The position numbers and the translations under genes were made by a program. The notes under the pieces are model-generated. The model was not told the DNA's origin, ran no database searches, and worked only from the letters and a program-made list of their open reading frames with translations. A stretch of DNA of 64,000 bases from Arenicola marina (taxonomy: Eukaryota; Annelida; Polychaeta; Arenicolidae), in NCBI GenBank assembly GCA_964019135.1, contig OZ025263.1, forward strand, positions 24,861,639 through 24,925,638, read 5' to 3'. Positions 1 to 64,000 of this stretch are shown in pieces. Each line of letters begins with the position of its first letter. Within the stretch, counting starts at the first letter, position 1.

Positions 1-3000
1 AATATGAAAGGTAGTCCACCATTGAATATGCTACAAGCTATTTATCTCTATGGTACGGAGATATGTCACATATCATGGTCTAATGATACATTAAGGTTTA
101 TTGCTACATTATTATGGCTGGATTGTTAGATGAATTTATTTTAAATCAGTACGGAGGTCTGAGTTCAAATTCTTTAACTAATATTCTTGACAACTGTCCC
201 GATCGTGAGGAAACCGAGGTTGATGACCCTGAGCCGTGTATTCTAAAGCACTCGCCCTACTTTGAAGTAGACTCTGTAGAAAGTACCATGAGCAACAAAA
301 GTCATTTCAACATCCTGAGTATCAATATTTGCTCATTATCAGCTAAGATAGATGAATTAAGAATCCTCATCGATGAATTAAGAGAACGAAAAGTTATATT
401 ACATGCTATCTGTATACAAGAGAGTTGGCTGTCAGATGACGATGATCTTAGCCATTTACATCTTGAAGGGTATCACACAATCTCTCAACCCAAAATGTGT
501 AGTGCACATGGTGGATTAGTCATATATTTGGATAGTGCATTTGGATATGAACTGTTATCTGTACCTGGTGAAAAAACGAAATGGGAAGGTCAATTTATTG
601 AGGTGAAAACTGCTTCTGTGAGTAAGAATATTGTAATTGGAAATATCTACAGGCCCCCGCTAGAATTAGTGGAGAGCTATAAGACTTTCTCTGAACAAAT
701 GTCTAACACGCTTACATATTTTAATCGTACAAATAAGCTTGTTGTTATCTCTGGTGATTATAACATAGATCTTCTTAGAATTATTGAAAAACAATCTGTG
801 GCGGAATTTTTTGACGCCGTGTTAGCATGTGGGTTCTTTCCCAAAATTACATTGCCAACCAGACTGTCCAGATTACGTGCTACTTTGATTGATAATTTTT
901 ATTGCAATATCTGTGACAACTTAACAGAGTCACCGGCGGGTGTCATTATAAACTCCATGTCGGATCACCTGCCCTACTTCTTGTGTGTAAAATATGAACA
1001 CTCCCGTCCAGTTGGCAGGAAAATGGTCAAATTTGTTTGCCAAGACCCGGTTTCAGTTTCAAACTTCAAAAAAGAAGTAGAATCTATGGAAATCGAAAAC
1101 ATGCTAAATAATGACATTTCATCTGACCCAAATGTGAATTACGAAATACTAGAAAAGTCCGTCCTTCGTGCTAGAGAAAAACATATTCCTTCTAAGCTAG
1201 TTAAGTTCAAAAAATTCAAGCACAAATCAAATCCTTGGATAACTAAGGGTATTATGAAATCGATCAAGTTCCGAGATAAACAGTATAAAATACTAAGAGG
1301 AACGCCGCCAGATTCTCCATTATATGAGACTCATAGAACTAATCTAAAAACGTATAATCGTATCCTAAAACGAAATATTTATTTAGCAAAGCGTGATTAT
1401 TATAATGGTCGATTCCTTAGCTGCAAAAATGATATAAAGAGGACCTGGGGTACCCTGAAAGATTTACTCAAACTTTCAAACGATAAAAGGACCTTCCCTA
1501 AGTCTATACAATTTGATGGTTATGAAATCACTGATCGCTTAACAATTTGTGAGAAATTTAATTCATTTTTTGCTACGGCTGGTCAAGAGCTTGCAAAGGC
1601 AAATTTAAAAACAACTTCTCGTCGTTTTGAAGACTATCTTAAAGGCAAGCCTAATACCGAGTTTAACTTTACATTCGTTTCCACAAACACTGTGATCGAT
1701 GTTATAAATAATCTTAAGCCTAAGCACAGTAAAGGCGTCGATTCTCTTTCTGTTAACCTTCTAAAATTGATTAAAGATGAAATCTCTGTAGCCCTGACCT
1801 TTATTGTGAATCAATCACTGGCAACAGGAATCTTTCCGTCTAAACTGAAAATTGCCAAAGTTGTACCAGTTTATAAGAAGGGTAATGAAAATGATATTAG
1901 CAACTATCGTCCAATATCAATTTTGCCGGCCATGTCTAAGGTTTTTGAGAAAATAATTGCTAACCAACTCTACAGTTACTTTGACATAAATAAACTGTTT
2001 AGAAATAGTCAATACGGATTTCGCTCCAAACATTCGACTGACCTAGCTGTATTAGAGGTTGTAGATCGTGTCCTTATATCAATGGATCAAAACCAACTTC
2101 CCGTTAGTATTTTCCTTGATCTTTCTAAGGCTTTCGACACTATTGATCATGACATATTAATCAAAAAAATTAATCATTACGGAATCCGCGGAATGGCCCT
2201 GAGTTTGCTGGAGAATTATTTAACAAATAGATCGCAATGTGTTTGTCTGGATGACGTCACATCAAACATGACGAACATAACGACAGGTGTACCACAAGGT
2301 TCCATTCTAGGACCATTATTATTCATAATTTATATTAATGACATAGAACAGTGTAGTAAATTCTTTAAATATATAATATATGCGGATGATACCACGCTTT
2401 TCTTTTCACTTAACTTATCTACAACTGGAACATCCTCTATTATTATAAATGCAGAACTTAGAAAAATAAGTGCGTGGTTGTCTGCAAATCGGCTAGTTCT
2501 TAACATAGAGAAATCCAAATATATGCTTTTTTATACGCCACAAAGAAAAGTAAACCCAATAGAGTTGTCAATTAACAATACGCATTTGGAGTGTGTTGAT
2601 GAATTCAATCTGTTGGGTGTCACCATAAATAAACATCTTAAGTGGCATAATCATGTAAGAAAAATTGCAAACAAAATAAACAAATCCATTGGCATTATGC
2701 ATAGACTGAAACATATCCTTCCCCAACACGTTTTACTAAGCCTGTATAATTCATTGATTCTGCCTCATATAACAACAGGGGTCCTGCTATGGGGTTATGA
2801 TAACACCAGTTTGTTTAGATTACAGAAAAAGGCAATGAGGGCTATTACGCTAAGTAAATGGAATGCGCACTCCGAGCCTCTGTTTAAACAACTGCGATGC
2901 CTAAAGATAACAGACATACATAAACTACAGCTGCTGAAATTTTATTACAGACAAAAGAAGGGAATTCTTCCAGAATACTTTTTGAATCTACCGCTTACTT

Positions 3001-3553
3001 CGCTTTGTGATATACACCATCATAATACCAGACGTAAATCGTATGTCTTTACCAGTAGAGCCAGACATTCCTTTGCCCTTAAGTGTATCAGACATAGTCT
3101 TGTTGATCTAATTAATAATGAGCCCACCAGTGTTCTCTCTGAAATAGACACGCCCAGCATACATGGATTCGCAAACTACAACAAAATCATTATTCTAGAT
3201 AATTACTCCTACGACTGTACCATTGAAAACTGCTACATATGCCAGTATTAACATTTATTTATGGAGGGGTAAGTGTTTGTTTTGGAGAGGGGGGTCCAAG
3301 GATGGGGGGGTGGTTCGTTAAAATTTAGTCCAAACGTTTACCCTCTGTATGATACGTTTTGTTTGTTTTTATGTTCTATTTGCGTGTTCCGCCATCTAAG
3401 CATTTTTTTTGTGTGAACTGATATGATAAGGTGGCCAGGCGTTAGCGATTAATTAATCTTAGCCTGTGTCTCCTAACCTGCAATACCTCTGTAATGCGTA
3501 TGTATTCATGTAACAACAGATTTATTTGTGTTGGTTAAATAAATGAAATGAAC
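1..3553 (+). mobile_element. Non-LTR retrotransposon (CR1/Jockey-like LINE), 5' end outside window
   Basis: The element comprises 113 bp upstream of a long endonuclease/reverse-transcriptase ORF (114-3251), the ORF, and a 300-bp 3' UTR. It ends in AATAAATGAAATGAA at about 3553, directly against the Evx minisatellite. The junction falls inside a 57-bp repeat unit, so the element inserted into the array. No target-site duplication can be checked because the left end is not in the window. Any first ORF would also lie to the left. The uninterrupted ORF suggests a young insertion. Confidence 0.85.
114..3251 (+). CDS. LINE ORF2: apurinic-type endonuclease + reverse transcriptase, 1045 aa, intact
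   Basis: This is the self-propagation protein of the LINE: it nicks target DNA and reverse-transcribes the element RNA at the nick. The N-terminal part has endonuclease/exonuclease/phosphatase landmarks in order: ILSINICSLS (about residue 67), IQESWL (about 101), HGGLVIYL (about 132), IGNIYRPP, ISGDYNIDLL and SDHLPY. The reverse transcriptase follows with YRPISILPAMSKVFE, QYGFRSKHST, motif A FLDLSKAFDTIDH, motif B TTGVPQGSILGPLLF and the catalytic YADD at about 756-759. A C-terminal tail typical of the CR1/Jockey group follows. There are no stops or frameshifts over 3138 nt. The clade assignment rests on motif style only; a related clade is possible. Confidence 0.92.
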   Translation: MAGLLDEFILNQYGGLSSNSLTNILDNCPDREETEVDDPEPCILKHSPYFEVDSVESTMSNKSHFNILSINICSLSAKIDELRILIDELRERKVILHAICIQESWLSDDDDLSHLHLEGYHTISQPKMCSAHGGLVIYLDSAFGYELLSVPGEKTKWEGQFIEVKTASVSKNIVIGNIYRPPLELVESYKTFSEQMSNTLTYFNRTNKLVVISGDYNIDLLRIIEKQSVAEFFDAVLACGFFPKITLPTRLSRLRATLIDNFYCNICDNLTESPAGVIINSMSDHLPYFLCVKYEHSRPVGRKMVKFVCQDPVSVSNFKKEVESMEIENMLNNDISSDPNVNYEILEKSVLRAREKHIPSKLVKFKKFKHKSNPWITKGIMKSIKFRDKQYKILRGTPPDSPLYETHRTNLKTYNRILKRNIYLAKRDYYNGRFLSCKNDIKRTWGTLKDLLKLSNDKRTFPKSIQFDGYEITDRLTICEKFNSFFATAGQELAKANLKTTSRRFEDYLKGKPNTEFNFTFVSTNTVIDVINNLKPKHSKGVDSLSVNLLKLIKDEISVALTFIVNQSLATGIFPSKLKIAKVVPVYKKGNENDISNYRPISILPAMSKVFEKIIANQLYSYFDINKLFRNSQYGFRSKHSTDLAVLEVVDRVLISMDQNQLPVSIFLDLSKAFDTIDHDILIKKINHYGIRGMALSLLENYLTNRSQCVCLDDVTSNMTNITTGVPQGSILGPLLFIIYINDIEQCSKFFKYIIYADDTTLFFSLNLSTTGTSSIIINAELRKISAWLSANRLVLNIEKSKYMLFYTPQRKVNPIELSINNTHLECVDEFNLLGVTINKHLKWHNHVRKIANKINKSIGIMHRLKHILPQHVLLSLYNSLILPHITTGVLLWGYDNTSLFRLQKKAMRAITLSKWNAHSEPLFKQLRCLKITDIHKLQLLKFYYRQKKGILPEYFLNLPLTSLCDIHHHNTRRKSYVFTSRARHSFALKCIRHSLVDLINNEPTSVLSEIDTPSIHGFANYNKIIILDNYSYDCTIENCYICQY

Positions 3554-6500
3554 TCTGACTCGGGCAGGTTGAGGCATGAAGTATGGGGTATGTGACTCCC
3601 TACCTTGATGGTGGACTCGGGCAGGTTGAGGCATGAAGTATGGGGTATGTGACTCCATACCTTGATGGTGGGCGCGGGCAGGTTGAGGTATGAAGTATGG
3701 GGTATGTGACTCTCTACCTTGATGGTGCACTCGGGCAGGTTGAGGTATGAAGTATGGGGTATGTGATACCCTACCTTGATGGTGGACTCGAGCAGGTTGA
3801 GGTATGAAGTATGGGGTATGTGACTCCCTACCTTGATGGTGGACACGGACAAGTTGAGGCACGAAGTATGGGGTAAGTGACTTCCAACCTTGATGGTGGA
3901 CTCGGGCAGGTTGAGGTGTGAAGCATGGGGTATGTGACTGCCTACCGTGATGATGGACTCGGACAGGGTGAGGTATAAAGTATGGGGTATGTGACTCCCT
4001 ACCTGGATGGTGGACTCGGACAGGTTGAGGTATGAAGTATGGGGTACATGACTCCCTACCTTGATGGTGGACTCGGACAGGTTGAGGTATGAAGTATGGG
4101 GTATGTGACTCCCTACCTTGATGGTGGACTCGGGCAGGGTGAGGTATAAAGTATGGGGTATGTGACTCCCCACCTTGATGGTTGACTCGGACAGGTTGAG
4201 GTATGAAGTACGGGGTATGTGACTCCCCACCTTGATGGTGGGCGCGGCCAGGTTGAGGTATGAAGTATGGGGTATGTGACTCCCTACCTTGATGGTGGAC
4301 TCGGGCAGGTTGAGGCATGAAGTATGGGGTATGTGACTCCATACCTTGATGGTGGGCGCGGGCAGGTTGAGGTATGAAGTATGGGGTATGTGACTCTCTA
4401 CCTTGATGGTGCACTCGGGCAGGTTGAGGTATGAAGTATGGGGTATGTGACTCCCCACCTTGATGGTGGGCGCGGGCAGGTTGAGGTATGAAGTATGGGG
4501 TATGTGACTCCCTACCTTGATGGTGGACTCGAGCTGGTTGAGGTATGAAGTATGGGGTATGTGACTGCCTACCTTGATGGTGGACTCGAGCAGGTTGATG
4601 TATGAAGTATCGGGTATGTGACTGCCTGCCTTGATGGTGGACTCGGGCAGGTTGAGGTATGAACTATGGGTTATGTGACTCCCCACCTTGATGGTGGGCG
4701 CGGGCAGGTTGAGGTATGAAGTATGGGGTATGTGACTCCCTACTTTGATGGTGGACTCGAGCAGGTTGAGGTATGAAGTATGGGGTACATGACTCCCTAC
4801 CTTGATGGTGGACTCGGGGAGGTTGAGGTATGAAGTATGGGGTATGTGACTGCCTACCTTGATGATGGACTCGAGCAGGTTGAGGTATGAAGTATGGGGT
4901 ATGTGACTCTCTACCTTGATGGTGGATTCGAGCAGGTTGAGGTGTGAAGCATGGGGTATGTGACTCCCTACCTTGGTGCTGGGCGCGGGCAGGTCGAGGT
5001 ATGAAGTATGGGGTATGTGACTGCCTACCTTGATGGTAGACTCGGGCAGGTTGAGGTATGAAGTATGGGGTATGTGACTCCCTACCTTGATGGTGGACTC
5101 GGGCAGGTTGAGGCATGAAGTATGGGGGATGTGACTCCCTACCTTGATGGTGGACTCGGGCAGGTTGAGGTATGAAGTATGGGGTATGAGACTGCCTACC
5201 TTGAGGGTGGACTCGGGCAGGTTGAGGTATGAAGTATGGGGTATGTGACTCCCTTCCTTGATGGTGGACTCGGGCAGGTTGAGGTATGAAGTATGGGGTA
5301 TGTGACTGCCTACCTTGATGGTGGACTCGGGAAGGTTGAGGTATGAAGTATGGGGTATGTGACTCCCTACCTTGATGGTGGACTCGGACAGGTTGGGGTA
5401 TGAAGTGTGGGGTATGTAACTGCCTACCTTGATGGTGGACTCGGGCAGGTTGAGGTATGAAGTATGGGGTATGTGACTCCCTACCTTGATGGTGGACTCG
5501 AGCAGGTTGAGGTATGAAGTATGGGGTATGTGACTGCCTACCTTGATGGTGGACTCGGGCAGGTTGAGGAGTGAAGTATGAGATATGTGACTCCCTACCT
5601 TGATGGTGGACTCGGACAGATTGAGGTATGAAGTATGGGGTATGTGATACCCTACCTTGATTGTGGACTCGAGCAGATTGAGGTATGAAGTATGGGGTAT
5701 GTGACTGCCTACTTTGAGGGTGGACTCCAGCAGGTTGAGGTATGAAGTATGGGGTATTGACTCCCTACCTTGATGGTGGACGCGGGCAGGTTGAGTTATG
5801 AAGTATGGGGTATGTGACTCCCTACCTTGATGGTGGACTCGGGCAGGTTGAGGCATGAAGTATGGGGTATGTCACTCCCTTCCCTGATGGTGGACTCGGG
5901 CAGGTTGAGGTATGAAGTATGGGGTATGTGACTCCCTACCTTGATGGTGGACTCGGGCAGGTTGAGGCATGAAGTATGGGGGATGTGACTCCCTACCTTG
6001 ATGGTGGTCTCGGGCAGGTTGAGGTATGAAGTATGGGGTATGAGAGTGCCTACCTTGATGGTGGACTCGGGCAGGTTGAGGTGTGAAGTATGGGATATGT
6101 CACTCTCTACCTTGATGGTGGACTCGGGCAGGTTGAGGTATGAAGTATGGGGTATGTGACTCCCTACCTTGATGGTGGACTCGGGCAGGTTGAGGCATGA
6201 AGTATGGGGTATGTGACTCCCTACCTTGATGGTGGACTCGGACAGGTTGAAGTATGAAGTATGGGGTATGTGATACCCTACCTTGATGGTGGACTCGAGC
6301 AGATTGAGGTATGAAGTATGGGGTATGTGACTGACTATCTTGATGGTGGACTCGGGCAGGTTGAGGTATAAAGTATGGGGTATGTGACTCCCTACCTTGA
6401 TGGTGGACGCGGGCAGGTTGAGGTATGAAGTATGGGGTATGTGACTGCCTACCTTGATGGTGGACTCGGGCAGGTTGAAGTGTGAAGTATGGGGTATGTG

Positions 6501-8735
6501 ACTCCCTACCTTGATGGTGGACTCGGGCAGGTTGAGGTATGAAGTATGGGGTATGAGAGTGCCTACCTTGATGGTGGACTCGGGCAGGTTGAGGTGTGAA
6601 GTATGGGATATGTCACTCTCTACCTTGATGGTGGACTCGGGCAGGTTGAGGTATGAAGTATGGGGTATGTGACTCCCTACCTTGATGGTGGACTCGGGCA
6701 GGTTGAGGCATGAAGTATGGGGTATGTGACTCCCTACCTTGATGGTGGACTCGGACAGGTTGAGGTATGAAGTATGGGGTATGTGATACCCTACCTTGAT
6801 GGTGGACTCGAGCAGATTGAGGTATGAAGTATGGGGTATGTGACTGACTATCTTGATGGTGGACTCGGGCAGGTTGAGGTATGAAGTATGGGGTATGTAA
6901 CTCCCTACCTTGATGGTGGACGCGGGCAGGTTGAGGTATGAAGTATGGGGTATGTGACTGCCTACCTTGATGGTGGACTCGGGCAGGTTGAAGTGTGAAG
7001 TATGGGGTATGTGACTCCCTACCTTGATGGTGGACTCGGGCAGGTTGAGGTATGAAGTATGGGGTATGTCACTGCCTACCTTGATGGTGGACTGGGACAG
7101 GTTGAGGTATGAAGTATGGGGTAAGTGACTCCCTACCGTGATGGTGGACTCGGGCAGGTTGAGGTATGACGTATGGGGCATGTCACTGCCTACCTTGATG
7201 GTGAACTGGGGCCGGTTGAGGTATGAAGTATGGGGTATGTGACTCCATACCTTGAAGGTGGACTCGGGCAGGTTGAGGTATGAAGTATGGGGTATGTGAC
7301 TCCCTACCTTGGTGGTGGACGCGGGCAAGTTGAGGCATGAAGTATGGGGTAAGTGACTGCCTACCTTGATGGTGGACTCGGGCAGGTTGAGGTATGCATT
7401 ATGAGGTATGTGACTCCCTACCTTGATGGTGGACTCGGGCAGGTTGAGGTATGAAGTATGGGGTATGAGACTGCCTACCTTGATGGTGGACTCGGGCAGG
7501 TTGAAGTATGAAGTATGGGGTATGTGACTCCCTACCTTGATGGTGGACTCGGGGAGGTTGAGGCATGAAGTATGGGGTATGTGACTCCCTACCTTGATGG
7601 TGGACTCGGACAGGTTGAGGTATGAAGTATGGGGTATGTGATACCCTACCTTGATGGTGGACTCGAGCAGATTGAGGTATGAAGTATGGGGTATGTGACT
7701 GACTATCTTGATGGTGGACTCGGGCAGGTTGAGGTATGAAGTATGGGGTATGTGACTCCCTACCTTGATGGTGGACGCGGGCAGGTTGAGGTATGAAGTA
7801 TGGGGTATGTGACTGCCTACCTTGATGGTGGACTCGGGCAGGTTGAAGTGTGAAGTATGGGGTATGTGACTCCCTACCTTGATGGTGGACTCGGGCAGGT
7901 TGAGGTATGAAGTATGGGGTATGTCACTGCCTACCTTGATGGTGGACTGGGACAGGTTGAGGTATGAAGTATGGGGTAAGTGACTCCCTACCGTGATGGT
8001 GGACTCGGGCAGGTTGAGGTATGACGTATGGGGCATGTCACTGCCTACCTTGATGGTGGACTGGGGCCGGTTGAGGTATGAAGTATGGGGTATGTGACTC
8101 CATACCTTGGTGGTGGACGCGGGCAAGTTGAGGCATGAAGTATGGGGTAAGTGACTGCCTACCTTGATGGTGGACTCGGGCAGGTTGAAGTGTGAAGTAT
8201 GGGGTATGTGACTCCCTACCTTGATGGTGGACTCGGGCAGGTTGAGGTATGAAGTATGGGGTATGTCACTGCCTACCTTGATGGTGGACTGGGACAGGTT
8301 GAGGTATGAAGTATGGGGTAAGTGACTCCCTACCGTGATGGTGGACTCGGGCAGGTTGAGGTATGACGTATGGGGCATGTCACTGCCTACCTTGATGGTG
8401 GACTGGGGCCGGTTGAGGTATGAAGTATGGGGTATGTGACTCCCTACCTTGGTGGTGGACGCGGGCAAGTTGAGGCATGAAGTATGGGGTAAGTGACTGC
8501 CTACCTTGATGGTGGACTCGGGCAGGTTGAGGTATGCATTATGAGGTATGTGACTCCCTACCTTGATGGTGGACTCGGGCAGGTTGAGGTATGAAGTATG
8601 GGGTATGAGACTGCCTACCTTGATGGTGGACTCGGGCAGGTTGAGGTATGAAGTATGGGGTATGTGACTCCCTACCTTGATGGTGGACTCGGGCAGGTTG
8701 AGGTGTGAAGTATGGGGTATGTGACTCCATACCTT
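3554..8735 (-). repeat. 57-bp minisatellite copying the Evx exon 2 / intron 2 junction, about 91 units
   Basis: Read on the minus strand, each unit has CCTCAACCTGCCCGAGTCC and ACCATCAAG, then the donor GTAGGGAGTCACATACC and the rest of a 29-nt intron-derived half. The genuine junction at 8733/8732 has the same sequence, with GTATGG as donor. Each unit is therefore half exon and half intron and carries a potential 5' splice site. The period is 57 bp, so the frame of exon 2 stays open across many units as a 19-residue repeat. Block duplications are visible: diagnostic variants recur at exactly 513 bp (9 units), 855 bp (15 units) and 342 bp (6 units). The array is cut on the left by the LINE. 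Confidence 0.95.
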
Positions 8736-8893
8736 GATGGTGGACTCCGGCAGGTTGAGGGCGGCCGCCAGTTCACACCGCTTGGGGCGGGAGACGTAGT
8801 TCTCCTTGGTGAACTCGCGCTCCAGCTTGCCCAGCTGTTCCCGGGTGAAAGCCGTTCTGTAGCGCCGAACCTGGGAGTCATCCATCGCCATGT
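8733..8893 (-). CDS. Evx: Evx/even-skipped homeobox gene, exon 2 (homeodomain residues 1-46)
   Basis: This 161-nt exon encodes most of an Even-skipped class homeodomain, a DNA-binding transcription factor of the nucleus. Visible are [12 protein letters not shown], then [15 protein letters not shown] and [17 protein letters not shown], which match Eve/Evx family signatures. The exon starts after a pyrimidine-rich acceptor (TTCTCCAG at 8901-8894). It enters in phase 1, which fits exon 1 (the codon A|AC gives Asn), and ends with AAG at 8733 followed by GTATGG. The break falls between homeodomain residues 46 and 47, the conserved intron position of Evx genes. Helix 3 (WFQNRR) is not in the window; exon 3 must lie left of position 1, past the minisatellite and LINE. 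The sequence does not decide between EvxA and EvxB type paralogs. Confidence 0.93.
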
Positions 8894-10163
8894 CTGGAGA
8901 ACCACAGAAATTCATCTTTACCACTGTGTGACCATAAGTATATGAGTATTGTCCGGTAATAATCCAGTTTTTTTCTAATAATAATACGTTCATTGTGCAC
9001 TGTAGGCACACAGGCCTAAAGTACAAATACATGCGAGTAAACATCAAATAAATAAGGTAACATTTTGAAACAGTTTTCCCATCACTTTGTACTCATCGCG
9101 GAGAAATAGCGCGATGTTATATAGGGTGGAGGTATCTATTGACATCACCAAAAAGATCAATTCCTAACGCAAGTTCTTCTTCTGATCTGAGACTTCAGGT
9201 TGGTATTTTTCTCGTCAGCATTTATACAAAGGGCAAAAACAGATTAACTTCTATAACACTTTCACCATTATTTCCGCAATACATCCACAGTCTTTCTTTC
9301 CTTGGGTCCCATTTATATATACCTGTATCGTTAAACTGTGACGTAGCTATACATATGGCTACTTCATATGGCCGCATTTGGGCAAACATATAAAGTTACC
9401 GATGAAACGCAGTAGGAAGCTTATAAAAATCACAGAAATTAGCATTGTTCATATGACAATCTGCTAAAGAATTGGCAGCACAATTACGCCTGCTGCCCAT
9501 TTAAATCTGGCAATTGTTTCACAATTGGTCGACAATTATAAGAATATATTACGCTGGATCCTGTGAAAATATATAACAATTTAAGGAATTTAGGATTCCT
9601 TTAGCGATCGTTTTAGTTATGTGATATCATTGTGTTATTATGGGCCTATATGGTTTCATCGTTAAGCTGTGATGGTCATATATGTGTGATTATTATACTA
9701 TTACATGCTTCATGTATGTGGCGGTCATATTAAAATATAACAATATAGTCGATCTTTATTATAATATGCCTCTTTATATATGATAAACGTATAAATGTGC
9801 GTGTCATCATTATACCATGATGGGTATGTATAAGTCACCACTATGACATTATAGGCATGTATATGTCTCCATTAAACAATGATATGTGTATATATGCCAT
9901 CAATAAGTTACAACATGCGTAGAGTTGATGTATCATAGTTCATCATATAAATATAACATAACACACATGGGCCCATATATTCATGATGTTACCGGCCTAT
10001 GTATAGTGCCAAGATGTGTATTTGCGTTCACAGTGCATTAAATGCTGTTGGAACAGATTTTAATGAAATCACTGCTTTAAGTAGATGTATTGTATATTAA
10101 GCACGACGTCCTTGGCAGCTCAAAACAAAAGATGAGTATCAACAGCAGGGAGACAACATGCTC

Positions 10164-10480
10164 ACTATTTACATCATTATCTTCAATAGACTTACACGTA
10201 TCTATTTACACCATTATCTTCAATAGACTTACACGTATCTATTTACATCATTATCTTCAATAGACTTACACGTATCTATTTACATCATTATCTTCAATAG
10301 ACTTACACGTATCTATTTACATCATTATCTTCAATAGACTTACACGTATCTATTTACATCATTATCTTCAATAGACTTACACGTATCTATTTACATCATT
10401 ATCTTCAATAGACTTACACGTATCTATTTACATCATTATCTTCAATAGACTTACACGTATCTATTTACATCATTATCCAC
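10164..10480. repeat. 37-bp tandem repeat, about 8.5 units
   Basis: Units contain TCTATTTACATCATTATC followed by TTCAATAGACTTACACGTA. They start at 10164, 10201 and every 37 bp to 10460, and are almost identical (one CCATTATC variant in the second unit). The repeat lies inside Evx intron 1. The homogeneity suggests recent expansion. Confidence 0.95.
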
Positions 10481-11343
10481 ATATCATTATGTCACATTAA
10501 TCTATTTCACAGGGTGCTGAAGCTCAAACTCTTTTACTGATGATGACGGGGAGGACGTATGTAATATATATATATATGACAATATATTCTATAAATATAT
10601 AATAATATATATAATATTATTGCACTTTATTTTGTAATGCGAGGTTCAATGCCCCTTGTACATTCACGCAATCACATGAGAGCACATGTCAAATTCAACA
10701 TATAGAACACATCGACGGGTGTTCATTCGCCCCCCCCCCCACCAACTGGATATGACATTAATTGGTATCTATATCAGTAGGCTTATACTAACATTCTTTA
10801 TGCATTTGATGTGTAAGTTTGACCATTATTGCAATGTTATAAATGATAGTGTTGCTAACAGAGGACCTGAGATTAAGTTTTGGAGTTATCATTATATATG
10901 ACACTTGTCCGATAGGCTGGGATTTTTCCCTAATTTCCTCGTATAATATAAAGGACAGACTGATAAAACATGATACTGGTCCAAAATGATGGCTTGCTTT
11001 GAGAAGTAATATTTACATCTATTCCCACCATCTTTACGTCGTCGCTTGGTTATGGACACTCCACGGCTGTACTCGAGGATCTGTTATATAGTATTGTATT
11101 GGCCCCCTGATGCCTCCTAGTTACATACAGAACTGATATCAAATTAATAGTGCACAATCCAAGACTGTATAAAATGTTGACCTCTTTCATAATCAATATA
11201 AGAGATGCGAACGACAAAAGCTTAATGTAAGCGAGGGATATGCAGCTTTAATAGTTTCTTTCTGATGAAATTTACACGTCCGATCAAGTCAAGTGGTGCA
11301 TTAAATATGCAAGGTATTTTCAGGAGCAAGGAATTTATTATAG

Positions 11344-11530
11344 CAGGGACGGGTCCAGGAATTTGAGAGGGGGGGGGGTCCAAACTTGAGATTTTTTTTG
11401 ACGACCGGGGGGGGGGGGGGGAAGACCACGCCTCATATACCCTTAATTTTGCATTGAAAAACGGCATTCTTCCTCAAAGAAAGGGGGGATGCGGACTTCC
11501 TAGAACCCCCCTCCCCTGGATCCGCCCTTG
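11344..11530. mobile_element. MITE-like element with CAGGG...CCCTTG ends
   Basis: The left end reads CAGGGACGGGTCCAGG and the right end CCTGGATCCGCCCTTG, forming imperfect terminal inverted repeats. TTATAG flanks both ends and may be a target duplication. Poly-G tracts fill the inside. The CAGGG ends resemble hAT-type MITEs, which is inference. Other copies or relatives are at 12080, 17106, 25758 and 33884. Confidence 0.6.
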
Positions 11531-12079
11531 TTATAGCACGTGTTATAAGGTATCCGATGTTATTGTGTGTTGAGAATGCCATGGAGCACCAGTAAAACCG
11601 TCTAGAGTTTCCATCAAGTGTCACTCGCAAGCAGGTGGTGACGGAGTAGGCAAGGTGCCGAGTTCCTTTAACATGATATGGAGATTAAAATATTTAAAAA
11701 GTTGTGATATTATCAACACTGGGCTCAGTTTATTCCTTCATCTGTTCATTAGATATCCAATGTCACCACGGGCTGCAGCCTCCAACAGCTACTTTGATCG
11801 AGTGTGTGTGTATGGGGGGGTTATCATTACAATTACTGTTATGGGTTTTATATTTTTTATTCGTTATAAACCCGAGGGTCATTGGTGACTATGTTCTCCC
11901 TCAACGTTGCCAGAAAAGACTGGAGAGGGGATGGGGGGGGGGGTCCATCCCCCCTTCCCTCCTTTGTGACAATCGGAGCCGCTCCCTGGGGGAAATTGTA
12001 GACCCGAATTTTTTTCAAGGACTTACAGAGAACTTATCCCACCCTAATACCCCCCCCCCCCGCCCAGCCCCGCCCCATC

Positions 12080-12255
12080 CAGGGTCAGATCCAGATATGC
12101 TGGAACAGGGGGGACCGGTTTCGAAAAATGGCCTAGCTTTTTGTTTTTCATATGTTAAATGGTATAAATTTCGGTCATAAAAGGGGGGGGCACCCCCCCC
12201 CCCCCACCCAGCCACTATTCCTCGCACAGTTTTAAATTCCCGACTCCTCGATCTG
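12080..12255 (-). mobile_element. CAGGG-type MITE, minus orientation
   Basis: On the minus strand the core AAATTTATACCATTTAACA and the end CCAGCATATCTGGATCTG then ACCCTGG match the copies at 25758-25870 and 33884-34071. Long C/G tracts blur the other end. Confidence 0.6.
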
Positions 12256-12305
12256 CCCATGGCGAGCGGTACGGAACTGCCTGGTATACCTTGTATATTA
12301 CTTAC

Positions 12306-12951
12306 TTTTGTGCATCATGTCGTGCTTGGCGTCTTCTCCCTTGGGTGACTTGGGTGAGGCTGAGCGGTAGCCGCTCTCCTTGCGGTCCTGGTGGGGGTGT
12401 GACGTCTCGGAGTGGAGGAGCCCCGACTCCCCGCTCTCACCCACAATGTCACCAGCCTCCTGATTGGCTCTGTGACAGTCATCCATCGCGTCCGAATGAG
12501 GCTCTGGTGCGCATGCGCCGTGGATAGCGGAAGGACTCGTGAACTCCTCCTCGTGACGCTCCCCCGACGGCGTCGGGATCCGCGGTGACGTCATCGAAAA
12601 TCCTGGTGACGTCATTCTGCCGTGTTCCGGACCCATTCGGCTGTTAGAGTCAAACGTCAGCGTCGATGTCGGGGTCCCTGACGCTGACGGCGATGACGCG
12701 GAGGGTGATGATGGGGTTGGGGCGGCTGACTTCGGCAGATCCAGTGTCATTGCAGGGGATCCAGGTGTCGCCTGCTCGCGGGGAAAGGGCGGGAAACAGC
12801 GTTCCCGCTCCCGTTCCCGTTCCCGTTCCCGCTCCCACGGCTGGGAAAAGCGACTGACGTCCCTGCCGACCAGGGAGGCGATGGAAAGCGGACCGCTGGG
12901 CGAGAAAGTCGTTGTAACGGCTGGCAATGTCACCCCTGGTCGGTAGTCCAT
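12306..12951 (-). CDS. Evx: Evx/even-skipped homeobox gene, exon 1 (N-terminal 215 aa)
   Basis: This is the coding part of the first exon, from ATG at 12951-12949 (protein start MDYRPGVTLP) to the donor AAAA|GTAAGT at 12306/12305. It is 646 nt long, so it ends in phase 1 and joins exon 2 in frame. The protein segment is rich in Ser, Pro and Thr and of low complexity, as is usual N-terminal to Evx homeodomains. It includes a Glu-Arg dipeptide run at about residues 40-51 encoded by a CCCGTT/CCCGCT hexamer array. The last residues, SPKSPKGEDAKHDMMHK, are basic. An upstream in-frame Met exists, but it lies in an AT/CT microsatellite and is unlikely to be used. Identification rests on linkage and phase with the homeobox exon; the segment itself is poorly conserved in the family. 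Confidence 0.8.
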
Positions 12952-12958
12952 CTTCCTG

Positions 12959-12993
12959 ATATAATATATATATATATATCTCTCTCTATATAT
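12959..12993. repeat. (AT)n(CT)n microsatellite just 5' of the Evx start codon
   Basis: A mixed ATAT/CTCT/ATATA tract begins 8 bp upstream of the Evx ATG and so probably lies in the 5' UTR or proximal promoter. Confidence 0.85.
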
Positions 12994-15900
12994 ACACACT
13001 TGTGGACGGGGTCTGTGTCCTCCGTTGTGGCACTCGCTGGCACTCTATGAACAGGCCGACAGAGTATTCCACGATACCAAAACACGTGCTGTGAAAATGG
13101 TAGAAAACTTCGGGCCAGACATTTGAGTTTTTATGTCGTGCGCAGTATATTAATAAACACTCTCGTTGTAATAACTACTGCCCAGGCTGAACAAGTGAGT
13201 ATATCGAAGTCATGCTTGAAGTCAACCTCAAACGATACTCTCATGTTGTCTCGCAGCAGCAGCAGCTGTCAACATGCCATATGTTGTGCCAGGAATTTAG
13301 GCACATAATAGCGAGAAGTTTCATTCCATGGTATGGTTATTATCTATTGGGAAGCCGATCCGTGTGTTTCCAGCAGTTGAGTTGCTGAGTGCGATGTTGA
13401 GGCGGCGTAGGGAGTTTGTGTTTTAGTTGTTAGCTGCCGGTGAGTGTCCCGCCGGGTGTGAGACAGCCAACCAACCGTGGTGAACAGGCCGGACGAAGCG
13501 CAAGTCCTTTAAAATAACATTAGTCGCAAATGAATGTTAGAGCCACGGTGGCGCTCGCCGGCTCGACCAATCAGAGCGCGTGGAGCACGCGACTGCGGCC
13601 CTCCCATCGCGATATCGACAGGCGCTGGGCCCCGCCCCCTGGCTTCCCCGGTGAGAGGGAGGAAGGGAGGGGGGTGACTAACTCGCGTGTGGGTGGGTCA
13701 CTTACACCCCCGGCGATTAGAGGCTGACTGACAGTGAGCAGTCGGGGATGGTCCCTGCCCTGTCTGCATGGGCGGGGGGCGGGGAGGGGGCCCGAGGGGG
13801 GTGGGGGTGTTGGATGGAGGCCTGGCACGCGCGCCGGAGGTCTGCCGAGTTACTTTGACATCCCATCTGTCCGGTCCATCGCCCGAGCACCCCGCACCCC
13901 GCACCCCGCCCCCGCACCCCGCACCCCGCACGCAGAGAAAAGGACATCAATTAAATGGCTAATTGAGTCAGTGATCGTTCCCCGCCATTGAGATTTAAAT
14001 AGAGCGCCTGGGGCTCGCAGTGGGACCCCTTGTAAAGCCGAGGGTCAGCGAGTGAGGAAGTCGGGTCTATTAGCAGTTTGACGTACTAATCAAGATGTTT
14101 GTAGTATATTTATCCGTCGTGCGGGGGTGTTTAGTGTCTATGATAGTGTCGTTAGCTGTCAACATAGGACGTTGCAGTCGGTGTGGGGGTAATATACGAA
14201 TCGTGGAGGTCATGGCAAAGAATGCCTCGCCCCCGTGTTGGTCACTCACAAACTAAATTGGAAAGGTGATTAAAAGCAGCCTACTTACATGCGCCATCTT
14301 AGATTTGTACAATTTGAAATCAGGTCTAAACGTGTCTCAAAATTATGATGCATATGTTTTATATCTATTTGTGTCTGTAAAACAACAATTTCAACATAAA
14401 GTTATATCTATTACTATTTTATCGCTCCGACGTCCTGGCGAGTCGCGGTCAACATCACACAGAATGCCAAACAGCGAACCGGCGCGCAGGGATATAAAGC
14501 CGGCCCTCAACTTCTACACCGGTAAACACATTATATAGCTTCTCTCCGGATAGCCCACAATCTTTCAGGATTTAAATTCCAGACAGAATATACTTGTTTG
14601 ACATGGAGAAGAGGTTGGTCATAGCAAACATTACGGAACATATTAGTTTAATAGAAGTTGAATGTCTAAAACAGCAAACTGGCCACTGACATCAAATATT
14701 TCTGACTTAATATAGTATCCGAAGTCCAACTGGAAGTGCTTTGCGGGCCATATATTGACAAATAACATGTACGAATAGGGACTTTTTGGCACATAAAATC
14801 CAATCCAATTTCGTAATTATGCCCTAATGAATAATGTGTAAGGCAAAACATAGTAAGTATCAAGCCTCATTTTGTCTGTGTCAAATGTCACAGACAATAA
14901 GGGAAAAACTACAAAATAGCCCAAATCAAAGCTTGTCTAATAATGTGTGGTATTGATATCTATAACAACGGATATATAGCAGTATAAACTCGAATTGGAA
15001 GCAATAATCACTTGGGTATATCTTCAACCTTCTTCTAACAAACTTTATTCTGCTCTCCGCGTCATCATTGCTTTCCCGATGTTTTGCTTTATATAATGCA
15101 TTTATAGCGAGCGCAAGCGAGCTCTTAAGGTAACATGCATGCGTATTCAAAGTCCATTTTAAGCATATTACTTAAAAGTAATAAGGCGTAGGACTTTCAT
15201 TTCGCGTAACAGCCCCCATGAGACGTTTTCGGATTCGGAGTAAATATCAGCTGTATATAAATATATTCAAGCAAAGAGAGGTCGAAGCCTGTTATGTCAT
15301 GTCTTTAATAATTAAATCAGCTGCCCCACAAAATTAACGAATACATTTTTCAATGTTAACACTGGATGTATACTTCAAATAAAAGTTAATTTATAAGCGA
15401 CGCACTAAATGTCTGTTGCCAAGCAGAGCCCTCTTGGAGACCGCCTATCGGCTGTTGTCATGGTGAGTAGTTGTGACGTCAAAATGTTATAAACATGACG
15501 TCACAACGTCCTAAGCACCCGAATGATATGCCACAAGCACGTGCATGGTATACGTCATCCCGCCAAAGATATTCTTGATGGCAAGCCGAAGTGAGATTAA
15601 TTTTGAATATCAATCTAAATGTATCCCCTCGGAATATTTGAACTAATAATTATACGCTCGCATTTTGTAGGTAGCACCTAGCCATATTATAATGTATTAA
15701 GTATGTCTTACGTATCTTAAGGTGACGTATCTATTTTTTACATGTGTCTCAACTAGAGCTAGATGTAATAAATAGGTCTTACCAGAGCTATTATTAAATT
15801 AATATTTGCCAGGCCGGGAATATATATTATATATATCAAAACTTGGTTTAGATGCTCTACTGTCTTTCCAAATGATAGGTGTTGATTACATCTTTTGTGT

Positions 15901-16189
15901 GCCATGTATTCTTTTAATCTTTAACTAGGGGTAGGTTATAGCGTGACTTAACTAGGGCTATGCATCAGGTTTATATAAATAGGGCGATGTACTCAGTACT
16001 GTACATTGGCTAACAGGGTATGTACGGCATAGTTTATGGTGCACCCGTCATATATATCATCAAGGCACAATCATTTGTTCTACGCTACGATCCGATTGAC
16101 TTACCCTGGCCTATAATTTCGGAGCTAACCAAGATATGATTGAACTATCAGGCCTAGTGCCCCTGCAGGTTTTAACGACACCAGGGTAC
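12994..16189. other. Evx 5' flank, no gene recognised
   Basis: The region holds GC-rich, CpG-rich DNA at 13400-14060, including short CCCGCAC repeats at 13890-13930. This is a plausible Evx promoter region, but no TATA box or start site can be fixed. From 14060 to 16189 the DNA is AT-rich. I find no exon, RNA gene or transposon there. Confidence 0.4.
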
Positions 16190-16480
16190 CAGAGCCTGGG
16201 CACCGATAGGCAGGGGTGAGGGGGAGGGGAGGGGTCATATAAGTAGCCTGGGAGAGGTAGCGTTCACTCGCCCCCTCTCGTATATATAACAGGGGTACGA
16301 CTGCTTGGGCACCGCTCGCCGGGGGCGGGGGGGGGGCGAGGGGGCAGAAGGGAGAGGGGGGTGAGAGACCTGTGGGAGGTAGCTCTCTCCCATCTCTCGC
16401 ATACAACACGGGAACCATTGCTTGGGTACCAGCCGGCGGGGCAGGGGGGAGGTGGGGGCGGGGGCGGTAGACGGGGTTAC
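16190..16480. repeat. Degenerate ~110-118-bp tandem repeat, ~2.7 units
   Basis: Three blocks begin with GCCTGGGCACCG (about 16194), GCTTGGGCACCG (about 16312) and GCTTGGGTACCAG (about 16421). Each is followed by a G-rich tract, and the first two then share GGGAGGTAGC-like and CGTATATA/CGCATACA-like segments. The G-rich strand could form quadruplexes. Confidence 0.7.
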
Positions 16481-17105
16481 ATTGGGGTGTTTAATTACCC
16501 GTTGTAAAGTGCCCTTCCCGCGTGGGGCGGCCGTTTAGGGCGGGGGGTGTTGGGTGTAGGGGTGTGAGGGGTGATTACACCCCGCTGAGAGCCGGGCGTC
16601 CACTGACGGTATGAATGCAAATGATGGCGGTAGGTGGCGCTGTGCGCAGCTGGGGTTCCCAAGCCAAGTGTTGATTTGGAAGATGAGAGTTGCCACGGGT
16701 GCGAAGGAAACATGTCACACTGACTGGCGAGACGTGAGATGTGCACTGATTGGGGCTTTCCCGGAAGAGAGCCACGGTTCGCTTGACTTGCAGTTACCAA
16801 CAACGCTGTCATGGCCTTACATGGAAATGTTAAAAAGCAGGCCAAACAAATGGCTTAAAATGGACCGAATGTGATTAAAATTGCCACATTAAATGAAGCA
16901 TACACAATGAAAAGCTTAATCGCTCCACACCAGATAGCATGACCACTTTATTGGCTTGTATAAGTATGACACGTTTAATTAGCGTCTGATATCATGTCGC
17001 CACAATGCGAATGTTTGAAGTAGACATGAGCAGAGGCGACATACGCCCTATACTATACACTTTCGAACTGCCTCTGTTGCTAAAGTTCTGTCAACTTACA
17101 TATCC

Positions 17106-17277
17106 CAGCGGCGGATCCCGGATTTTGCCAAAAGTGGGGGCACATGTCTGAAAAAAGGAGTCCACGCGTCATTTTAGCGTCTAAATGCCACCGAAAATGG
17201 ACGAAATTGGCCTTTTTTACCCCGTGATAGGAAGGAGAGGAGCACGTGCCCCCTGTGCCCCTCCTGGATTCACCACA
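17106..17277. mobile_element. MITE-like element with CAGCGGCGGATCC end
   Basis: The left end is CAGCGGCGGATCCCGG and the right end CCTGGATTCACCACAG, imperfect inverted repeats of each other. Internal poly-G/C-rich segments resemble those of the CAGGG MITE family. Confidence 0.55.
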
Positions 17278-19860
17278 GACTGTACCCTGGCAGAAGCCAC
17301 ACACGCGGCATCAAAACCAGACTCGTCGAGGGGAAGGGGGTGGCGATGGGGACGACATTGTGTCTCAGGTTTGCGCCCCCCCCCATGTCCTTCCTCCACC
17401 ACCCCCACCTCACCACACCCCTCACCGCAGACCGGCTAGCCACATATCGGACTCGCACCTGATTCATCAGGATGCAAACTTAAAGTAAAGTAAAACATTG
17501 GGTGGGCAGCCTTTGTCAATTAATGTCCCGCGAATGTCTTGAGCTTTGTGTAGCCTCTCAGCCCGCGCCATCAATAACAGTCGCCTTCAACGGTGAATAT
17601 TCACTAAGCCTAGAAGCTCTTTGAACACGTGATTCAACAATTTAACACACTGTTAAAATGTTACTTGACGAATGGTTGTTGCTGAGCCCCACACGGCAGA
17701 CCACAAAAACAACCAGTCGAAGACAGACTGTAGTTCACTCCTTCAGTTAAACATTTTCTTTGACGGTTTTATTAAAATAAATTTTTACTTTGCTGCTAAA
17801 TCAGCTTTGAGAACTCAATCGACAAGTGGCCTTTTGATATCGTCTGTCTGTGAGGATGTAAAGGCCTGTCTGTCGGGTATAGAAGCCGCACTTCTCACAC
17901 GCACGAAACACATGCAACAACCCCCTTCCAAAAAAACCCCACAAAAAGCAAGATGGCGTCCAGATTTTAGAGCTTACCGCACGGCGTCTCGGCGGTCAGT
18001 CACGTGACCCTTCACTCAGCGGGCCAGGGACGTCGAGATGATGTCAGGAGCGACAAGAGAACGGTCCGCGAGTTTTCATCGGGACAATAAGAACCTTGGC
18101 GGGGACGCCGTGATTGACACAACCGGGCACCTGATGTCTTTGTCCACCTGCTAAGTCTTCCTGATTGATACGGCTAGGCTCGGGCCGCCCCGCCGACCAG
18201 GGCCAGCCACGGAAGGGATATAGCTTAATGGAGAGAGCCTTTGTCGCCGCCATTTGTCCAATTTCCTCTCGCAGAGCGCCAGAATCGTTGAGATGTCGGA
18301 GTTTGCGGGGAACATATGCGTGACGCTCCGCATTAAACGAGGCGCGGGATTTTTCATGACAAGTGATTACGGGCATCGCTCTTTGGCAGTCCTTTCATAT
18401 CGGGCAGGCATTCCCTTTCTTCTCCCGTGTCCCCGCTGTCTTCTGCTCTCTGCTCTTAAACTTGCCGTCTCTTTATCTTGTCCATTAGGCTGAAGTGTCT
18501 CTGTCACTGAGCGGCACAAATCGCCTATCTGTTATCTTCTAGCGGTTGCGTGTGTCTTTGGGGTTCTTAATAATTTATTGAGCAAGAAGATACTGCATTA
18601 TTCGCCAGGAGATTGCTCAAGGCGGAAATATAATTGCTGAGTACCAGTGATCACTTGTTGATAATCATTCGAATCAAGTTTCATTGGTTTTATTAACGTT
18701 AATAAATAATCCCCCGACGAATAGATGAAATAGACCAATTTGAAATATATCTTTTGATAAAATTGTTCAACAAGTAGATAGACAATTAATTACGTGGATT
18801 GGGTTTTCACATGAATTGCGGACACATGTTTGTCTAACGTTGAAGTTCTTGCTGATTGAGTTTTAGATTTTAAATGAATAATCACCTATCAAATAGGTCA
18901 GTGATGCATCGATAAAAGAAGGGAAAAAACGAAAATATTTAAGAAAATTAAAAGCGGACATTAGAAAAAGAGAGCAAAAATTTGAACACGTGCGCGCGGC
19001 GAGCGATAATACATAACCTCCCTTGATACCCGTTGCGTATGCTAAGAGTGTGTGGGTGACGTGCTGGACACTGTGTGTATCTAAATCGCGCTTACCCCAC
19101 CTCTTTACCCCTCCCACCTTCATCCCTGGCAAGATATCTCCTTAAATATTTATTCCTTCCTTGATCAGACGAGCTTATGTATCTAATCCCACCGACCCAT
19201 GGAGCGCCTTGTAATGTCGAGTACTTTGCGATACAATGGGCTTTGTACGTCCCGCACCCCCACCGTTGACATATTACCGTATATATTTACCTAACCTCCG
19301 CCTACCCCCCACCACGCCCACCCGACCCAGGCAGGTGCCCCCCCCCCTCACCCCCCCCCCCCCCCCCTCACCCCCGCGTCCAGTTAGACTGGCACTCCAG
19401 CGTTGATCCCTCTCGCTGTTTACGGCCTCACACCGACCCGGTGAGGATTCCAGCAATGCCACGTGACCGCCCTGGGCCAATGGCGTCACTGATCCCCTGA
19501 AACACCCGATAATGGTGAGAAATGAATCGCTGTGCGCCCTCTGGCGGCGGGCTGACGAAGCCCACACTGGCTGATACTGATAAGCGGCCAACGGTCGCTT
19601 TCCGACCGCTAATTGGTCCTTCCGTGCCCGTTAACAGGTAGCACTCCGCCACCAAGCCGGATCTTAATCCGCCGACGAGAAAATAGTTCCCCTGGCGGCT
19701 GTTGCACGAACCGTTGGCGACGCGGCCGGCGAGTAAAATGGGGGTTGGACGGGAATGTTAATGTCGTCATTGTCTGCGAGAAGTGTTCACCCGGCTCGGC
19801 AATAAACGCCCTCAAACCCAGACCACCGCGCGCTACCAACCACCCCTCTGTCCGCCCTAC
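17278..19860. other. Intergenic, no gene recognised
   Basis: Only short non-conserved ORFs occur here. There are C-rich tracts near 17380 and 19340-19372. I see no transposon, RNA gene or tandem array. Confidence 0.4.
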
Positions 19861-19929
19861 GCCCTTACCGCCACCCCTTGACGCACTCCCCCCAATACCC
19901 CCTGGACGCCCTCGAACAATACTTCCTTC

Positions 19930-20170
19930 CCCGCCCTCCGCCCTTACCGCCACCCACCTTCACGCCGTCCACCCTCCTATCGCCACCTCCTTCACGCCCT
20001 CCCCCCAATACCCCCTTCCCGCCATCGGCCCCTTGCCGCCACCCCTTGACGCCCGCCCCCAATACCCCCTTCCCCGAGCTCCCGTTATACTCCCTGCCCC
20101 GCCCTCCGCCCTTACCGCCACCCACCTTCACGCCGTCCACCCTCCTATCGCCACCCCCTTCACGCCCTTC
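19930..20170. repeat. C-rich duplicated block (~164-bp period)
   Basis: A segment with CCCTCCGCCCTTACCGCC followed by ACCCACCTTCACGCCGTC occurs at about 19936-20003 and again at about 20100-20167, with the shorter motif CTTACCGCCACCCCTTGACG nearby at 19863. Confidence 0.8.
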
Positions 20171-20190
20171 CCACAATACCCCACGCCCTT

Positions 20191-21835
20191 CAGGCCAACA
20201 TAAAGGGTTAAAGAACGAAGACATAAGACAAGGACAAGGATGTTATGTGGGTGGCATGATCTCAAGTTATGCCAACGTACCCACTGACTCGCTGACCCGC
20301 TGTGACCAGTTTCTTCGTGAATATTCACTAAAGGAAGCGCCGCTATTCCACAGTTTAATGTTTGACAGTTGGTAGACGAGCTGAGCTTCAGATCAGCAGG
20401 GCAGGGGTACGAACCCTGGCAATTTCATTTCCGTGCCCAATAGGTCTCGTGAGGGGGTAAATGGCGACACGCGACACAGGCATACTTGAAAAATCGACAT
20501 TTGACACCGACCCCAAATTCCGACACTGAGGACCTGAAAAAGTGGCATCGACACAGATAGGGGCGTTTTAGAAGAAGACCACACTGGACAGCGGACTTCT
20601 CCTTCCAGACCCCATATAAATACTATGTCTTGCCGTAAAAGAGGCATCAGTTGAAAAGTAGAAATGGATTGATACTTAAGGGCATGTTTGGACTTGTGGG
20701 GGAAGCCGTGTCAAAGAATTATTCGGGTAATGAAGTAATTTACCAGTGATACACATAGTGCCTCTACACGCCTCGTCTCACCTATCCTGCATGTAACAGT
20801 CACAAGAAGACACCCTTTGCCTCAATGCCAGAGTGATGCGTGCACTATTGGTACATGTACCGAAACAGTTATATGGAATGACGCGTGTACTTATGGCACA
20901 TATATCGAAAAACACGACAAGAATAACGCTATAGGTTTTTTGAATAAGAGTTTCTACTATTATTCTCAATTATAAAAATGATAATGATACAGAGCCAATG
21001 AAGGGATAAAGCATATTCATTCATACATCGGTGTTAATTTAGTTCTGCTCTGCACTTCACTATCACACGTTTACCGTTGAGCAAGACGAAGATTTTATAG
21101 GGGGATTCACATTTCAATTAATTATCAAATTCCGCATATCGTTGTGCAATACTGCCTCTTATCGTCGAGCTTTTCAAAGTTGTCCCTTCGTATGGGGCTG
21201 TGTACCTTGACCCACTTATGACACGTGGGTGCTGCCTCCGCCGGAAACCATCAATAATGTCCAAGGTAATTGTTAATCTCGGGGGGAAGGGGGGGGAAGG
21301 GGGGGGGGGCACTGTTATACAATTGTGGTGAGGGAGTTCCGCGGGTGCGTGGTGGGTTGAGGGAGCGGACAGTTATGATGCAAAAGATACCCCTATAGAC
21401 CGGGGGGGGGGGGGAGGCTCTGAAAAGTTGCATTCACAGAGCGGGTTGCCTGGAAAAAATACCCCTTCCGAGCGGACATTGGCAGTAAAACGCCCCTACC
21501 GAGCAGATTTTGGCAGTTAAGAGGGGAGGTGGGGGGGGGGGGGCTTGATCGCGGACCCCCCCCCCCACCGCCCAACCCAGTAATGTATTTAGTACCCCTC
21601 TCCGGGTTTCTAATACATTCGGCCACGAATCTTGTTCATCCCCATGGACACGGACGCCATGGACATTGCTTGCTCGATGGGTTGAGGTGGTACACTGCAA
21701 CGTTCGTCTCACAGATATATAGATCTGGATGTGAATGAGTTTGTATTAATTAAAGAAACAAGTCCAAGAACCATATCTAGCGACCATGTCAGAAAACATA
21801 AATTTAGAAAAATAATAAGCGAAAACAATGGTGGG
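20191..21835. other. Intergenic, no gene recognised
   Basis: This stretch contains poly-G/C tracts (21280-21310, 21401-21414, 21530-21568). No coding exon or known element could be recognised. Confidence 0.4.
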
Positions 21836-21836
21836 C

Positions 21837-22060
21837 CGGCCCTGTAGCTCATTGGGTTAGAGCATTCGCCTAAGTGCTCTGGTCACCTGGAGCCTAGCGG
21901 CACGTGGATCGTTGGTTCGAGCCCCGCTGTGGCCATGTCTGTGTGGTCGCAGGATAAAGATCCAATGTCCTTCTTCACAAAGAGTAGGGGGTTACAACCG
22001 GGACATGGCTCCACTCTCCCTTCCTTCTCCCATTGGCGCGATATGATCAAATGATGTTAA
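21837..22060 (+). mobile_element. tRNA-derived SINE, copy 1
   Basis: The head has a pol III A-box-like TAGCTCATTGGGTTAGAGC (21845-21863) and a B-box GGTTCGAGCCC (21914-21924), but the spacing and secondary structure do not fit a functional tRNA. The tail shares GGCCATGTCTGTG, ATGTCCTTC and GGGACATGGCT with the inverted copy at 24690-24940. Two dispersed copies with a common body beyond the tRNA part show it is a SINE. Confidence 0.75.
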
Positions 22061-22278
22061 AGCGTCCTGAACATACAGCCAACCAATCAACGAAAACAAT
22101 AGTGTTTTATCATAATGGAACCGTTCAGTTTCTAAGGATCGGGGCTGGTACCCGTCACAACGTAACACGCAGAGCCTGATAGAAGGTAAATGGCAGAAAT
22201 CACCACGATGGCAAAAATGTTGACCCTTTTCGATATCACAGCGCTGACCAGCTTCATACACTTCTACACCTGTAATGT

Positions 22279-22505
22279 TATTCTATTTGGAATATCTCAT
22301 TCTATTCGGAATATCTTATTCTATTTGGAATATCTTATTTTATTCGGAAGATCTTGTTCTATTCGGAATATCTTATTCTATTCGGAATATCTTATTCTAT
22401 TCGGAATATCTTATTCTATTCGCAATATCTTATATTATTCGGAATATCTTATTCTATTCGGAATATCTTATTCTATTCGGAATATCTTAATCTATTCGGA
22501 ATAGA
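22279..22505. repeat. 19-bp tandem repeat, about 12 units
   Basis: The unit is TTCTATTCGGAATATCTTA with few substitutions. The 19-bp period opens all three frames on the plus strand and creates spurious ORFs. Confidence 0.95.
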
Positions 22506-22839
22506 AACTTCTGTATTTGAGAGCTGATATCAATATGTGTTCCTGTGTTCCAGTGAACGAGCGAATGATGAATATGACGTCATTGACGAGTTTTACATGC
22601 AACATAGAGTGTAATGACAAAGTGTCGACATTCATATCAATATTTCATATATACTCGTAACATACATAATTATGTGATCTCAGTCGTAGTATGAGGCAAT
22701 ATATCTTATGCAAAACAAAATACACATATATGGCACCGATCTATTTAGAGCATGTACAACACACTGAAAGGCTCTACTCCCAATGATGACTACTAGAACT
22801 CTATAAATGCAGTCGTGCATTAATCGCATTCCTGATTTC

Positions 22840-22971
22840 TCTGGTTGGCTTCGGTTGGCTCCGGATGGCTGTGGATGTCTTCAGATTTCTCCGGATGGCA
22901 CTGGATGATTCCAGATTACTCTGGTTGGCTCCAGACGGTTTCGGATGGTTACGGATGGATCTTGATAGCCC
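22840..22971 (-). repeat. ~10-bp repeat downstream of the VWFD pseudogene stop
   Basis: On the minus strand a degenerate decamer like AGCCATCCGG recurs after the pseudogene stop. The intact gene has three or four such decamers at the same place (37155-37190), so the repeat existed before the two copies separated and expanded in this one. Confidence 0.7.
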
Positions 22972-23717
22972 TCAGTTGGTCTGGTGGACACCCTCGACAC
23001 AGGAGTCGGAGACGGCCATTCGTCCGTCGTTGTCCCGGCTCTGGAGGTTGGCCGGGATGCTCTGATCCATACAGCCGAACCAGTCGTTGGCCCCCTGGCC
23101 GTTGGCGTCGCCACAGAGGCCCTCCACCAGGCCGTTATAGTCCTCGCTGACGCTGACGACCACCGTGTCGTGGCGTCTGCCACCGACAGTCGTAGTCGAC
23201 CCGCCACGATGTACAAAACCGCGTCGCCCTGGATCACCTTGTCGGCCATCAGGATTACCTCGTTCCTGGCGTCGGTGTACACGTACGGCAACTGGGTGAG
23301 TGAATCCGGCTGCAATACAGAGAGGGGCGTCATAATGGTAAAATAGAGCATATGTGGGACTGTAGGATTCCGCCCACACCATGGGTCAACCAGGTACAAA
23401 AATGTATAACGGAGTGCCGCTGGGAGCCCCAACATCTTACCCATCCAAGTACCAAAAAGTGTATAAAAGTACAGCCCATCCACGTACTAGCTGAGAAAGT
23501 GGCACCGCTTGGGCAAAATCTACTGCGACGAAAATCCTTAGGATCGACCCCATCGGGACCCATTTTGGCTTACCAACTGCCCGCCAAAGATACCAGCAGT
23601 GCAAAATTGAGGACTCATCGGTGTACCAAAATGCGCGAGAAAGACACCCTTTCCAGCGCACGTCTTCAGCAGTCCACTACCTTCAGATAACCGCCCCCCC
23701 CCCCCCACCACCACCGG

Positions 23718-24141
23718 TGGGATTTCCCTTATCGTTAGCTAGCCCCGCCCATCTCACAGTGTCGTGGCCACGCCCGTTATCCTCAGTTTGCCCCGCACTT
23801 CTCATCATGTCGAGGCCACGCCCCTTGTCATCATCTTGCCCCGCACTTCTCATCATGTCGTGGCCACGCCCCTTGTCATCAGCTAGCCCAGCCCATCTCA
23901 TCATGTGGTGGCAACGCCCCTTGTCATCAACTAGCCCCACCCATCTTACAGTGTCGTGGCCACTCCCTTTATCATCAGCTAGCCCCGCACTTCTCATCGT
24001 GTCGAGGCCACGCCCCTTGTCCTCAGCTTGCCCCGCCCTTCTCACAGTGTCGTGGCCACTCCCTTCATCATCAGCTTGCCCCGCCCTTCTCATCGTGTCG
24101 AGGCCACTCATGTATCATCCGCTTGCCCCACCCATCTTACC
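23718..24141 (-). repeat. 48-bp minisatellite at the exon 4/intron 4 junction of the VWFD pseudogene
   Basis: About nine degenerate units read, on the minus strand, as GTAAGATGGGTGGGGC then a TGATGACAAGGGGCGTGGCC-like half. They start directly at the intron 4 donor. The exon-like half resembles the last 20 nt of exon 4. The array is homologous to the one in the intact gene (36190-36537) but longer and differently ordered. Confidence 0.88.
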
Positions 24142-24483
24142 GTCTGGAGGCCGCGGCCTCTGATCTCCACTTGGTCCTGTTGAATGGAGATCCTAAGGTT
24201 ATTGTCGTACTTGTCGGAATTCCTGTGGTGTTCGTCGAAGCTGACGCCCAGCCACTTGACGTACGTCCTGCCCGGTTTCTGAGTCGACCTCAGTCGCGGA
24301 TTTGGAACTGTGGCACAAAGCGAGGAGCCTTAGAATGGGATGGTTCGTGCGGGCCAACATAGATCGAAAATAACATTGCGTCAAATTAATCAAATGAAAT
24401 GGACTTGGCAGTACCGTGACTGCTATTAGAGGCCCATGATCACCGACTTCTTGGATTCGAATCATTTTCAGTTATCGCACAAT

Positions 24484-24660
24484 AGACCGATCCACACTCC
24501 GACACTAAGCCCCGCCCACGTTTGAGTCCTTTCCCTTAATCTTGGGTATGAAATTGACAATCATAGTTGATGGTAGGTACAAGTAAGAAGTACTCATCTC
24601 TGAAACTGACGAAAGGGTGACATGCGGCTTTGTTTGTCCGACCGGTTTGTTCGACAGCCC
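24484..24660 (+). repeat. Dispersed repeat family (CCGATCC...GCTTTGT), copy in pseudogene intron 3
   Basis: The copy shares GACCGATCCACACTCCGACA, TAAGCCCCGCCCACG, ATGAAATTGACAATCATAG and ACTCATCTCTGAAACTGAC with copies at 38660-38925 (inverted), 44297-44545 and shortened copies at 55160, 58434 and 63216. It is probably a MITE or SINE; no terminal repeats were recognised. Confidence 0.8.
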
Positions 24661-24689
24661 GTTATGTGGTGAACAAGCGCTCGCAGGGT

Positions 24690-24940
24690 TACGTGATGAT
24701 ACTGGCCGCCACCTGGCGAGTATGCAGCGCAACCATCTATCCGTCATAACGCGATCACACGAGAAGGAAGGAAGAGCGAAGCCATGTCCCCTGGGGTAAC
24801 ACCCTTAGTCTACGCGATGAAGGACATGGGTATGCTGACGCCTCACAGACATGGCCACAGCAGGGCGCTAACCATCGATCCACGTGCCGTTGAAGGCTAA
24901 ATGCGAGCGCTCTAACACACTGAGCTATCACGTGCGCAGA
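24690..24940 (-). mobile_element. tRNA-derived SINE, copy 2 (inverted)
   Basis: On the minus strand GATAGCTCAGTGTGTTAGAGC is the A-box region, followed by GGCACGTGGATCGATGGTTA at a decayed B-box, then GGCCATGTCTGTG, ATGTCCTTC and GGGGACATGGCT as in copy 1. It lies in intron 3 of the VWFD pseudogene. Confidence 0.75.
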
Positions 24941-25757
24941 TGTAACATCTAACATGTAGCGTGACATAGGGGATAACAGATTGTCGTCGACCTTCAAGCA
25001 GTGTTTATTGTATGTGATGCTAGGCATTAACCAATTGAATAATTTATTTTTACGCCACTATTCTGTTCACATCGGCTAATTAATTTAAGGGCAGTAAGTC
25101 TGGCGGTGACAGTTGACGGTAATTGTCAGAGATTGTCAGAAACTTCCACAGAAGTTAGCCTACAAGGCATCATCTAAGCAACAGCTAAGCTGCCAATGTT
25201 ACAACTGGTGGGGATATATCGGTGTCTGACATCTTCCCATACATTGCACGGGTGGTCCTTTTAGACAGGGTCCATGCTCCTCGCCACCAAGAACTTAATA
25301 GTTGTCTATCAAACGCGCGATGGTCCACGGCTTCAAGCTCGAGGCTATCCCTGACACCTCAATCACAGGGAATCCAGTTGCGCATCTCCTTTGGGCACTC
25401 TTTGAGCAAAGATAGTCACGTGGTGACGTCATGTGACGCGGGAAAGCTTAGCGTGTGAGCGATAATGACGAGAAATACCCGTCCATTGACCTCACTGGCG
25501 ACTTTGCAAAAAAAAAGAAATATCCTTATCTGATGTTTCACGGTTTCGAGCAAACCGGTTTCGTTCTTCTCCTGTCGAACAGTCAGTTCAGAAACTCGGT
25601 TCTGGTTTCATGTAAATAGAACACGCCCTTAGTGTGTGCAGCCGCCTTAATCCATGGCATTTCAGAACTAAATAAGCTGAATTCACATTTTTAAGATATT
25701 TATGATTAACGCAAGACGTGTTGTTTCTGTCTGGTCTTTCAACATGTTGTATATATC

Positions 25758-25870
25758 AGGGACGAATAGGGCCACCCGGCCTCGCCCCCTCCTTTTAGGG
25801 CGGAAATCTATACCATTTAACATATAAAAACCGACCCCCCCCCTATCCAGCATATCTGGATCCGACCCTG
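25758..25870 (+). mobile_element. CAGGG-type MITE, short copy
   Basis: It starts CAGGGACGAATAGGG and ends GGATCCGACCCTG. The core CTATACCATTTAACATATA and CCAGCATATCTGGATCCG are shared with the copies at 12080 and 33884. Confidence 0.65.
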
Positions 25871-26402
25871 ACCGGCCACTGTAAGACTCGTGTTACAGTG
25901 TTAGAGTTAGAGTTAGAGTTTAAAGTGGTGTCGTTACTCCGTACTGTAGTTGTATCGTGACTTCGCTCAGCGAAATCTCGGTTAATTCGTTTCCTGACGA
26001 TTATAACATCCGGCTATATTGGGACCGAAACCAAAACAATGCAGTTTTAGCAGTTCTATTTTACTTCTACTCAACTTCAAGTTTATTGGATTAAAAACAA
26101 TTTGACCGTATTACGTCCAAGAAATCGTTTAAACTGTCCGCTGAAAATCCGGCGATAATCTTGAAGATTAAAATAAATTTGCACTTCTAGTACATTGCAA
26201 TAGGCAACGATTTCTCTCGCGTAGAAAGAGGCATGTGTTACAAAAAAACGGAACGGATTCAAATACCATCTTGATACTGGTCCGAGTATATGTCACATAG
26301 TTTAGTTTTTTGTTTTTTTAATTCTCATTTCACCAACAATACAGACACTACATAAATACAATGTTGCAAGTGGAAGAGCACAGTACGACACTACAAGTAC
26401 GG

Positions 26403-26627
26403 TTACAAGTGTAGGTATCTAGCGACCAGTACAAACAAGAGAAATACAGGATAAACATTTCCAAACAAATTAATTAAATTGTGTCTATTAAACCCTTTAA
26501 ACACCGCCACTTGTTCCACAACATTCTTGTCCGTCTCGGCAATATAGTCGTTATATGCGACGCCTTTCTCTAAATAATATGTATATTTTAATTGACTTAG
26601 CGCGGCGTTAACGTTCAGCGACTCCAT
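26403..26627 (-). CDS. Unrecognised 74-codon ORF with a C-terminal hydrophobic segment
   Basis: The ORF starts at ATG with MESLNVNAALSQLKY and ends with a hydrophobic stretch (VYPVFLLFVLVARYL) that could span a membrane. I do not recognise the family with confidence; a faint likeness to the N-terminus of REEP-type membrane-shaping proteins is too weak to use. It could be a retrocopy fragment, an exon, or chance. Confidence 0.15.
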   Translation of the reverse strand: MESLNVNAALSQLKYTYYLEKGVAYNDYIAETDKNVVEQVAVFKGFNRHNLINLFGNVYPVFLLFVLVARYLHL

Positions 26628-27142
26628 TTTTCATTTTGCTGTGAAAATATACTGTTTAACAATGATAAAGGTGTGATTAACTAGATGTTGGGAGGCTGCT
26701 CGCAGTAGAACCAGTCTTGATGAGGAATGGGGCTATATCGACGTATGGCCAAATGCTGTCCCTGATGTTGCCACATAGTGAGGCGTGCACTGTTGACCAA
26801 CGTCTACTGCTAATTCCTCAGCATAGTATCTCCACCGACATCCACCGACCATGCTCTGATGCCCTGTGTTGAGCGCCGAATAAATAGGACACGCTTTTAA
26901 AAACCAATCTTGGATGATTTATGATCTTAATTAGGTTTGAAATATGTAATGATTTAACGCCTATCAAAGGACTATAAAGCACTAAAATTAACAACGTGAT
27001 GTTTTTATTGCTATGAAATTATGCATAAAACGGTAAGATGACGACTCAGCGGTAAATTAATAAAATTGCCCCCAGCACGGTGCAAAATACTGAAAAAAAG
27101 CCATTCTCAAGCATTTGGTTTTAACTTGCACAATAAAACTTG

Positions 27143-27171
27143 TAAGATAAGATAAGATAAGATAAGATAAA
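27143..27171. repeat. (TAAGA)n microsatellite, likely LINE/SINE 3' tail on the minus strand
   Basis: About five pentamers are followed by AAACTTTTATTTAACG. On the minus strand this reads like a retroelement 3' end (AATAAAAGTTTATCTTATC). The body of the element was not recognised. Confidence 0.6.
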
Positions 27172-27336
27172 CTTTTATTTAACGTCGGTATGTAAAAGTC
27201 AACAATAAACATTAGCACACATGCTATTGACCGACAATGATAAAATGACATGAGCGGATGAGATATATGTACATATGACAATGGAAATATAACTACCATT
27301 GCATCTCTTTAAATCTTATCTATTAGCTACCGTATT

Positions 27337-28748
27337 TCACGTATGTTTTCGGACACTTAAAAATAATTGTTTTTCTGGCTGTTCGAATATTTACAGTCAA
27401 TAAAAGGTGACCAGCTTCAACAGCTTCGTCACCAAGCAACGAGAAGAGGATGACTTCGATTCTCAGTTCATCGTTAACATGGACGAGACACCCATCTATT
27501 TCGACTTAGTGCCCGGAAAAACCATTTATACAAAGGGAGACAAGACAGTGAAGGTCCGCACCACTGGGAGTGAAAAGCGTCATGTGACCCTTGTGCTGTC
27601 AGTCACAGCAGCTGGCAATATCGTACCCCCGATGGTGATTTTCAAGGGAAAGAGGCAACTGAAACTGGACACTCCCCCGGGTTGGATAATATGCGTGCAA
27701 CCGAAAGCTTGGATGGACGAGGACCTCATGGTGCGTTACATCAAAGAGGTGTATATTCCTTACACCCAGAAAGAACGCAGCCTCTTGGGCTTGGACAGCT
27801 TCCGAGCTCACACGACTGACCGTGTGAAAAAGGAACTACGACGCAGCAACACGGTTCCTGCTGTCATCCTAGGAGGTTGCACTAGCATTCTGCAGCCTTT
27901 GGATGTCTCCATCAACAAGCCCGTTAAAGCCCATATGCGGAAATCATGGGCAAACTACATCGGCGAAGAAGCACAGCGAGTTCGGGCTTCAAGTGATAGC
28001 GCTGCCAAGTTAAAAGCGCCAACAAAGCAGCAACTGATAGACTGGGTTGCCGCAGCCCTCGAGAGCATCGACCGGCAGATAATCGTCAAGTCATTCAAAG
28101 TGTGTGGGATTTCAAACCACCTGAACGGCTGTGATGACATTTTGAGGCGCAACGAGCATTCACTAGATGCATGCATTGCTACAGACCGTGAAGACGACGA
28201 GGTCGACTTTGAAGGCTTCTCAGCTCAGGAGATCAAAGACGATGAGAAACGATTAAAGGCTGACTTCTGAACTGCATGATGTACATATTGTAATATGATC
28301 TTCGGTAAAATAAATGAATCAAATACTTTCATGCATTCCGTGATTTAAGGCTTGTTTACTTTCGCGGTTTATAAACAACTCATCCGCCGACTGACTCGTC
28401 CGTCGGCCAGCACAATGGAGACCAAAGCCCAGCTCATTACTTGGCAACCAAGGTGTTGCTCTTTCACACCTGATACGCAGCACAAATAACCCCCTAGACA
28501 GCGACTTGCCCCTCTCGCCGAAAGCCTGCAATCACAAGCAGTGAAGTGCAATCATGGGGGCCGGCACTACGCAATAACAAAGGAGCCTAGACGCATTGTT
28601 AATTTAGGTCCGATAGTGTCCGAAAATATACATACACTTGAAAACTTATCTGCGTTGGGTGTCCGAAAACTTACAGTACACGAAATTCATCCTATTTCTG
28701 CCTTTGAGGGGGTGTCCAAAAACATACAGTGTCCGAAAACATACGTGA
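27337..28748 (+). mobile_element. pogo/Tigger-like DNA transposon, 5'-truncated internally
   Basis: A perfect 20-bp inverted repeat, CACGTATGTTTTCGGACACT at 27338-27357 and its complement at 28728-28747, brackets a DDE transposase remnant (27407-28270). Related GTGTCCGAAAACATAC-like motifs occur four times near the right end (28618, 28660, 28712, 28729). The left end lies only 50 bp before the transposase remnant, so the 5' half of the gene was deleted while the terminal repeat survived. Outer boundaries beyond the 20-bp repeats are uncertain. Confidence 0.8.
27407..28270 (+). pseudogene. pogo/Tigger-type DDE transposase, N-terminus missing
   Basis: The remnant would catalyse cut-and-paste of its element. 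DDE_1 landmarks are in order: NMDETPIYFDL (first Asp), RTTGSEKRHVTLVLSVTA, GLDSFRAHTTD (second Asp) and GGCTSILQPLDVSINKP (third Asp), then the C-terminal WVAAALESID and IVKSFKVCGISNHLNG. The CENP-B/HTH DNA-binding half is absent and an in-frame stop sits just before the open part, so the copy cannot make a normal transposase. The open stretch is about 287 codons without internal stops, indicating moderate age or recent internal deletion. Confidence 0.88.
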
Positions 28749-28789
28749 TGTTGCATAATGTACACGAATTACAGTGAAACAAAAACACA

Positions 28790-29990
28790 TCCGAGGTTGA
28801 CAGCGTTGTTTTAAATTCCTTGGCAGATTTGGCTAAATTCATTTCCTTGTTGAGCATGTTTCATAGCTTGCTACCTTGATACTTCACTGAATTATGGCCA
28901 TAAGCTGTTGTCTTAACGCGTGGCATACATAAATTTGGCCCATTTTTGAAAATGTAATTGGTTTCCTTCACGTTATACATGTCATGAAGATAACTGGGGT
29001 CAATCTAGCTCTGACATCAAAACCACCACCAAGGTGAAGGTGTTGAATAGCACAATACTTTTCAATGTAGAAAACAAGCATGGTAGCGTATGCAAACTGA
29101 ACTCGTAAATGGCTTGTATTTTACATGTTAGTGGATATTTCGACTTCAGAAAAGGCGCCGGGAGTAAGCATACAGTTACTAGATTCCAAAAAAGGTAATA
29201 TTCTACACATTAGTTAAAACATTTGGCGCCGGGAGCTTTCAAAAGGTACTCTACATTAAAAAGTGTTGTGCTGTTCAAAACCTTCACCTTGGTGATGGTG
29301 TTGACGTCAGAAGTAGGCCAAATCTTGTTGATACTCTTGTAAACTTCTAATGCTATGCAGCGCAATCATTCAACATATAGCAATGGTCTACCCGCGCTCT
29401 TCCTCAACTCTACGTATTCTGATCTAAAGTCATTAAACACATACCTCAATGCACACTCCTGTATCTTATCTGTAGTTTTCCTTATTTAAGTTGTCCCTTT
29501 TCTTGAAAATTGGTGTGACTTCAACGTTTTATAGTTCTTTGGGAAACGTATTACAATTGATCGTCATATTTAACACATACCTTAATGGCTCACACAGGAT
29601 GGCAGCTCCCGGCTTGATAAGCTCCGGGGGTATCTTGTCGTTGCCACTAGCCTTCGACGCGTCAATGCCTTTAAGCCCAGTGTATATGTCGTGGCTACTT
29701 ACTGGCTGAAAGTTAAAAGTTTCCGTTATGCCTTGGTTACCTTCCTTTATAGCCATAACGGAGTTATGGTCTTTGTGATAAAGAAGGGTTTCGTCTATTG
29801 GTTAATCATTTGGTATGTCAACTTGTTGGCCCATGTCTTTGGCAACGTCTGTGAAATATTGATTAAATATGTCACTTACCTTTGATGGATCTGATATTAT
29901 TTTTATTATTATGCTCATGCAAGAAAAAGAAAAAGAACACAAAGAACAAAAAGAATACCCCCCCAAACCCCCCCCCCCCCCAAAAAAAAA
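28790..29990 (-). mobile_element. Decayed CR1/Jockey-like LINE fragment (reverse transcriptase), minus strand
   Basis: On the minus strand, 30041-29802 gives VSDIFNQYFTDVAKDMGQQV. 29756-29529 gives GIDASKASGNDKIPPELIKP then CEPLRYVLNMTINCNTFPKEL, the start of the RT domain. About 28990-28800 gives YLHDMYNVKETNYIF and RVKTTAYGHNSVKYQGSKL, a C-terminal tail typical of this group. The catalytic centre between them is missing or unreadable and the segment contains a foldback (29012-29310). Confidence 0.8.
29012..29310. repeat. Imperfect inverted repeat (arms ~60 bp, ~170-bp spacer)
   Basis: Both arms contain CACCAAGGTGAAGGT, then a TTGAATAGCACAA or TTGAACAGCACAA variant and TTTTCAATGTAGA or TTTTTAATGTAGA: left arm about 29014-29075 on plus, right arm about 29250-29310 on minus. 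GGCGCCGGGAG occurs twice in direct orientation in the spacer. Confidence 0.75.
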
Positions 29991-30779
29991 CATATATAAA
30001 ATTAAACAGATTTTTTCATAATAATGCCGTACACAAAACAACTGTTTAATAACTCAGATATTGTTAGGCTACGAATTGTATGCCAGTTATAATTACGACC
30101 TCAATTTATGGCTTTGCGAAGACGGTTATTGATATAGGGCACAAAAAACTAAAAAAAGTAATTGGCATCCGTATATAAAATATAAATCCTCCCATGTCTA
30201 TATCTGAGGAAACCGCCCTGACGGCTTTATCTGTGGACCCCATTATCTGCCATCACACCCTAATTACAAGCTGTTGATCTCACGCCGCTGAGAGGTCAGC
30301 TAGGCTCACGCGGTTTGTCGCCCATTAACGCCTGCCACTCAATCTTATCGATTGAGAAATTAATTAACTACACCCCACCCCCGCCCCTCAGCATGTCACC
30401 GTGACGCCTTCCTCGGGGCATTGCCACAGCGGTTAAAACGAAGAAGGTGCGGCAGCCATTTTACAAAGATGGCGGCCATTAATCGAGTATTACCGTATGG
30501 AATCCAGCGTCTCGTCACGGAGGTGTAACGGTCTGTTGTCTCTTGAAGTGCCTCGGAGCCCCATCGATTTCAACTGGGTCATCAGTTCAACATGTTAAAT
30601 CAACGACAGACCTGTCAATCTGGCTCCCACTCGTACGCGCGTGTCACCCACACAGTACAACCATCGGCAATTAACCCAAGTCATTGTCGCAAAATTGCTT
30701 TCCCTTCCCTGAAGACCTGTTGAAATTAATATCCGTATTGACCAAGCGAGGCTGATGGACATCTGACCTGGTATCACAC
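29991..30779. other. Upstream flank of the VWFD gene, nothing recognised
   Basis: Starts with A- and C-rich tracts, then unique DNA. It may contain regulatory sequence for the gene starting at 30840; no specific site can be supported. Confidence 0.35.
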
Positions 30780-30787
30780 TATATAAA
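30780..30787 (+). promoter_or_regulatory. TATA box of the VWFD gene
   Basis: TATATAAA lies 53 bp before the ATG of a gene with a signal peptide. Transcription would start near 30810-30818, giving a short 5' UTR of about 25-30 nt. Confidence 0.65.
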
Positions 30788-30839
30788 CGGCGAAACCGTT
30801 AACATAATTGTACAGTGAATTAGGAATCATTCGACAGAC

Positions 30840-33800
30840 ATGAAGACGTTTTTCGTGATATGCGCACTGATCATCGGTGAGTGGCCTGCCAGGTTAAAGT
30901 AATGTGTTCTGTAATTTTTGTATTGCCAATATTCTCTCCATGTCAAACAAGTATATTCTGTCTGGAATTTAAATTCCGAAGGCCTGTGAGCTATCCGGAG
31001 AGTAGCAAGTTTGACTCACCGGAGCAGAAGTTGGTGGCCGACTTTATATCCCTGCACGCCTGTTCGCTGTTCGGTATTCTGTGTGATGTCGACCGCGACT
31101 CACTAAGACTTCCGCGCGCGATAATAGTCAGCGCAGTTTTATGTTGAAATTGTTGTTTTGCAGACTCAACGAGATATAAAACACATAAATCATAATTTTG
31201 AGATACTTTTAGTCTTGATTCTAATATGTATAAAATCTAAGATGGCGCATGTAAGTAGGCTGCTTTAAAGGCAATCTTATGTATTGTGTTTATTGTTTGT
31301 ACACATGACCCTGTGATCAAGTTGACACAATCATGTTGTGTGTAACATATTATCTAAAACACAAACTTGTAAGCTAGCAGATCGCCTGCAAGATGTTTTG
31401 AGCAATTTGTGTGATTTGTGCGTTTTCCATTTCGTGACCTAACATTCAGCATCAGGTCGAAGCTGGTGTGCTTGTCGGTTCAATCAGAGACGTTTATGGT
31501 GTAGAATAGCTTAAATGTCTGTAGAATATCATTATAGAGATATGTTTTAGTTATCGATATATGTGGATTCATTAACTATGCCTGGATGGAAATGCATAGT
31601 AATTACTAATCTTGTACCACGTAAATCTAGTACTACCCCATCGTTACCCCAGTATTACGGCCACATCGTTACCCCAGTATTACGGCCACATCGTTACCCC
31701 AGTATTACGGACCTATCGTTACCCCAGTATTACGACCCCGTCGTTACCCCAGTATTACGGTCCCTTCGTTACCCCAGTATTACGGTCCCTTCGTTACCCC
31801 ACTATTACGGCCACATCGTTACCCCAGTATTACGGTCACATCGTTACCCCAGTATTACGGTCACATCGTTACCTCGGTATTACGGCCACATCGTTACCCC
31901 AGTATTACGGACCTATCGTTACCCCAGTATTACGGTCACATCGTTACCCCAGTATTACGGACCTATCGTTACCCCAGTATTACGACCCCGTCGTTACCCC
32001 AGTATTACGGTCCCTTCGTTACCCCAGTATTACGGTCACATCGTTACCCCAGTATTACGGTCACATCGTTACCCCAGTATTACGGTCACATCGTTACCCC
32101 AGTATTACGGTCCCTTCGTTACCCCAGTATTACGGTCACATCGTTACCCCAGTATTACGGTCCCTTCGTTACCCCAGTATTACGGTCACATCGTTACCCC
32201 AGTATTACGGTCACATCGTTACCCCAGTATTACGGACCTATCGTTACCCCAGTATTACGGACCTATCGTTACCCCAGTATTACGGTCACACCGTTACCCC
32301 AGTATTACCGTCACATCGTTACCCCAGTATTACGGACCTATCATTACCCCTGTATTACGACCCCGTCGTTACTCCAGTATTACGGTCCCTTCGTTACCCC
32401 AGTATTACGGTCACATCGTTACCCCAGTATTACGGTCACATCGTTACCCCAGTATTACGGTCATATCGTTACCCCGGTATTACGGTCACATCGTTACCCC
32501 AGTATTACGGACCTATCATTACCCCTGTATTACGACCCCGTCGTTACTCCAGTATTACGGTCCCTTCGTTACCCCAGTATTACGGTCACATCGTTACCCC
32601 AGTATTACGGTCACATCGTTACCCCAGTATTACGGTCACATCGTTACCCCAGTATTACGGACCTATCATTACCCCTGTATTACGACCCCGTCGTTACTCC
32701 AGTATTACGGTCCCTTCGTTACCCCAGTATTACGGTCACATCGTTACCCCAGTATTACGGTCACATCGTTACCCCAGTATTACGGACCTATCATTACCCC
32801 TGTATTACGACCCCGTCGTTACTTCAGTATTACGGTCCCTTCGTTACCCCAGTATTACGGTCACATCGTTACCCCAGTATTACGGTCACATCGTTACCCC
32901 AGTATTACGGACCTATCGTTACCCCAGTATTACGACCCCGTCGTTACCCCAGTATTACGGTCCCTTCGTTACCCCAGTATTACGGTCACATCGTTACCCC
33001 AGTATTACGGTCACATCGTTATCCCAGTATTACGGCCACATCGTTATCCCAGTATTACGTCCCCGTCGTTACCCCACTATTACGGTCACATCCTTACCCC
33101 AGTATTACGGTCACATCGTTACCCCAGTATTACGGTCACATCGTTACCCCGGTATTACGACCACATCGTTACCCCGGTATTACGGCCACATCGTTACCCC
33201 AGTATTACGACCACTTTGTTACCTTACTACTACGGCCACATCGTTACATCTACTTTCCAATGTTAAGGCGTTTGTGCTGTGGGGGCTGGAGGCTGGGGGA
33301 AGGGGGGGGGGGCTTAGTGCTAATTAGCCGGCATAGTTGGGGGTGGGGGGAGGCGGCGGCGAGTAGATTACGGGGGGTAGTTAGTTTTTTTTTTGCTACA
33401 CGCTCTTTGGGAATGATAGACTGACCGACGAACAGAAAACGTAAATATCGCGGCAATATATAACGGTGGCAAATAAAAAAGCCAACACCATAAATAATGG
33501 TCGCCGGCCAAGTACATAAAGGAGACTCCATCGGCCTGTTGATTTCACTTCTCCTGTCGCTAAGCCCTGAATCACGGTACGTGAATAACTCAACAGGTGC
33601 AGACAAGAGTTATCACCAAGAGCCGAACCCGGCATGCCGGGGCCACTCTGGGACGTCATGTCTCTTTGTGGTGGCTTCAAAAGTTAACACTCCTATCCTA
33701 CCCCGCACCCGCTACCCCGCACCTATCTCACCACCACCGTCCTAAGGCACTAAGCGTCTAATGACCCAAGCCCTATAGGCCTCCGCCTCCCCTCACCCTC

Positions 33801-36800
33801 CAGGCACCCCTATACCTCACCCCACCCTCGTCCTCCGGTCCTAGCACCCTCCAAGGCCCGCTCACCGGAAATACTGCCCATTTCAGGGGCGGATCCAGGG
33901 GGGAGAGCCGGGTCGGCTCGGCCCCGGTCCCCCCCCTTTAGGGCCGAAATTTATACCATTTAACATGAAAACCGAATGAAAATCGAAACCGGCCCTCCCC
34001 CCTTTCCAGCATATCTGGATCCGACTCTGAAACCGGACCCCCCCTATCCAGATTGTCTGGATCCGCCCCGGCATTTAGTTTATACCGTTTGCCAGCTGCA
34101 TCAAGGCAGGTTGGGAAAGAGTGACGGCCCACACCGGCTTGCTTAGCCCAAAACGGATCAAACACATTCGAATAACCCGTACGTCAGTCACTCGGTGGAG
34201 CCATTGCTAACCCAGAGTTTCTGTGTTTTATAGTTTGTTGCATTGTGACTGACCTTATTTAACGACTGCTTTTGTCCCTCAACAGGTGGCCATCTCAGCA
34301 ATGGCGAGGAGATCTGCACTGGTACCACCGTGTCAGGCCCAGCGGACGTGGACTGTCAGTGCAGCTGCGAGTGTGAGCCAGGTAGGATGGTGTGGTATCT
34401 ATGGCTGGATACATCCCATAGTATACACTCATTCACGTGTTCTGTACGTGATGCACATGTGCAGCGCTCATCGCTACTTTAGTGCGGTATTAATTCGCAA
34501 ATTTTGCACAAGGAATGCTGAAAAAATCAAATCCAAAATGTCATTAATGCGTCAATAAATCAAATCAGACAGTAAGAAACTGGATGAGAAGAGTATTTAG
34601 CAGCTCGACCGATAATTAGGGGTTGACAATCGGAATGACGTTTTGAGCATTTAAGTGTTCTAGAGATACATTTGCCCGGGAGATATAGCAATGGTGCCGT
34701 GGTCAGGATTGTTTAACATTAATTTGGTGCCGTGACCAGGATTGTTTTACATGACATGTAATATGCCGCCGTGATCATGATTATTTAACATAAATATGAT
34801 GCCATGATCGGGATTATTTCATATTGATATGGTCCCCTAATCAGGATTATTTTACATTAATACGTTGCCGTTTTCAGGATTATTTACATTAATATGGTGT
34901 CGCGATCAGGATTAGTTAACATTACTATGGTGCCGTGATCGGGATTGCTTAACATTAAAATAATATAGTCCCGTGACAAGGATTATATAACATTAATGTG
35001 ATGCCGTTATCAGGATTATATATCATTAATGTGGTGCCGCGATCAGCATAATTAACAATCATATGGTGCCGTGATCAGAATTATTTTACATTAATGTGTC
35101 GCCATCAGGATTATTTCACATTAATATGGTGCCGTGACCAGGATTATTTTACATTATTATGGTGTCGCGATCAGGATTATTTTATGACATTAATACGCTG
35201 TCGTGATCAGGATTGTGTCTGTTTGGGAAACTCCTCAGTGACTGTGACTGTCTTTTCTCAGAGGAGTGCCCGGTGGAGATGCGCAGTTGCGCAGCTGGGT
35301 TCTCCGTCACTCAAGTTATGGACTCCAGCTACGTCCAGTTTGACGCCTCGGACCTTCAAACCTTCGACGGCGAGAAGCTGCAGCTGTTCACAGACGACAA
35401 ATTCTTGCTGGCGAGGAGCGTGGCCCCCTTTGACCAGGAGCACCCGTGCAAGGTAAGGAACGGGTGGATGTTGGGTAATAAATGTCAATAGGCTGCCTAG
35501 TGTCGCGTTGGACAGAAGCGTCTAAGAGCTCCAGGTTTGTCCTAACGCCGGATCTGTGGCGGATTTCACGAACGCAGTTCAGCCGACTACGGGGCTTAGT
35601 CGGCTAAAGTTACCATGTAAATGATGTGCGATTTTAGCCGACTAAGCCCAGTAGCCGGTTGAACTATATACGTGAAATAGGCCACTGTAGGGAAGTCGAT
35701 TTGCTGGCCTCTTGAACAAGGTGCACCGCACTTTGTAGACTCATGGCATTTCGCATCATAATGAAATTATTTCGTCACACAATCATGGACATGTGCGATA
35801 TGTTTTAGTGAGCATTAGTCGTTTACCTATTCGGATGGAACACATTGAGCGTCCAGACACAGGTCTGGTGATATGACTCTCCTCATGTATGGCTGTCTTT
35901 GACGGATTCTCTAGTCTCGCTTTGTTTGCGTGTATCTGTCACCGTAGCGTATGTAGTCCCGTGCACCGACCCCACTCACACTCAGCACCGTCATAACGGC
36001 CTCTGTATCCACCCACAGTTCCAGATTCACGTGGTCACCAAGATCGACAAACGGACGGGCAGGACGTACCTCAAGTGGCTGGGCGTCGGCTTCGACGAAC
36101 ACGAGAAGAATTCCGACAAGTACGACAAGAACCTAAGGATCTCCATCCAACAGGACCAGGTGGAGATCAGGGGCCGCGGCCTCAAGACGGTAAGATGGTG
36201 GGGCAAGCGGATGATAAGCGGCGTTGCCACCACATGATGAGAAGGGCTGGGCTAGCTGAGGACAAGGGGAGTGGCCACGACACGATGAGAAGGGCGAGGC
36301 AAGCTGATGATAAAGGGAGTGGCCACGACACTGTAAGATGGGTGGGGCTAGCTGATGACAAGGGGCGTGGCCTCGACACTGTAAGATGGGTGGGGCTAGC
36401 TGATGACAAGGGGCGTGGCCACGACACAGTAAGATGGGTGGGGCTAGCTGATGACAAGGGGCGTGGCCACGACACTGTAAGATGGGTGGGGCTAGCTGAT
36501 GACAAGGGGCGTGGCCTCGACATGGTGAGAGGTTCGGGGCAACCTGCTGATAAGGGAATAGCATCCCTACATACAGTGTAATTTAATATTGTGGTGCCGT
36601 GATCAGGATTGTAGTTTTGCTACCAAAATGCCCAGTAACCCTGCGCCCCGCTCTGTGTTCGACACTCCCCGAAACTGTCAATTACCACGATGTGCCCCGG
36701 GCTGTGTTTAACACTGTTTAACAGTCCTACTTATGGTGTACTTTAATATTATGACGCCACTCTCTGCGCTGCAGCCGGACGCGGTGACCGAGTTCCCGTA

Positions 36801-37143
36801 CGAGTACACGGACGCCCAGAACAAGGTGATCCTGACGGCCGACAAGGCGATCCAGGGCGACGCGCTGGTGTACACCGTGGCGGGCGGCGCCGTCGACTAC
36901 GAGTGTCGGTGGCAGATCGTCTTCACGGAGCACCAGAACGGCCACGACACGGTGGTCGTCAGCGTCAGCGAGGACTATAACGGCCTGGTGGAGGGCCTCT
37001 GTGGCGACGCCAACGGCCAGGGGGTCAACGACTGGTTCGGCTGTATGGATCAGAGCATCCCGGCCAACCTCCAGAGCCAGGACAACGACGGACGGATGGC
37101 CGTCTCCGACTCCTGTGTCGAGGGTGTCCACCAGACCAACTGA
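30840..37143 (+). CDS. Secreted VWFD-domain protein, five exons, 287 aa
   Basis: Exons by consensus splice sites and matching phases: 30840-30876, 34286-34381, 35262-35452, 36019-36189 and 36775-37143 (TGA). Exon 1 encodes a signal peptide (MKTFFVICALIIG). Exon 2 adds a Cys-rich stretch (CQCSCECEP). Exons 3-5 form one von Willebrand factor type D domain: CPVEMRSCAAG, VQFDASDLQTFDG, FLLARSVAPF, FQIHVVTKID, LRISIQQDQVEI, VVVSVSEDYNGLVEGLCGDANG, then DWFGCMDQ. GLCGDANG corresponds to the conserved GLCGxxNG of VWD modules. The protein is probably extracellular; the partner is unknown. Introns hold a 25-bp satellite (1), a ~33-bp repeat (2), a foldback (3) and a junction minisatellite (4). Coding DNA is GC-rich compared with its introns. 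A broken inverted paralog lies at 22972-25406. Confidence 0.88.
31634..33245. repeat. 25-bp satellite (~64 units) with higher-order structure, in VWFD intron 1
   Basis: The consensus is TATTACGGTCACATCG followed by TTACCCCAG, with four main variants in the middle (GTCACA, GACCTA, ACCCCG, GTCCCT). The variants recur in order: the block GACCTA-ACCCCG-GTCCCT returns at intervals of 175, 150 and 125 bp (ends of ACCTA at 32340, 32515, 32665, 32790). The 25-bp period opens long spurious ORFs. Confidence 0.95.
33884..34071 (+). mobile_element. CAGGGGCGGATCC MITE, most complete copy, in VWFD intron 1
   Basis: The left end CAGGGGCGGATCCAGG and right end CTGGATCCGCCCCGG are inverted repeats. The core AAATTTATACCATTTAACAT and CCAGCATATCTGGATCCG are shared with the copies at 12080 and 25758. 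A second, partial right-end-like block (CCAGATTGTCTGGATCCG) lies beyond the first. Confidence 0.75.
34687..35215. repeat. Degenerate ~33-38-bp repeat in VWFD intron 2
   Basis: About 14 diverged units resemble ATGGTGCCGTGATCAGGATT plus TATTTTACATTAAT. A single stray unit occurs in intron 4 (36590-36612). The divergence indicates an older array than the others here. Confidence 0.85.
35552..35690. mobile_element. Foldback/palindromic MITE in VWFD intron 3
   Basis: The left arm GTGGCGGATTTCACG, GTTCAGCCGACTAC, GGGCTTAGTCGGCTAAA and the right arm TTTAGCCGACTAAGCCC, AGTAGCCGGTTGAAC, CGTGAAATAGGCCAC form a hairpin with arms of about 55 bp around a loop of about 23 nt (35609-35631). It is a probable non-autonomous DNA element; no coding capacity. 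Confidence 0.85.
36190..36537 (+). repeat. 48-bp minisatellite at the exon 4/intron 4 junction of the intact VWFD gene
   Basis: About seven units of GTAAGATGGGTGGGGCTAGC, TGATGACAAGGGGCGTGGCC and ACGACACT start at the intron 4 donor (GTAAGATGG, 36190). Later units repeat the donor-like GTAAGATGGG at 48-bp intervals. The half before each donor copies the exon 4 end (GGGGCCGCGGCCTCAAGACG). Because 48 is a multiple of 3, the frame of exon 4 stays open through most of the array. Confidence 0.92.
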
Positions 37144-38655
37144 GAGCGACCAGGAGCTATCCGGAGCCATCCGGAGCCATCCGGATCGAGAGTCCGGCAT
37201 GCCTCCGAGGGCGAGGCTGAAGCGGCCGGGAGCAGCCGGAAGGCTGGGGATTGCACGGTGGGGGTGGCACGTTAGAAATAGTTCCTGTACCAGGATTAAT
37301 AGAACATATTAACTGTTTTACTGACACTGATCATGATATTGAGAATTCGCCATGACTGCCCTTTTCGATTTTTTTGTCGTTGATTCCCCGACCTATGCCT
37401 GCAAAAAAACCCAAAAAACTTTGGACAATTACTGGTTTGCTGCAATGGTTTTGGATAAATTTTAAATACTAGTGCCCAAGTTGTATATTGATGCACAATG
37501 TTAATTAATAATGGGAAACGAAACACATTATGGTATAAACATCAGAAAATGTTTTAGTAATTAATACGAGCAAATCAATGAATAAATGTTTGCAAAGGGA
37601 TCAAGTTTACCTTTCCGTGAATCAATGATGCGAAACTGTTTATGCAATGAACCGTACCCCATGGTGAAATATGGCAGTAGTACACGGCACAGTCCGCTAG
37701 ATGGCACTGCTCGGCCCTATTAATCCCCGTTTTCTCTGCCAGATGATGCATTTACGTGATCGTCGAACTTTTCTCCAAAGCATAACTGTTCGCAATAGTC
37801 TATCAAGCATGCCGCGAAGTGATATTGACTAATATTTAGGGACTTAGGCAAATTCTAAAAGTGTTTTTACTGAGCGATCCTGTTTTGTTTTGACGACGGG
37901 ATATCTGTCTTCAATTAGGCTACGTTCAGAGCTAGAAGACGATTTGTGGGACACTAAATTGGGATATTACGTTTTACCATTGGGCGCCAGGCCACTCTTA
38001 ACATGGACTGTTTAATGTGACGACTGGTTGTTACTTTAGTATACATACCACCCGTCACTTTCATCTCTAGTATTCCGACACAGTTTTTAACATTTACGAG
38101 TGGCATTTAGGTCGAATGATCTCATCTCTTCTCTTAACCACTGATGCGGGTAACCATTTGATATCAACAATTTTGTTGACGACACCGTGGCGGGGGAAAA
38201 AACGGCATTCTGTCTCAGAAAGTGGGGTCCGGACCCCCTGGACTCCCCCATGGAACCGACCATGGAGGGGGGAAGGCGGGGCGTAGGGTCGGTGTAGTTT
38301 GCCCTTGGCATCAACCGCTCCCTGTTGAGACTAAGCAAGCCGTGTATTGTTCACATATATTCCGTGTAAACACATGTATCAAGTAGAATAATAAAAGTCA
38401 AGAGATATAATGTTGAAATGTATTGATTGCTTACATGTTTGTTGATTGCTGGCTTCGTTACCCATGACAACAACAACAACAACATATAGCAGCTTCGGGC
38501 TCCCAGCGTTTCTGGCAGAGCCACGTGTCTCTGAAAGTCAGGTTGCCATGGATACCGCTGCGGGACTGTTCCTTTTATTCAGACTGTAGACCCCGTTTCG
38601 CCGGACAGCTTCTAGTGTCAGGGTTATTGTCAAGCTGGAGCGGAATAAACCGACC
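37144..38655. other. 3' flank of the VWFD gene, no gene recognised
   Basis: It starts with the 3' UTR, with a possible polyadenylation signal AATAAA at about 37581. A (CAA)n run is at 38465-38482. A poly-C/G remnant at 38220-38260 resembles MITE interiors. No exon was found. Confidence 0.4.
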
Positions 38656-38659
38656 CAGA

Positions 38660-38925
38660 CTGTTGATCATTCACTGACGTCACTATTACTTTCATCCAAT
38701 CATATGGTGAAAACATTTCTTCCACGTGCATTATGTCTGACAAACAAGTGGGACACACAAGGCCGCATGTCACTTTGTTGTCAGTTTTAGAGATGGATAT
38801 TCTCACTTGTGCCTACCATCAGCTATGTCAATTTCATACTCACGATTAAGGGAAACAAGTCTCAAGTTTGGGGGGTGGGGGGGGGGCTTAGTGTCGGCGT
38901 ATGGATCGGTCTATTAACACCACGT
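38660..38925 (-). repeat. Dispersed repeat family, inverted full-length copy
   Basis: On the minus strand it runs from GACCGATCCATACGCCGACA through ATGAAATTGACATAGC, TGACATGCGGC, CACGTGGAAGA, TGTTTTCACCATATGATTGG to CAGTGAATGATCAACAG. It matches the copy at 44297-44545 along its whole length, defining an element of about 250-265 bp. Confidence 0.82.
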
Positions 38926-39102
38926 GGCTCTCCACTCCCACTTTACAACTTTAACACACATATATCTCCAGTGAGATTGCTCTATACATGGTACGTTATG
39001 ACGGTGACTGGCCTGGTGAGTGATGGCTGCAACGGGCGCATTATGATAAATGACTGCTATCAACGTATGAGAACTATCATCATATAGCTGGCGTTGAACC
39101 GA

Positions 39103-39232
39103 GTGTCTAAATGGTTAGCTATATGTCTAAATGGCTAGCTATATGTCTAAATGGTTACATGTATATGTCTAAATGATTAGCTGTATATGTCTAAATGATT
39201 AGCTGCATATGTCTAAATGGTGCGCTGCATAT
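39103..39232. repeat. ~20-24-bp tandem repeat, ~6 units
   Basis: Units contain ATGTCTAAATGGTTAGCT or ATGTCTAAATGATTAGCT with short ATAT insertions. Confidence 0.85.
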
Positions 39233-39506
39233 ACGCGCATTGTAATACAATACTATGTCGCCACTTCCCAGAGATTTAATTCATCGTGTAAACTGACGTA
39301 TGTAGACAGTTTCAAAGAATCTAACACTCTAAAACAGTCTAACAATTCATTTTGTGAGGTGTGACATGTTATCATGAAGACGATAGTAGGCCTATTAGCG
39401 GAGGCCCTTAAGAGGCCAGAATCCGATTAGAGTGCAAGAAAAACCCACAATATCCTTTAAGATGTCTGCCCCTCCCCCTCACACCGCCAACCCGTTCAAC
39501 TCCATC

Positions 39507-40206
39507 CATTCCACTCCATCCCCGATGTGAGTTCTTCCCGAGCACTGGACGTCGCTACTATGGTTACTGTACCAGTAACGGGCGGGGTATATTCTATGCA
39601 CCACTCCATTCCACTCCATCCCCGATGTGAGTTCTTCCCGAGCACTGGACGTCGCTACTATGGTTACTGTACCAGTAACGGGCGGGGTATATTCTATGCA
39701 CCACTCCATTCCACTCCATCCCCGATGTGAGTTCATCCCGAGCACTGGACGTCGCTACTGTAGTTACTGTACCAGTAACGGGCGGGGTATATTCTATGCA
39801 CCACTCCATTCCACTCCATCCCCGATGTGAGTTCATCCCGAGCACTGGACGTCGCTACTGTAGTTACTGTACCAGTAACGGGCGGGGTATATTCTATGCA
39901 CCACTCCATTCCACTCCATCCCCGATGTGAGTTCTTCCCGAGCACTGGACGTCGCTACTATGGTTACTGTACCAGTAACGGGCGGGGTATATTCTATGCA
40001 CCACTCCATTCCACTCCATCCCCGATGTGAGTTCATCCCGAGCACTGGACGTCGCTACTGTAGTTACTGTACCAGTAACGGGCGGGGTATATTCTATGCA
40101 CCACTCCATTCCACTCCATCCCCGATGTGAGTTCATCCCGAGCACTGGACGTCGCTACTGTAGTTAGAGTAACGGGCGGGGTATATTCAATGCACCACTC
40201 CATTCC
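39507..40206. repeat. 100-bp tandem repeat, ~7 units in two subtypes
   Basis: Each unit starts CCACTCCATTCCACTCCATC and contains GAGCACTGGACGTCGCTACT and ACGGGCGGGGTATATTC. Two subtypes differ at linked sites (GTTCTTCCC with CTATGG; GTTCATCCC with CTGTAG) and run in the order 1,1,2,2,1,2,2. The last unit is shortened. Each unit has the small hairpin GTTACTG-TAC-CAGTAAC. The exact 100-bp period and high identity indicate recent expansion. Confidence 0.96.
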
Positions 40207-42074
40207 CATTGTTTATCGATCAGGAATCGATCACGTCCCGTTGTTTATCTGAGACATATGTACCTCCGCTAAAGGCTTATATCGTGACCCGCCTCGTAAT
40301 ACCCCTCCTCCACACTACAGCCCCTCCGCTCCGCCCCCCCCCCCACCCGCCCGCCTGGATAGGCATAGACAAAGTACAAGGAGGTTATCGCCATAATGAG
40401 GAGTTAACTTGAGGCATTGCCGAACCTTCATCAGTCTGTAGCAGCTCCATTTTCCTCAGGCAAGCCTCTAGACGGTACAGAATATGGCGAACTGCTACCG
40501 ATTGATGTCCTGCGAGTACAACCGCCAATCTCCCTATGCGGTCCCTCTACCTCATTCAAAGCTAGAACTTTAACCATCCTAATGATCCTACTTACGCCAA
40601 ATCAGAGATTTGTAATTAAATTACGGTAATGTTCCTTTGGAACTCAATTTTTGAATCGAATCGATCGAGGTCAACAGATATTTGGAAATCTTTCGTCGAA
40701 GCGAAACCGTTATACATGTAGTGATAGTAAAACGATACGTTGACAGTAACTGTTATGTGGCGCACAAATGTAAGGAACGAACACCTACTGCGAGAGTGGC
40801 ACACCGACATATGTATTTCAATTGTAGTGTAGAGTAATTGCAAAATATAGGAGAAAATAAGGCTGAAAGCTGTTTCAGAAACTGACCTGATTTTGTCAGA
40901 TCGAGGGGTGGGGGGGTGGGGGGTATCCCCTTTTGACTCACAAATCCCCAAAATTAGATAGAGCAATATCGAATCTCCAAAATGAGGACATTTCAAATCT
41001 GGGCTCGAAAAAGACCCCACCTTACTGGTGATATAGCAAATATCGAGAAATTCGCAGACTGCTATAACTGATCGCCATAAATAGGCAAAGGGTCTTCGCG
41101 TTGAACCAGGAATTGTACGGATAACGATCCCCCAAAATTACCAACAGCTAATCGCGAATCTCCAAGAATTCCTGAATGCCAATCGCGGAGATCGTAAAAA
41201 GTATTCAGCCCCCCCGCCCCCCTCTATCCTTTGTTTTCTGATAATTGACTCCTGCACCCCCCTCCCTCTATCCTTCGTTCTCTGATAATTGACGCCTGCC
41301 CCCCCCCCACCCCCCACGCATTTTCGCCGATTTTTCTCTTCTTTATATTATGTGCCATCATCTGAATAGCGGCCACCTTCCCCGCTGACCCTCGCATTAC
41401 AATCTCCCCTCCACTTGGTGTCTCTTTACCGGGCCACGTGTCTCTGGCCGACCAGGATGGCAGCCGCGTTATCCTCGCTTGATCGTTAGTAATTTCTCGC
41501 CCTCGTTTATCATTACGTTCCCGCTCCCACGTCCATTGTAACTAACCGCTCCTGTTCCCCACGCACGCCAATTGACGTCCTATTTACTGTAGCGGGGAGA
41601 ATAGGTAGTGGGGGAGGCGGGTTGGAGAAGTGTGTGTGTGGGGGGGCGGGGGGGGGGGGTGCGGGATATCAACGCGTGACTTGTGTCAATCGATGACAAA
41701 AGGACGCTAGTTTGTACAGGACAGTATTACGTCTGGCCCACCGATGGGTCATCCCTCGTCACCCTGCCAACGCCTCCTACCCCCGCCCCCCCCTCCCCCC
41801 CCCGCTTCTCGAACCCATCCCCTCCCCGCGCCTGGTTTTCTGGTGCCTGTAACCCTACCCCCACCCGCCCGTAGTCCATCCACTTCTATGTACCCGAGGC
41901 TTCTCTTATCGGACAGACTCGCCGTGTTTGCCAGGGAAATCAATGGGGTGCCTTCAAATAGAGACGACCGCGTTGATTTGGTGGCCGCTTGCCTCTTAAT
42001 CTCGTCTGTAGTAGCACAGGGCGCCCCTGCGGCGTCTTCGATCTCCTCTCTCCGCGCCGCCTCACGGTGCAAAA
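40207..42074. other. Intergenic, no gene recognised
   Basis: Several C/G-rich homopolymer tracts (40337-40345, 40908-40922, 41300-41313, 41641-41661, 41790-41802). A short direct repeat CTCTATCCTTTGTT/CTCTATCCTTCGTT with CTGATAATTGAC lies at 41222-41293. Confidence 0.4.
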
Positions 42075-44296
42075 AGGAAACACTGTTTTTCCGGGCAAAT
42101 GGCGGTGGAACTGTTGACTTTTTTCCCCGACCACCTTCTGTTTTTAACCGCCGTGGCGACGGGGCAGTTCTATCCACTTGGTGTCTACGGCGCCAGACAC
42201 ACGCCGCTTTGCTTCTTTTACAGTTGTTGACCCGTTTATTGCTCACGAGGGTACTATGCTGACAGTTCCCCTTGGAGCATGACCGGGATTGGGGCGGGGC
42301 GCCAGGACGGGTCTAGGGGGCAGGGCGAGGGTTGGGGCGGGGCGCCAGAGCGGGGCAAGGGGGTGGGACGAATGTTGGGGCGTGGCGGGAGGCGAGGCGA
42401 GTTTTTCCCTCACATGTATCGTGGCAGTGAGGGCTCTCCAGGTAATCCCAAGGATGAGTGATTAGTCATAGAAGAACTGGCGGAACTTAAACCACCAAAA
42501 AAAATGCTAGAGTTAAAAATTATCCTTCCGGCCTCGTTTGCGGTGCGGTGACCCAGCCTTTCGAGCAGAACGCATTAAAAGTGTCTCGTTTAAATAAAGA
42601 TAAATGACGCCATGTGATTGGCTTAACGTGTTGCGGGGTCGTTCCATGGGGTATAATCCACCGCACGGTGGCGCTGCGTAACTTCCACTTACCCAGGATG
42701 CCACCTTGCGTAGTAAGGTAAAGAATGGTTCGGGAGAGCGGGTAAGGTTAGTGCTCGGCCCTCCCATCTCATAGCACGGCCCATTTGACAGCCATATTGA
42801 TGTAACCCACGTGATGAAAACTGGGGATAACATGGCGTTCATCTGCTGATCACCAGAGGGCCGTGTTATGTCCCTGAACCGTACGCCGTCGGCATGGTCT
42901 GAATTTCCCGTATTGATGGATTTAACTCGGCCGACGAAAAATGCTGAGATACAAAACTTGTGTTCACGATTATCATCGTCAAGGTTAGGAATCTGCGGCT
43001 GCTAGGCAACGCATTCGATTTTTGCTGCAAGCTATTTATTTGCAAGCCGCATGTTAATTGCAATTTCCCCTATTCAATTTGTAAGCGTTTTTTTTCAATC
43101 CTGAACCATTTCGCATTTCGCACTTTGTACATACATAAAGACACAAGCTCCAGTGCCACGGATTAAAGATGGCATGGTAACTGTGGACCCATACTGGGAT
43201 ACCCACGTGGGTTGTTCACCGCTGGCCTGGGGAGAGAGAGGGGATCCTGCGCCCTGTAAAGCACCGACCGAGGGGCACCAAACAATGTTATCTGAGATAA
43301 GGAAACGTGGAGATCCAATCTGTCTTGGCTTGTGTGTGTGTGTGTGAGAGGAGAGGAGCGGTTGGCTCCTTGAGGGGGCGTGGGGCTCACTAGGGCGTGA
43401 GCTGGGGGGGGGGGGGTGTTTGTGTCTGGGGGAGAGGGGGCCCGCGGGCCTGATCAACGTGTTTTCACGTCTCCTGTATCAGCACCGCCATGTCCGCCCC
43501 AACCACAACAAGCCGAAGGCTTCTGATGCAGCACATAAGGGTGGTGGGGAGTGGAGGAGGAATTCGGGGGGGGGGGGGATTGGCTGATGGAGGGGATGGG
43601 TTTAGTGGGTGATCTGTTACCTTAGCGTTTGTCATTGCACCCTAGTCGGTCGGCGCTCACAGCCCGCAGCATTACACACATGGAATGCCATAGCATTTTA
43701 CCGAAGCAATTGATTTCTCGCAATCAAGTGTTTTACATTAGCGATTGACATGATACTAAATATACACTGTGCTTTGTGAAATGCACATCGTTCCGCTCTG
43801 TAAAAGATGTCCATATTTGCGCTCTGAATTTGAGTGATTGCTTCGGCGGCACATTTTTCATGTTAAACACAGGCTGACCATTTGGTTTCCAGTGCCTCAG
43901 GGAGATTGATTTGTATTTGCGAGTTGATTACTTTATCGAGTAGATTTATTCGGAGCTGTACTGCAGTCACAACATAGCACCAACAGAACTAGGAGCAAAT
44001 AAGGACAAGGATGTGTCTCAAATGGACCTTCACAATCTTACCATTGACCGTGCGCGGCGGTGTTCAAGGACTAAACCGGCCATGCGTGAAGAACTAGCCC
44101 AGATAGTGGCGCAGATACAATGTGTAACTGCGCTTGGAGCCAGTGACTGTCAGCCCATCGCCAGTCGGTCTATCATGGTCCTCCCTCATCTGTCACCCAT
44201 CTGCCTCATCTGTCACTCATCGGCCTCATCTGTCACTCACCTGATGAATCGCTCGTCTTGCTATAGCTTAATTAGGCGCGATGTCTCGCGGCAAAA

Positions 44297-44545
44297 TAGA
44301 CCTATGCATATTCCGACACAAAGCACCTCCCACGCTTGAGTCTTTTTGCCTTAATAATGAGAATGAAATTGACAACCATAACTGATGTTAGGAACATGTG
44401 ATCAGGACTCATATCTGAAACTGACAAAAAAGTGACATGCTCGCTTTGTTTGTCTGATTTAATTGCCCGATATAACGAACGTGGAAGATATGTTTTCACC
44501 ACATGATTGGATAAAATCAACAATGACGTCAATAAATGATTGCGC
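44297..44545 (+). repeat. Dispersed repeat family, full-length copy inside segmental copy 1
   Basis: It shares AAATTGACAACCATAACTGA, ATATCTGAAACTGAC, AAGTGACATGC, AACGTGGAAGATATG and TTTTCACCACATGATTGG with the inverted copy at 38660-38925. Confidence 0.82.
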
Positions 44546-45149
44546 ACAAAGGGGCCTCTGTCACCAATGTACTACTTCATCATTTCTTACTACTGGTTTG
44601 TGTAACTCGAACGATGAGACCTCCTGTGTTAGAAACCAATAAAATATGAAGCTTGATGTATAATGCTCACGAGGACATCTACCCCGGGGGTGGGAGTGGG
44701 GGAGGGGAGGAAGGAGGGGGGGTCTGCGACCTTCCTAAGATACCACGACCTCTATCGGGGGCTGCCATCACCTTAGGTTTAGAGGCAGGATGTGAGATAC
44801 TGGAAACTCCCGGAAAAAATAATTAACAGAAATTTTAGGGGTCTACTTCGCAAAAAGTCATGTATTATGTAGATATAGAGCGTCTTCGTATATCGATTCT
44901 TGTTAAAATGAAGTTGAAGTCTCGGTTGTCGACAGAGGGAAATGACATAATTGAAATTCTAGATGTGATTTTGTACTTAGATAGTCACGAGGTTGGAGAC
45001 GAGGAGTGCGGAGTCCCGACTGAATGTGTCCCCCACAGCTTGTCGGTAACATGGCAACAGCTTGTTCCCGTGTGTCGTGTTCACAATACGCTCCACCATC
45101 TCGGTATATTGAATCGGGGCTCAAATCACTGGGATTATCGTCTGAAGAT

Positions 45150-45993
45150 CACCAGCCGCCAGCTATTTGCCACCAGCCACCAGCCACCAGCCACAAGCCA
45201 CCAGCCACTAGCCACCACCCACCAGCCACCAGCCACCAGCCACCAGCCACCAGCCACCAGCCAACCGTCGCCAGCCACCAGCCACCAGCCACCAGCAACC
45301 AGCCACCAGCCACCAGCCACCAGCCAACCGTCCCCAGCCACCAGCCACCAGTCACCAGCCAACCGTCGCCAGCCACCAGCCACCAGCCACCAGCCACCAG
45401 CCACCAGCCACCAGCCACCAGCCACCAGCCACCAGCCACCAGCCACCAGCAACCAGCAACCAGCCACCTGCCACCAGCCACCAGCCACCAGCCACCAGCC
45501 AACCGTCGTAAGCCACCAGCCACCAGCCGCCAGCCACCCGCCACCAGCCACCAGCCACCAGCCACCAGCCACTAGCCACCAGCCACCAGCCACCAGCCAC
45601 CAGCCACTAGCCACCAGCCACCAGCCACCAGCCACCAGCCACCAGCCAACCGTCGCCAGCCACCAGCCACCAGCCACCAGCCACCAGCCACCAGCCACCA
45701 GCCACCAGCCACCAGCCACCAGCCACCAGCCACCAGCCAACCGTCGCCAGCCACCAGCCACCAGCCACCAGCCACCAGCCACCAGCCACCAGCCACCAGC
45801 CACCTGCCACCAGTCACCAGCCACCAGCCACCAGTCACCAGCCACCAGCCGCCAGCCACCAGCCACCAGCCACCAGCCACCTGTCACCAGTCACCAACCA
45901 CCAGCCGCCAGCCACCAGCCACTAGCCACCTGCCACCAGTCACCAACCATCAGCCGCCAGCCGCCAGGCGCCAGCCACCTGCCACCAGTCACC
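45150..45993. repeat. Heptamer array (CCACCAG)n, segmental copy 1
   Basis: About 840 bp of CCACCAG units with interspersed CCAACCGTCGCCAG variants (45263, 45359, 45645, 45737 and others). On the minus strand overlapping GCTGGTGG octamers occur every 7 bp. The 7-bp period leaves all frames of both strands open, giving spurious HQPPATS and GGWWLVA repeat ORFs. Confidence 0.96.
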
Positions 45994-46505
45994 TTGCTAT
46001 GAAAAACAACACCAGTAGACAAAATTCGCTCTCTGCCGGGACCACGCCGTCTGGCGAAGACCATCGTCTTGACGGGAGATGTGAGGTAGCCGCTAAGTTC
46101 TTGACATGACAAGTTCTTGATATAGGACCCCGCCGCGGATATGAACAATACTTAAGTTTCGGAGGGCAAGGCAACGTGAGTCGGCTTGACAGCAATGGAT
46201 ACTGGAGCCCGGAAGGCTTTGGTTCCCTGCTGTGTGAGGTGCTTAACCTGCAAACTTCCAGAGGAGCGCTCCCCCGCCACAGACAGGCGAGCCGGGGCAA
46301 AGATTGCGACCTGATGTTCAAACAAAGATTTCCGTCGTCTCTGAATGTATTCCGTCGCCGTTGCCCATGTCTATGTTGTGGGCCACCGAGGGACGTGGTT
46401 TTATTGCCGCCGAGCTCGTTCTTCCTCCAGGTTTGAAGCTCCTCCCTCAGCCCCTGGTCGGGAATTTATACTTAGACCCACCGCGGGTCGCTGGGATGTA
46501 GATGT

Positions 46506-47449
46506 AGCTGGGATGTAGCACAATGGGCAGAAGTCATCTATTTACCAGTGCATGGCTCAAACATGGACACCGTAGCGCAGCAACAACCATCATAGCCTAT
46601 ATATCATACATATCATATACCATCATAACCACCATATATACCAATGGGTCTATGGTCGCGCCACGTAGCGGGTGGACATGAGATCTTCTTGATCTTACAC
46701 AAATATATGTTAACATCTAACCGTGCTGGCGTGAATTCGATACTCAGATCATGCATTAGAAATAAAAGCATCCCGGTGAGATGCGAGAAAATGTATGCTT
46801 TGTGATATAAATGTCACATAAAATAAAATGCATGTTTCGCTCCATTGTCCTATGTCTGATTCACTGAGGAAATTGTATTTCGACAATGTACTACCAAGAT
46901 AGGGAAATAACTATCCTATCATATGCTTAAAATTATTATGTTTACTCAGCATGAAACACAACACAACAGATTGCTGCCTTTTACAGGATATTTAAGTAGA
47001 GAAGTCGGTGTGGTACTAAGTAGATGTGGTATATAAGGGTTTCTGTGTGTTTGCAGATGTATGTTTCAGCACCACGTGGCATTGTCAGTGTGCTATGGCC
47101 GGTGGCCCTGGCACGTCCATCGATTTGTCTTGCTGTGGAGACTGCAGGGCGCGGACACGCCCCATATAGCTCCTTGATCTGACTGCCGGGGCTCTCCACA
47201 CAACACAACACACAGTCACCTGATAACTGCGGTATATTGGGTCCCAGTAAATTAATGCAGAAATAAAAATACAATTATTAATATTATGAGACAATTTATA
47301 AAACAAAAAATGAGGATTTGTCGATGATAATTTCATACTGGCAAACGACGGTTAACCTGCGGGGACATTGAGTCCATGCAACCCGTGGCCACCAAAGCAA
47401 GACAAGTCAGACAGTTCTACAAGAGTGCCTGATGAACAATCGAGAATCA
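46506..47449. other. Unique DNA, no gene recognised
   Basis: AT-rich with short TATCATA repeats near 46590-46635. No exon or element recognised. Confidence 0.4.
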
Positions 47450-47498
47450 CAAGGTAGGGCAGCCTCAGTAATGTGGCCGGAGCGTCGTCTCAACCACA

Positions 47499-48150
47499 GT
47501 GGAATGCCCAGATGTCTTGCTAGACAGGATCCAGGGTCTTGAGGATCGGGTCATTTCGCTCGAACGGAACAACTCTGATCTTCAAAAGCAACTGAGTCGA
47601 CAGGAAGACTTCCGCAGAAGGAATAACTTGGTAATACACGGTATTCCGGAGGCTGAGGGACCCGAAGACTGGCAGCAATGTGAGGATAAGGTCAAGAACA
47701 CCCTGGCCCAAAAATTCGACGTTCCACCAGAAGAAATTCCATTGGATCGTGCGCACAGACTGGGGAAGAAGAGGTCGATGCAACGCAGGATGGGAACCAG
47801 CGAACAGGCGGCGAGAGGCGGCGAGCAACAGACCGGAACAGATGTAAACACCCGCCCCATTATCGGTCGCTTCGAAAAGTGGAAAGTCAAGGAGAAAGTC
47901 CTGGGTTTAGCGGCGAAGAAGCTTCGCGGATCGCCCCTCAAAGTCCACGAGGACTTCACCCCCCGGGTGAGGGACTTTCGTCGGCAGCTGATCCCCCACT
48001 TGACGTCGTTTCACGAGAAGTATGCGCCAAACGTGAGGTGAGTCGTGCTTCGGTATGACAAGGTAATCGTTGGTCGAGATGTGTACTCCCTGGATGACTG
48101 TGGAAACTTCACCCAGATGACAGGCTCTGAAGACCGATCTCCATAGGACA
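47499..48150 (+). pseudogene. L1-like ORF1 protein (RNA-binding), frameshifted near its end
   Basis: A coiled-coil-like start (DRIQGLEDRVISLERNNSDL) is followed by an RRM-like part (RRNNLVIHGIPEAEG, IPLDRAHRLGK, RPIIGRFEKWKVKEKVL) and a C-terminal part (VHEDFTPRVRDFRRQL). After a stop at 48041 the similarity continues in another frame (RYDKVIVGRDVYSLDD). This is the architecture of L1 ORF1 proteins, which coat the element RNA. No ATG is at the start, so the 5' end may also be damaged. Confidence 0.8.
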
Positions 48151-48309
48151 ATGGTAAAGGCCCACACCCACGTGAGGCACACTCGTGCGGTGTGACAACG
48201 GTTAATGAAAACTGTAATGATGAAATTATGGACACAATAGACCTAAATAATTCAAGGATACTTTCTGATACTCCGGATTCCACCTTACCAGTGATAACAC
48301 CAACAGCAG

Positions 48310-51300
48310 GCAAAAATCTATCTGTGCTTTCTTGGAATGTCAATGGATTAAGTTCCATTTCCATTAATTTTTAGATTTTATGAAGTTTATTACTAAATTT
48401 GAGATTATATTTTGTAGTGAGACATGGGCAGAGGTGTCGGATAACGACAAAATATATATTCATGATTACTCTTGTTATTTAAAGCATTTTCCGAGATTAA
48501 GCCACTTTGGCCATGCCCCTGGTGGAATTGTGCTGTTTATCAAGGAATATCTTTGTCAAGGTATCAGAATTATCGAAACGAATACAAAATATGTCATCGT
48601 TATTCTACTTCATCATGAATTTTTTGGCTGGTCAAATGACATGATAATGTGTTTTACATACTTGCCACCTGAGGGATCTACATCATACCAAAACGTAAAT
48701 TATGGCATTGAAATTCTAGAAGATGTGACATTTTCTTTAAAATTCCAGTATGATCATGCATATATAGTGGTAATAGGTGATCTTAATGCGAGAACAGCAA
48801 ACCTGGAAGATTTTATCAAAGATGACTCATTAAAACATTTGCCATTAGAAGAGTTGTACCAAGAAAGCTCCTTCAATTTACCACGTAAGTCACAAGATTC
48901 TGAAGGAGCTATTAACGCGTTTGGTTATTCGCTGATCGATTTTTGTAAAGTAGCAGGTTTGCATATATTAAATGGCCGGTCAAATAGTGACCCTCAGGGA
49001 TCTTCCACTTATATTGGTCCAACAGGTTGTGGTTTAATTGATTATGTATTTTTACCCGCAGACATGTTTTAGGACCGGGACATTGATTTCAAAGTTTCAA
49101 GTAATACAGAGTCAGATCACATGCTAGTTTACCTTTCTATTGGTTGTCCTAGTACATCAGTTAACAATGATTGTTCTGAATGTACCAAGTTTAGGGAAAA
49201 GTTTACATGGAAGGATTTACACTTAGAAAGTTTCAAGTGCAGGTTGGAAGATGACAACTCTCTGGAGGTTATAAGAAATATTGAATTCAGTCTCTCTGAA
49301 GGTGATATTGACCAGGCGGTAAACAATTTAACTCAGGTGCTGCAGTATGCAGCGGAAGGTATGAGATCACGCTGCAACCTGCAACCTGTAACTGGTAGTT
49401 TGACAAGATGGTGGGATGCGGAATTAATCAGTGTCAAGAGATGTAGAAACCATGCTTCAAATGTATTCAGGTATAACAATACTCAACAAAGTCTTGATGA
49501 ATATTTGTCTGTCAAAAGAAAATTTAAGAGACTATGCACTATTAAGAAAGAGAGTTGGAGATGCAGACAGAGGGATAAACTTAGGAGTGAGATGCAGGAC
49601 AAAAAAACTTGTTGGAAAGCTATTAGGCAACTCAGGAACAAAAAGACAGTCTGCAGTATCTCACCCACAATGTGGAAGACATACTTTAATAATTTACTTG
49701 GAGGGAACCCAGATATAGATACTGATGCACAAGAAAATGTAGACGCAACGTTAGCTGATCATGATTCTTATTGTGAGAAATGCCAAGCTAATAAGCCAGT
49801 TATACTCAATGAGACTTTCACTCATGATGAAGTCAGTAGAGCCATAAATGACCTGCCCAATCAAAAGGCACCTGGTATTGATGGTATTGTGAATGAGATG
49901 ATTAAGGGAAGCAAATCTGTAATGCTACCAATATTTGTGAATATCTTCAATAGGATTATGGACTCAGGGTATTACCCTGCTTGCTGGTGTGAAGCCATGA
50001 TATCTCCGTTACATAAAGCAGGTTCTATAAAAAGTGTGAATAATGACAGGGGTATTTCACTATTACCTAACTTGGCTAAATTATTCACCAAAGTTGTAAA
50101 TGAAAGGTGTGTTACATGGGCAGAAGACTGACAAGTTTCTTGAGGAAAAAGCTGGCTTTAGGAGGGGGAGGAGTACAGTAGACACAATTGTTACACTACA
50201 GGCTATGATTCAAAAGTACTTGTCAAAAGCAGGGGGAAGATTCTACTGTGCATTTATTGATTTTTCGAAAGTTTTCGACAGGGTGCCAACACAAGCAACT
50301 ATGGTTCAGACTATACAATGAGGGAGTGTATGGTGATATAATGAAAGTGTTACAATCGATGTATACCAAAGTGCAGTCCTGTGTGCAAACCTCTAAGGGT
50401 ATTACCGACTCATTTAGCAACAATATTGGTACTCGGCAAGGGTGTATATTGAGTCCCTTCCTCTTTAATATGTATTTAAATGAACTGGCATATACATATA
50501 AGAAAGCTAGCTGTGAGGGTGTGTATGTGAATGAGGTCTTCCCTAATGTAATTCAGTTAATGTTTGCAGATGATATTGTTAATGGAACGGACACAGTGGG
50601 TCGTTTACAGAAGCTATTAAATGTTTTAGAAGAATTTAGTAGCAAATGGGGATTGCAAATCAATGTTGATTAAAATAAGATTATTGTATTTAGAAATGGT
50701 CGACCCTTGAGAAGCAATGAAAAATGGTACTACAAGGGAAAGCTTCTGCAGGTTGTGTCTTACTATAAATATTTAGGTATCATATTTTCTTCTAAATTGA
50801 TGTGGTCTGTGGCTCAAAAGACTCTCGCCTTCCAAGCGGGTAAAGCAGTGATAATCATTAAAGAAATTTCAAAAAACTGTGGTGGTTTGGAGGTAGAGAC
50901 ATATTTTGACCTCTTTGACAAAATGATAGTACCCATTCTTACATACGGTGCAGAAGTTTGGGGTTATGATGTCAAAGATTGTATAGAACGTGTGCACACG
51001 AGATTTTGTAAATATGTCTTGGGCGTACCATGGAGTACACCAAATTCAGCGGTTTATGGTGAGTGCGGTAGGTTACCTCTAAGGGTAAGGTGTACCCTTA
51101 GTTGTGTTAAATACTGGGTGAAATTGTTAAGAATGCCTGAATCCAGACTTACGAAATGTACGTACAATATGTTATTTAGGCTGACAGAGGCTGGTCGTAT
51201 GACCTGGGTTTCTAAACTCGAGCACTTACTTTTCTGTTATGGATTCGGCTATGCCTGGTTTCAGCAACAACTTGGAGATCCTGAGGCCTTTATTGAACAA

Positions 51301-51675
51301 TTTTCCAAAAGGGTAATTGACTGCGCTTACCAGAACTGGCAGAGTAAGACAGACCTGCTGAATTGTAAAGAATATAAGAAGTTGCTCATACGCGAACCAT
51401 ACTTGTGTCTTCTCGAGGATTTTAGACTACGGCAGATCTTAGCCAGATTCAGATGTAGGGTGCTATGGACAAGTTCGTACTGCAGGGGAGAAAACTCTAT
51501 CTGTAAATATTGCCTACAACATGAAACTATTTCTTCTCTTGACGAGTTCCATATTTTAATGAAATGCCCATTGTATGACAATCTCCGCAATAATTATTTT
51601 CCTACAAGATATTTAACGACATATGATATTAGGAGTTTTCTTTGTATTATGACTTCCGAGGAAAAACATGTTTAA
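48310..51675 (+). pseudogene. LINE endonuclease/reverse transcriptase, broken in at least five places
   Basis: Pieces in order: LSVLSWNVNGLSS (48319, then a stop at 48372), IIFCSETWAEV to VVIGDLNARTANL and GLIDYVFLP (48380-49072), NQKAPGIDGIVNEMIKG to NNDRGISLLPNLAKLF (49121-50131), KAGFRRGRSTVDTI and CAFIDFSKVFDRV (50100-50321), TRQGCILSPFLFNMYLNELA and MFADDIV (50248-50673), then the C-terminal region (50707-51675) with YKYLGIIFSSKLMW and a late Cys/His motif near ICKYCLQHETISS and FHILMKCPLY. Stops and frame changes between pieces show it is dead. Confidence 0.85.
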
Positions 51676-51902
51676 TCTCCTTAGCAAGGTTTATACAAAA
51701 AGCATTCACTATGCATGAAAAAAGGCTTAGCCTAATTCTCTCTAATTAATTAAGTTTGTTCTAGTCGGTTGCATGTTATTTTTGTGTTCTGTATTTGTAC
51801 GAGGGGCCTGGTGCCTGAAGTTACCAATGAACTATCTATCTATCTATCATACTGGCAATCAGACACGGGTATGTTATTTCAGACGAAAAAATTCAACTAT
51901 GG

Positions 51903-52013
51903 TGACTGAGATGACTGAGATGACTGAGATGACTGGGATGACTGAGATGACTGAGATGACTGAGATGACTGAGATGACCGAGAATGACTGAGATGCTTGA
52001 GATGACTGAGATG
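51903..52013. repeat. 9-bp (GACTGAGAT)n microsatellite
   Basis: About nine uniform units, then diverged ones to about 52013, between the LINE tail and the gypsy remnant. Confidence 0.9.
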
Positions 52014-52029
52014 GCTGATGCCCGAGGGA

Positions 52030-52530
52030 GAGATTTGAAGCTTAGTCTCTATCAAACAGCTTACTACAACGCCTTACTATCCCATTCCATTTGTAATGGA
52101 TTGATTGAACGATTCTATGGTAGAATTAAGCATATTTTGAAGCGCCTCTGTAGTGAAAAACCCACGGATTGAAACAGACTATCCGCAGTTTTGTTTGCAT
52201 ACCGTGAAGCCACTCAGGAAAATCTCGGATTTTCCCAATTGAAATGTTATGTGGCAGAACTATACGTGGCCCTAAGCAAAACTTAAAGCAACTGTGGACT
52301 AAAGATGTTGAATGCGACATCATCAAAGGTACGTATCAGTATGTCTTAGATCTGTAAGCTTGTCATGAAGATACGTGTGAACTAGCTCATCGTGATTTGA
52401 CTAAAGCCAGAGAGCAACAAAACCGACAATAAGATCGTGGAGGAAAGAAAACAACCCTTCAAAATCATGTTTTAGTATTGCTGCCAACTTCAAACAATAA
52501 GTTGTTGGTAGAGCGATGCGTAGGTCCGGA
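52030..52530 (+). pseudogene. Ty3/gypsy retrotransposon integrase remnant
   Basis: Across two frames: CNGLIERFYGRIKHILKRL, SEKPTD, a stop, AVLFAYREATQENLGFS, then AHRDLTKAREQQNR and VLVLLPTSNNKLL. This is the end of the integrase catalytic core and the C-terminal part as in gypsy-type pol polyproteins. No LTRs, protease or reverse transcriptase were seen, so it is a fragment. Confidence 0.75.
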
Positions 52531-52789
52531 TTATCAAACCAGAATCAAGGATAGGAGGAAGACTTCTAAAGAGAATATGTTCAGACTGTAGGAAACGATT
52601 TGCAGAGCAAATGCCGGTGAAAACTGTTGACTTTTTTCCCAGACCACTCTTAACCGCAGAGGCAAGGGGACAGTTGTTTCTACTTGGTGTCCACGGCGCT
52701 TGGTAAAGGCCGCTAGGCATCTTTTACAGTTGTTGGCCCCTTTATTGGTCACGTGCCGACAGTAACCCCCGGGGGCAAGGCCAGGGTCG

Positions 52790-53300
52790 GGGCGTGGTGC
52801 TAGGGCGCGTTGAGAGGGTGGAACGGGGATTGGGGCGAGGTGCCACGTTGGGGCGAGGGGCGGGGCGTTAGGGCAGGATGAGGGGGCGGGACCGGGTTTG
52901 GTGCGGGGCGCCAAGGGCGGGGCAAGGGGGTTGGAGAGAGGTGGGTCGGGGTGCCAATATGGGGCGAGGGGGTGGGACGAGGGTTGGGTCGGGGTGCCAA
53001 TATGGGGAGAAGGGGCGGGGCGAAAGGTTGGGGCGGTGCGCCAGGGCGGGGCGAGGGGGTAGAACGAGGGTTGGGGCGATGGGGTGGGGTGGGACGGTTG
53101 TTGGGGCGGGGCGCCAGGGCGGGGCGAGGGGGTGGGACGAGAGTTGGGGCGATGGGGTGGGATGAGGGCGTCGGCGGGGCTTGGGGCGAAGGGGGGGCAG
53201 GGCCTTTGATTGGGTGAGTCGAGAATTGGTCCGGGTTGAGGGTGTGGGACGAGGGTTGGTGCGATGGGCGGGACGAGGCAGGGGGTGGGGCGGGAGGGGC
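52790..53300. repeat. G-rich degenerate minisatellite in segmental copy 2
   Basis: Units resemble GGGGCGGGGCGCCAGGGCGG followed by GGCGAGGGGGTGGGACGAGGG-like text with irregular period near 45-50 bp. A shorter version is in copy 1 (42290-42400). Many runs of four or more G suggest quadruplex potential. Confidence 0.75.
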
Positions 53301-55159
53301 TGGGGACGAGGCAAGTATCTCACATCAGTTGTTGTTTCCATCACACGTATCGTGGCAGTGAGGACTCCCCTAAGGAATCCTAAGGATGACTGATTAGTCA
53401 TACAGAAAATGGCGGAACTTAAACCACCAAAAAATATGCCAGAGCTAAAGAATCTCATTCCGGCCTCGCCTGCGATGCGGCGACCCAGCCTTTCGAGCAG
53501 AACCCATTAAAAATGCCTCCTGCAAATAAAGATAAATGACGCCACGTGATTGGGTTAACGTGTTGCGGGGTCGTTCCATGGACCATAGTCCACCGCACGG
53601 TGGCGCTGCGCAGGTCACATTTACCCAGGATGCCACCTTGCGTATTAAGGTAAAGAATGATGCGGGAGAACGGGCAAGTGCTCGCCCCTCCCATCTCACG
53701 GCACGGCCCATTTGACAGCCATATTGATGTAACCCACGTGATGAAACCTGGGGATAACATGGCGTTCATCTGCTGATCACCAGAGCGCCGTGTTATGTCC
53801 CTGAACCGTACGCCATCGGCATGGTCTGAATTTCCCGTGTTGATGGATTTAACTCGGCCGACGAAAAATGCTGAGATACAAAACTTGTGTTCACGATTAT
53901 CATCGTCAAGGTTAGGAATCTGCAGCTGCTAGGCAACGCATTAGAGTTTTGCGTTGCAAGCTACTTATTTGCAAGCCGCGTGTTAATTGCAATTTCCGCT
54001 TATTCAATTTGTAAGCAGTTTTTTTTTCGATCCTGGGACATTTCGCATTTCGCACTTTGTACGTACATAAAGACACAAGCTCCAGTGCCACGCATTGAAG
54101 TTGGCATCGTAACTGTGGGCCTATACTGGGATGCCCGCTTGGGTTGTTCGCCGCTCGCCTGTGGTGAGAGAGTAGATGTTGCCCCCAGTGAAGCACCGAT
54201 CGCGGGGCACCAAACAATGTTATCTGAGATAAGGAAACGTGGAGATCAAATCTGTCTTGACTTGTGTGTGTGGGTGTGTCAGAGGAGAGGCGCGGCGTGC
54301 GTGTAGGACGGGGGGAGGGGGGGGGGGGTAGCTCCTGGGGCCGTCCCTCGGGCCTGCTCCACGTGTTATCACGTCTGCTGTATCAGCACCGCGCTGTCCG
54401 CCCCAGCCACAACGAGCTGAAGGCTTCTGAAGCAGCACACTAGGGTGGTAGGGAATGGAGGCGGTGTTGGGGTCCGGGGGTGGCGGCGGAGGCGTCGGGT
54501 TGAAGACTGGGGCGGGTGGGGGTTCGGGGCGGCGGGGAGGTAGAAGGGTGGCTGATGGAGAGGATGGGCTTGGTGGGTGATCTGTTGCCTTAGCGTCCCG
54601 TTATTGCACCCATGTTGGTCGGCGTTTACAACCTGCAGCATAACATACAGGGAATGCCACAGCATTTTAACGAAGCAATTAATCTCTCTCAATCAAGTTA
54701 TCACAATAGCGACTGACATGATACTAAATATACACCAACTCCAAGCACTCTGTGAAATACGCATGATTGCGCTCTGAAATTGAGTGATAGCTGCAGCGGC
54801 ACGTCTTCAATGTTAAACACAGGCTCACCTCTTTTTGTTAGTGGCTCAGTTAGACTGATTCGTATCTGCGAGTAGATCACTTTATCGAGTAGATCGATTC
54901 GGTGCTGTACCGCAGTCACAACACGGCACCAACAGAACTGAAGAGCAAATACGGACAACGATGCGTCTCAAATGGTCCTTTACTGAAGAACTAGCCCAGG
55001 GTGGTAGCGCAGATACAATGCGTAACTGCGCTTGGGGCCATTGCGAATTAACTCATCGCCAGTGGGTCTGTCATCGTCCTCACTCATCTGTCACTCATCT
55101 GCCTCATCCCTGACTCACCAGATCAATCGCTCATCTTGCTATAGCTCATGTTTTGCGAC

Positions 55160-55292
55160 CAAATAGACCGATCCATACGCCGACACTAAGCCCCGCCCAC
55201 GCGTGAGAATTACTCATCTCTGAAACTGTCAAGAAAGTAACATGCTGCTTTGTATAATTAGATAAAAGCAAAAGTGACATCAGTTAATGAAC
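55160..55292 (+). repeat. Dispersed repeat family, internally deleted copy in segmental copy 2
   Basis: Starts AATAGACCGATCCATACGCC and resumes at TACTCATCTCTGAAACTG, lacking the AAATTGAC middle part. The same deletion is in copies 3 and 4. Confidence 0.8.
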
Positions 55293-55739
55293 GACAAAAT
55301 TGATCTGTCTGTTTCGTCTTGATGTGCGCACAAAGCGGCAACCATCACCAATGTACTATTTCATAATTTCTTACTTCTTTTTTTAGAGGAGCTCGAACAA
55401 TGAGACCGTCTGTGTCAGAAACAAATAAAATATGAAGCTTTATGTATAATGCTCACAAGGACATCTACCCCGGGAGTTGGGGAGGGAGGGAGAGGGGGGA
55501 CGGATGCGGGGGCGGGTCTGCGACCTTCCTGAGATGCCACGACCTCTATCTAGGGCTGTCATCACCTTGGGTTTAGAGGCAGGAGGTAAAATACGCGTTA
55601 AATTCCCAGAATCTCCCGGAAAAATGATTAAGTACGAAATTTTAAGGGGCCACTATGTAAATGGTTAGGCTCCTATTGAGCTGCGGACAGGTTAAAATGG
55701 CATCCTTATTCATCACGCTTCTAGATATGCCAGCCGCGA

Positions 55740-55920
55740 TTCAACTCCTGTCAGGTGCAAATCAACACGTGTCAGGCGCGATGCAACACGTGTCAGGTGC
55801 GATTCAACACTTGTCTGGCGCGATTCAACAGGTATCAGGCGCAATGCAACAGTGTCAGGTGCGATTCAACACCTGTCTGGCGCGATTCAACACCTGTCTG
55901 GCGCAAGTCAACACGTATGA
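55740..55920. repeat. 21-bp minisatellite, ~8 units, segmental copy 2
   Basis: The unit is a variant of CAACACGTGTCAGGCGCGAT plus G or T. The period is a multiple of 3, giving spurious open frames. Confidence 0.95.
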
Positions 55921-56250
55921 TGCTAACTACCCTCCCGCCCTTCCACAAGCTCTAAACTACTGATAAAGCCGGCTTCAAATGCCAGCAAAATCTCCATAAG
56001 CGGCTCAAAAACCGTCCACCAGGGTATACAGAACACGTCTAACAGGGAATGCTATTGAAATCCCAGATGTGGTTTTGGATGTAGATAGTCAATGGGGCGG
56101 AAGTCCGGAGCCCTGACAGAATGTGTCCCCCACAGCTTGTCGGTAACATGGCAACAGCTTGTTTCCGGGTGTCCTGTTCACAATACACTCCACCATCCCA
56201 GGTATATTGAAGGCCGGCTCGAATCACTGGGTCTATTGCCTGGAGATCCC

Positions 56251-56943
56251 CACCCGCCAGCCACCAGCCACCAGCCACCCCCCGCCAGCCACCAGCCACC
56301 AGCCACCAGCTACCAGCAACCAGCCACCAGCCACCAGCCACCAGCCACCAGATACCAGAAACCAGCAACTAGCTACCAGCCACCAGCCACCAGCCACCAG
56401 CCACCAGCCACCAGCCATCAGCCACCAGCCACCAGCCACCAGCCACCAGCCACCAGCCACCAGCCACCAGCCATCAGCCACCAGACACCGGCCACCAGCC
56501 ACCGGCCACCGGCCACCAGCCACCAGCCACCAGCCACCAGCCACCAGCCACCAGCTACCAGCCACCAGCCACCAGCCACCAGCCACCAGCCACCAGCCAC
56601 CAGCCACCAGCCACCAGCCACCAGCCACCAGCCACCAGCCACCAGCCACCAGCCACCAGCAACTAGCCACCAGCCACCAGCCACCAGCCACCAACCACCA
56701 GCCACCAGCCACCAGCCACCAGCCACCAGCAACTAGCCACCAGCCGCCAGCCGCCAGACGCCAGCCACCAGCCACCAGCCACCAGCCACCAGCCCCCAGC
56801 CACCAGCCACCAGCCACCAGCCACCAGCCACCAGCCACCAGCCACCAGCCACTAGCCACCAGCCACCAGCCACCAGCCACCAGCCACTAGCAACTAGCCA
56901 CCAGCCACCAGCTACCAGCCACCAGCCACCAGCCACCAGCCAC
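56251..56943. repeat. Heptamer array (CCACCAG)n, segmental copy 2
   Basis: About 690 bp. A marker block CAACTAGCCACCAGCCGCCA followed by GCCGCCAGACG occurs once (56730). Confidence 0.96.
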
Positions 56944-58433
56944 CCGAACATGAAAGACAAAACCTGCAGACAACCTGATGACCACGCCATCTGGCGAAGA
57001 CAATAATCTCGTCGGGAGGTGTGAGATAGCCGCTAAATTCTTGACATGCGAGGCAGCGACCATCAAGATTATCGATACCAAGAACTGTCAGTCAGTTCAC
57101 TGGTCTTATTGCTACCCATTATCAATAGCAAACATATGGGACCCCGCTGCGGATATGAACAATAGTTAAGTTTCGGAAGGCAAGGCAACGTGAACCGGCT
57201 TGAAAGCAATGGATACTGGAGCCCGGAAGGTTTTTTAGGTCCCTGGTGTGTGAGGTGCTTAACCTGCAAACTTCCAGAGGAGCGCTCCCCCTCCACAGAC
57301 AGGCCAGCCGGGGCAAAGATTGCGACCTGATGTTCAAACAAAGGTTTCCGTCGTCTCTGACTGTATTCCGTCGCCGTTGCCCATGTCTATGTTGTGGGCC
57401 ACCGAGGGACGTGGTTTTATTGCCGCCGAGCTTCTTCTTCCTCCAGGTTTGAAGCTCCTCCCTCAGTCCCTGGTCGGGAATTATACTTAAACCCACCGCT
57501 GGTCGCTGGTCGGAGATTTATATTTAAACTCACCGGGACCCTCCCACCTCCCACCTCCCATCTCCCACTATTGGCAAGCCGCGTGTTAATTGCAATTTCC
57601 GCTTATTCAATTTGTAAGCAGTTTTTTTTTCGATCCTGGGACATTTCGCATTTCGCACTTTGTACGTACATAAAGACACAAGCTCCAGTGCCACGCATTG
57701 AAGTTGGCATCGTAACTGTGGGCCTATACTGGGATGCCCGCTTGGGTTGTTCGCCGCTCGCCTGTGGTGAGAGAGTAGATGTTGCCCCCAGTGAAGCACC
57801 GATCGCGGGGCACCAAACAATGTTATCTGAGATAAGGAAACGTGGAGATCAAATCTGTCTTGACTTGTGTGTGTGGGTGTGTCAGAGGAGAGGCGCGGCG
57901 TGCGTGTAGGACGGGGGGAGGGGGGGGGGGTAGCTCCTGGGGCCGTCCCTCGGGCCTGCTCCACGTGTTATCACGTCTGCTGTATCAGCACCGCGCTGTC
58001 CGCCCCGGCCACAACGAGCTGAAGGCTTCTGAAGCAGCACACTAGGGTGGTAGGGAATGGAGGCGGTGTTGGGGTCCGGGGGTGGCGGCGGAGGCGTCGG
58101 GTTGAAGACTGGGGCGGGTGGGGGTTCGGGGCGGCGGGGAGGTAGAAGGGTGGCTGATGGAGAGGATGGGCTTGGTGGGTGATCTGTTGCCTTAGCGTCC
58201 CGTTATTGCACCCATGTTGGTCGGCGTTTACAACCTGCAGCATAACATACAGGGAATGCCACAGCATTTTAACGAAGCAATTAATCTCTCTCAATCAAGT
58301 TATCACAATAGCGACTGACATGATACTAAATATACACCAACTCCAAGCACTCTGTGAAATACGCATCTGCCTCATCCCTGACTCACCAGATCAATCGCTC
58401 ATCTTGCTATAGCTCATGTTTTGCCCCCATATA

Positions 58434-58562
58434 CCGATCCATACGCCGACACTAAGCCCCGCCCACGCGTGAGAATTACTCATCTCTGAAACTGTCAAGA
58501 AAGTAACATGCTGCTTTGTATAATTAGATAAAAGCAAAAGTGACATCAGTTAATGAACGACA
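58434..58562 (+). repeat. Dispersed repeat family, internally deleted copy in segmental copy 3
   Basis: Same shortened form as at 55160, starting at ACCGATCCATACGCCGACAC. Confidence 0.8.
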
Positions 58563-59006
58563 AAATTGATCTGTCTGTTTCGTCTTGATGTGCGCACAAA
58601 GCGGCAACCATCACCAATGTACTATTTCATAATTTCTTACTTCTTTTTTTAGAGGAGCTCGAACAATGAGACCGTCTGTGTTAGAAACAAATAAAATATG
58701 AAGCTTTATGTATAATGCTCACAAGGACATCTACCCCGGGAGTTGGGGAGGGAGGGAGAGGGGGGGGGGGGATACGGGGGCGGGTCTGCGACCTTCCTGA
58801 GATGCCACGACCTCTATCTAGGGCTGTCATCACCTTGGGTTTAGAGGCAGGAGGTAAAATACGCGTTAAATTCCCAGAATCTCCCGGAAAAATGATTAAG
58901 TACGAAATTTTAAGGGGCCACTATGTAAATGGTTAGGCTCCTATTGAGCTGCGGACAGGTTAAAATGGCATCCTTATTCATCACGCTTCTAGATATGCCA
59001 GCCGCG

Positions 59007-59731
59007 ATTCAACTCCTGTCAGGTGCAAATCAACACGTGTCAGGCGCGATGCAACACGTGTCAGGTGCGATTCAACACTTGTCTGGCGCGATTTAACACG
59101 TGTCAGGCGCAATGCAACATCTGTCAGATGCGATTCAACACGCATCAGGCGCGATGCAACACGTGTCAGGTGCGATTCAATATCTGTCTGGCGCGATTCA
59201 ACACGTATCAGGCGCAATGCAACAGTGTCAGGTGCGATTCAACACCTGTCTGGCGCGATTCAACATCTGTCAGGCGCAATGCAACACCTGTCAGATGCGA
59301 TTCAACACGCGTCAGGCGCGATGCAACACGTGTCAGGTGCGATTCAACACTTGTCTGGCGCGATTTAACACGTGTCAGGCGCAATGCAACACCTGTCAGA
59401 TGCGATTCAACACGCGTCAGGCGCGATGCAACACGTGTCAGGTGCGATTCAATATCTGCCTGGCGCGATTCAACACGTATCAGGCGCAATGCAACAGTGT
59501 CAGGTGCGATTCAACACCTGTCTGGCGCGATTCAACATCTGTCAGGCGCAATGCAACACCTGTCAGATGCGATTCAACACGCGTCAGGCGCGATGCAACA
59601 CGTGTCAGGTGCGATTCAATATCTGTCTGGCGCGATTCAACAGGTATCAGGCGCAATGCAACAGTGTCAGGTGCGATTCAACACCTGTCTGGCGCGATTC
59701 AACACCTGTCTGGCGCAAGTCAACACGTATG
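59007..59731. repeat. 21-bp minisatellite, ~34 units, segmental copy 3
   Basis: Same unit as at 55740 but about four times longer. Blocks of units repeat in the same order, as expected from block duplication. Confidence 0.95.
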
Positions 59732-60062
59732 ATGCTAACTACCCTCCCGCCCTTCCACAAGCTCTAAACTACTGATAAAGCCGGCTTCAAATGCCAGCAA
59801 AATCTCCATAAGCGGCTCAAAAACCGTCCACCAGGGTATACAGAACACGTCTAACAGGGAATGCTATTGGAATCCCAGATGTGGTTTTGGATGTAGATAG
59901 TCAATGGGGCGGAAGTCCGGAGCCCTGACAGAATGTGTCCCCCACAGCTTGTCGGTAACATGGCAACAGCTTGTTTCCGGGTGTCCTGTTCACAATACAC
60001 TCTACCATCCCAGGTATATTGAAGGCCGGCTCGAATCACTGGGTCTATTGCCTGGAGATCCC

Positions 60063-61724
60063 CACCCGCCAGCCACCAGCCACCAGCCACCCCCCGCCAG
60101 CCACCAGCCACCAGCCACCAGCTACCAGCAACCAGCCACCAGCCACCAGCCACCAGCCACCAGATACCAGAAACCAGCAACTAGCTACCAGCCACCAGCC
60201 ACCAGCCACCAGCCACCAGCCACCAGCCATCAGCCACCAGCCACCAGCCACCAGCCACCAGCCACCAGCCACCAGCCATCAGCCACCAGACACCGGCCAC
60301 CAGCCACCAGCCACCGGCCACCAGCCACCAGCCACCAGCCACCAGCCACCAGCCACCAGCCACCAGCTACCAGCCACCAGCCACCAGCCACCAGCCACCA
60401 GCCACCAGCCACCAGCCACCAGCCACCAGCCACCAGCCACCAGCAACTAGCCACCAGCCACCAGCCACCAGCCACCAACCACCAGCCACCAGCCACCAGC
60501 CACCAGCCACCAGCAACTAGCCACCAGCCGCCAGCCGCCAGACGCCAGCCACCAGCCACCAGCCACCAGCCACCAGCCCCCAGCCCCCAGCCACCAGCCA
60601 CCAGCCACCAGCCACCAGCCACCAGCCACCAGCCACCAGCCACCAGCCATCAGCCACCAGCCACCGGCCACCAGCCACCAGCCACCGGCCACCAGCCACC
60701 AGCCACCAGCCACCAGCCACCAGCTACCAGCCACCAGCCACCAGCCACCAGCCACCAGCCACCAGCCACCAGCCACCAGCAACTAGCCACCAGCCACCAG
60801 CCACCAGCCACCAGCCACCAACCACCAGCCACCAGCCACCAGCCACCAGCCACCAGCAACTAGCCACCAGCCGCCAGCCGCCAGACGCCAGCCACCAGCC
60901 ACCAGCCACCAGCCACCAGCCCCCAGCCACCAGCCACCAGCCACCAGCCACCAGCCACCAGCCACCAGCCACCAGCCACCAGCCACTAGCCACCAGCCAC
61001 CAGCTACCAGCCACCAGCCACCAGCCACCAGCCACCAGCCACCAGCCACCAGCCACCAGCCACCAGCCACCAGCCACCAGCAACTAGCCACCAGCCACCA
61101 GCCACCAGCCACCAACCACCAGCCACCAGCCACCAGCCACCAGCCACCAGCAACTAGCCACCAGCCGCCAGCCGCCAGACGCCAGCCACCAGCCACCAGC
61201 CACCAGCCACCAGCCACCAGCCCCCAGCCACCAGCCACCAGCCACCAGCCACCAGCCACCAGCCACCAGCCACCAGCCACCAGCCATCAGCCACCAGCCA
61301 CCGGCCACCAGCCACCAGCCACCGGCCACCAGCCACCAGCCACCAGCCACCAGCCACCAGCTACCAGCCACCAGCCACCAGCCACCAGCCACCAGCCACC
61401 AGCCACCAGCCACCAGCCACCAGCAACTAGCCACCAGCCACCAGCCACCAGCCACCAGCCACCAACCACCAGCCACCAGCCACCAGCCACCAGCCACCAG
61501 CAACTAGCCACCAGCCGCCAGCCGCCAGACGCCAGCCACCAGCCACCAGCCACCAGCCACCAGCCCCCAGCCACCAGCCACCAGCCACCAGCCACCAGCC
61601 ACCAGCCACCAGCCACCAGCCACCAGCCACTAGCCACCAGCCACCAGCCACCAGCCACTAGCAACTAGCCACCAGCCACCAGCCACCAGCCACCAGCCAC
61701 CAGCCACCAGCCACCAGCCACCCG
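60063..61724. repeat. Heptamer array (CCACCAG)n with higher-order repeats, segmental copy 3
   Basis: About 1660 bp. The marker block CAACTAGCCACCAGCCGCCA occurs at 60514, 60857, 61151 and 61501, i.e. at 343, 294 and 350 bp (49, 42 and 50 heptamers). GCTGGTGG octamers overlap along the minus strand. Confidence 0.96.
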
Positions 61725-63215
61725 AACATGAAAGACAAAACCTGCAGACAACCTGATGACCACACCATCTGGCGAAGACAATAATCTCGTCGGGAGGTGT
61801 GAGATAGCCGCTAAGTTCTTGACATGCGAGGCAGCGACCATCAAGATTATCGATACCAAGAACTGTCAGTCAGTTCACTGGTCTTATTGCTACCCATTAT
61901 CAATAGCAAACATATGGGACCCCGCTGCGGATATGAACAATAGTTAAGTTTCGGAAGGCAAGGCAACGTGAACCGGCTTGAAAGCAATGGATACTGGAGC
62001 CCGGAAGGTTTTTTAGGTCCCTGGTGTGTGAGGTGCTTAACCTGCAAACTTCCAGAGGAGCGCTCCCCCGGCTACAGACAGGCGAGCCGGGGCAAAGATC
62101 GCGACCTGATGTTCAAACAAAGGTTTCCGTCGTCTCTGACTGTATTCCGTCGCCGTTGCCCATGTCTTTGTTGTGGGCCACCGAGGGACGTGGTTTTATT
62201 GCCGCCGAGCTTCTTCTTCCTCCAGGTTTGAAGCTCCTCCCTCAGTCCCTGGTCGGGAATTATACTTAAACCCACCGCTGGTCGCTGGTCGGAGATTTAT
62301 ATTTAAACTCACCGGGACCCTCCCACCTCCCACCTCCCATCTCCCACTATTGGCAAGCCGCGTGTTAATTGCAATTTCCGCTTATTCAATTTGTAAGCAG
62401 TTTTTTTTTCGATCCTGGGACATTTCGCATTTCGCACTTTGTACGTACATAAAGACACAAGCTCCAGTGCCACGCATTGAAGTTGGCATCGTAACTGTGG
62501 GCCTATACTGGGATGCCCGCTTGGGTTGTTCGCCGCTCGCCTGTGGTGAGAGAGTAGATGTTGCCCCCAGTGAAGCACCGATCGCGGGGCACCAAACAAT
62601 GTTATCTGAGATAAGGAAACGTGGAGATCAAATCTGTCTTGACTTGTGTGTGTGGGTGTGTCAGAGGAGAGGCGCGGCGTGCGTGTAGGACGGGGGGAGG
62701 GGGGGGGTGGGGTAGCTCCTGGGGCCGTCCCTCGGGCCTGCTCCACGTGTTATCACGTCTGCTGTATCAGCACCGCGCTGTCCGCCCCGGCCACAACGAG
62801 CTGAAGGCTTCTGAAGCAGCACACTAGGGTGGTAGGGAATGGAGGCGGTGTTGGGGTCCGGGGGTGGCGGCGGAGGCGTCGGGTTGAAGACTGGGGCGGG
62901 TGGGGGTTCGGGGCGGCGGGGAGGTAGAAGGGTGGCTGATGGAGAGGATGGGCTTGGTGGGTGATCTGTTGCCTTAGCGTCCCGTTATTGCACCCATGTT
63001 GGTCGGCGTTTACAACCTGCAGCATAACATACAGGGAATGCCACAGCATTTTAACGAAGCAATTAATCTCTCTCAATCAAGTTATCACAATAGCGACTGA
63101 CATGATACTAAATATACACCAACTCCAAGCACTCTGTGAAATACGCATCTGCCTCATCCCTGACTCACCAGATCAATCGCTCATCTTGCTATAGCTCATG
63201 TTTTGCCCCCATATA

Positions 63216-63345
63216 CCGATCCATACGCCGACACTAAGCCCCGCCCACGCGTGAGAATTACTCATCTCTGAAACTGTCAAGAAAGTAACATGCTGCTTTG
63301 TATAATTAGATAAAAGCAAAAGTGACATCAGTTGATGAACGACAA
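63216..63345 (+). repeat. Dispersed repeat family, internally deleted copy in segmental copy 4
   Basis: Same shortened form as in copies 2 and 3. Confidence 0.8.
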
Positions 63346-63786
63346 AATTGATCTGTCTGTTTCGTCTTGATGTGCGCACAAAGCGGCAACCATCACCAAT
63401 GTACTATTTCATAATTTCTTACTTCTTTTTTTAGAGGAGCTCGAACAATGAGACCGTCTGTGTTAGAAACAAATAAAATATGAAGCTTTATGTATAATGC
63501 TCACAAGGACATCTACCCCGGGAGTTGGGGAGGGAGGGAGAGGGGGGGGGGATACGGGGGCGGGTCTGCGACCTTCCTGAGATGCCACGACCTCTATCTA
63601 GGGCTGTCATCACCTTGGGTTTAGAGGCAGGAGGTAAAATACGCGTTAAATTCCCAGAATCTCCCGGAAAAATGATTAAGTACGAAATTTTAAGGGGCCA
63701 CTATGTAAATGGTTAGGCTCCTATTGAGCTGCGGACAGGTTAAAATGGCATCCTTATTCATCACGCTTCTAGATATGCCAGCCGCG

Positions 63787-64000
63787 ATTCAACTCCTGTC
63801 AGGTGCAAATCAACACGTGTCAGGCGCGATGCAACACGTGTCAGGTGCGATTCAACACTTGTCTGGCGCGATTTAACACGTGTCAGGCGCAATGCAACAT
63901 CTGTCAGATGCGATTCAACACGCATCAGGCGCGATGCAACACGTGTCAGGTGCGATTCAATATCTGTCTGGCGCGATTCAACACGTATCAGGCGCAATGC
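63787..64000. repeat. 21-bp minisatellite, at least 10 units, segmental copy 4
   Basis: Unit order follows copy 3 up to the end of the window, where the array is cut. Confidence 0.93.

What the first reader, a model, noticed from the sequence alone, without database searches (positions are those of the whole stretch)
3554..8735. The Evx homeobox is followed by about 91 tandem copies of its own exon/intron junction
Every 57-bp unit joins 28 nt of exon 2 (coding homeodomain helix 3 residues up to Lys46) to the first 29 nt of intron 2, including a usable-looking GT donor. The array begins exactly at the genuine junction, so the minisatellite arose from the splice site itself. To my recollection, exon/intron-junction ('mirage') minisatellites were described at the amphioxus Adh locus; I know of none reported in a Hox-linked homeobox. 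Many donors in one intron could compete for U1 snRNP, delay splicing or change isoforms.
Basis: partly seen in the sequence, partly recalled or inferred. Interest (0 to 1): 0.88.

Follow-up and report, generated by a model that had tools for sequence, protein, structure and literature searches.

The report
Splice-junction minisatellites in an Evx gene
The junction where an exon of a developmental gene (Evx) meets its intron has been copied head to tail about 127 times into the intron; this is an unusually large example of a repeat type already known from lancelet genes, in a gene that otherwise looks intact.

Summary
The window holds 91 full 57-bp units joining 27-28 nt of Evx exon 2 to the start of intron 2. 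Beyond the window, past a ~4 kb retroelement lying in the array, are 36 more: 127 units, 121 with a GT donor. Exon 3, outside the window, is intact, and the joined gene reads as 486 aa. Intron 2 is 12,630 bp; its other end has two extra, partly decayed acceptor-junction copies. A second Evx gene 6.5 Mb away has a 476-bp intron 2 and no array, so the array derives from the exon. Such 'mirages' are published for lancelet Adh3, globin, troponin C and PGBD5 genes. In this genome 3 of 29 other split homeobox exons examined have one. Variants among units show no clear selection on frame or donors. Best reading: a neutral mirage minisatellite with splicing at the exon-proximal donor; this is inferred, and that donor is predicted to pair with U1 less well than 114 of 126 other units. 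New member of a known kind. Lancelet origin is inferred.

The parts
12306..12951 (-). Evx exon 1 coding part (646 nt, 215 codons plus 1 nt), donor AAAA|GTAAGT
   Evidence: start codon and donor chosen by eye, frame continues correctly into exon 2
8733..8893 (-). Evx exon 2 (161 nt), homeodomain residues 1-46; acceptor CTCCAG|ACATGG, donor AAG|GTATGG
   Evidence: Pfam PF00046 positions 1-45, E 4e-13
8703..8759 (-). Unit 0: the genuine exon 2/intron 2 junction, 27 nt exon + 30 nt intron
   Evidence: differs from the array consensus at 3 of 57 positions
3557..8760 (-). Window part of the 57-bp junction array: 91 full units plus a partial unit; 36 more full units lie outside the window at C18:24859126-24861199
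5740..5852 (-). Units 51-52: the only Evx-frame stop found in the units (TAA, end of unit 51) and a 1-nt deletion in unit 52; from unit 52 on no donor gives a full-length Evx frame
1..3555 (+). Right part of a ~4 kb non-LTR-type retroelement lying in the array; open frame 114-3251 (1045 aa), 3' end about 3530-3555; it extends left of the window to about C18:24861200
   Evidence: RVT_1 E 4e-35; element class inferred

Best explanation
This is a 'mirage' minisatellite. A 57-bp stretch straddling the 5' splice site of Evx intron 2 was tandemly duplicated and then expanded, in blocks of up to about 10 units, to 127 copies that now lie inside the intron. A retroelement landed in the array. Separately, the acceptor end of the same intron gained two extra copies in 114-bp spacing. 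The exon-proximal donor and exon-proximal acceptor still make a normal three-exon 486-aa Evx mRNA; the copies are removed with the intron and drift neutrally. Shown: the structure, its origin from the exon, block duplication, a variant pattern close to the neutral expectation, open coding exons, other cases in the same genome. Inferred: which donor is used, the expansion mechanism (slippage or unequal exchange), and the absence of function.
For: Structure. Origin from the exon: the paralogue at C18:18379141 has the same exon end, CTCAACCTGCCCGAGTCCACCATCAAG, a 476-bp intron and no array; the array consensus matches the paralogue exon at a site where the gene's own exon differs (CCC against CCG). 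Intact gene: 646+161+654 nt give one 486-aa frame with a complete homeodomain. Neutrality: 89 distinct single-base variants split 23 synonymous, 64 non-synonymous, 2 stop, against 22.9, 63.4 and 2.7 expected with the same transition/transversion numbers; the donor nonamer has 1.56 distinct variants per site, other columns 1.56. Block duplication: 10 units (12-21 against 27-36) with 3 differences in 570 bp. Acceptor copies. Same genome: junction arrays at 3 of 29 other split homeobox donors: L050 36 bp x 18, L057 49 bp x 23.5, L067 80 bp x 16.2. Published: 'mirages' at either exon boundary in lancelet globins, normal splicing suggested by RT-PCR (PMC3087553, passages).
Against: The genuine donor AAG|GTATGG is predicted to pair with U1 less well (-6.2 kcal/mol) than the consensus unit (-9.7), than 114 of the other 126 units (scored whether or not they have GT) and than 19 of 20 control donors, so use of the first donor is not obvious. 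Use of GT donors in units 1-51 would keep a full-length frame, so such isoforms would not be expected to be removed by nonsense-mediated decay. By raw count GT columns differ less often than the average column (3.0 against 6.0 per site), which could hint at constraint or just reflect which units were copied. Exonic columns have somewhat fewer distinct variants per site than intronic ones (1.37 against 1.73; not tested). The 89 variants are not fully independent.
Confidence: 0.8

Rival explanations
1. Functional splicing array: the many donors sequester U1 or delay removal of intron 2, tuning Evx output.
For: 121 of 127 units keep GT; 114 of 126 copies pair better with U1 than the genuine donor; GT columns differ half as often per site as the average column by raw count. 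The units make up about 7.2 kb of a 12.6 kb intron.
Against: By distinct variants GT columns are as variable as the rest (1.5 against 1.56 per site). Paralogue intron 2 has no array. Three other homeobox genes have arrays with unrelated units, as expected of a by-product. Published cases appear to splice normally.
Confidence: 0.08
2. Coding expansion: donors inside the array are used, giving Evx isoforms with 19-aa insertions (or multiples) between homeodomain residues 46 and 47.
For: 57 bp is 19 codons; of the 127 units, 48 (all among units 0-51) have GT and give a full-length frame. The last nine residues before the junction are re-created with one extra unit: LNLPESTIK then VWFQNRR.
Against: No coding constraint among distinct variants. 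No unit from 52 on gives a full-length frame. Two of the three other arrays have 49- and 80-bp units that break frame. An insertion inside the homeodomain would be expected to spoil DNA binding.
Confidence: 0.06
3. Assembly artefact: copies misjoined or miscounted.
For: Copy number of long arrays is hard to assemble; gaps of 200 N lie elsewhere in the region.
Against: No N run between exon 3 and exon 1; the nearest of three in the 214 kb examined is at C18:24855245, downstream of exon 3. 82 distinct unit sequences, nested blocks and a retroelement flanked by array on both sides are hard to make by error. Exact copy number may still be wrong.
Confidence: 0.04
4. Dead gene copy: the array marks a decaying Evx duplicate while the other Evx does the work.
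For: The second Evx gene has intact exons 2 and 3 with a short intron; this one carries a huge intron, a retroelement and extra acceptors.
Against: All three exons are open and join in frame over 486 codons; homeodomain complete, 80.9 bits. Both genes end in RPFKAD.
Confidence: 0.05

Closest known systems
'Mirage' exon-intron-boundary minisatellites of lancelet Adh3 (Canestro et al. 2002, not held; known here through passages of PMC3087553 and PMC3902484)
   Same: Tandem units span an exon/intron boundary and duplicate splice sites.
   Different: Units there 10-72 bp as quoted in PMC3087553; here 57 bp, 127 units, in an Evx homeobox, interrupted by a retroelement. Length instability, reported there, is not testable here.
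Mirages of lancelet globins BflGb6 and BflGb9 (PMC3087553, passages)
   Same: Acceptor boundary (Gb6) or donor boundary (Gb9) duplicated; cluster edges escape homogenisation, as unit 0 here differs from the consensus.
   Different: Far fewer copies (6 and 3 in the two Gb6 haplotypes) and longer units (150-160 bp); here both ends of one intron are affected.
60- and 108-bp splice-site repeats in lancelet PGBD5 (PMC3902484, passages)
   Same: Imperfect repeats over 5' and 3' splice sites in one gene.
   Different: The 108-bp repeat has three copies; here 127 donor units and two extra acceptor copies.

Membership tests
Mirage (exon-intron-boundary) minisatellite | Tandem repeat whose unit contains both exon and intron sequence of an authentic junction | tested here: met
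   27-28 nt of exon 2 + 29-30 nt of intron 2 per unit, 127 full units; exon end also present in the paralogue
Mirage (exon-intron-boundary) minisatellite | Many, not all, units carry splice signals | tested here: met
   121 of 127 units have GT
Mirage (exon-intron-boundary) minisatellite | Authentic gene section intact at the array edge | tested here: met
   486-codon frame across exons 1-3
Mirage (exon-intron-boundary) minisatellite | Regular splicing of the mRNA | not testable with these tools
   no RNA data available
Mirage (exon-intron-boundary) minisatellite | Length instability between haplotypes or somatically | not testable with these tools
   one assembly only; internal block duplications are compatible
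Mirage (exon-intron-boundary) minisatellite | Occurs in a cephalochordate genome | tested here: inconclusive
Evx / even-skipped homeobox gene | Even-skipped type homeodomain split after residue 46 | tested here: met
   best solved-structure matches Even-skipped, 115 and 113 bits, next Engrailed 84; split shown

The most novel reading that the evidence does not exclude
5' splice sites are recurrent birthplaces of minisatellites in this genome: arrays start at the donor far more often than elsewhere in introns, those reaching a few bases into the exon become mirages, and in Evx the stronger decoy donors yield in-frame 19-aa homeodomain-insertion isoforms as a by-product.
Probability: 0.22. Interest if true: 0.72.

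Novelty: new member of a known kind. Interest (0 to 1): 0.43.

Why it matters
It places a very large mirage in a developmental regulator on a contig with Hox-like genes, and finds junction arrays at 3 of 29 other split homeobox exons examined in this genome. It is a natural test of donor choice: 121 GT donors in one array, with 114 of 126 copies predicted to pair with U1 better than the authentic site. It also bears on how introns grow: 476 bp in the paralogue against 12,630 bp here.

Tried and rejected
Exon 3 lost or gene dead: rejected, because exon 3 lies 1.4 kb beyond the distal end of the array and joins in frame. My first motif scan covered L010-L012 only and left out L009, the piece that holds exon 3; one search corrected this.

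Array selected for coding: not supported by the variant counts. The frame is open through the first 52 units, but this needs no selection: 2.7 stop variants expected, 2 seen.

Array starts cluster at donors: in the first 20 control loci 8 of 23 arrays start at -60..+40 of the donor, 0.74 expected, but I set that interval after seeing the list. In a second set of 9 loci, 0 of 2 arrays start there. Short original introns would also raise the chance figure. Kept only as the novel case.

Acceptor copies as a general habit: 0 of 12 control acceptors and 0 of 1 paralogue acceptor show copies.

RNA structure hiding the donors: exon 2 plus about three units folds with z -1.6, no clear signal.

Controls are 29 of the 35 homeodomain hits, other than the two Evx genes, that end at residues 38-46; itself scored only 150 of 768 candidates. 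Three of the 29 (L063-L065) are near-identical paralogues. The donors were picked by consensus, not by RNA. L052 shows a few decayed, widely spaced junction copies and is not counted among the 3.

Full report
What was checked. The window is C18:24861639-24925638 of an unnamed 867-Mb assembly in 762 contigs. Tandem Repeats Finder gives window 3557-8760, period 57, 91.3 copies. On the minus strand the first unit is the genuine end of an Evx exon 2 (window 8893-8733) and the start of its intron; 90 further full units follow in the window.

The array is larger than the finding. The window edge cuts a retroelement (open frame 114-3251 on the plus strand, RVT_1 E 4e-35) that lies inside the array. 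On its far side are 36 more units down to C18:24859126. The total is 127 full units, 82 of them distinct, 91% identical on average pairwise. Donor dinucleotides are 121 GT, 3 AT, 2 GA and 1 GC.

The gene is whole. Exon 3 starts at C18:24857740 with VWFQNRRMKDKRQR and ends in a stop at 24857087. Exon 1 (window 12951-12306), exon 2 and exon 3 join to 486 codons. The homeodomain is complete (80.9 bits) and the closest solved structures are Even-skipped (115 and 113 bits; next Engrailed, 84 bits). Intron 2 is 12,630 bp. No RNA was available, so the exon ends are read from sequence.

The other end of the intron. Upstream of exon 3 there are two further copies of the acceptor region with about 21 nt of exon 3 (GTGTGGTTCCAGAACAGACGG), one nearly perfect, one decayed, 114 bp apart. 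Thus both ends of one intron carry junction duplications. Published examples exist for single ends (globins) and for 5' and 3' splice sites in PGBD5.

Origin. A second Evx gene, with its homeobox exons between C18:18378664 and 18379275, has a 476-bp intron 2 and no array. Its exon 2 differs from this one at 6 of 138 homeobox positions. At one of these, the array consensus agrees with the paralogue (CCC) and not with its own exon (CCG). The exon is therefore taken to be older than the array, which copied it. Nested block duplications, such as units 12-21 against 27-36 with 3 differences in 570 bp, point to unequal exchange or slippage of blocks (mechanism inferred).

Selection. Taking each distinct variant once, 23 synonymous, 64 non-synonymous and 2 stop variants are seen, against 22.9, 63.4 and 2.7 expected. 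Donor-nonamer columns have as many distinct variants per site as others (1.56 each). Two results lean the other way: by raw count the two GT columns differ less often than the average column (3.0 against 6.0 per site), and exonic columns have fewer distinct variants than intronic ones (1.37 against 1.73 per site); neither was tested. The first 52 units happen to be open in the Evx frame, 48 of them with GT; a 1-nt deletion then breaks it.

Splice prediction. Duplex energy with the U1 5' end is -6.2 kcal/mol for the genuine donor and -9.7 for the consensus unit; of the 126 other units 114 score better than the genuine one, 4 tie and 8 are worse; of 20 control donors 19 score better. The calculation lets the duplex slide and ignores whether GT is present, so it is rough. 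Proximity or exon definition would have to favour the first donor; this is an inference from the published normal splicing of other mirages.

How common is it? Apart from the two Evx genes, 35 homeodomain hits in this genome end at residues 38-46; I could read 29. In the first 20 (about 3 kb each), three have junction arrays: L050 (36 bp x 18), L057 (49 bp x 23.5) and L067 (80 bp x 16.2); L052 has decayed copies. In the other 9 (about 0.5 kb each) there are none. So 3 of 29. At acceptors, 0 of 12 controls. Array starts cluster at donors in the first set (8 of 23 within -60..+40, expected 0.74, interval chosen afterwards) and not in the small second set (0 of 2).

Literature. [quoted passage not shown] PMC3902484 (passages) adds troponin C and PGBD5. 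The Adh paper is not held. Searches for 'minisatellite' with 'amphioxus' (5 papers), 'mirage minisatellite' (none), mirage and intron-gain terms (7 papers), Evx, amphioxus and repeat terms (92 papers, 20 listed), troponin C, amphioxus and mirage (35 papers, 10 listed) and Evx, minisatellite and related terms (226 papers, 12 listed) were seen as listings; no listed title or abstract start reports an Evx mirage. Absence elsewhere is not shown.

Verdict. It is a new and very large member of a known kind, probably neutral. The suggestion that it is a singular case is not supported, and the regulatory idea has no positive evidence here.

Noticed in passing
C18:24857740-24858100 (L009:6101-6460), outside the window: Two extra copies of the intron 2/exon 3 acceptor junction, 114 bp apart, so both ends of the same intron are duplicated.
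   Followed up: yes
C18:18378664-18379275 (L011): Second Evx gene whose exon 2 homeobox differs at only 6 of 138 nt, while the first 48 codons of exon 3 differ at 28 of 144 nt and tblastn found no exon 1 match in the 39.9 kb around it; gene conversion of exon 2 is possible.
   Followed up: partly
L050, L057, L067 (and decayed L052): Other split homeobox genes with tandem arrays of their own exon/intron junction (36, 49 and 80 bp units).
   Followed up: yes
L049, L051, L053, L059, L066: Minisatellites starting 19-38 bp after the 5' splice site without exon sequence.
   Followed up: partly
window 22881-24137 and 36187-37200: Two weak von Willebrand D-like matches (just below Pfam's cut-off) on opposite strands, each next to a 48-bp repeat array of similar sequence; looks like an inverted duplication.
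   Followed up: no
window 55731-57909 and 58999-62688: Two copies of a segment containing 21-bp and 7-bp (CCAGCCA) arrays and open frames that look alike by eye.
   Followed up: no
window 31639-33247: 25-bp array with 64 copies that keeps long open frames on the plus strand (567 and 571 aa); no evidence that it is coding.
   Followed up: no
C17:21614466-21826408: Cluster of 27 homeodomain hits in about 210 kb, several with equal scores; two that were read (L033, L035) look Vent-like by recollection.
   Followed up: no
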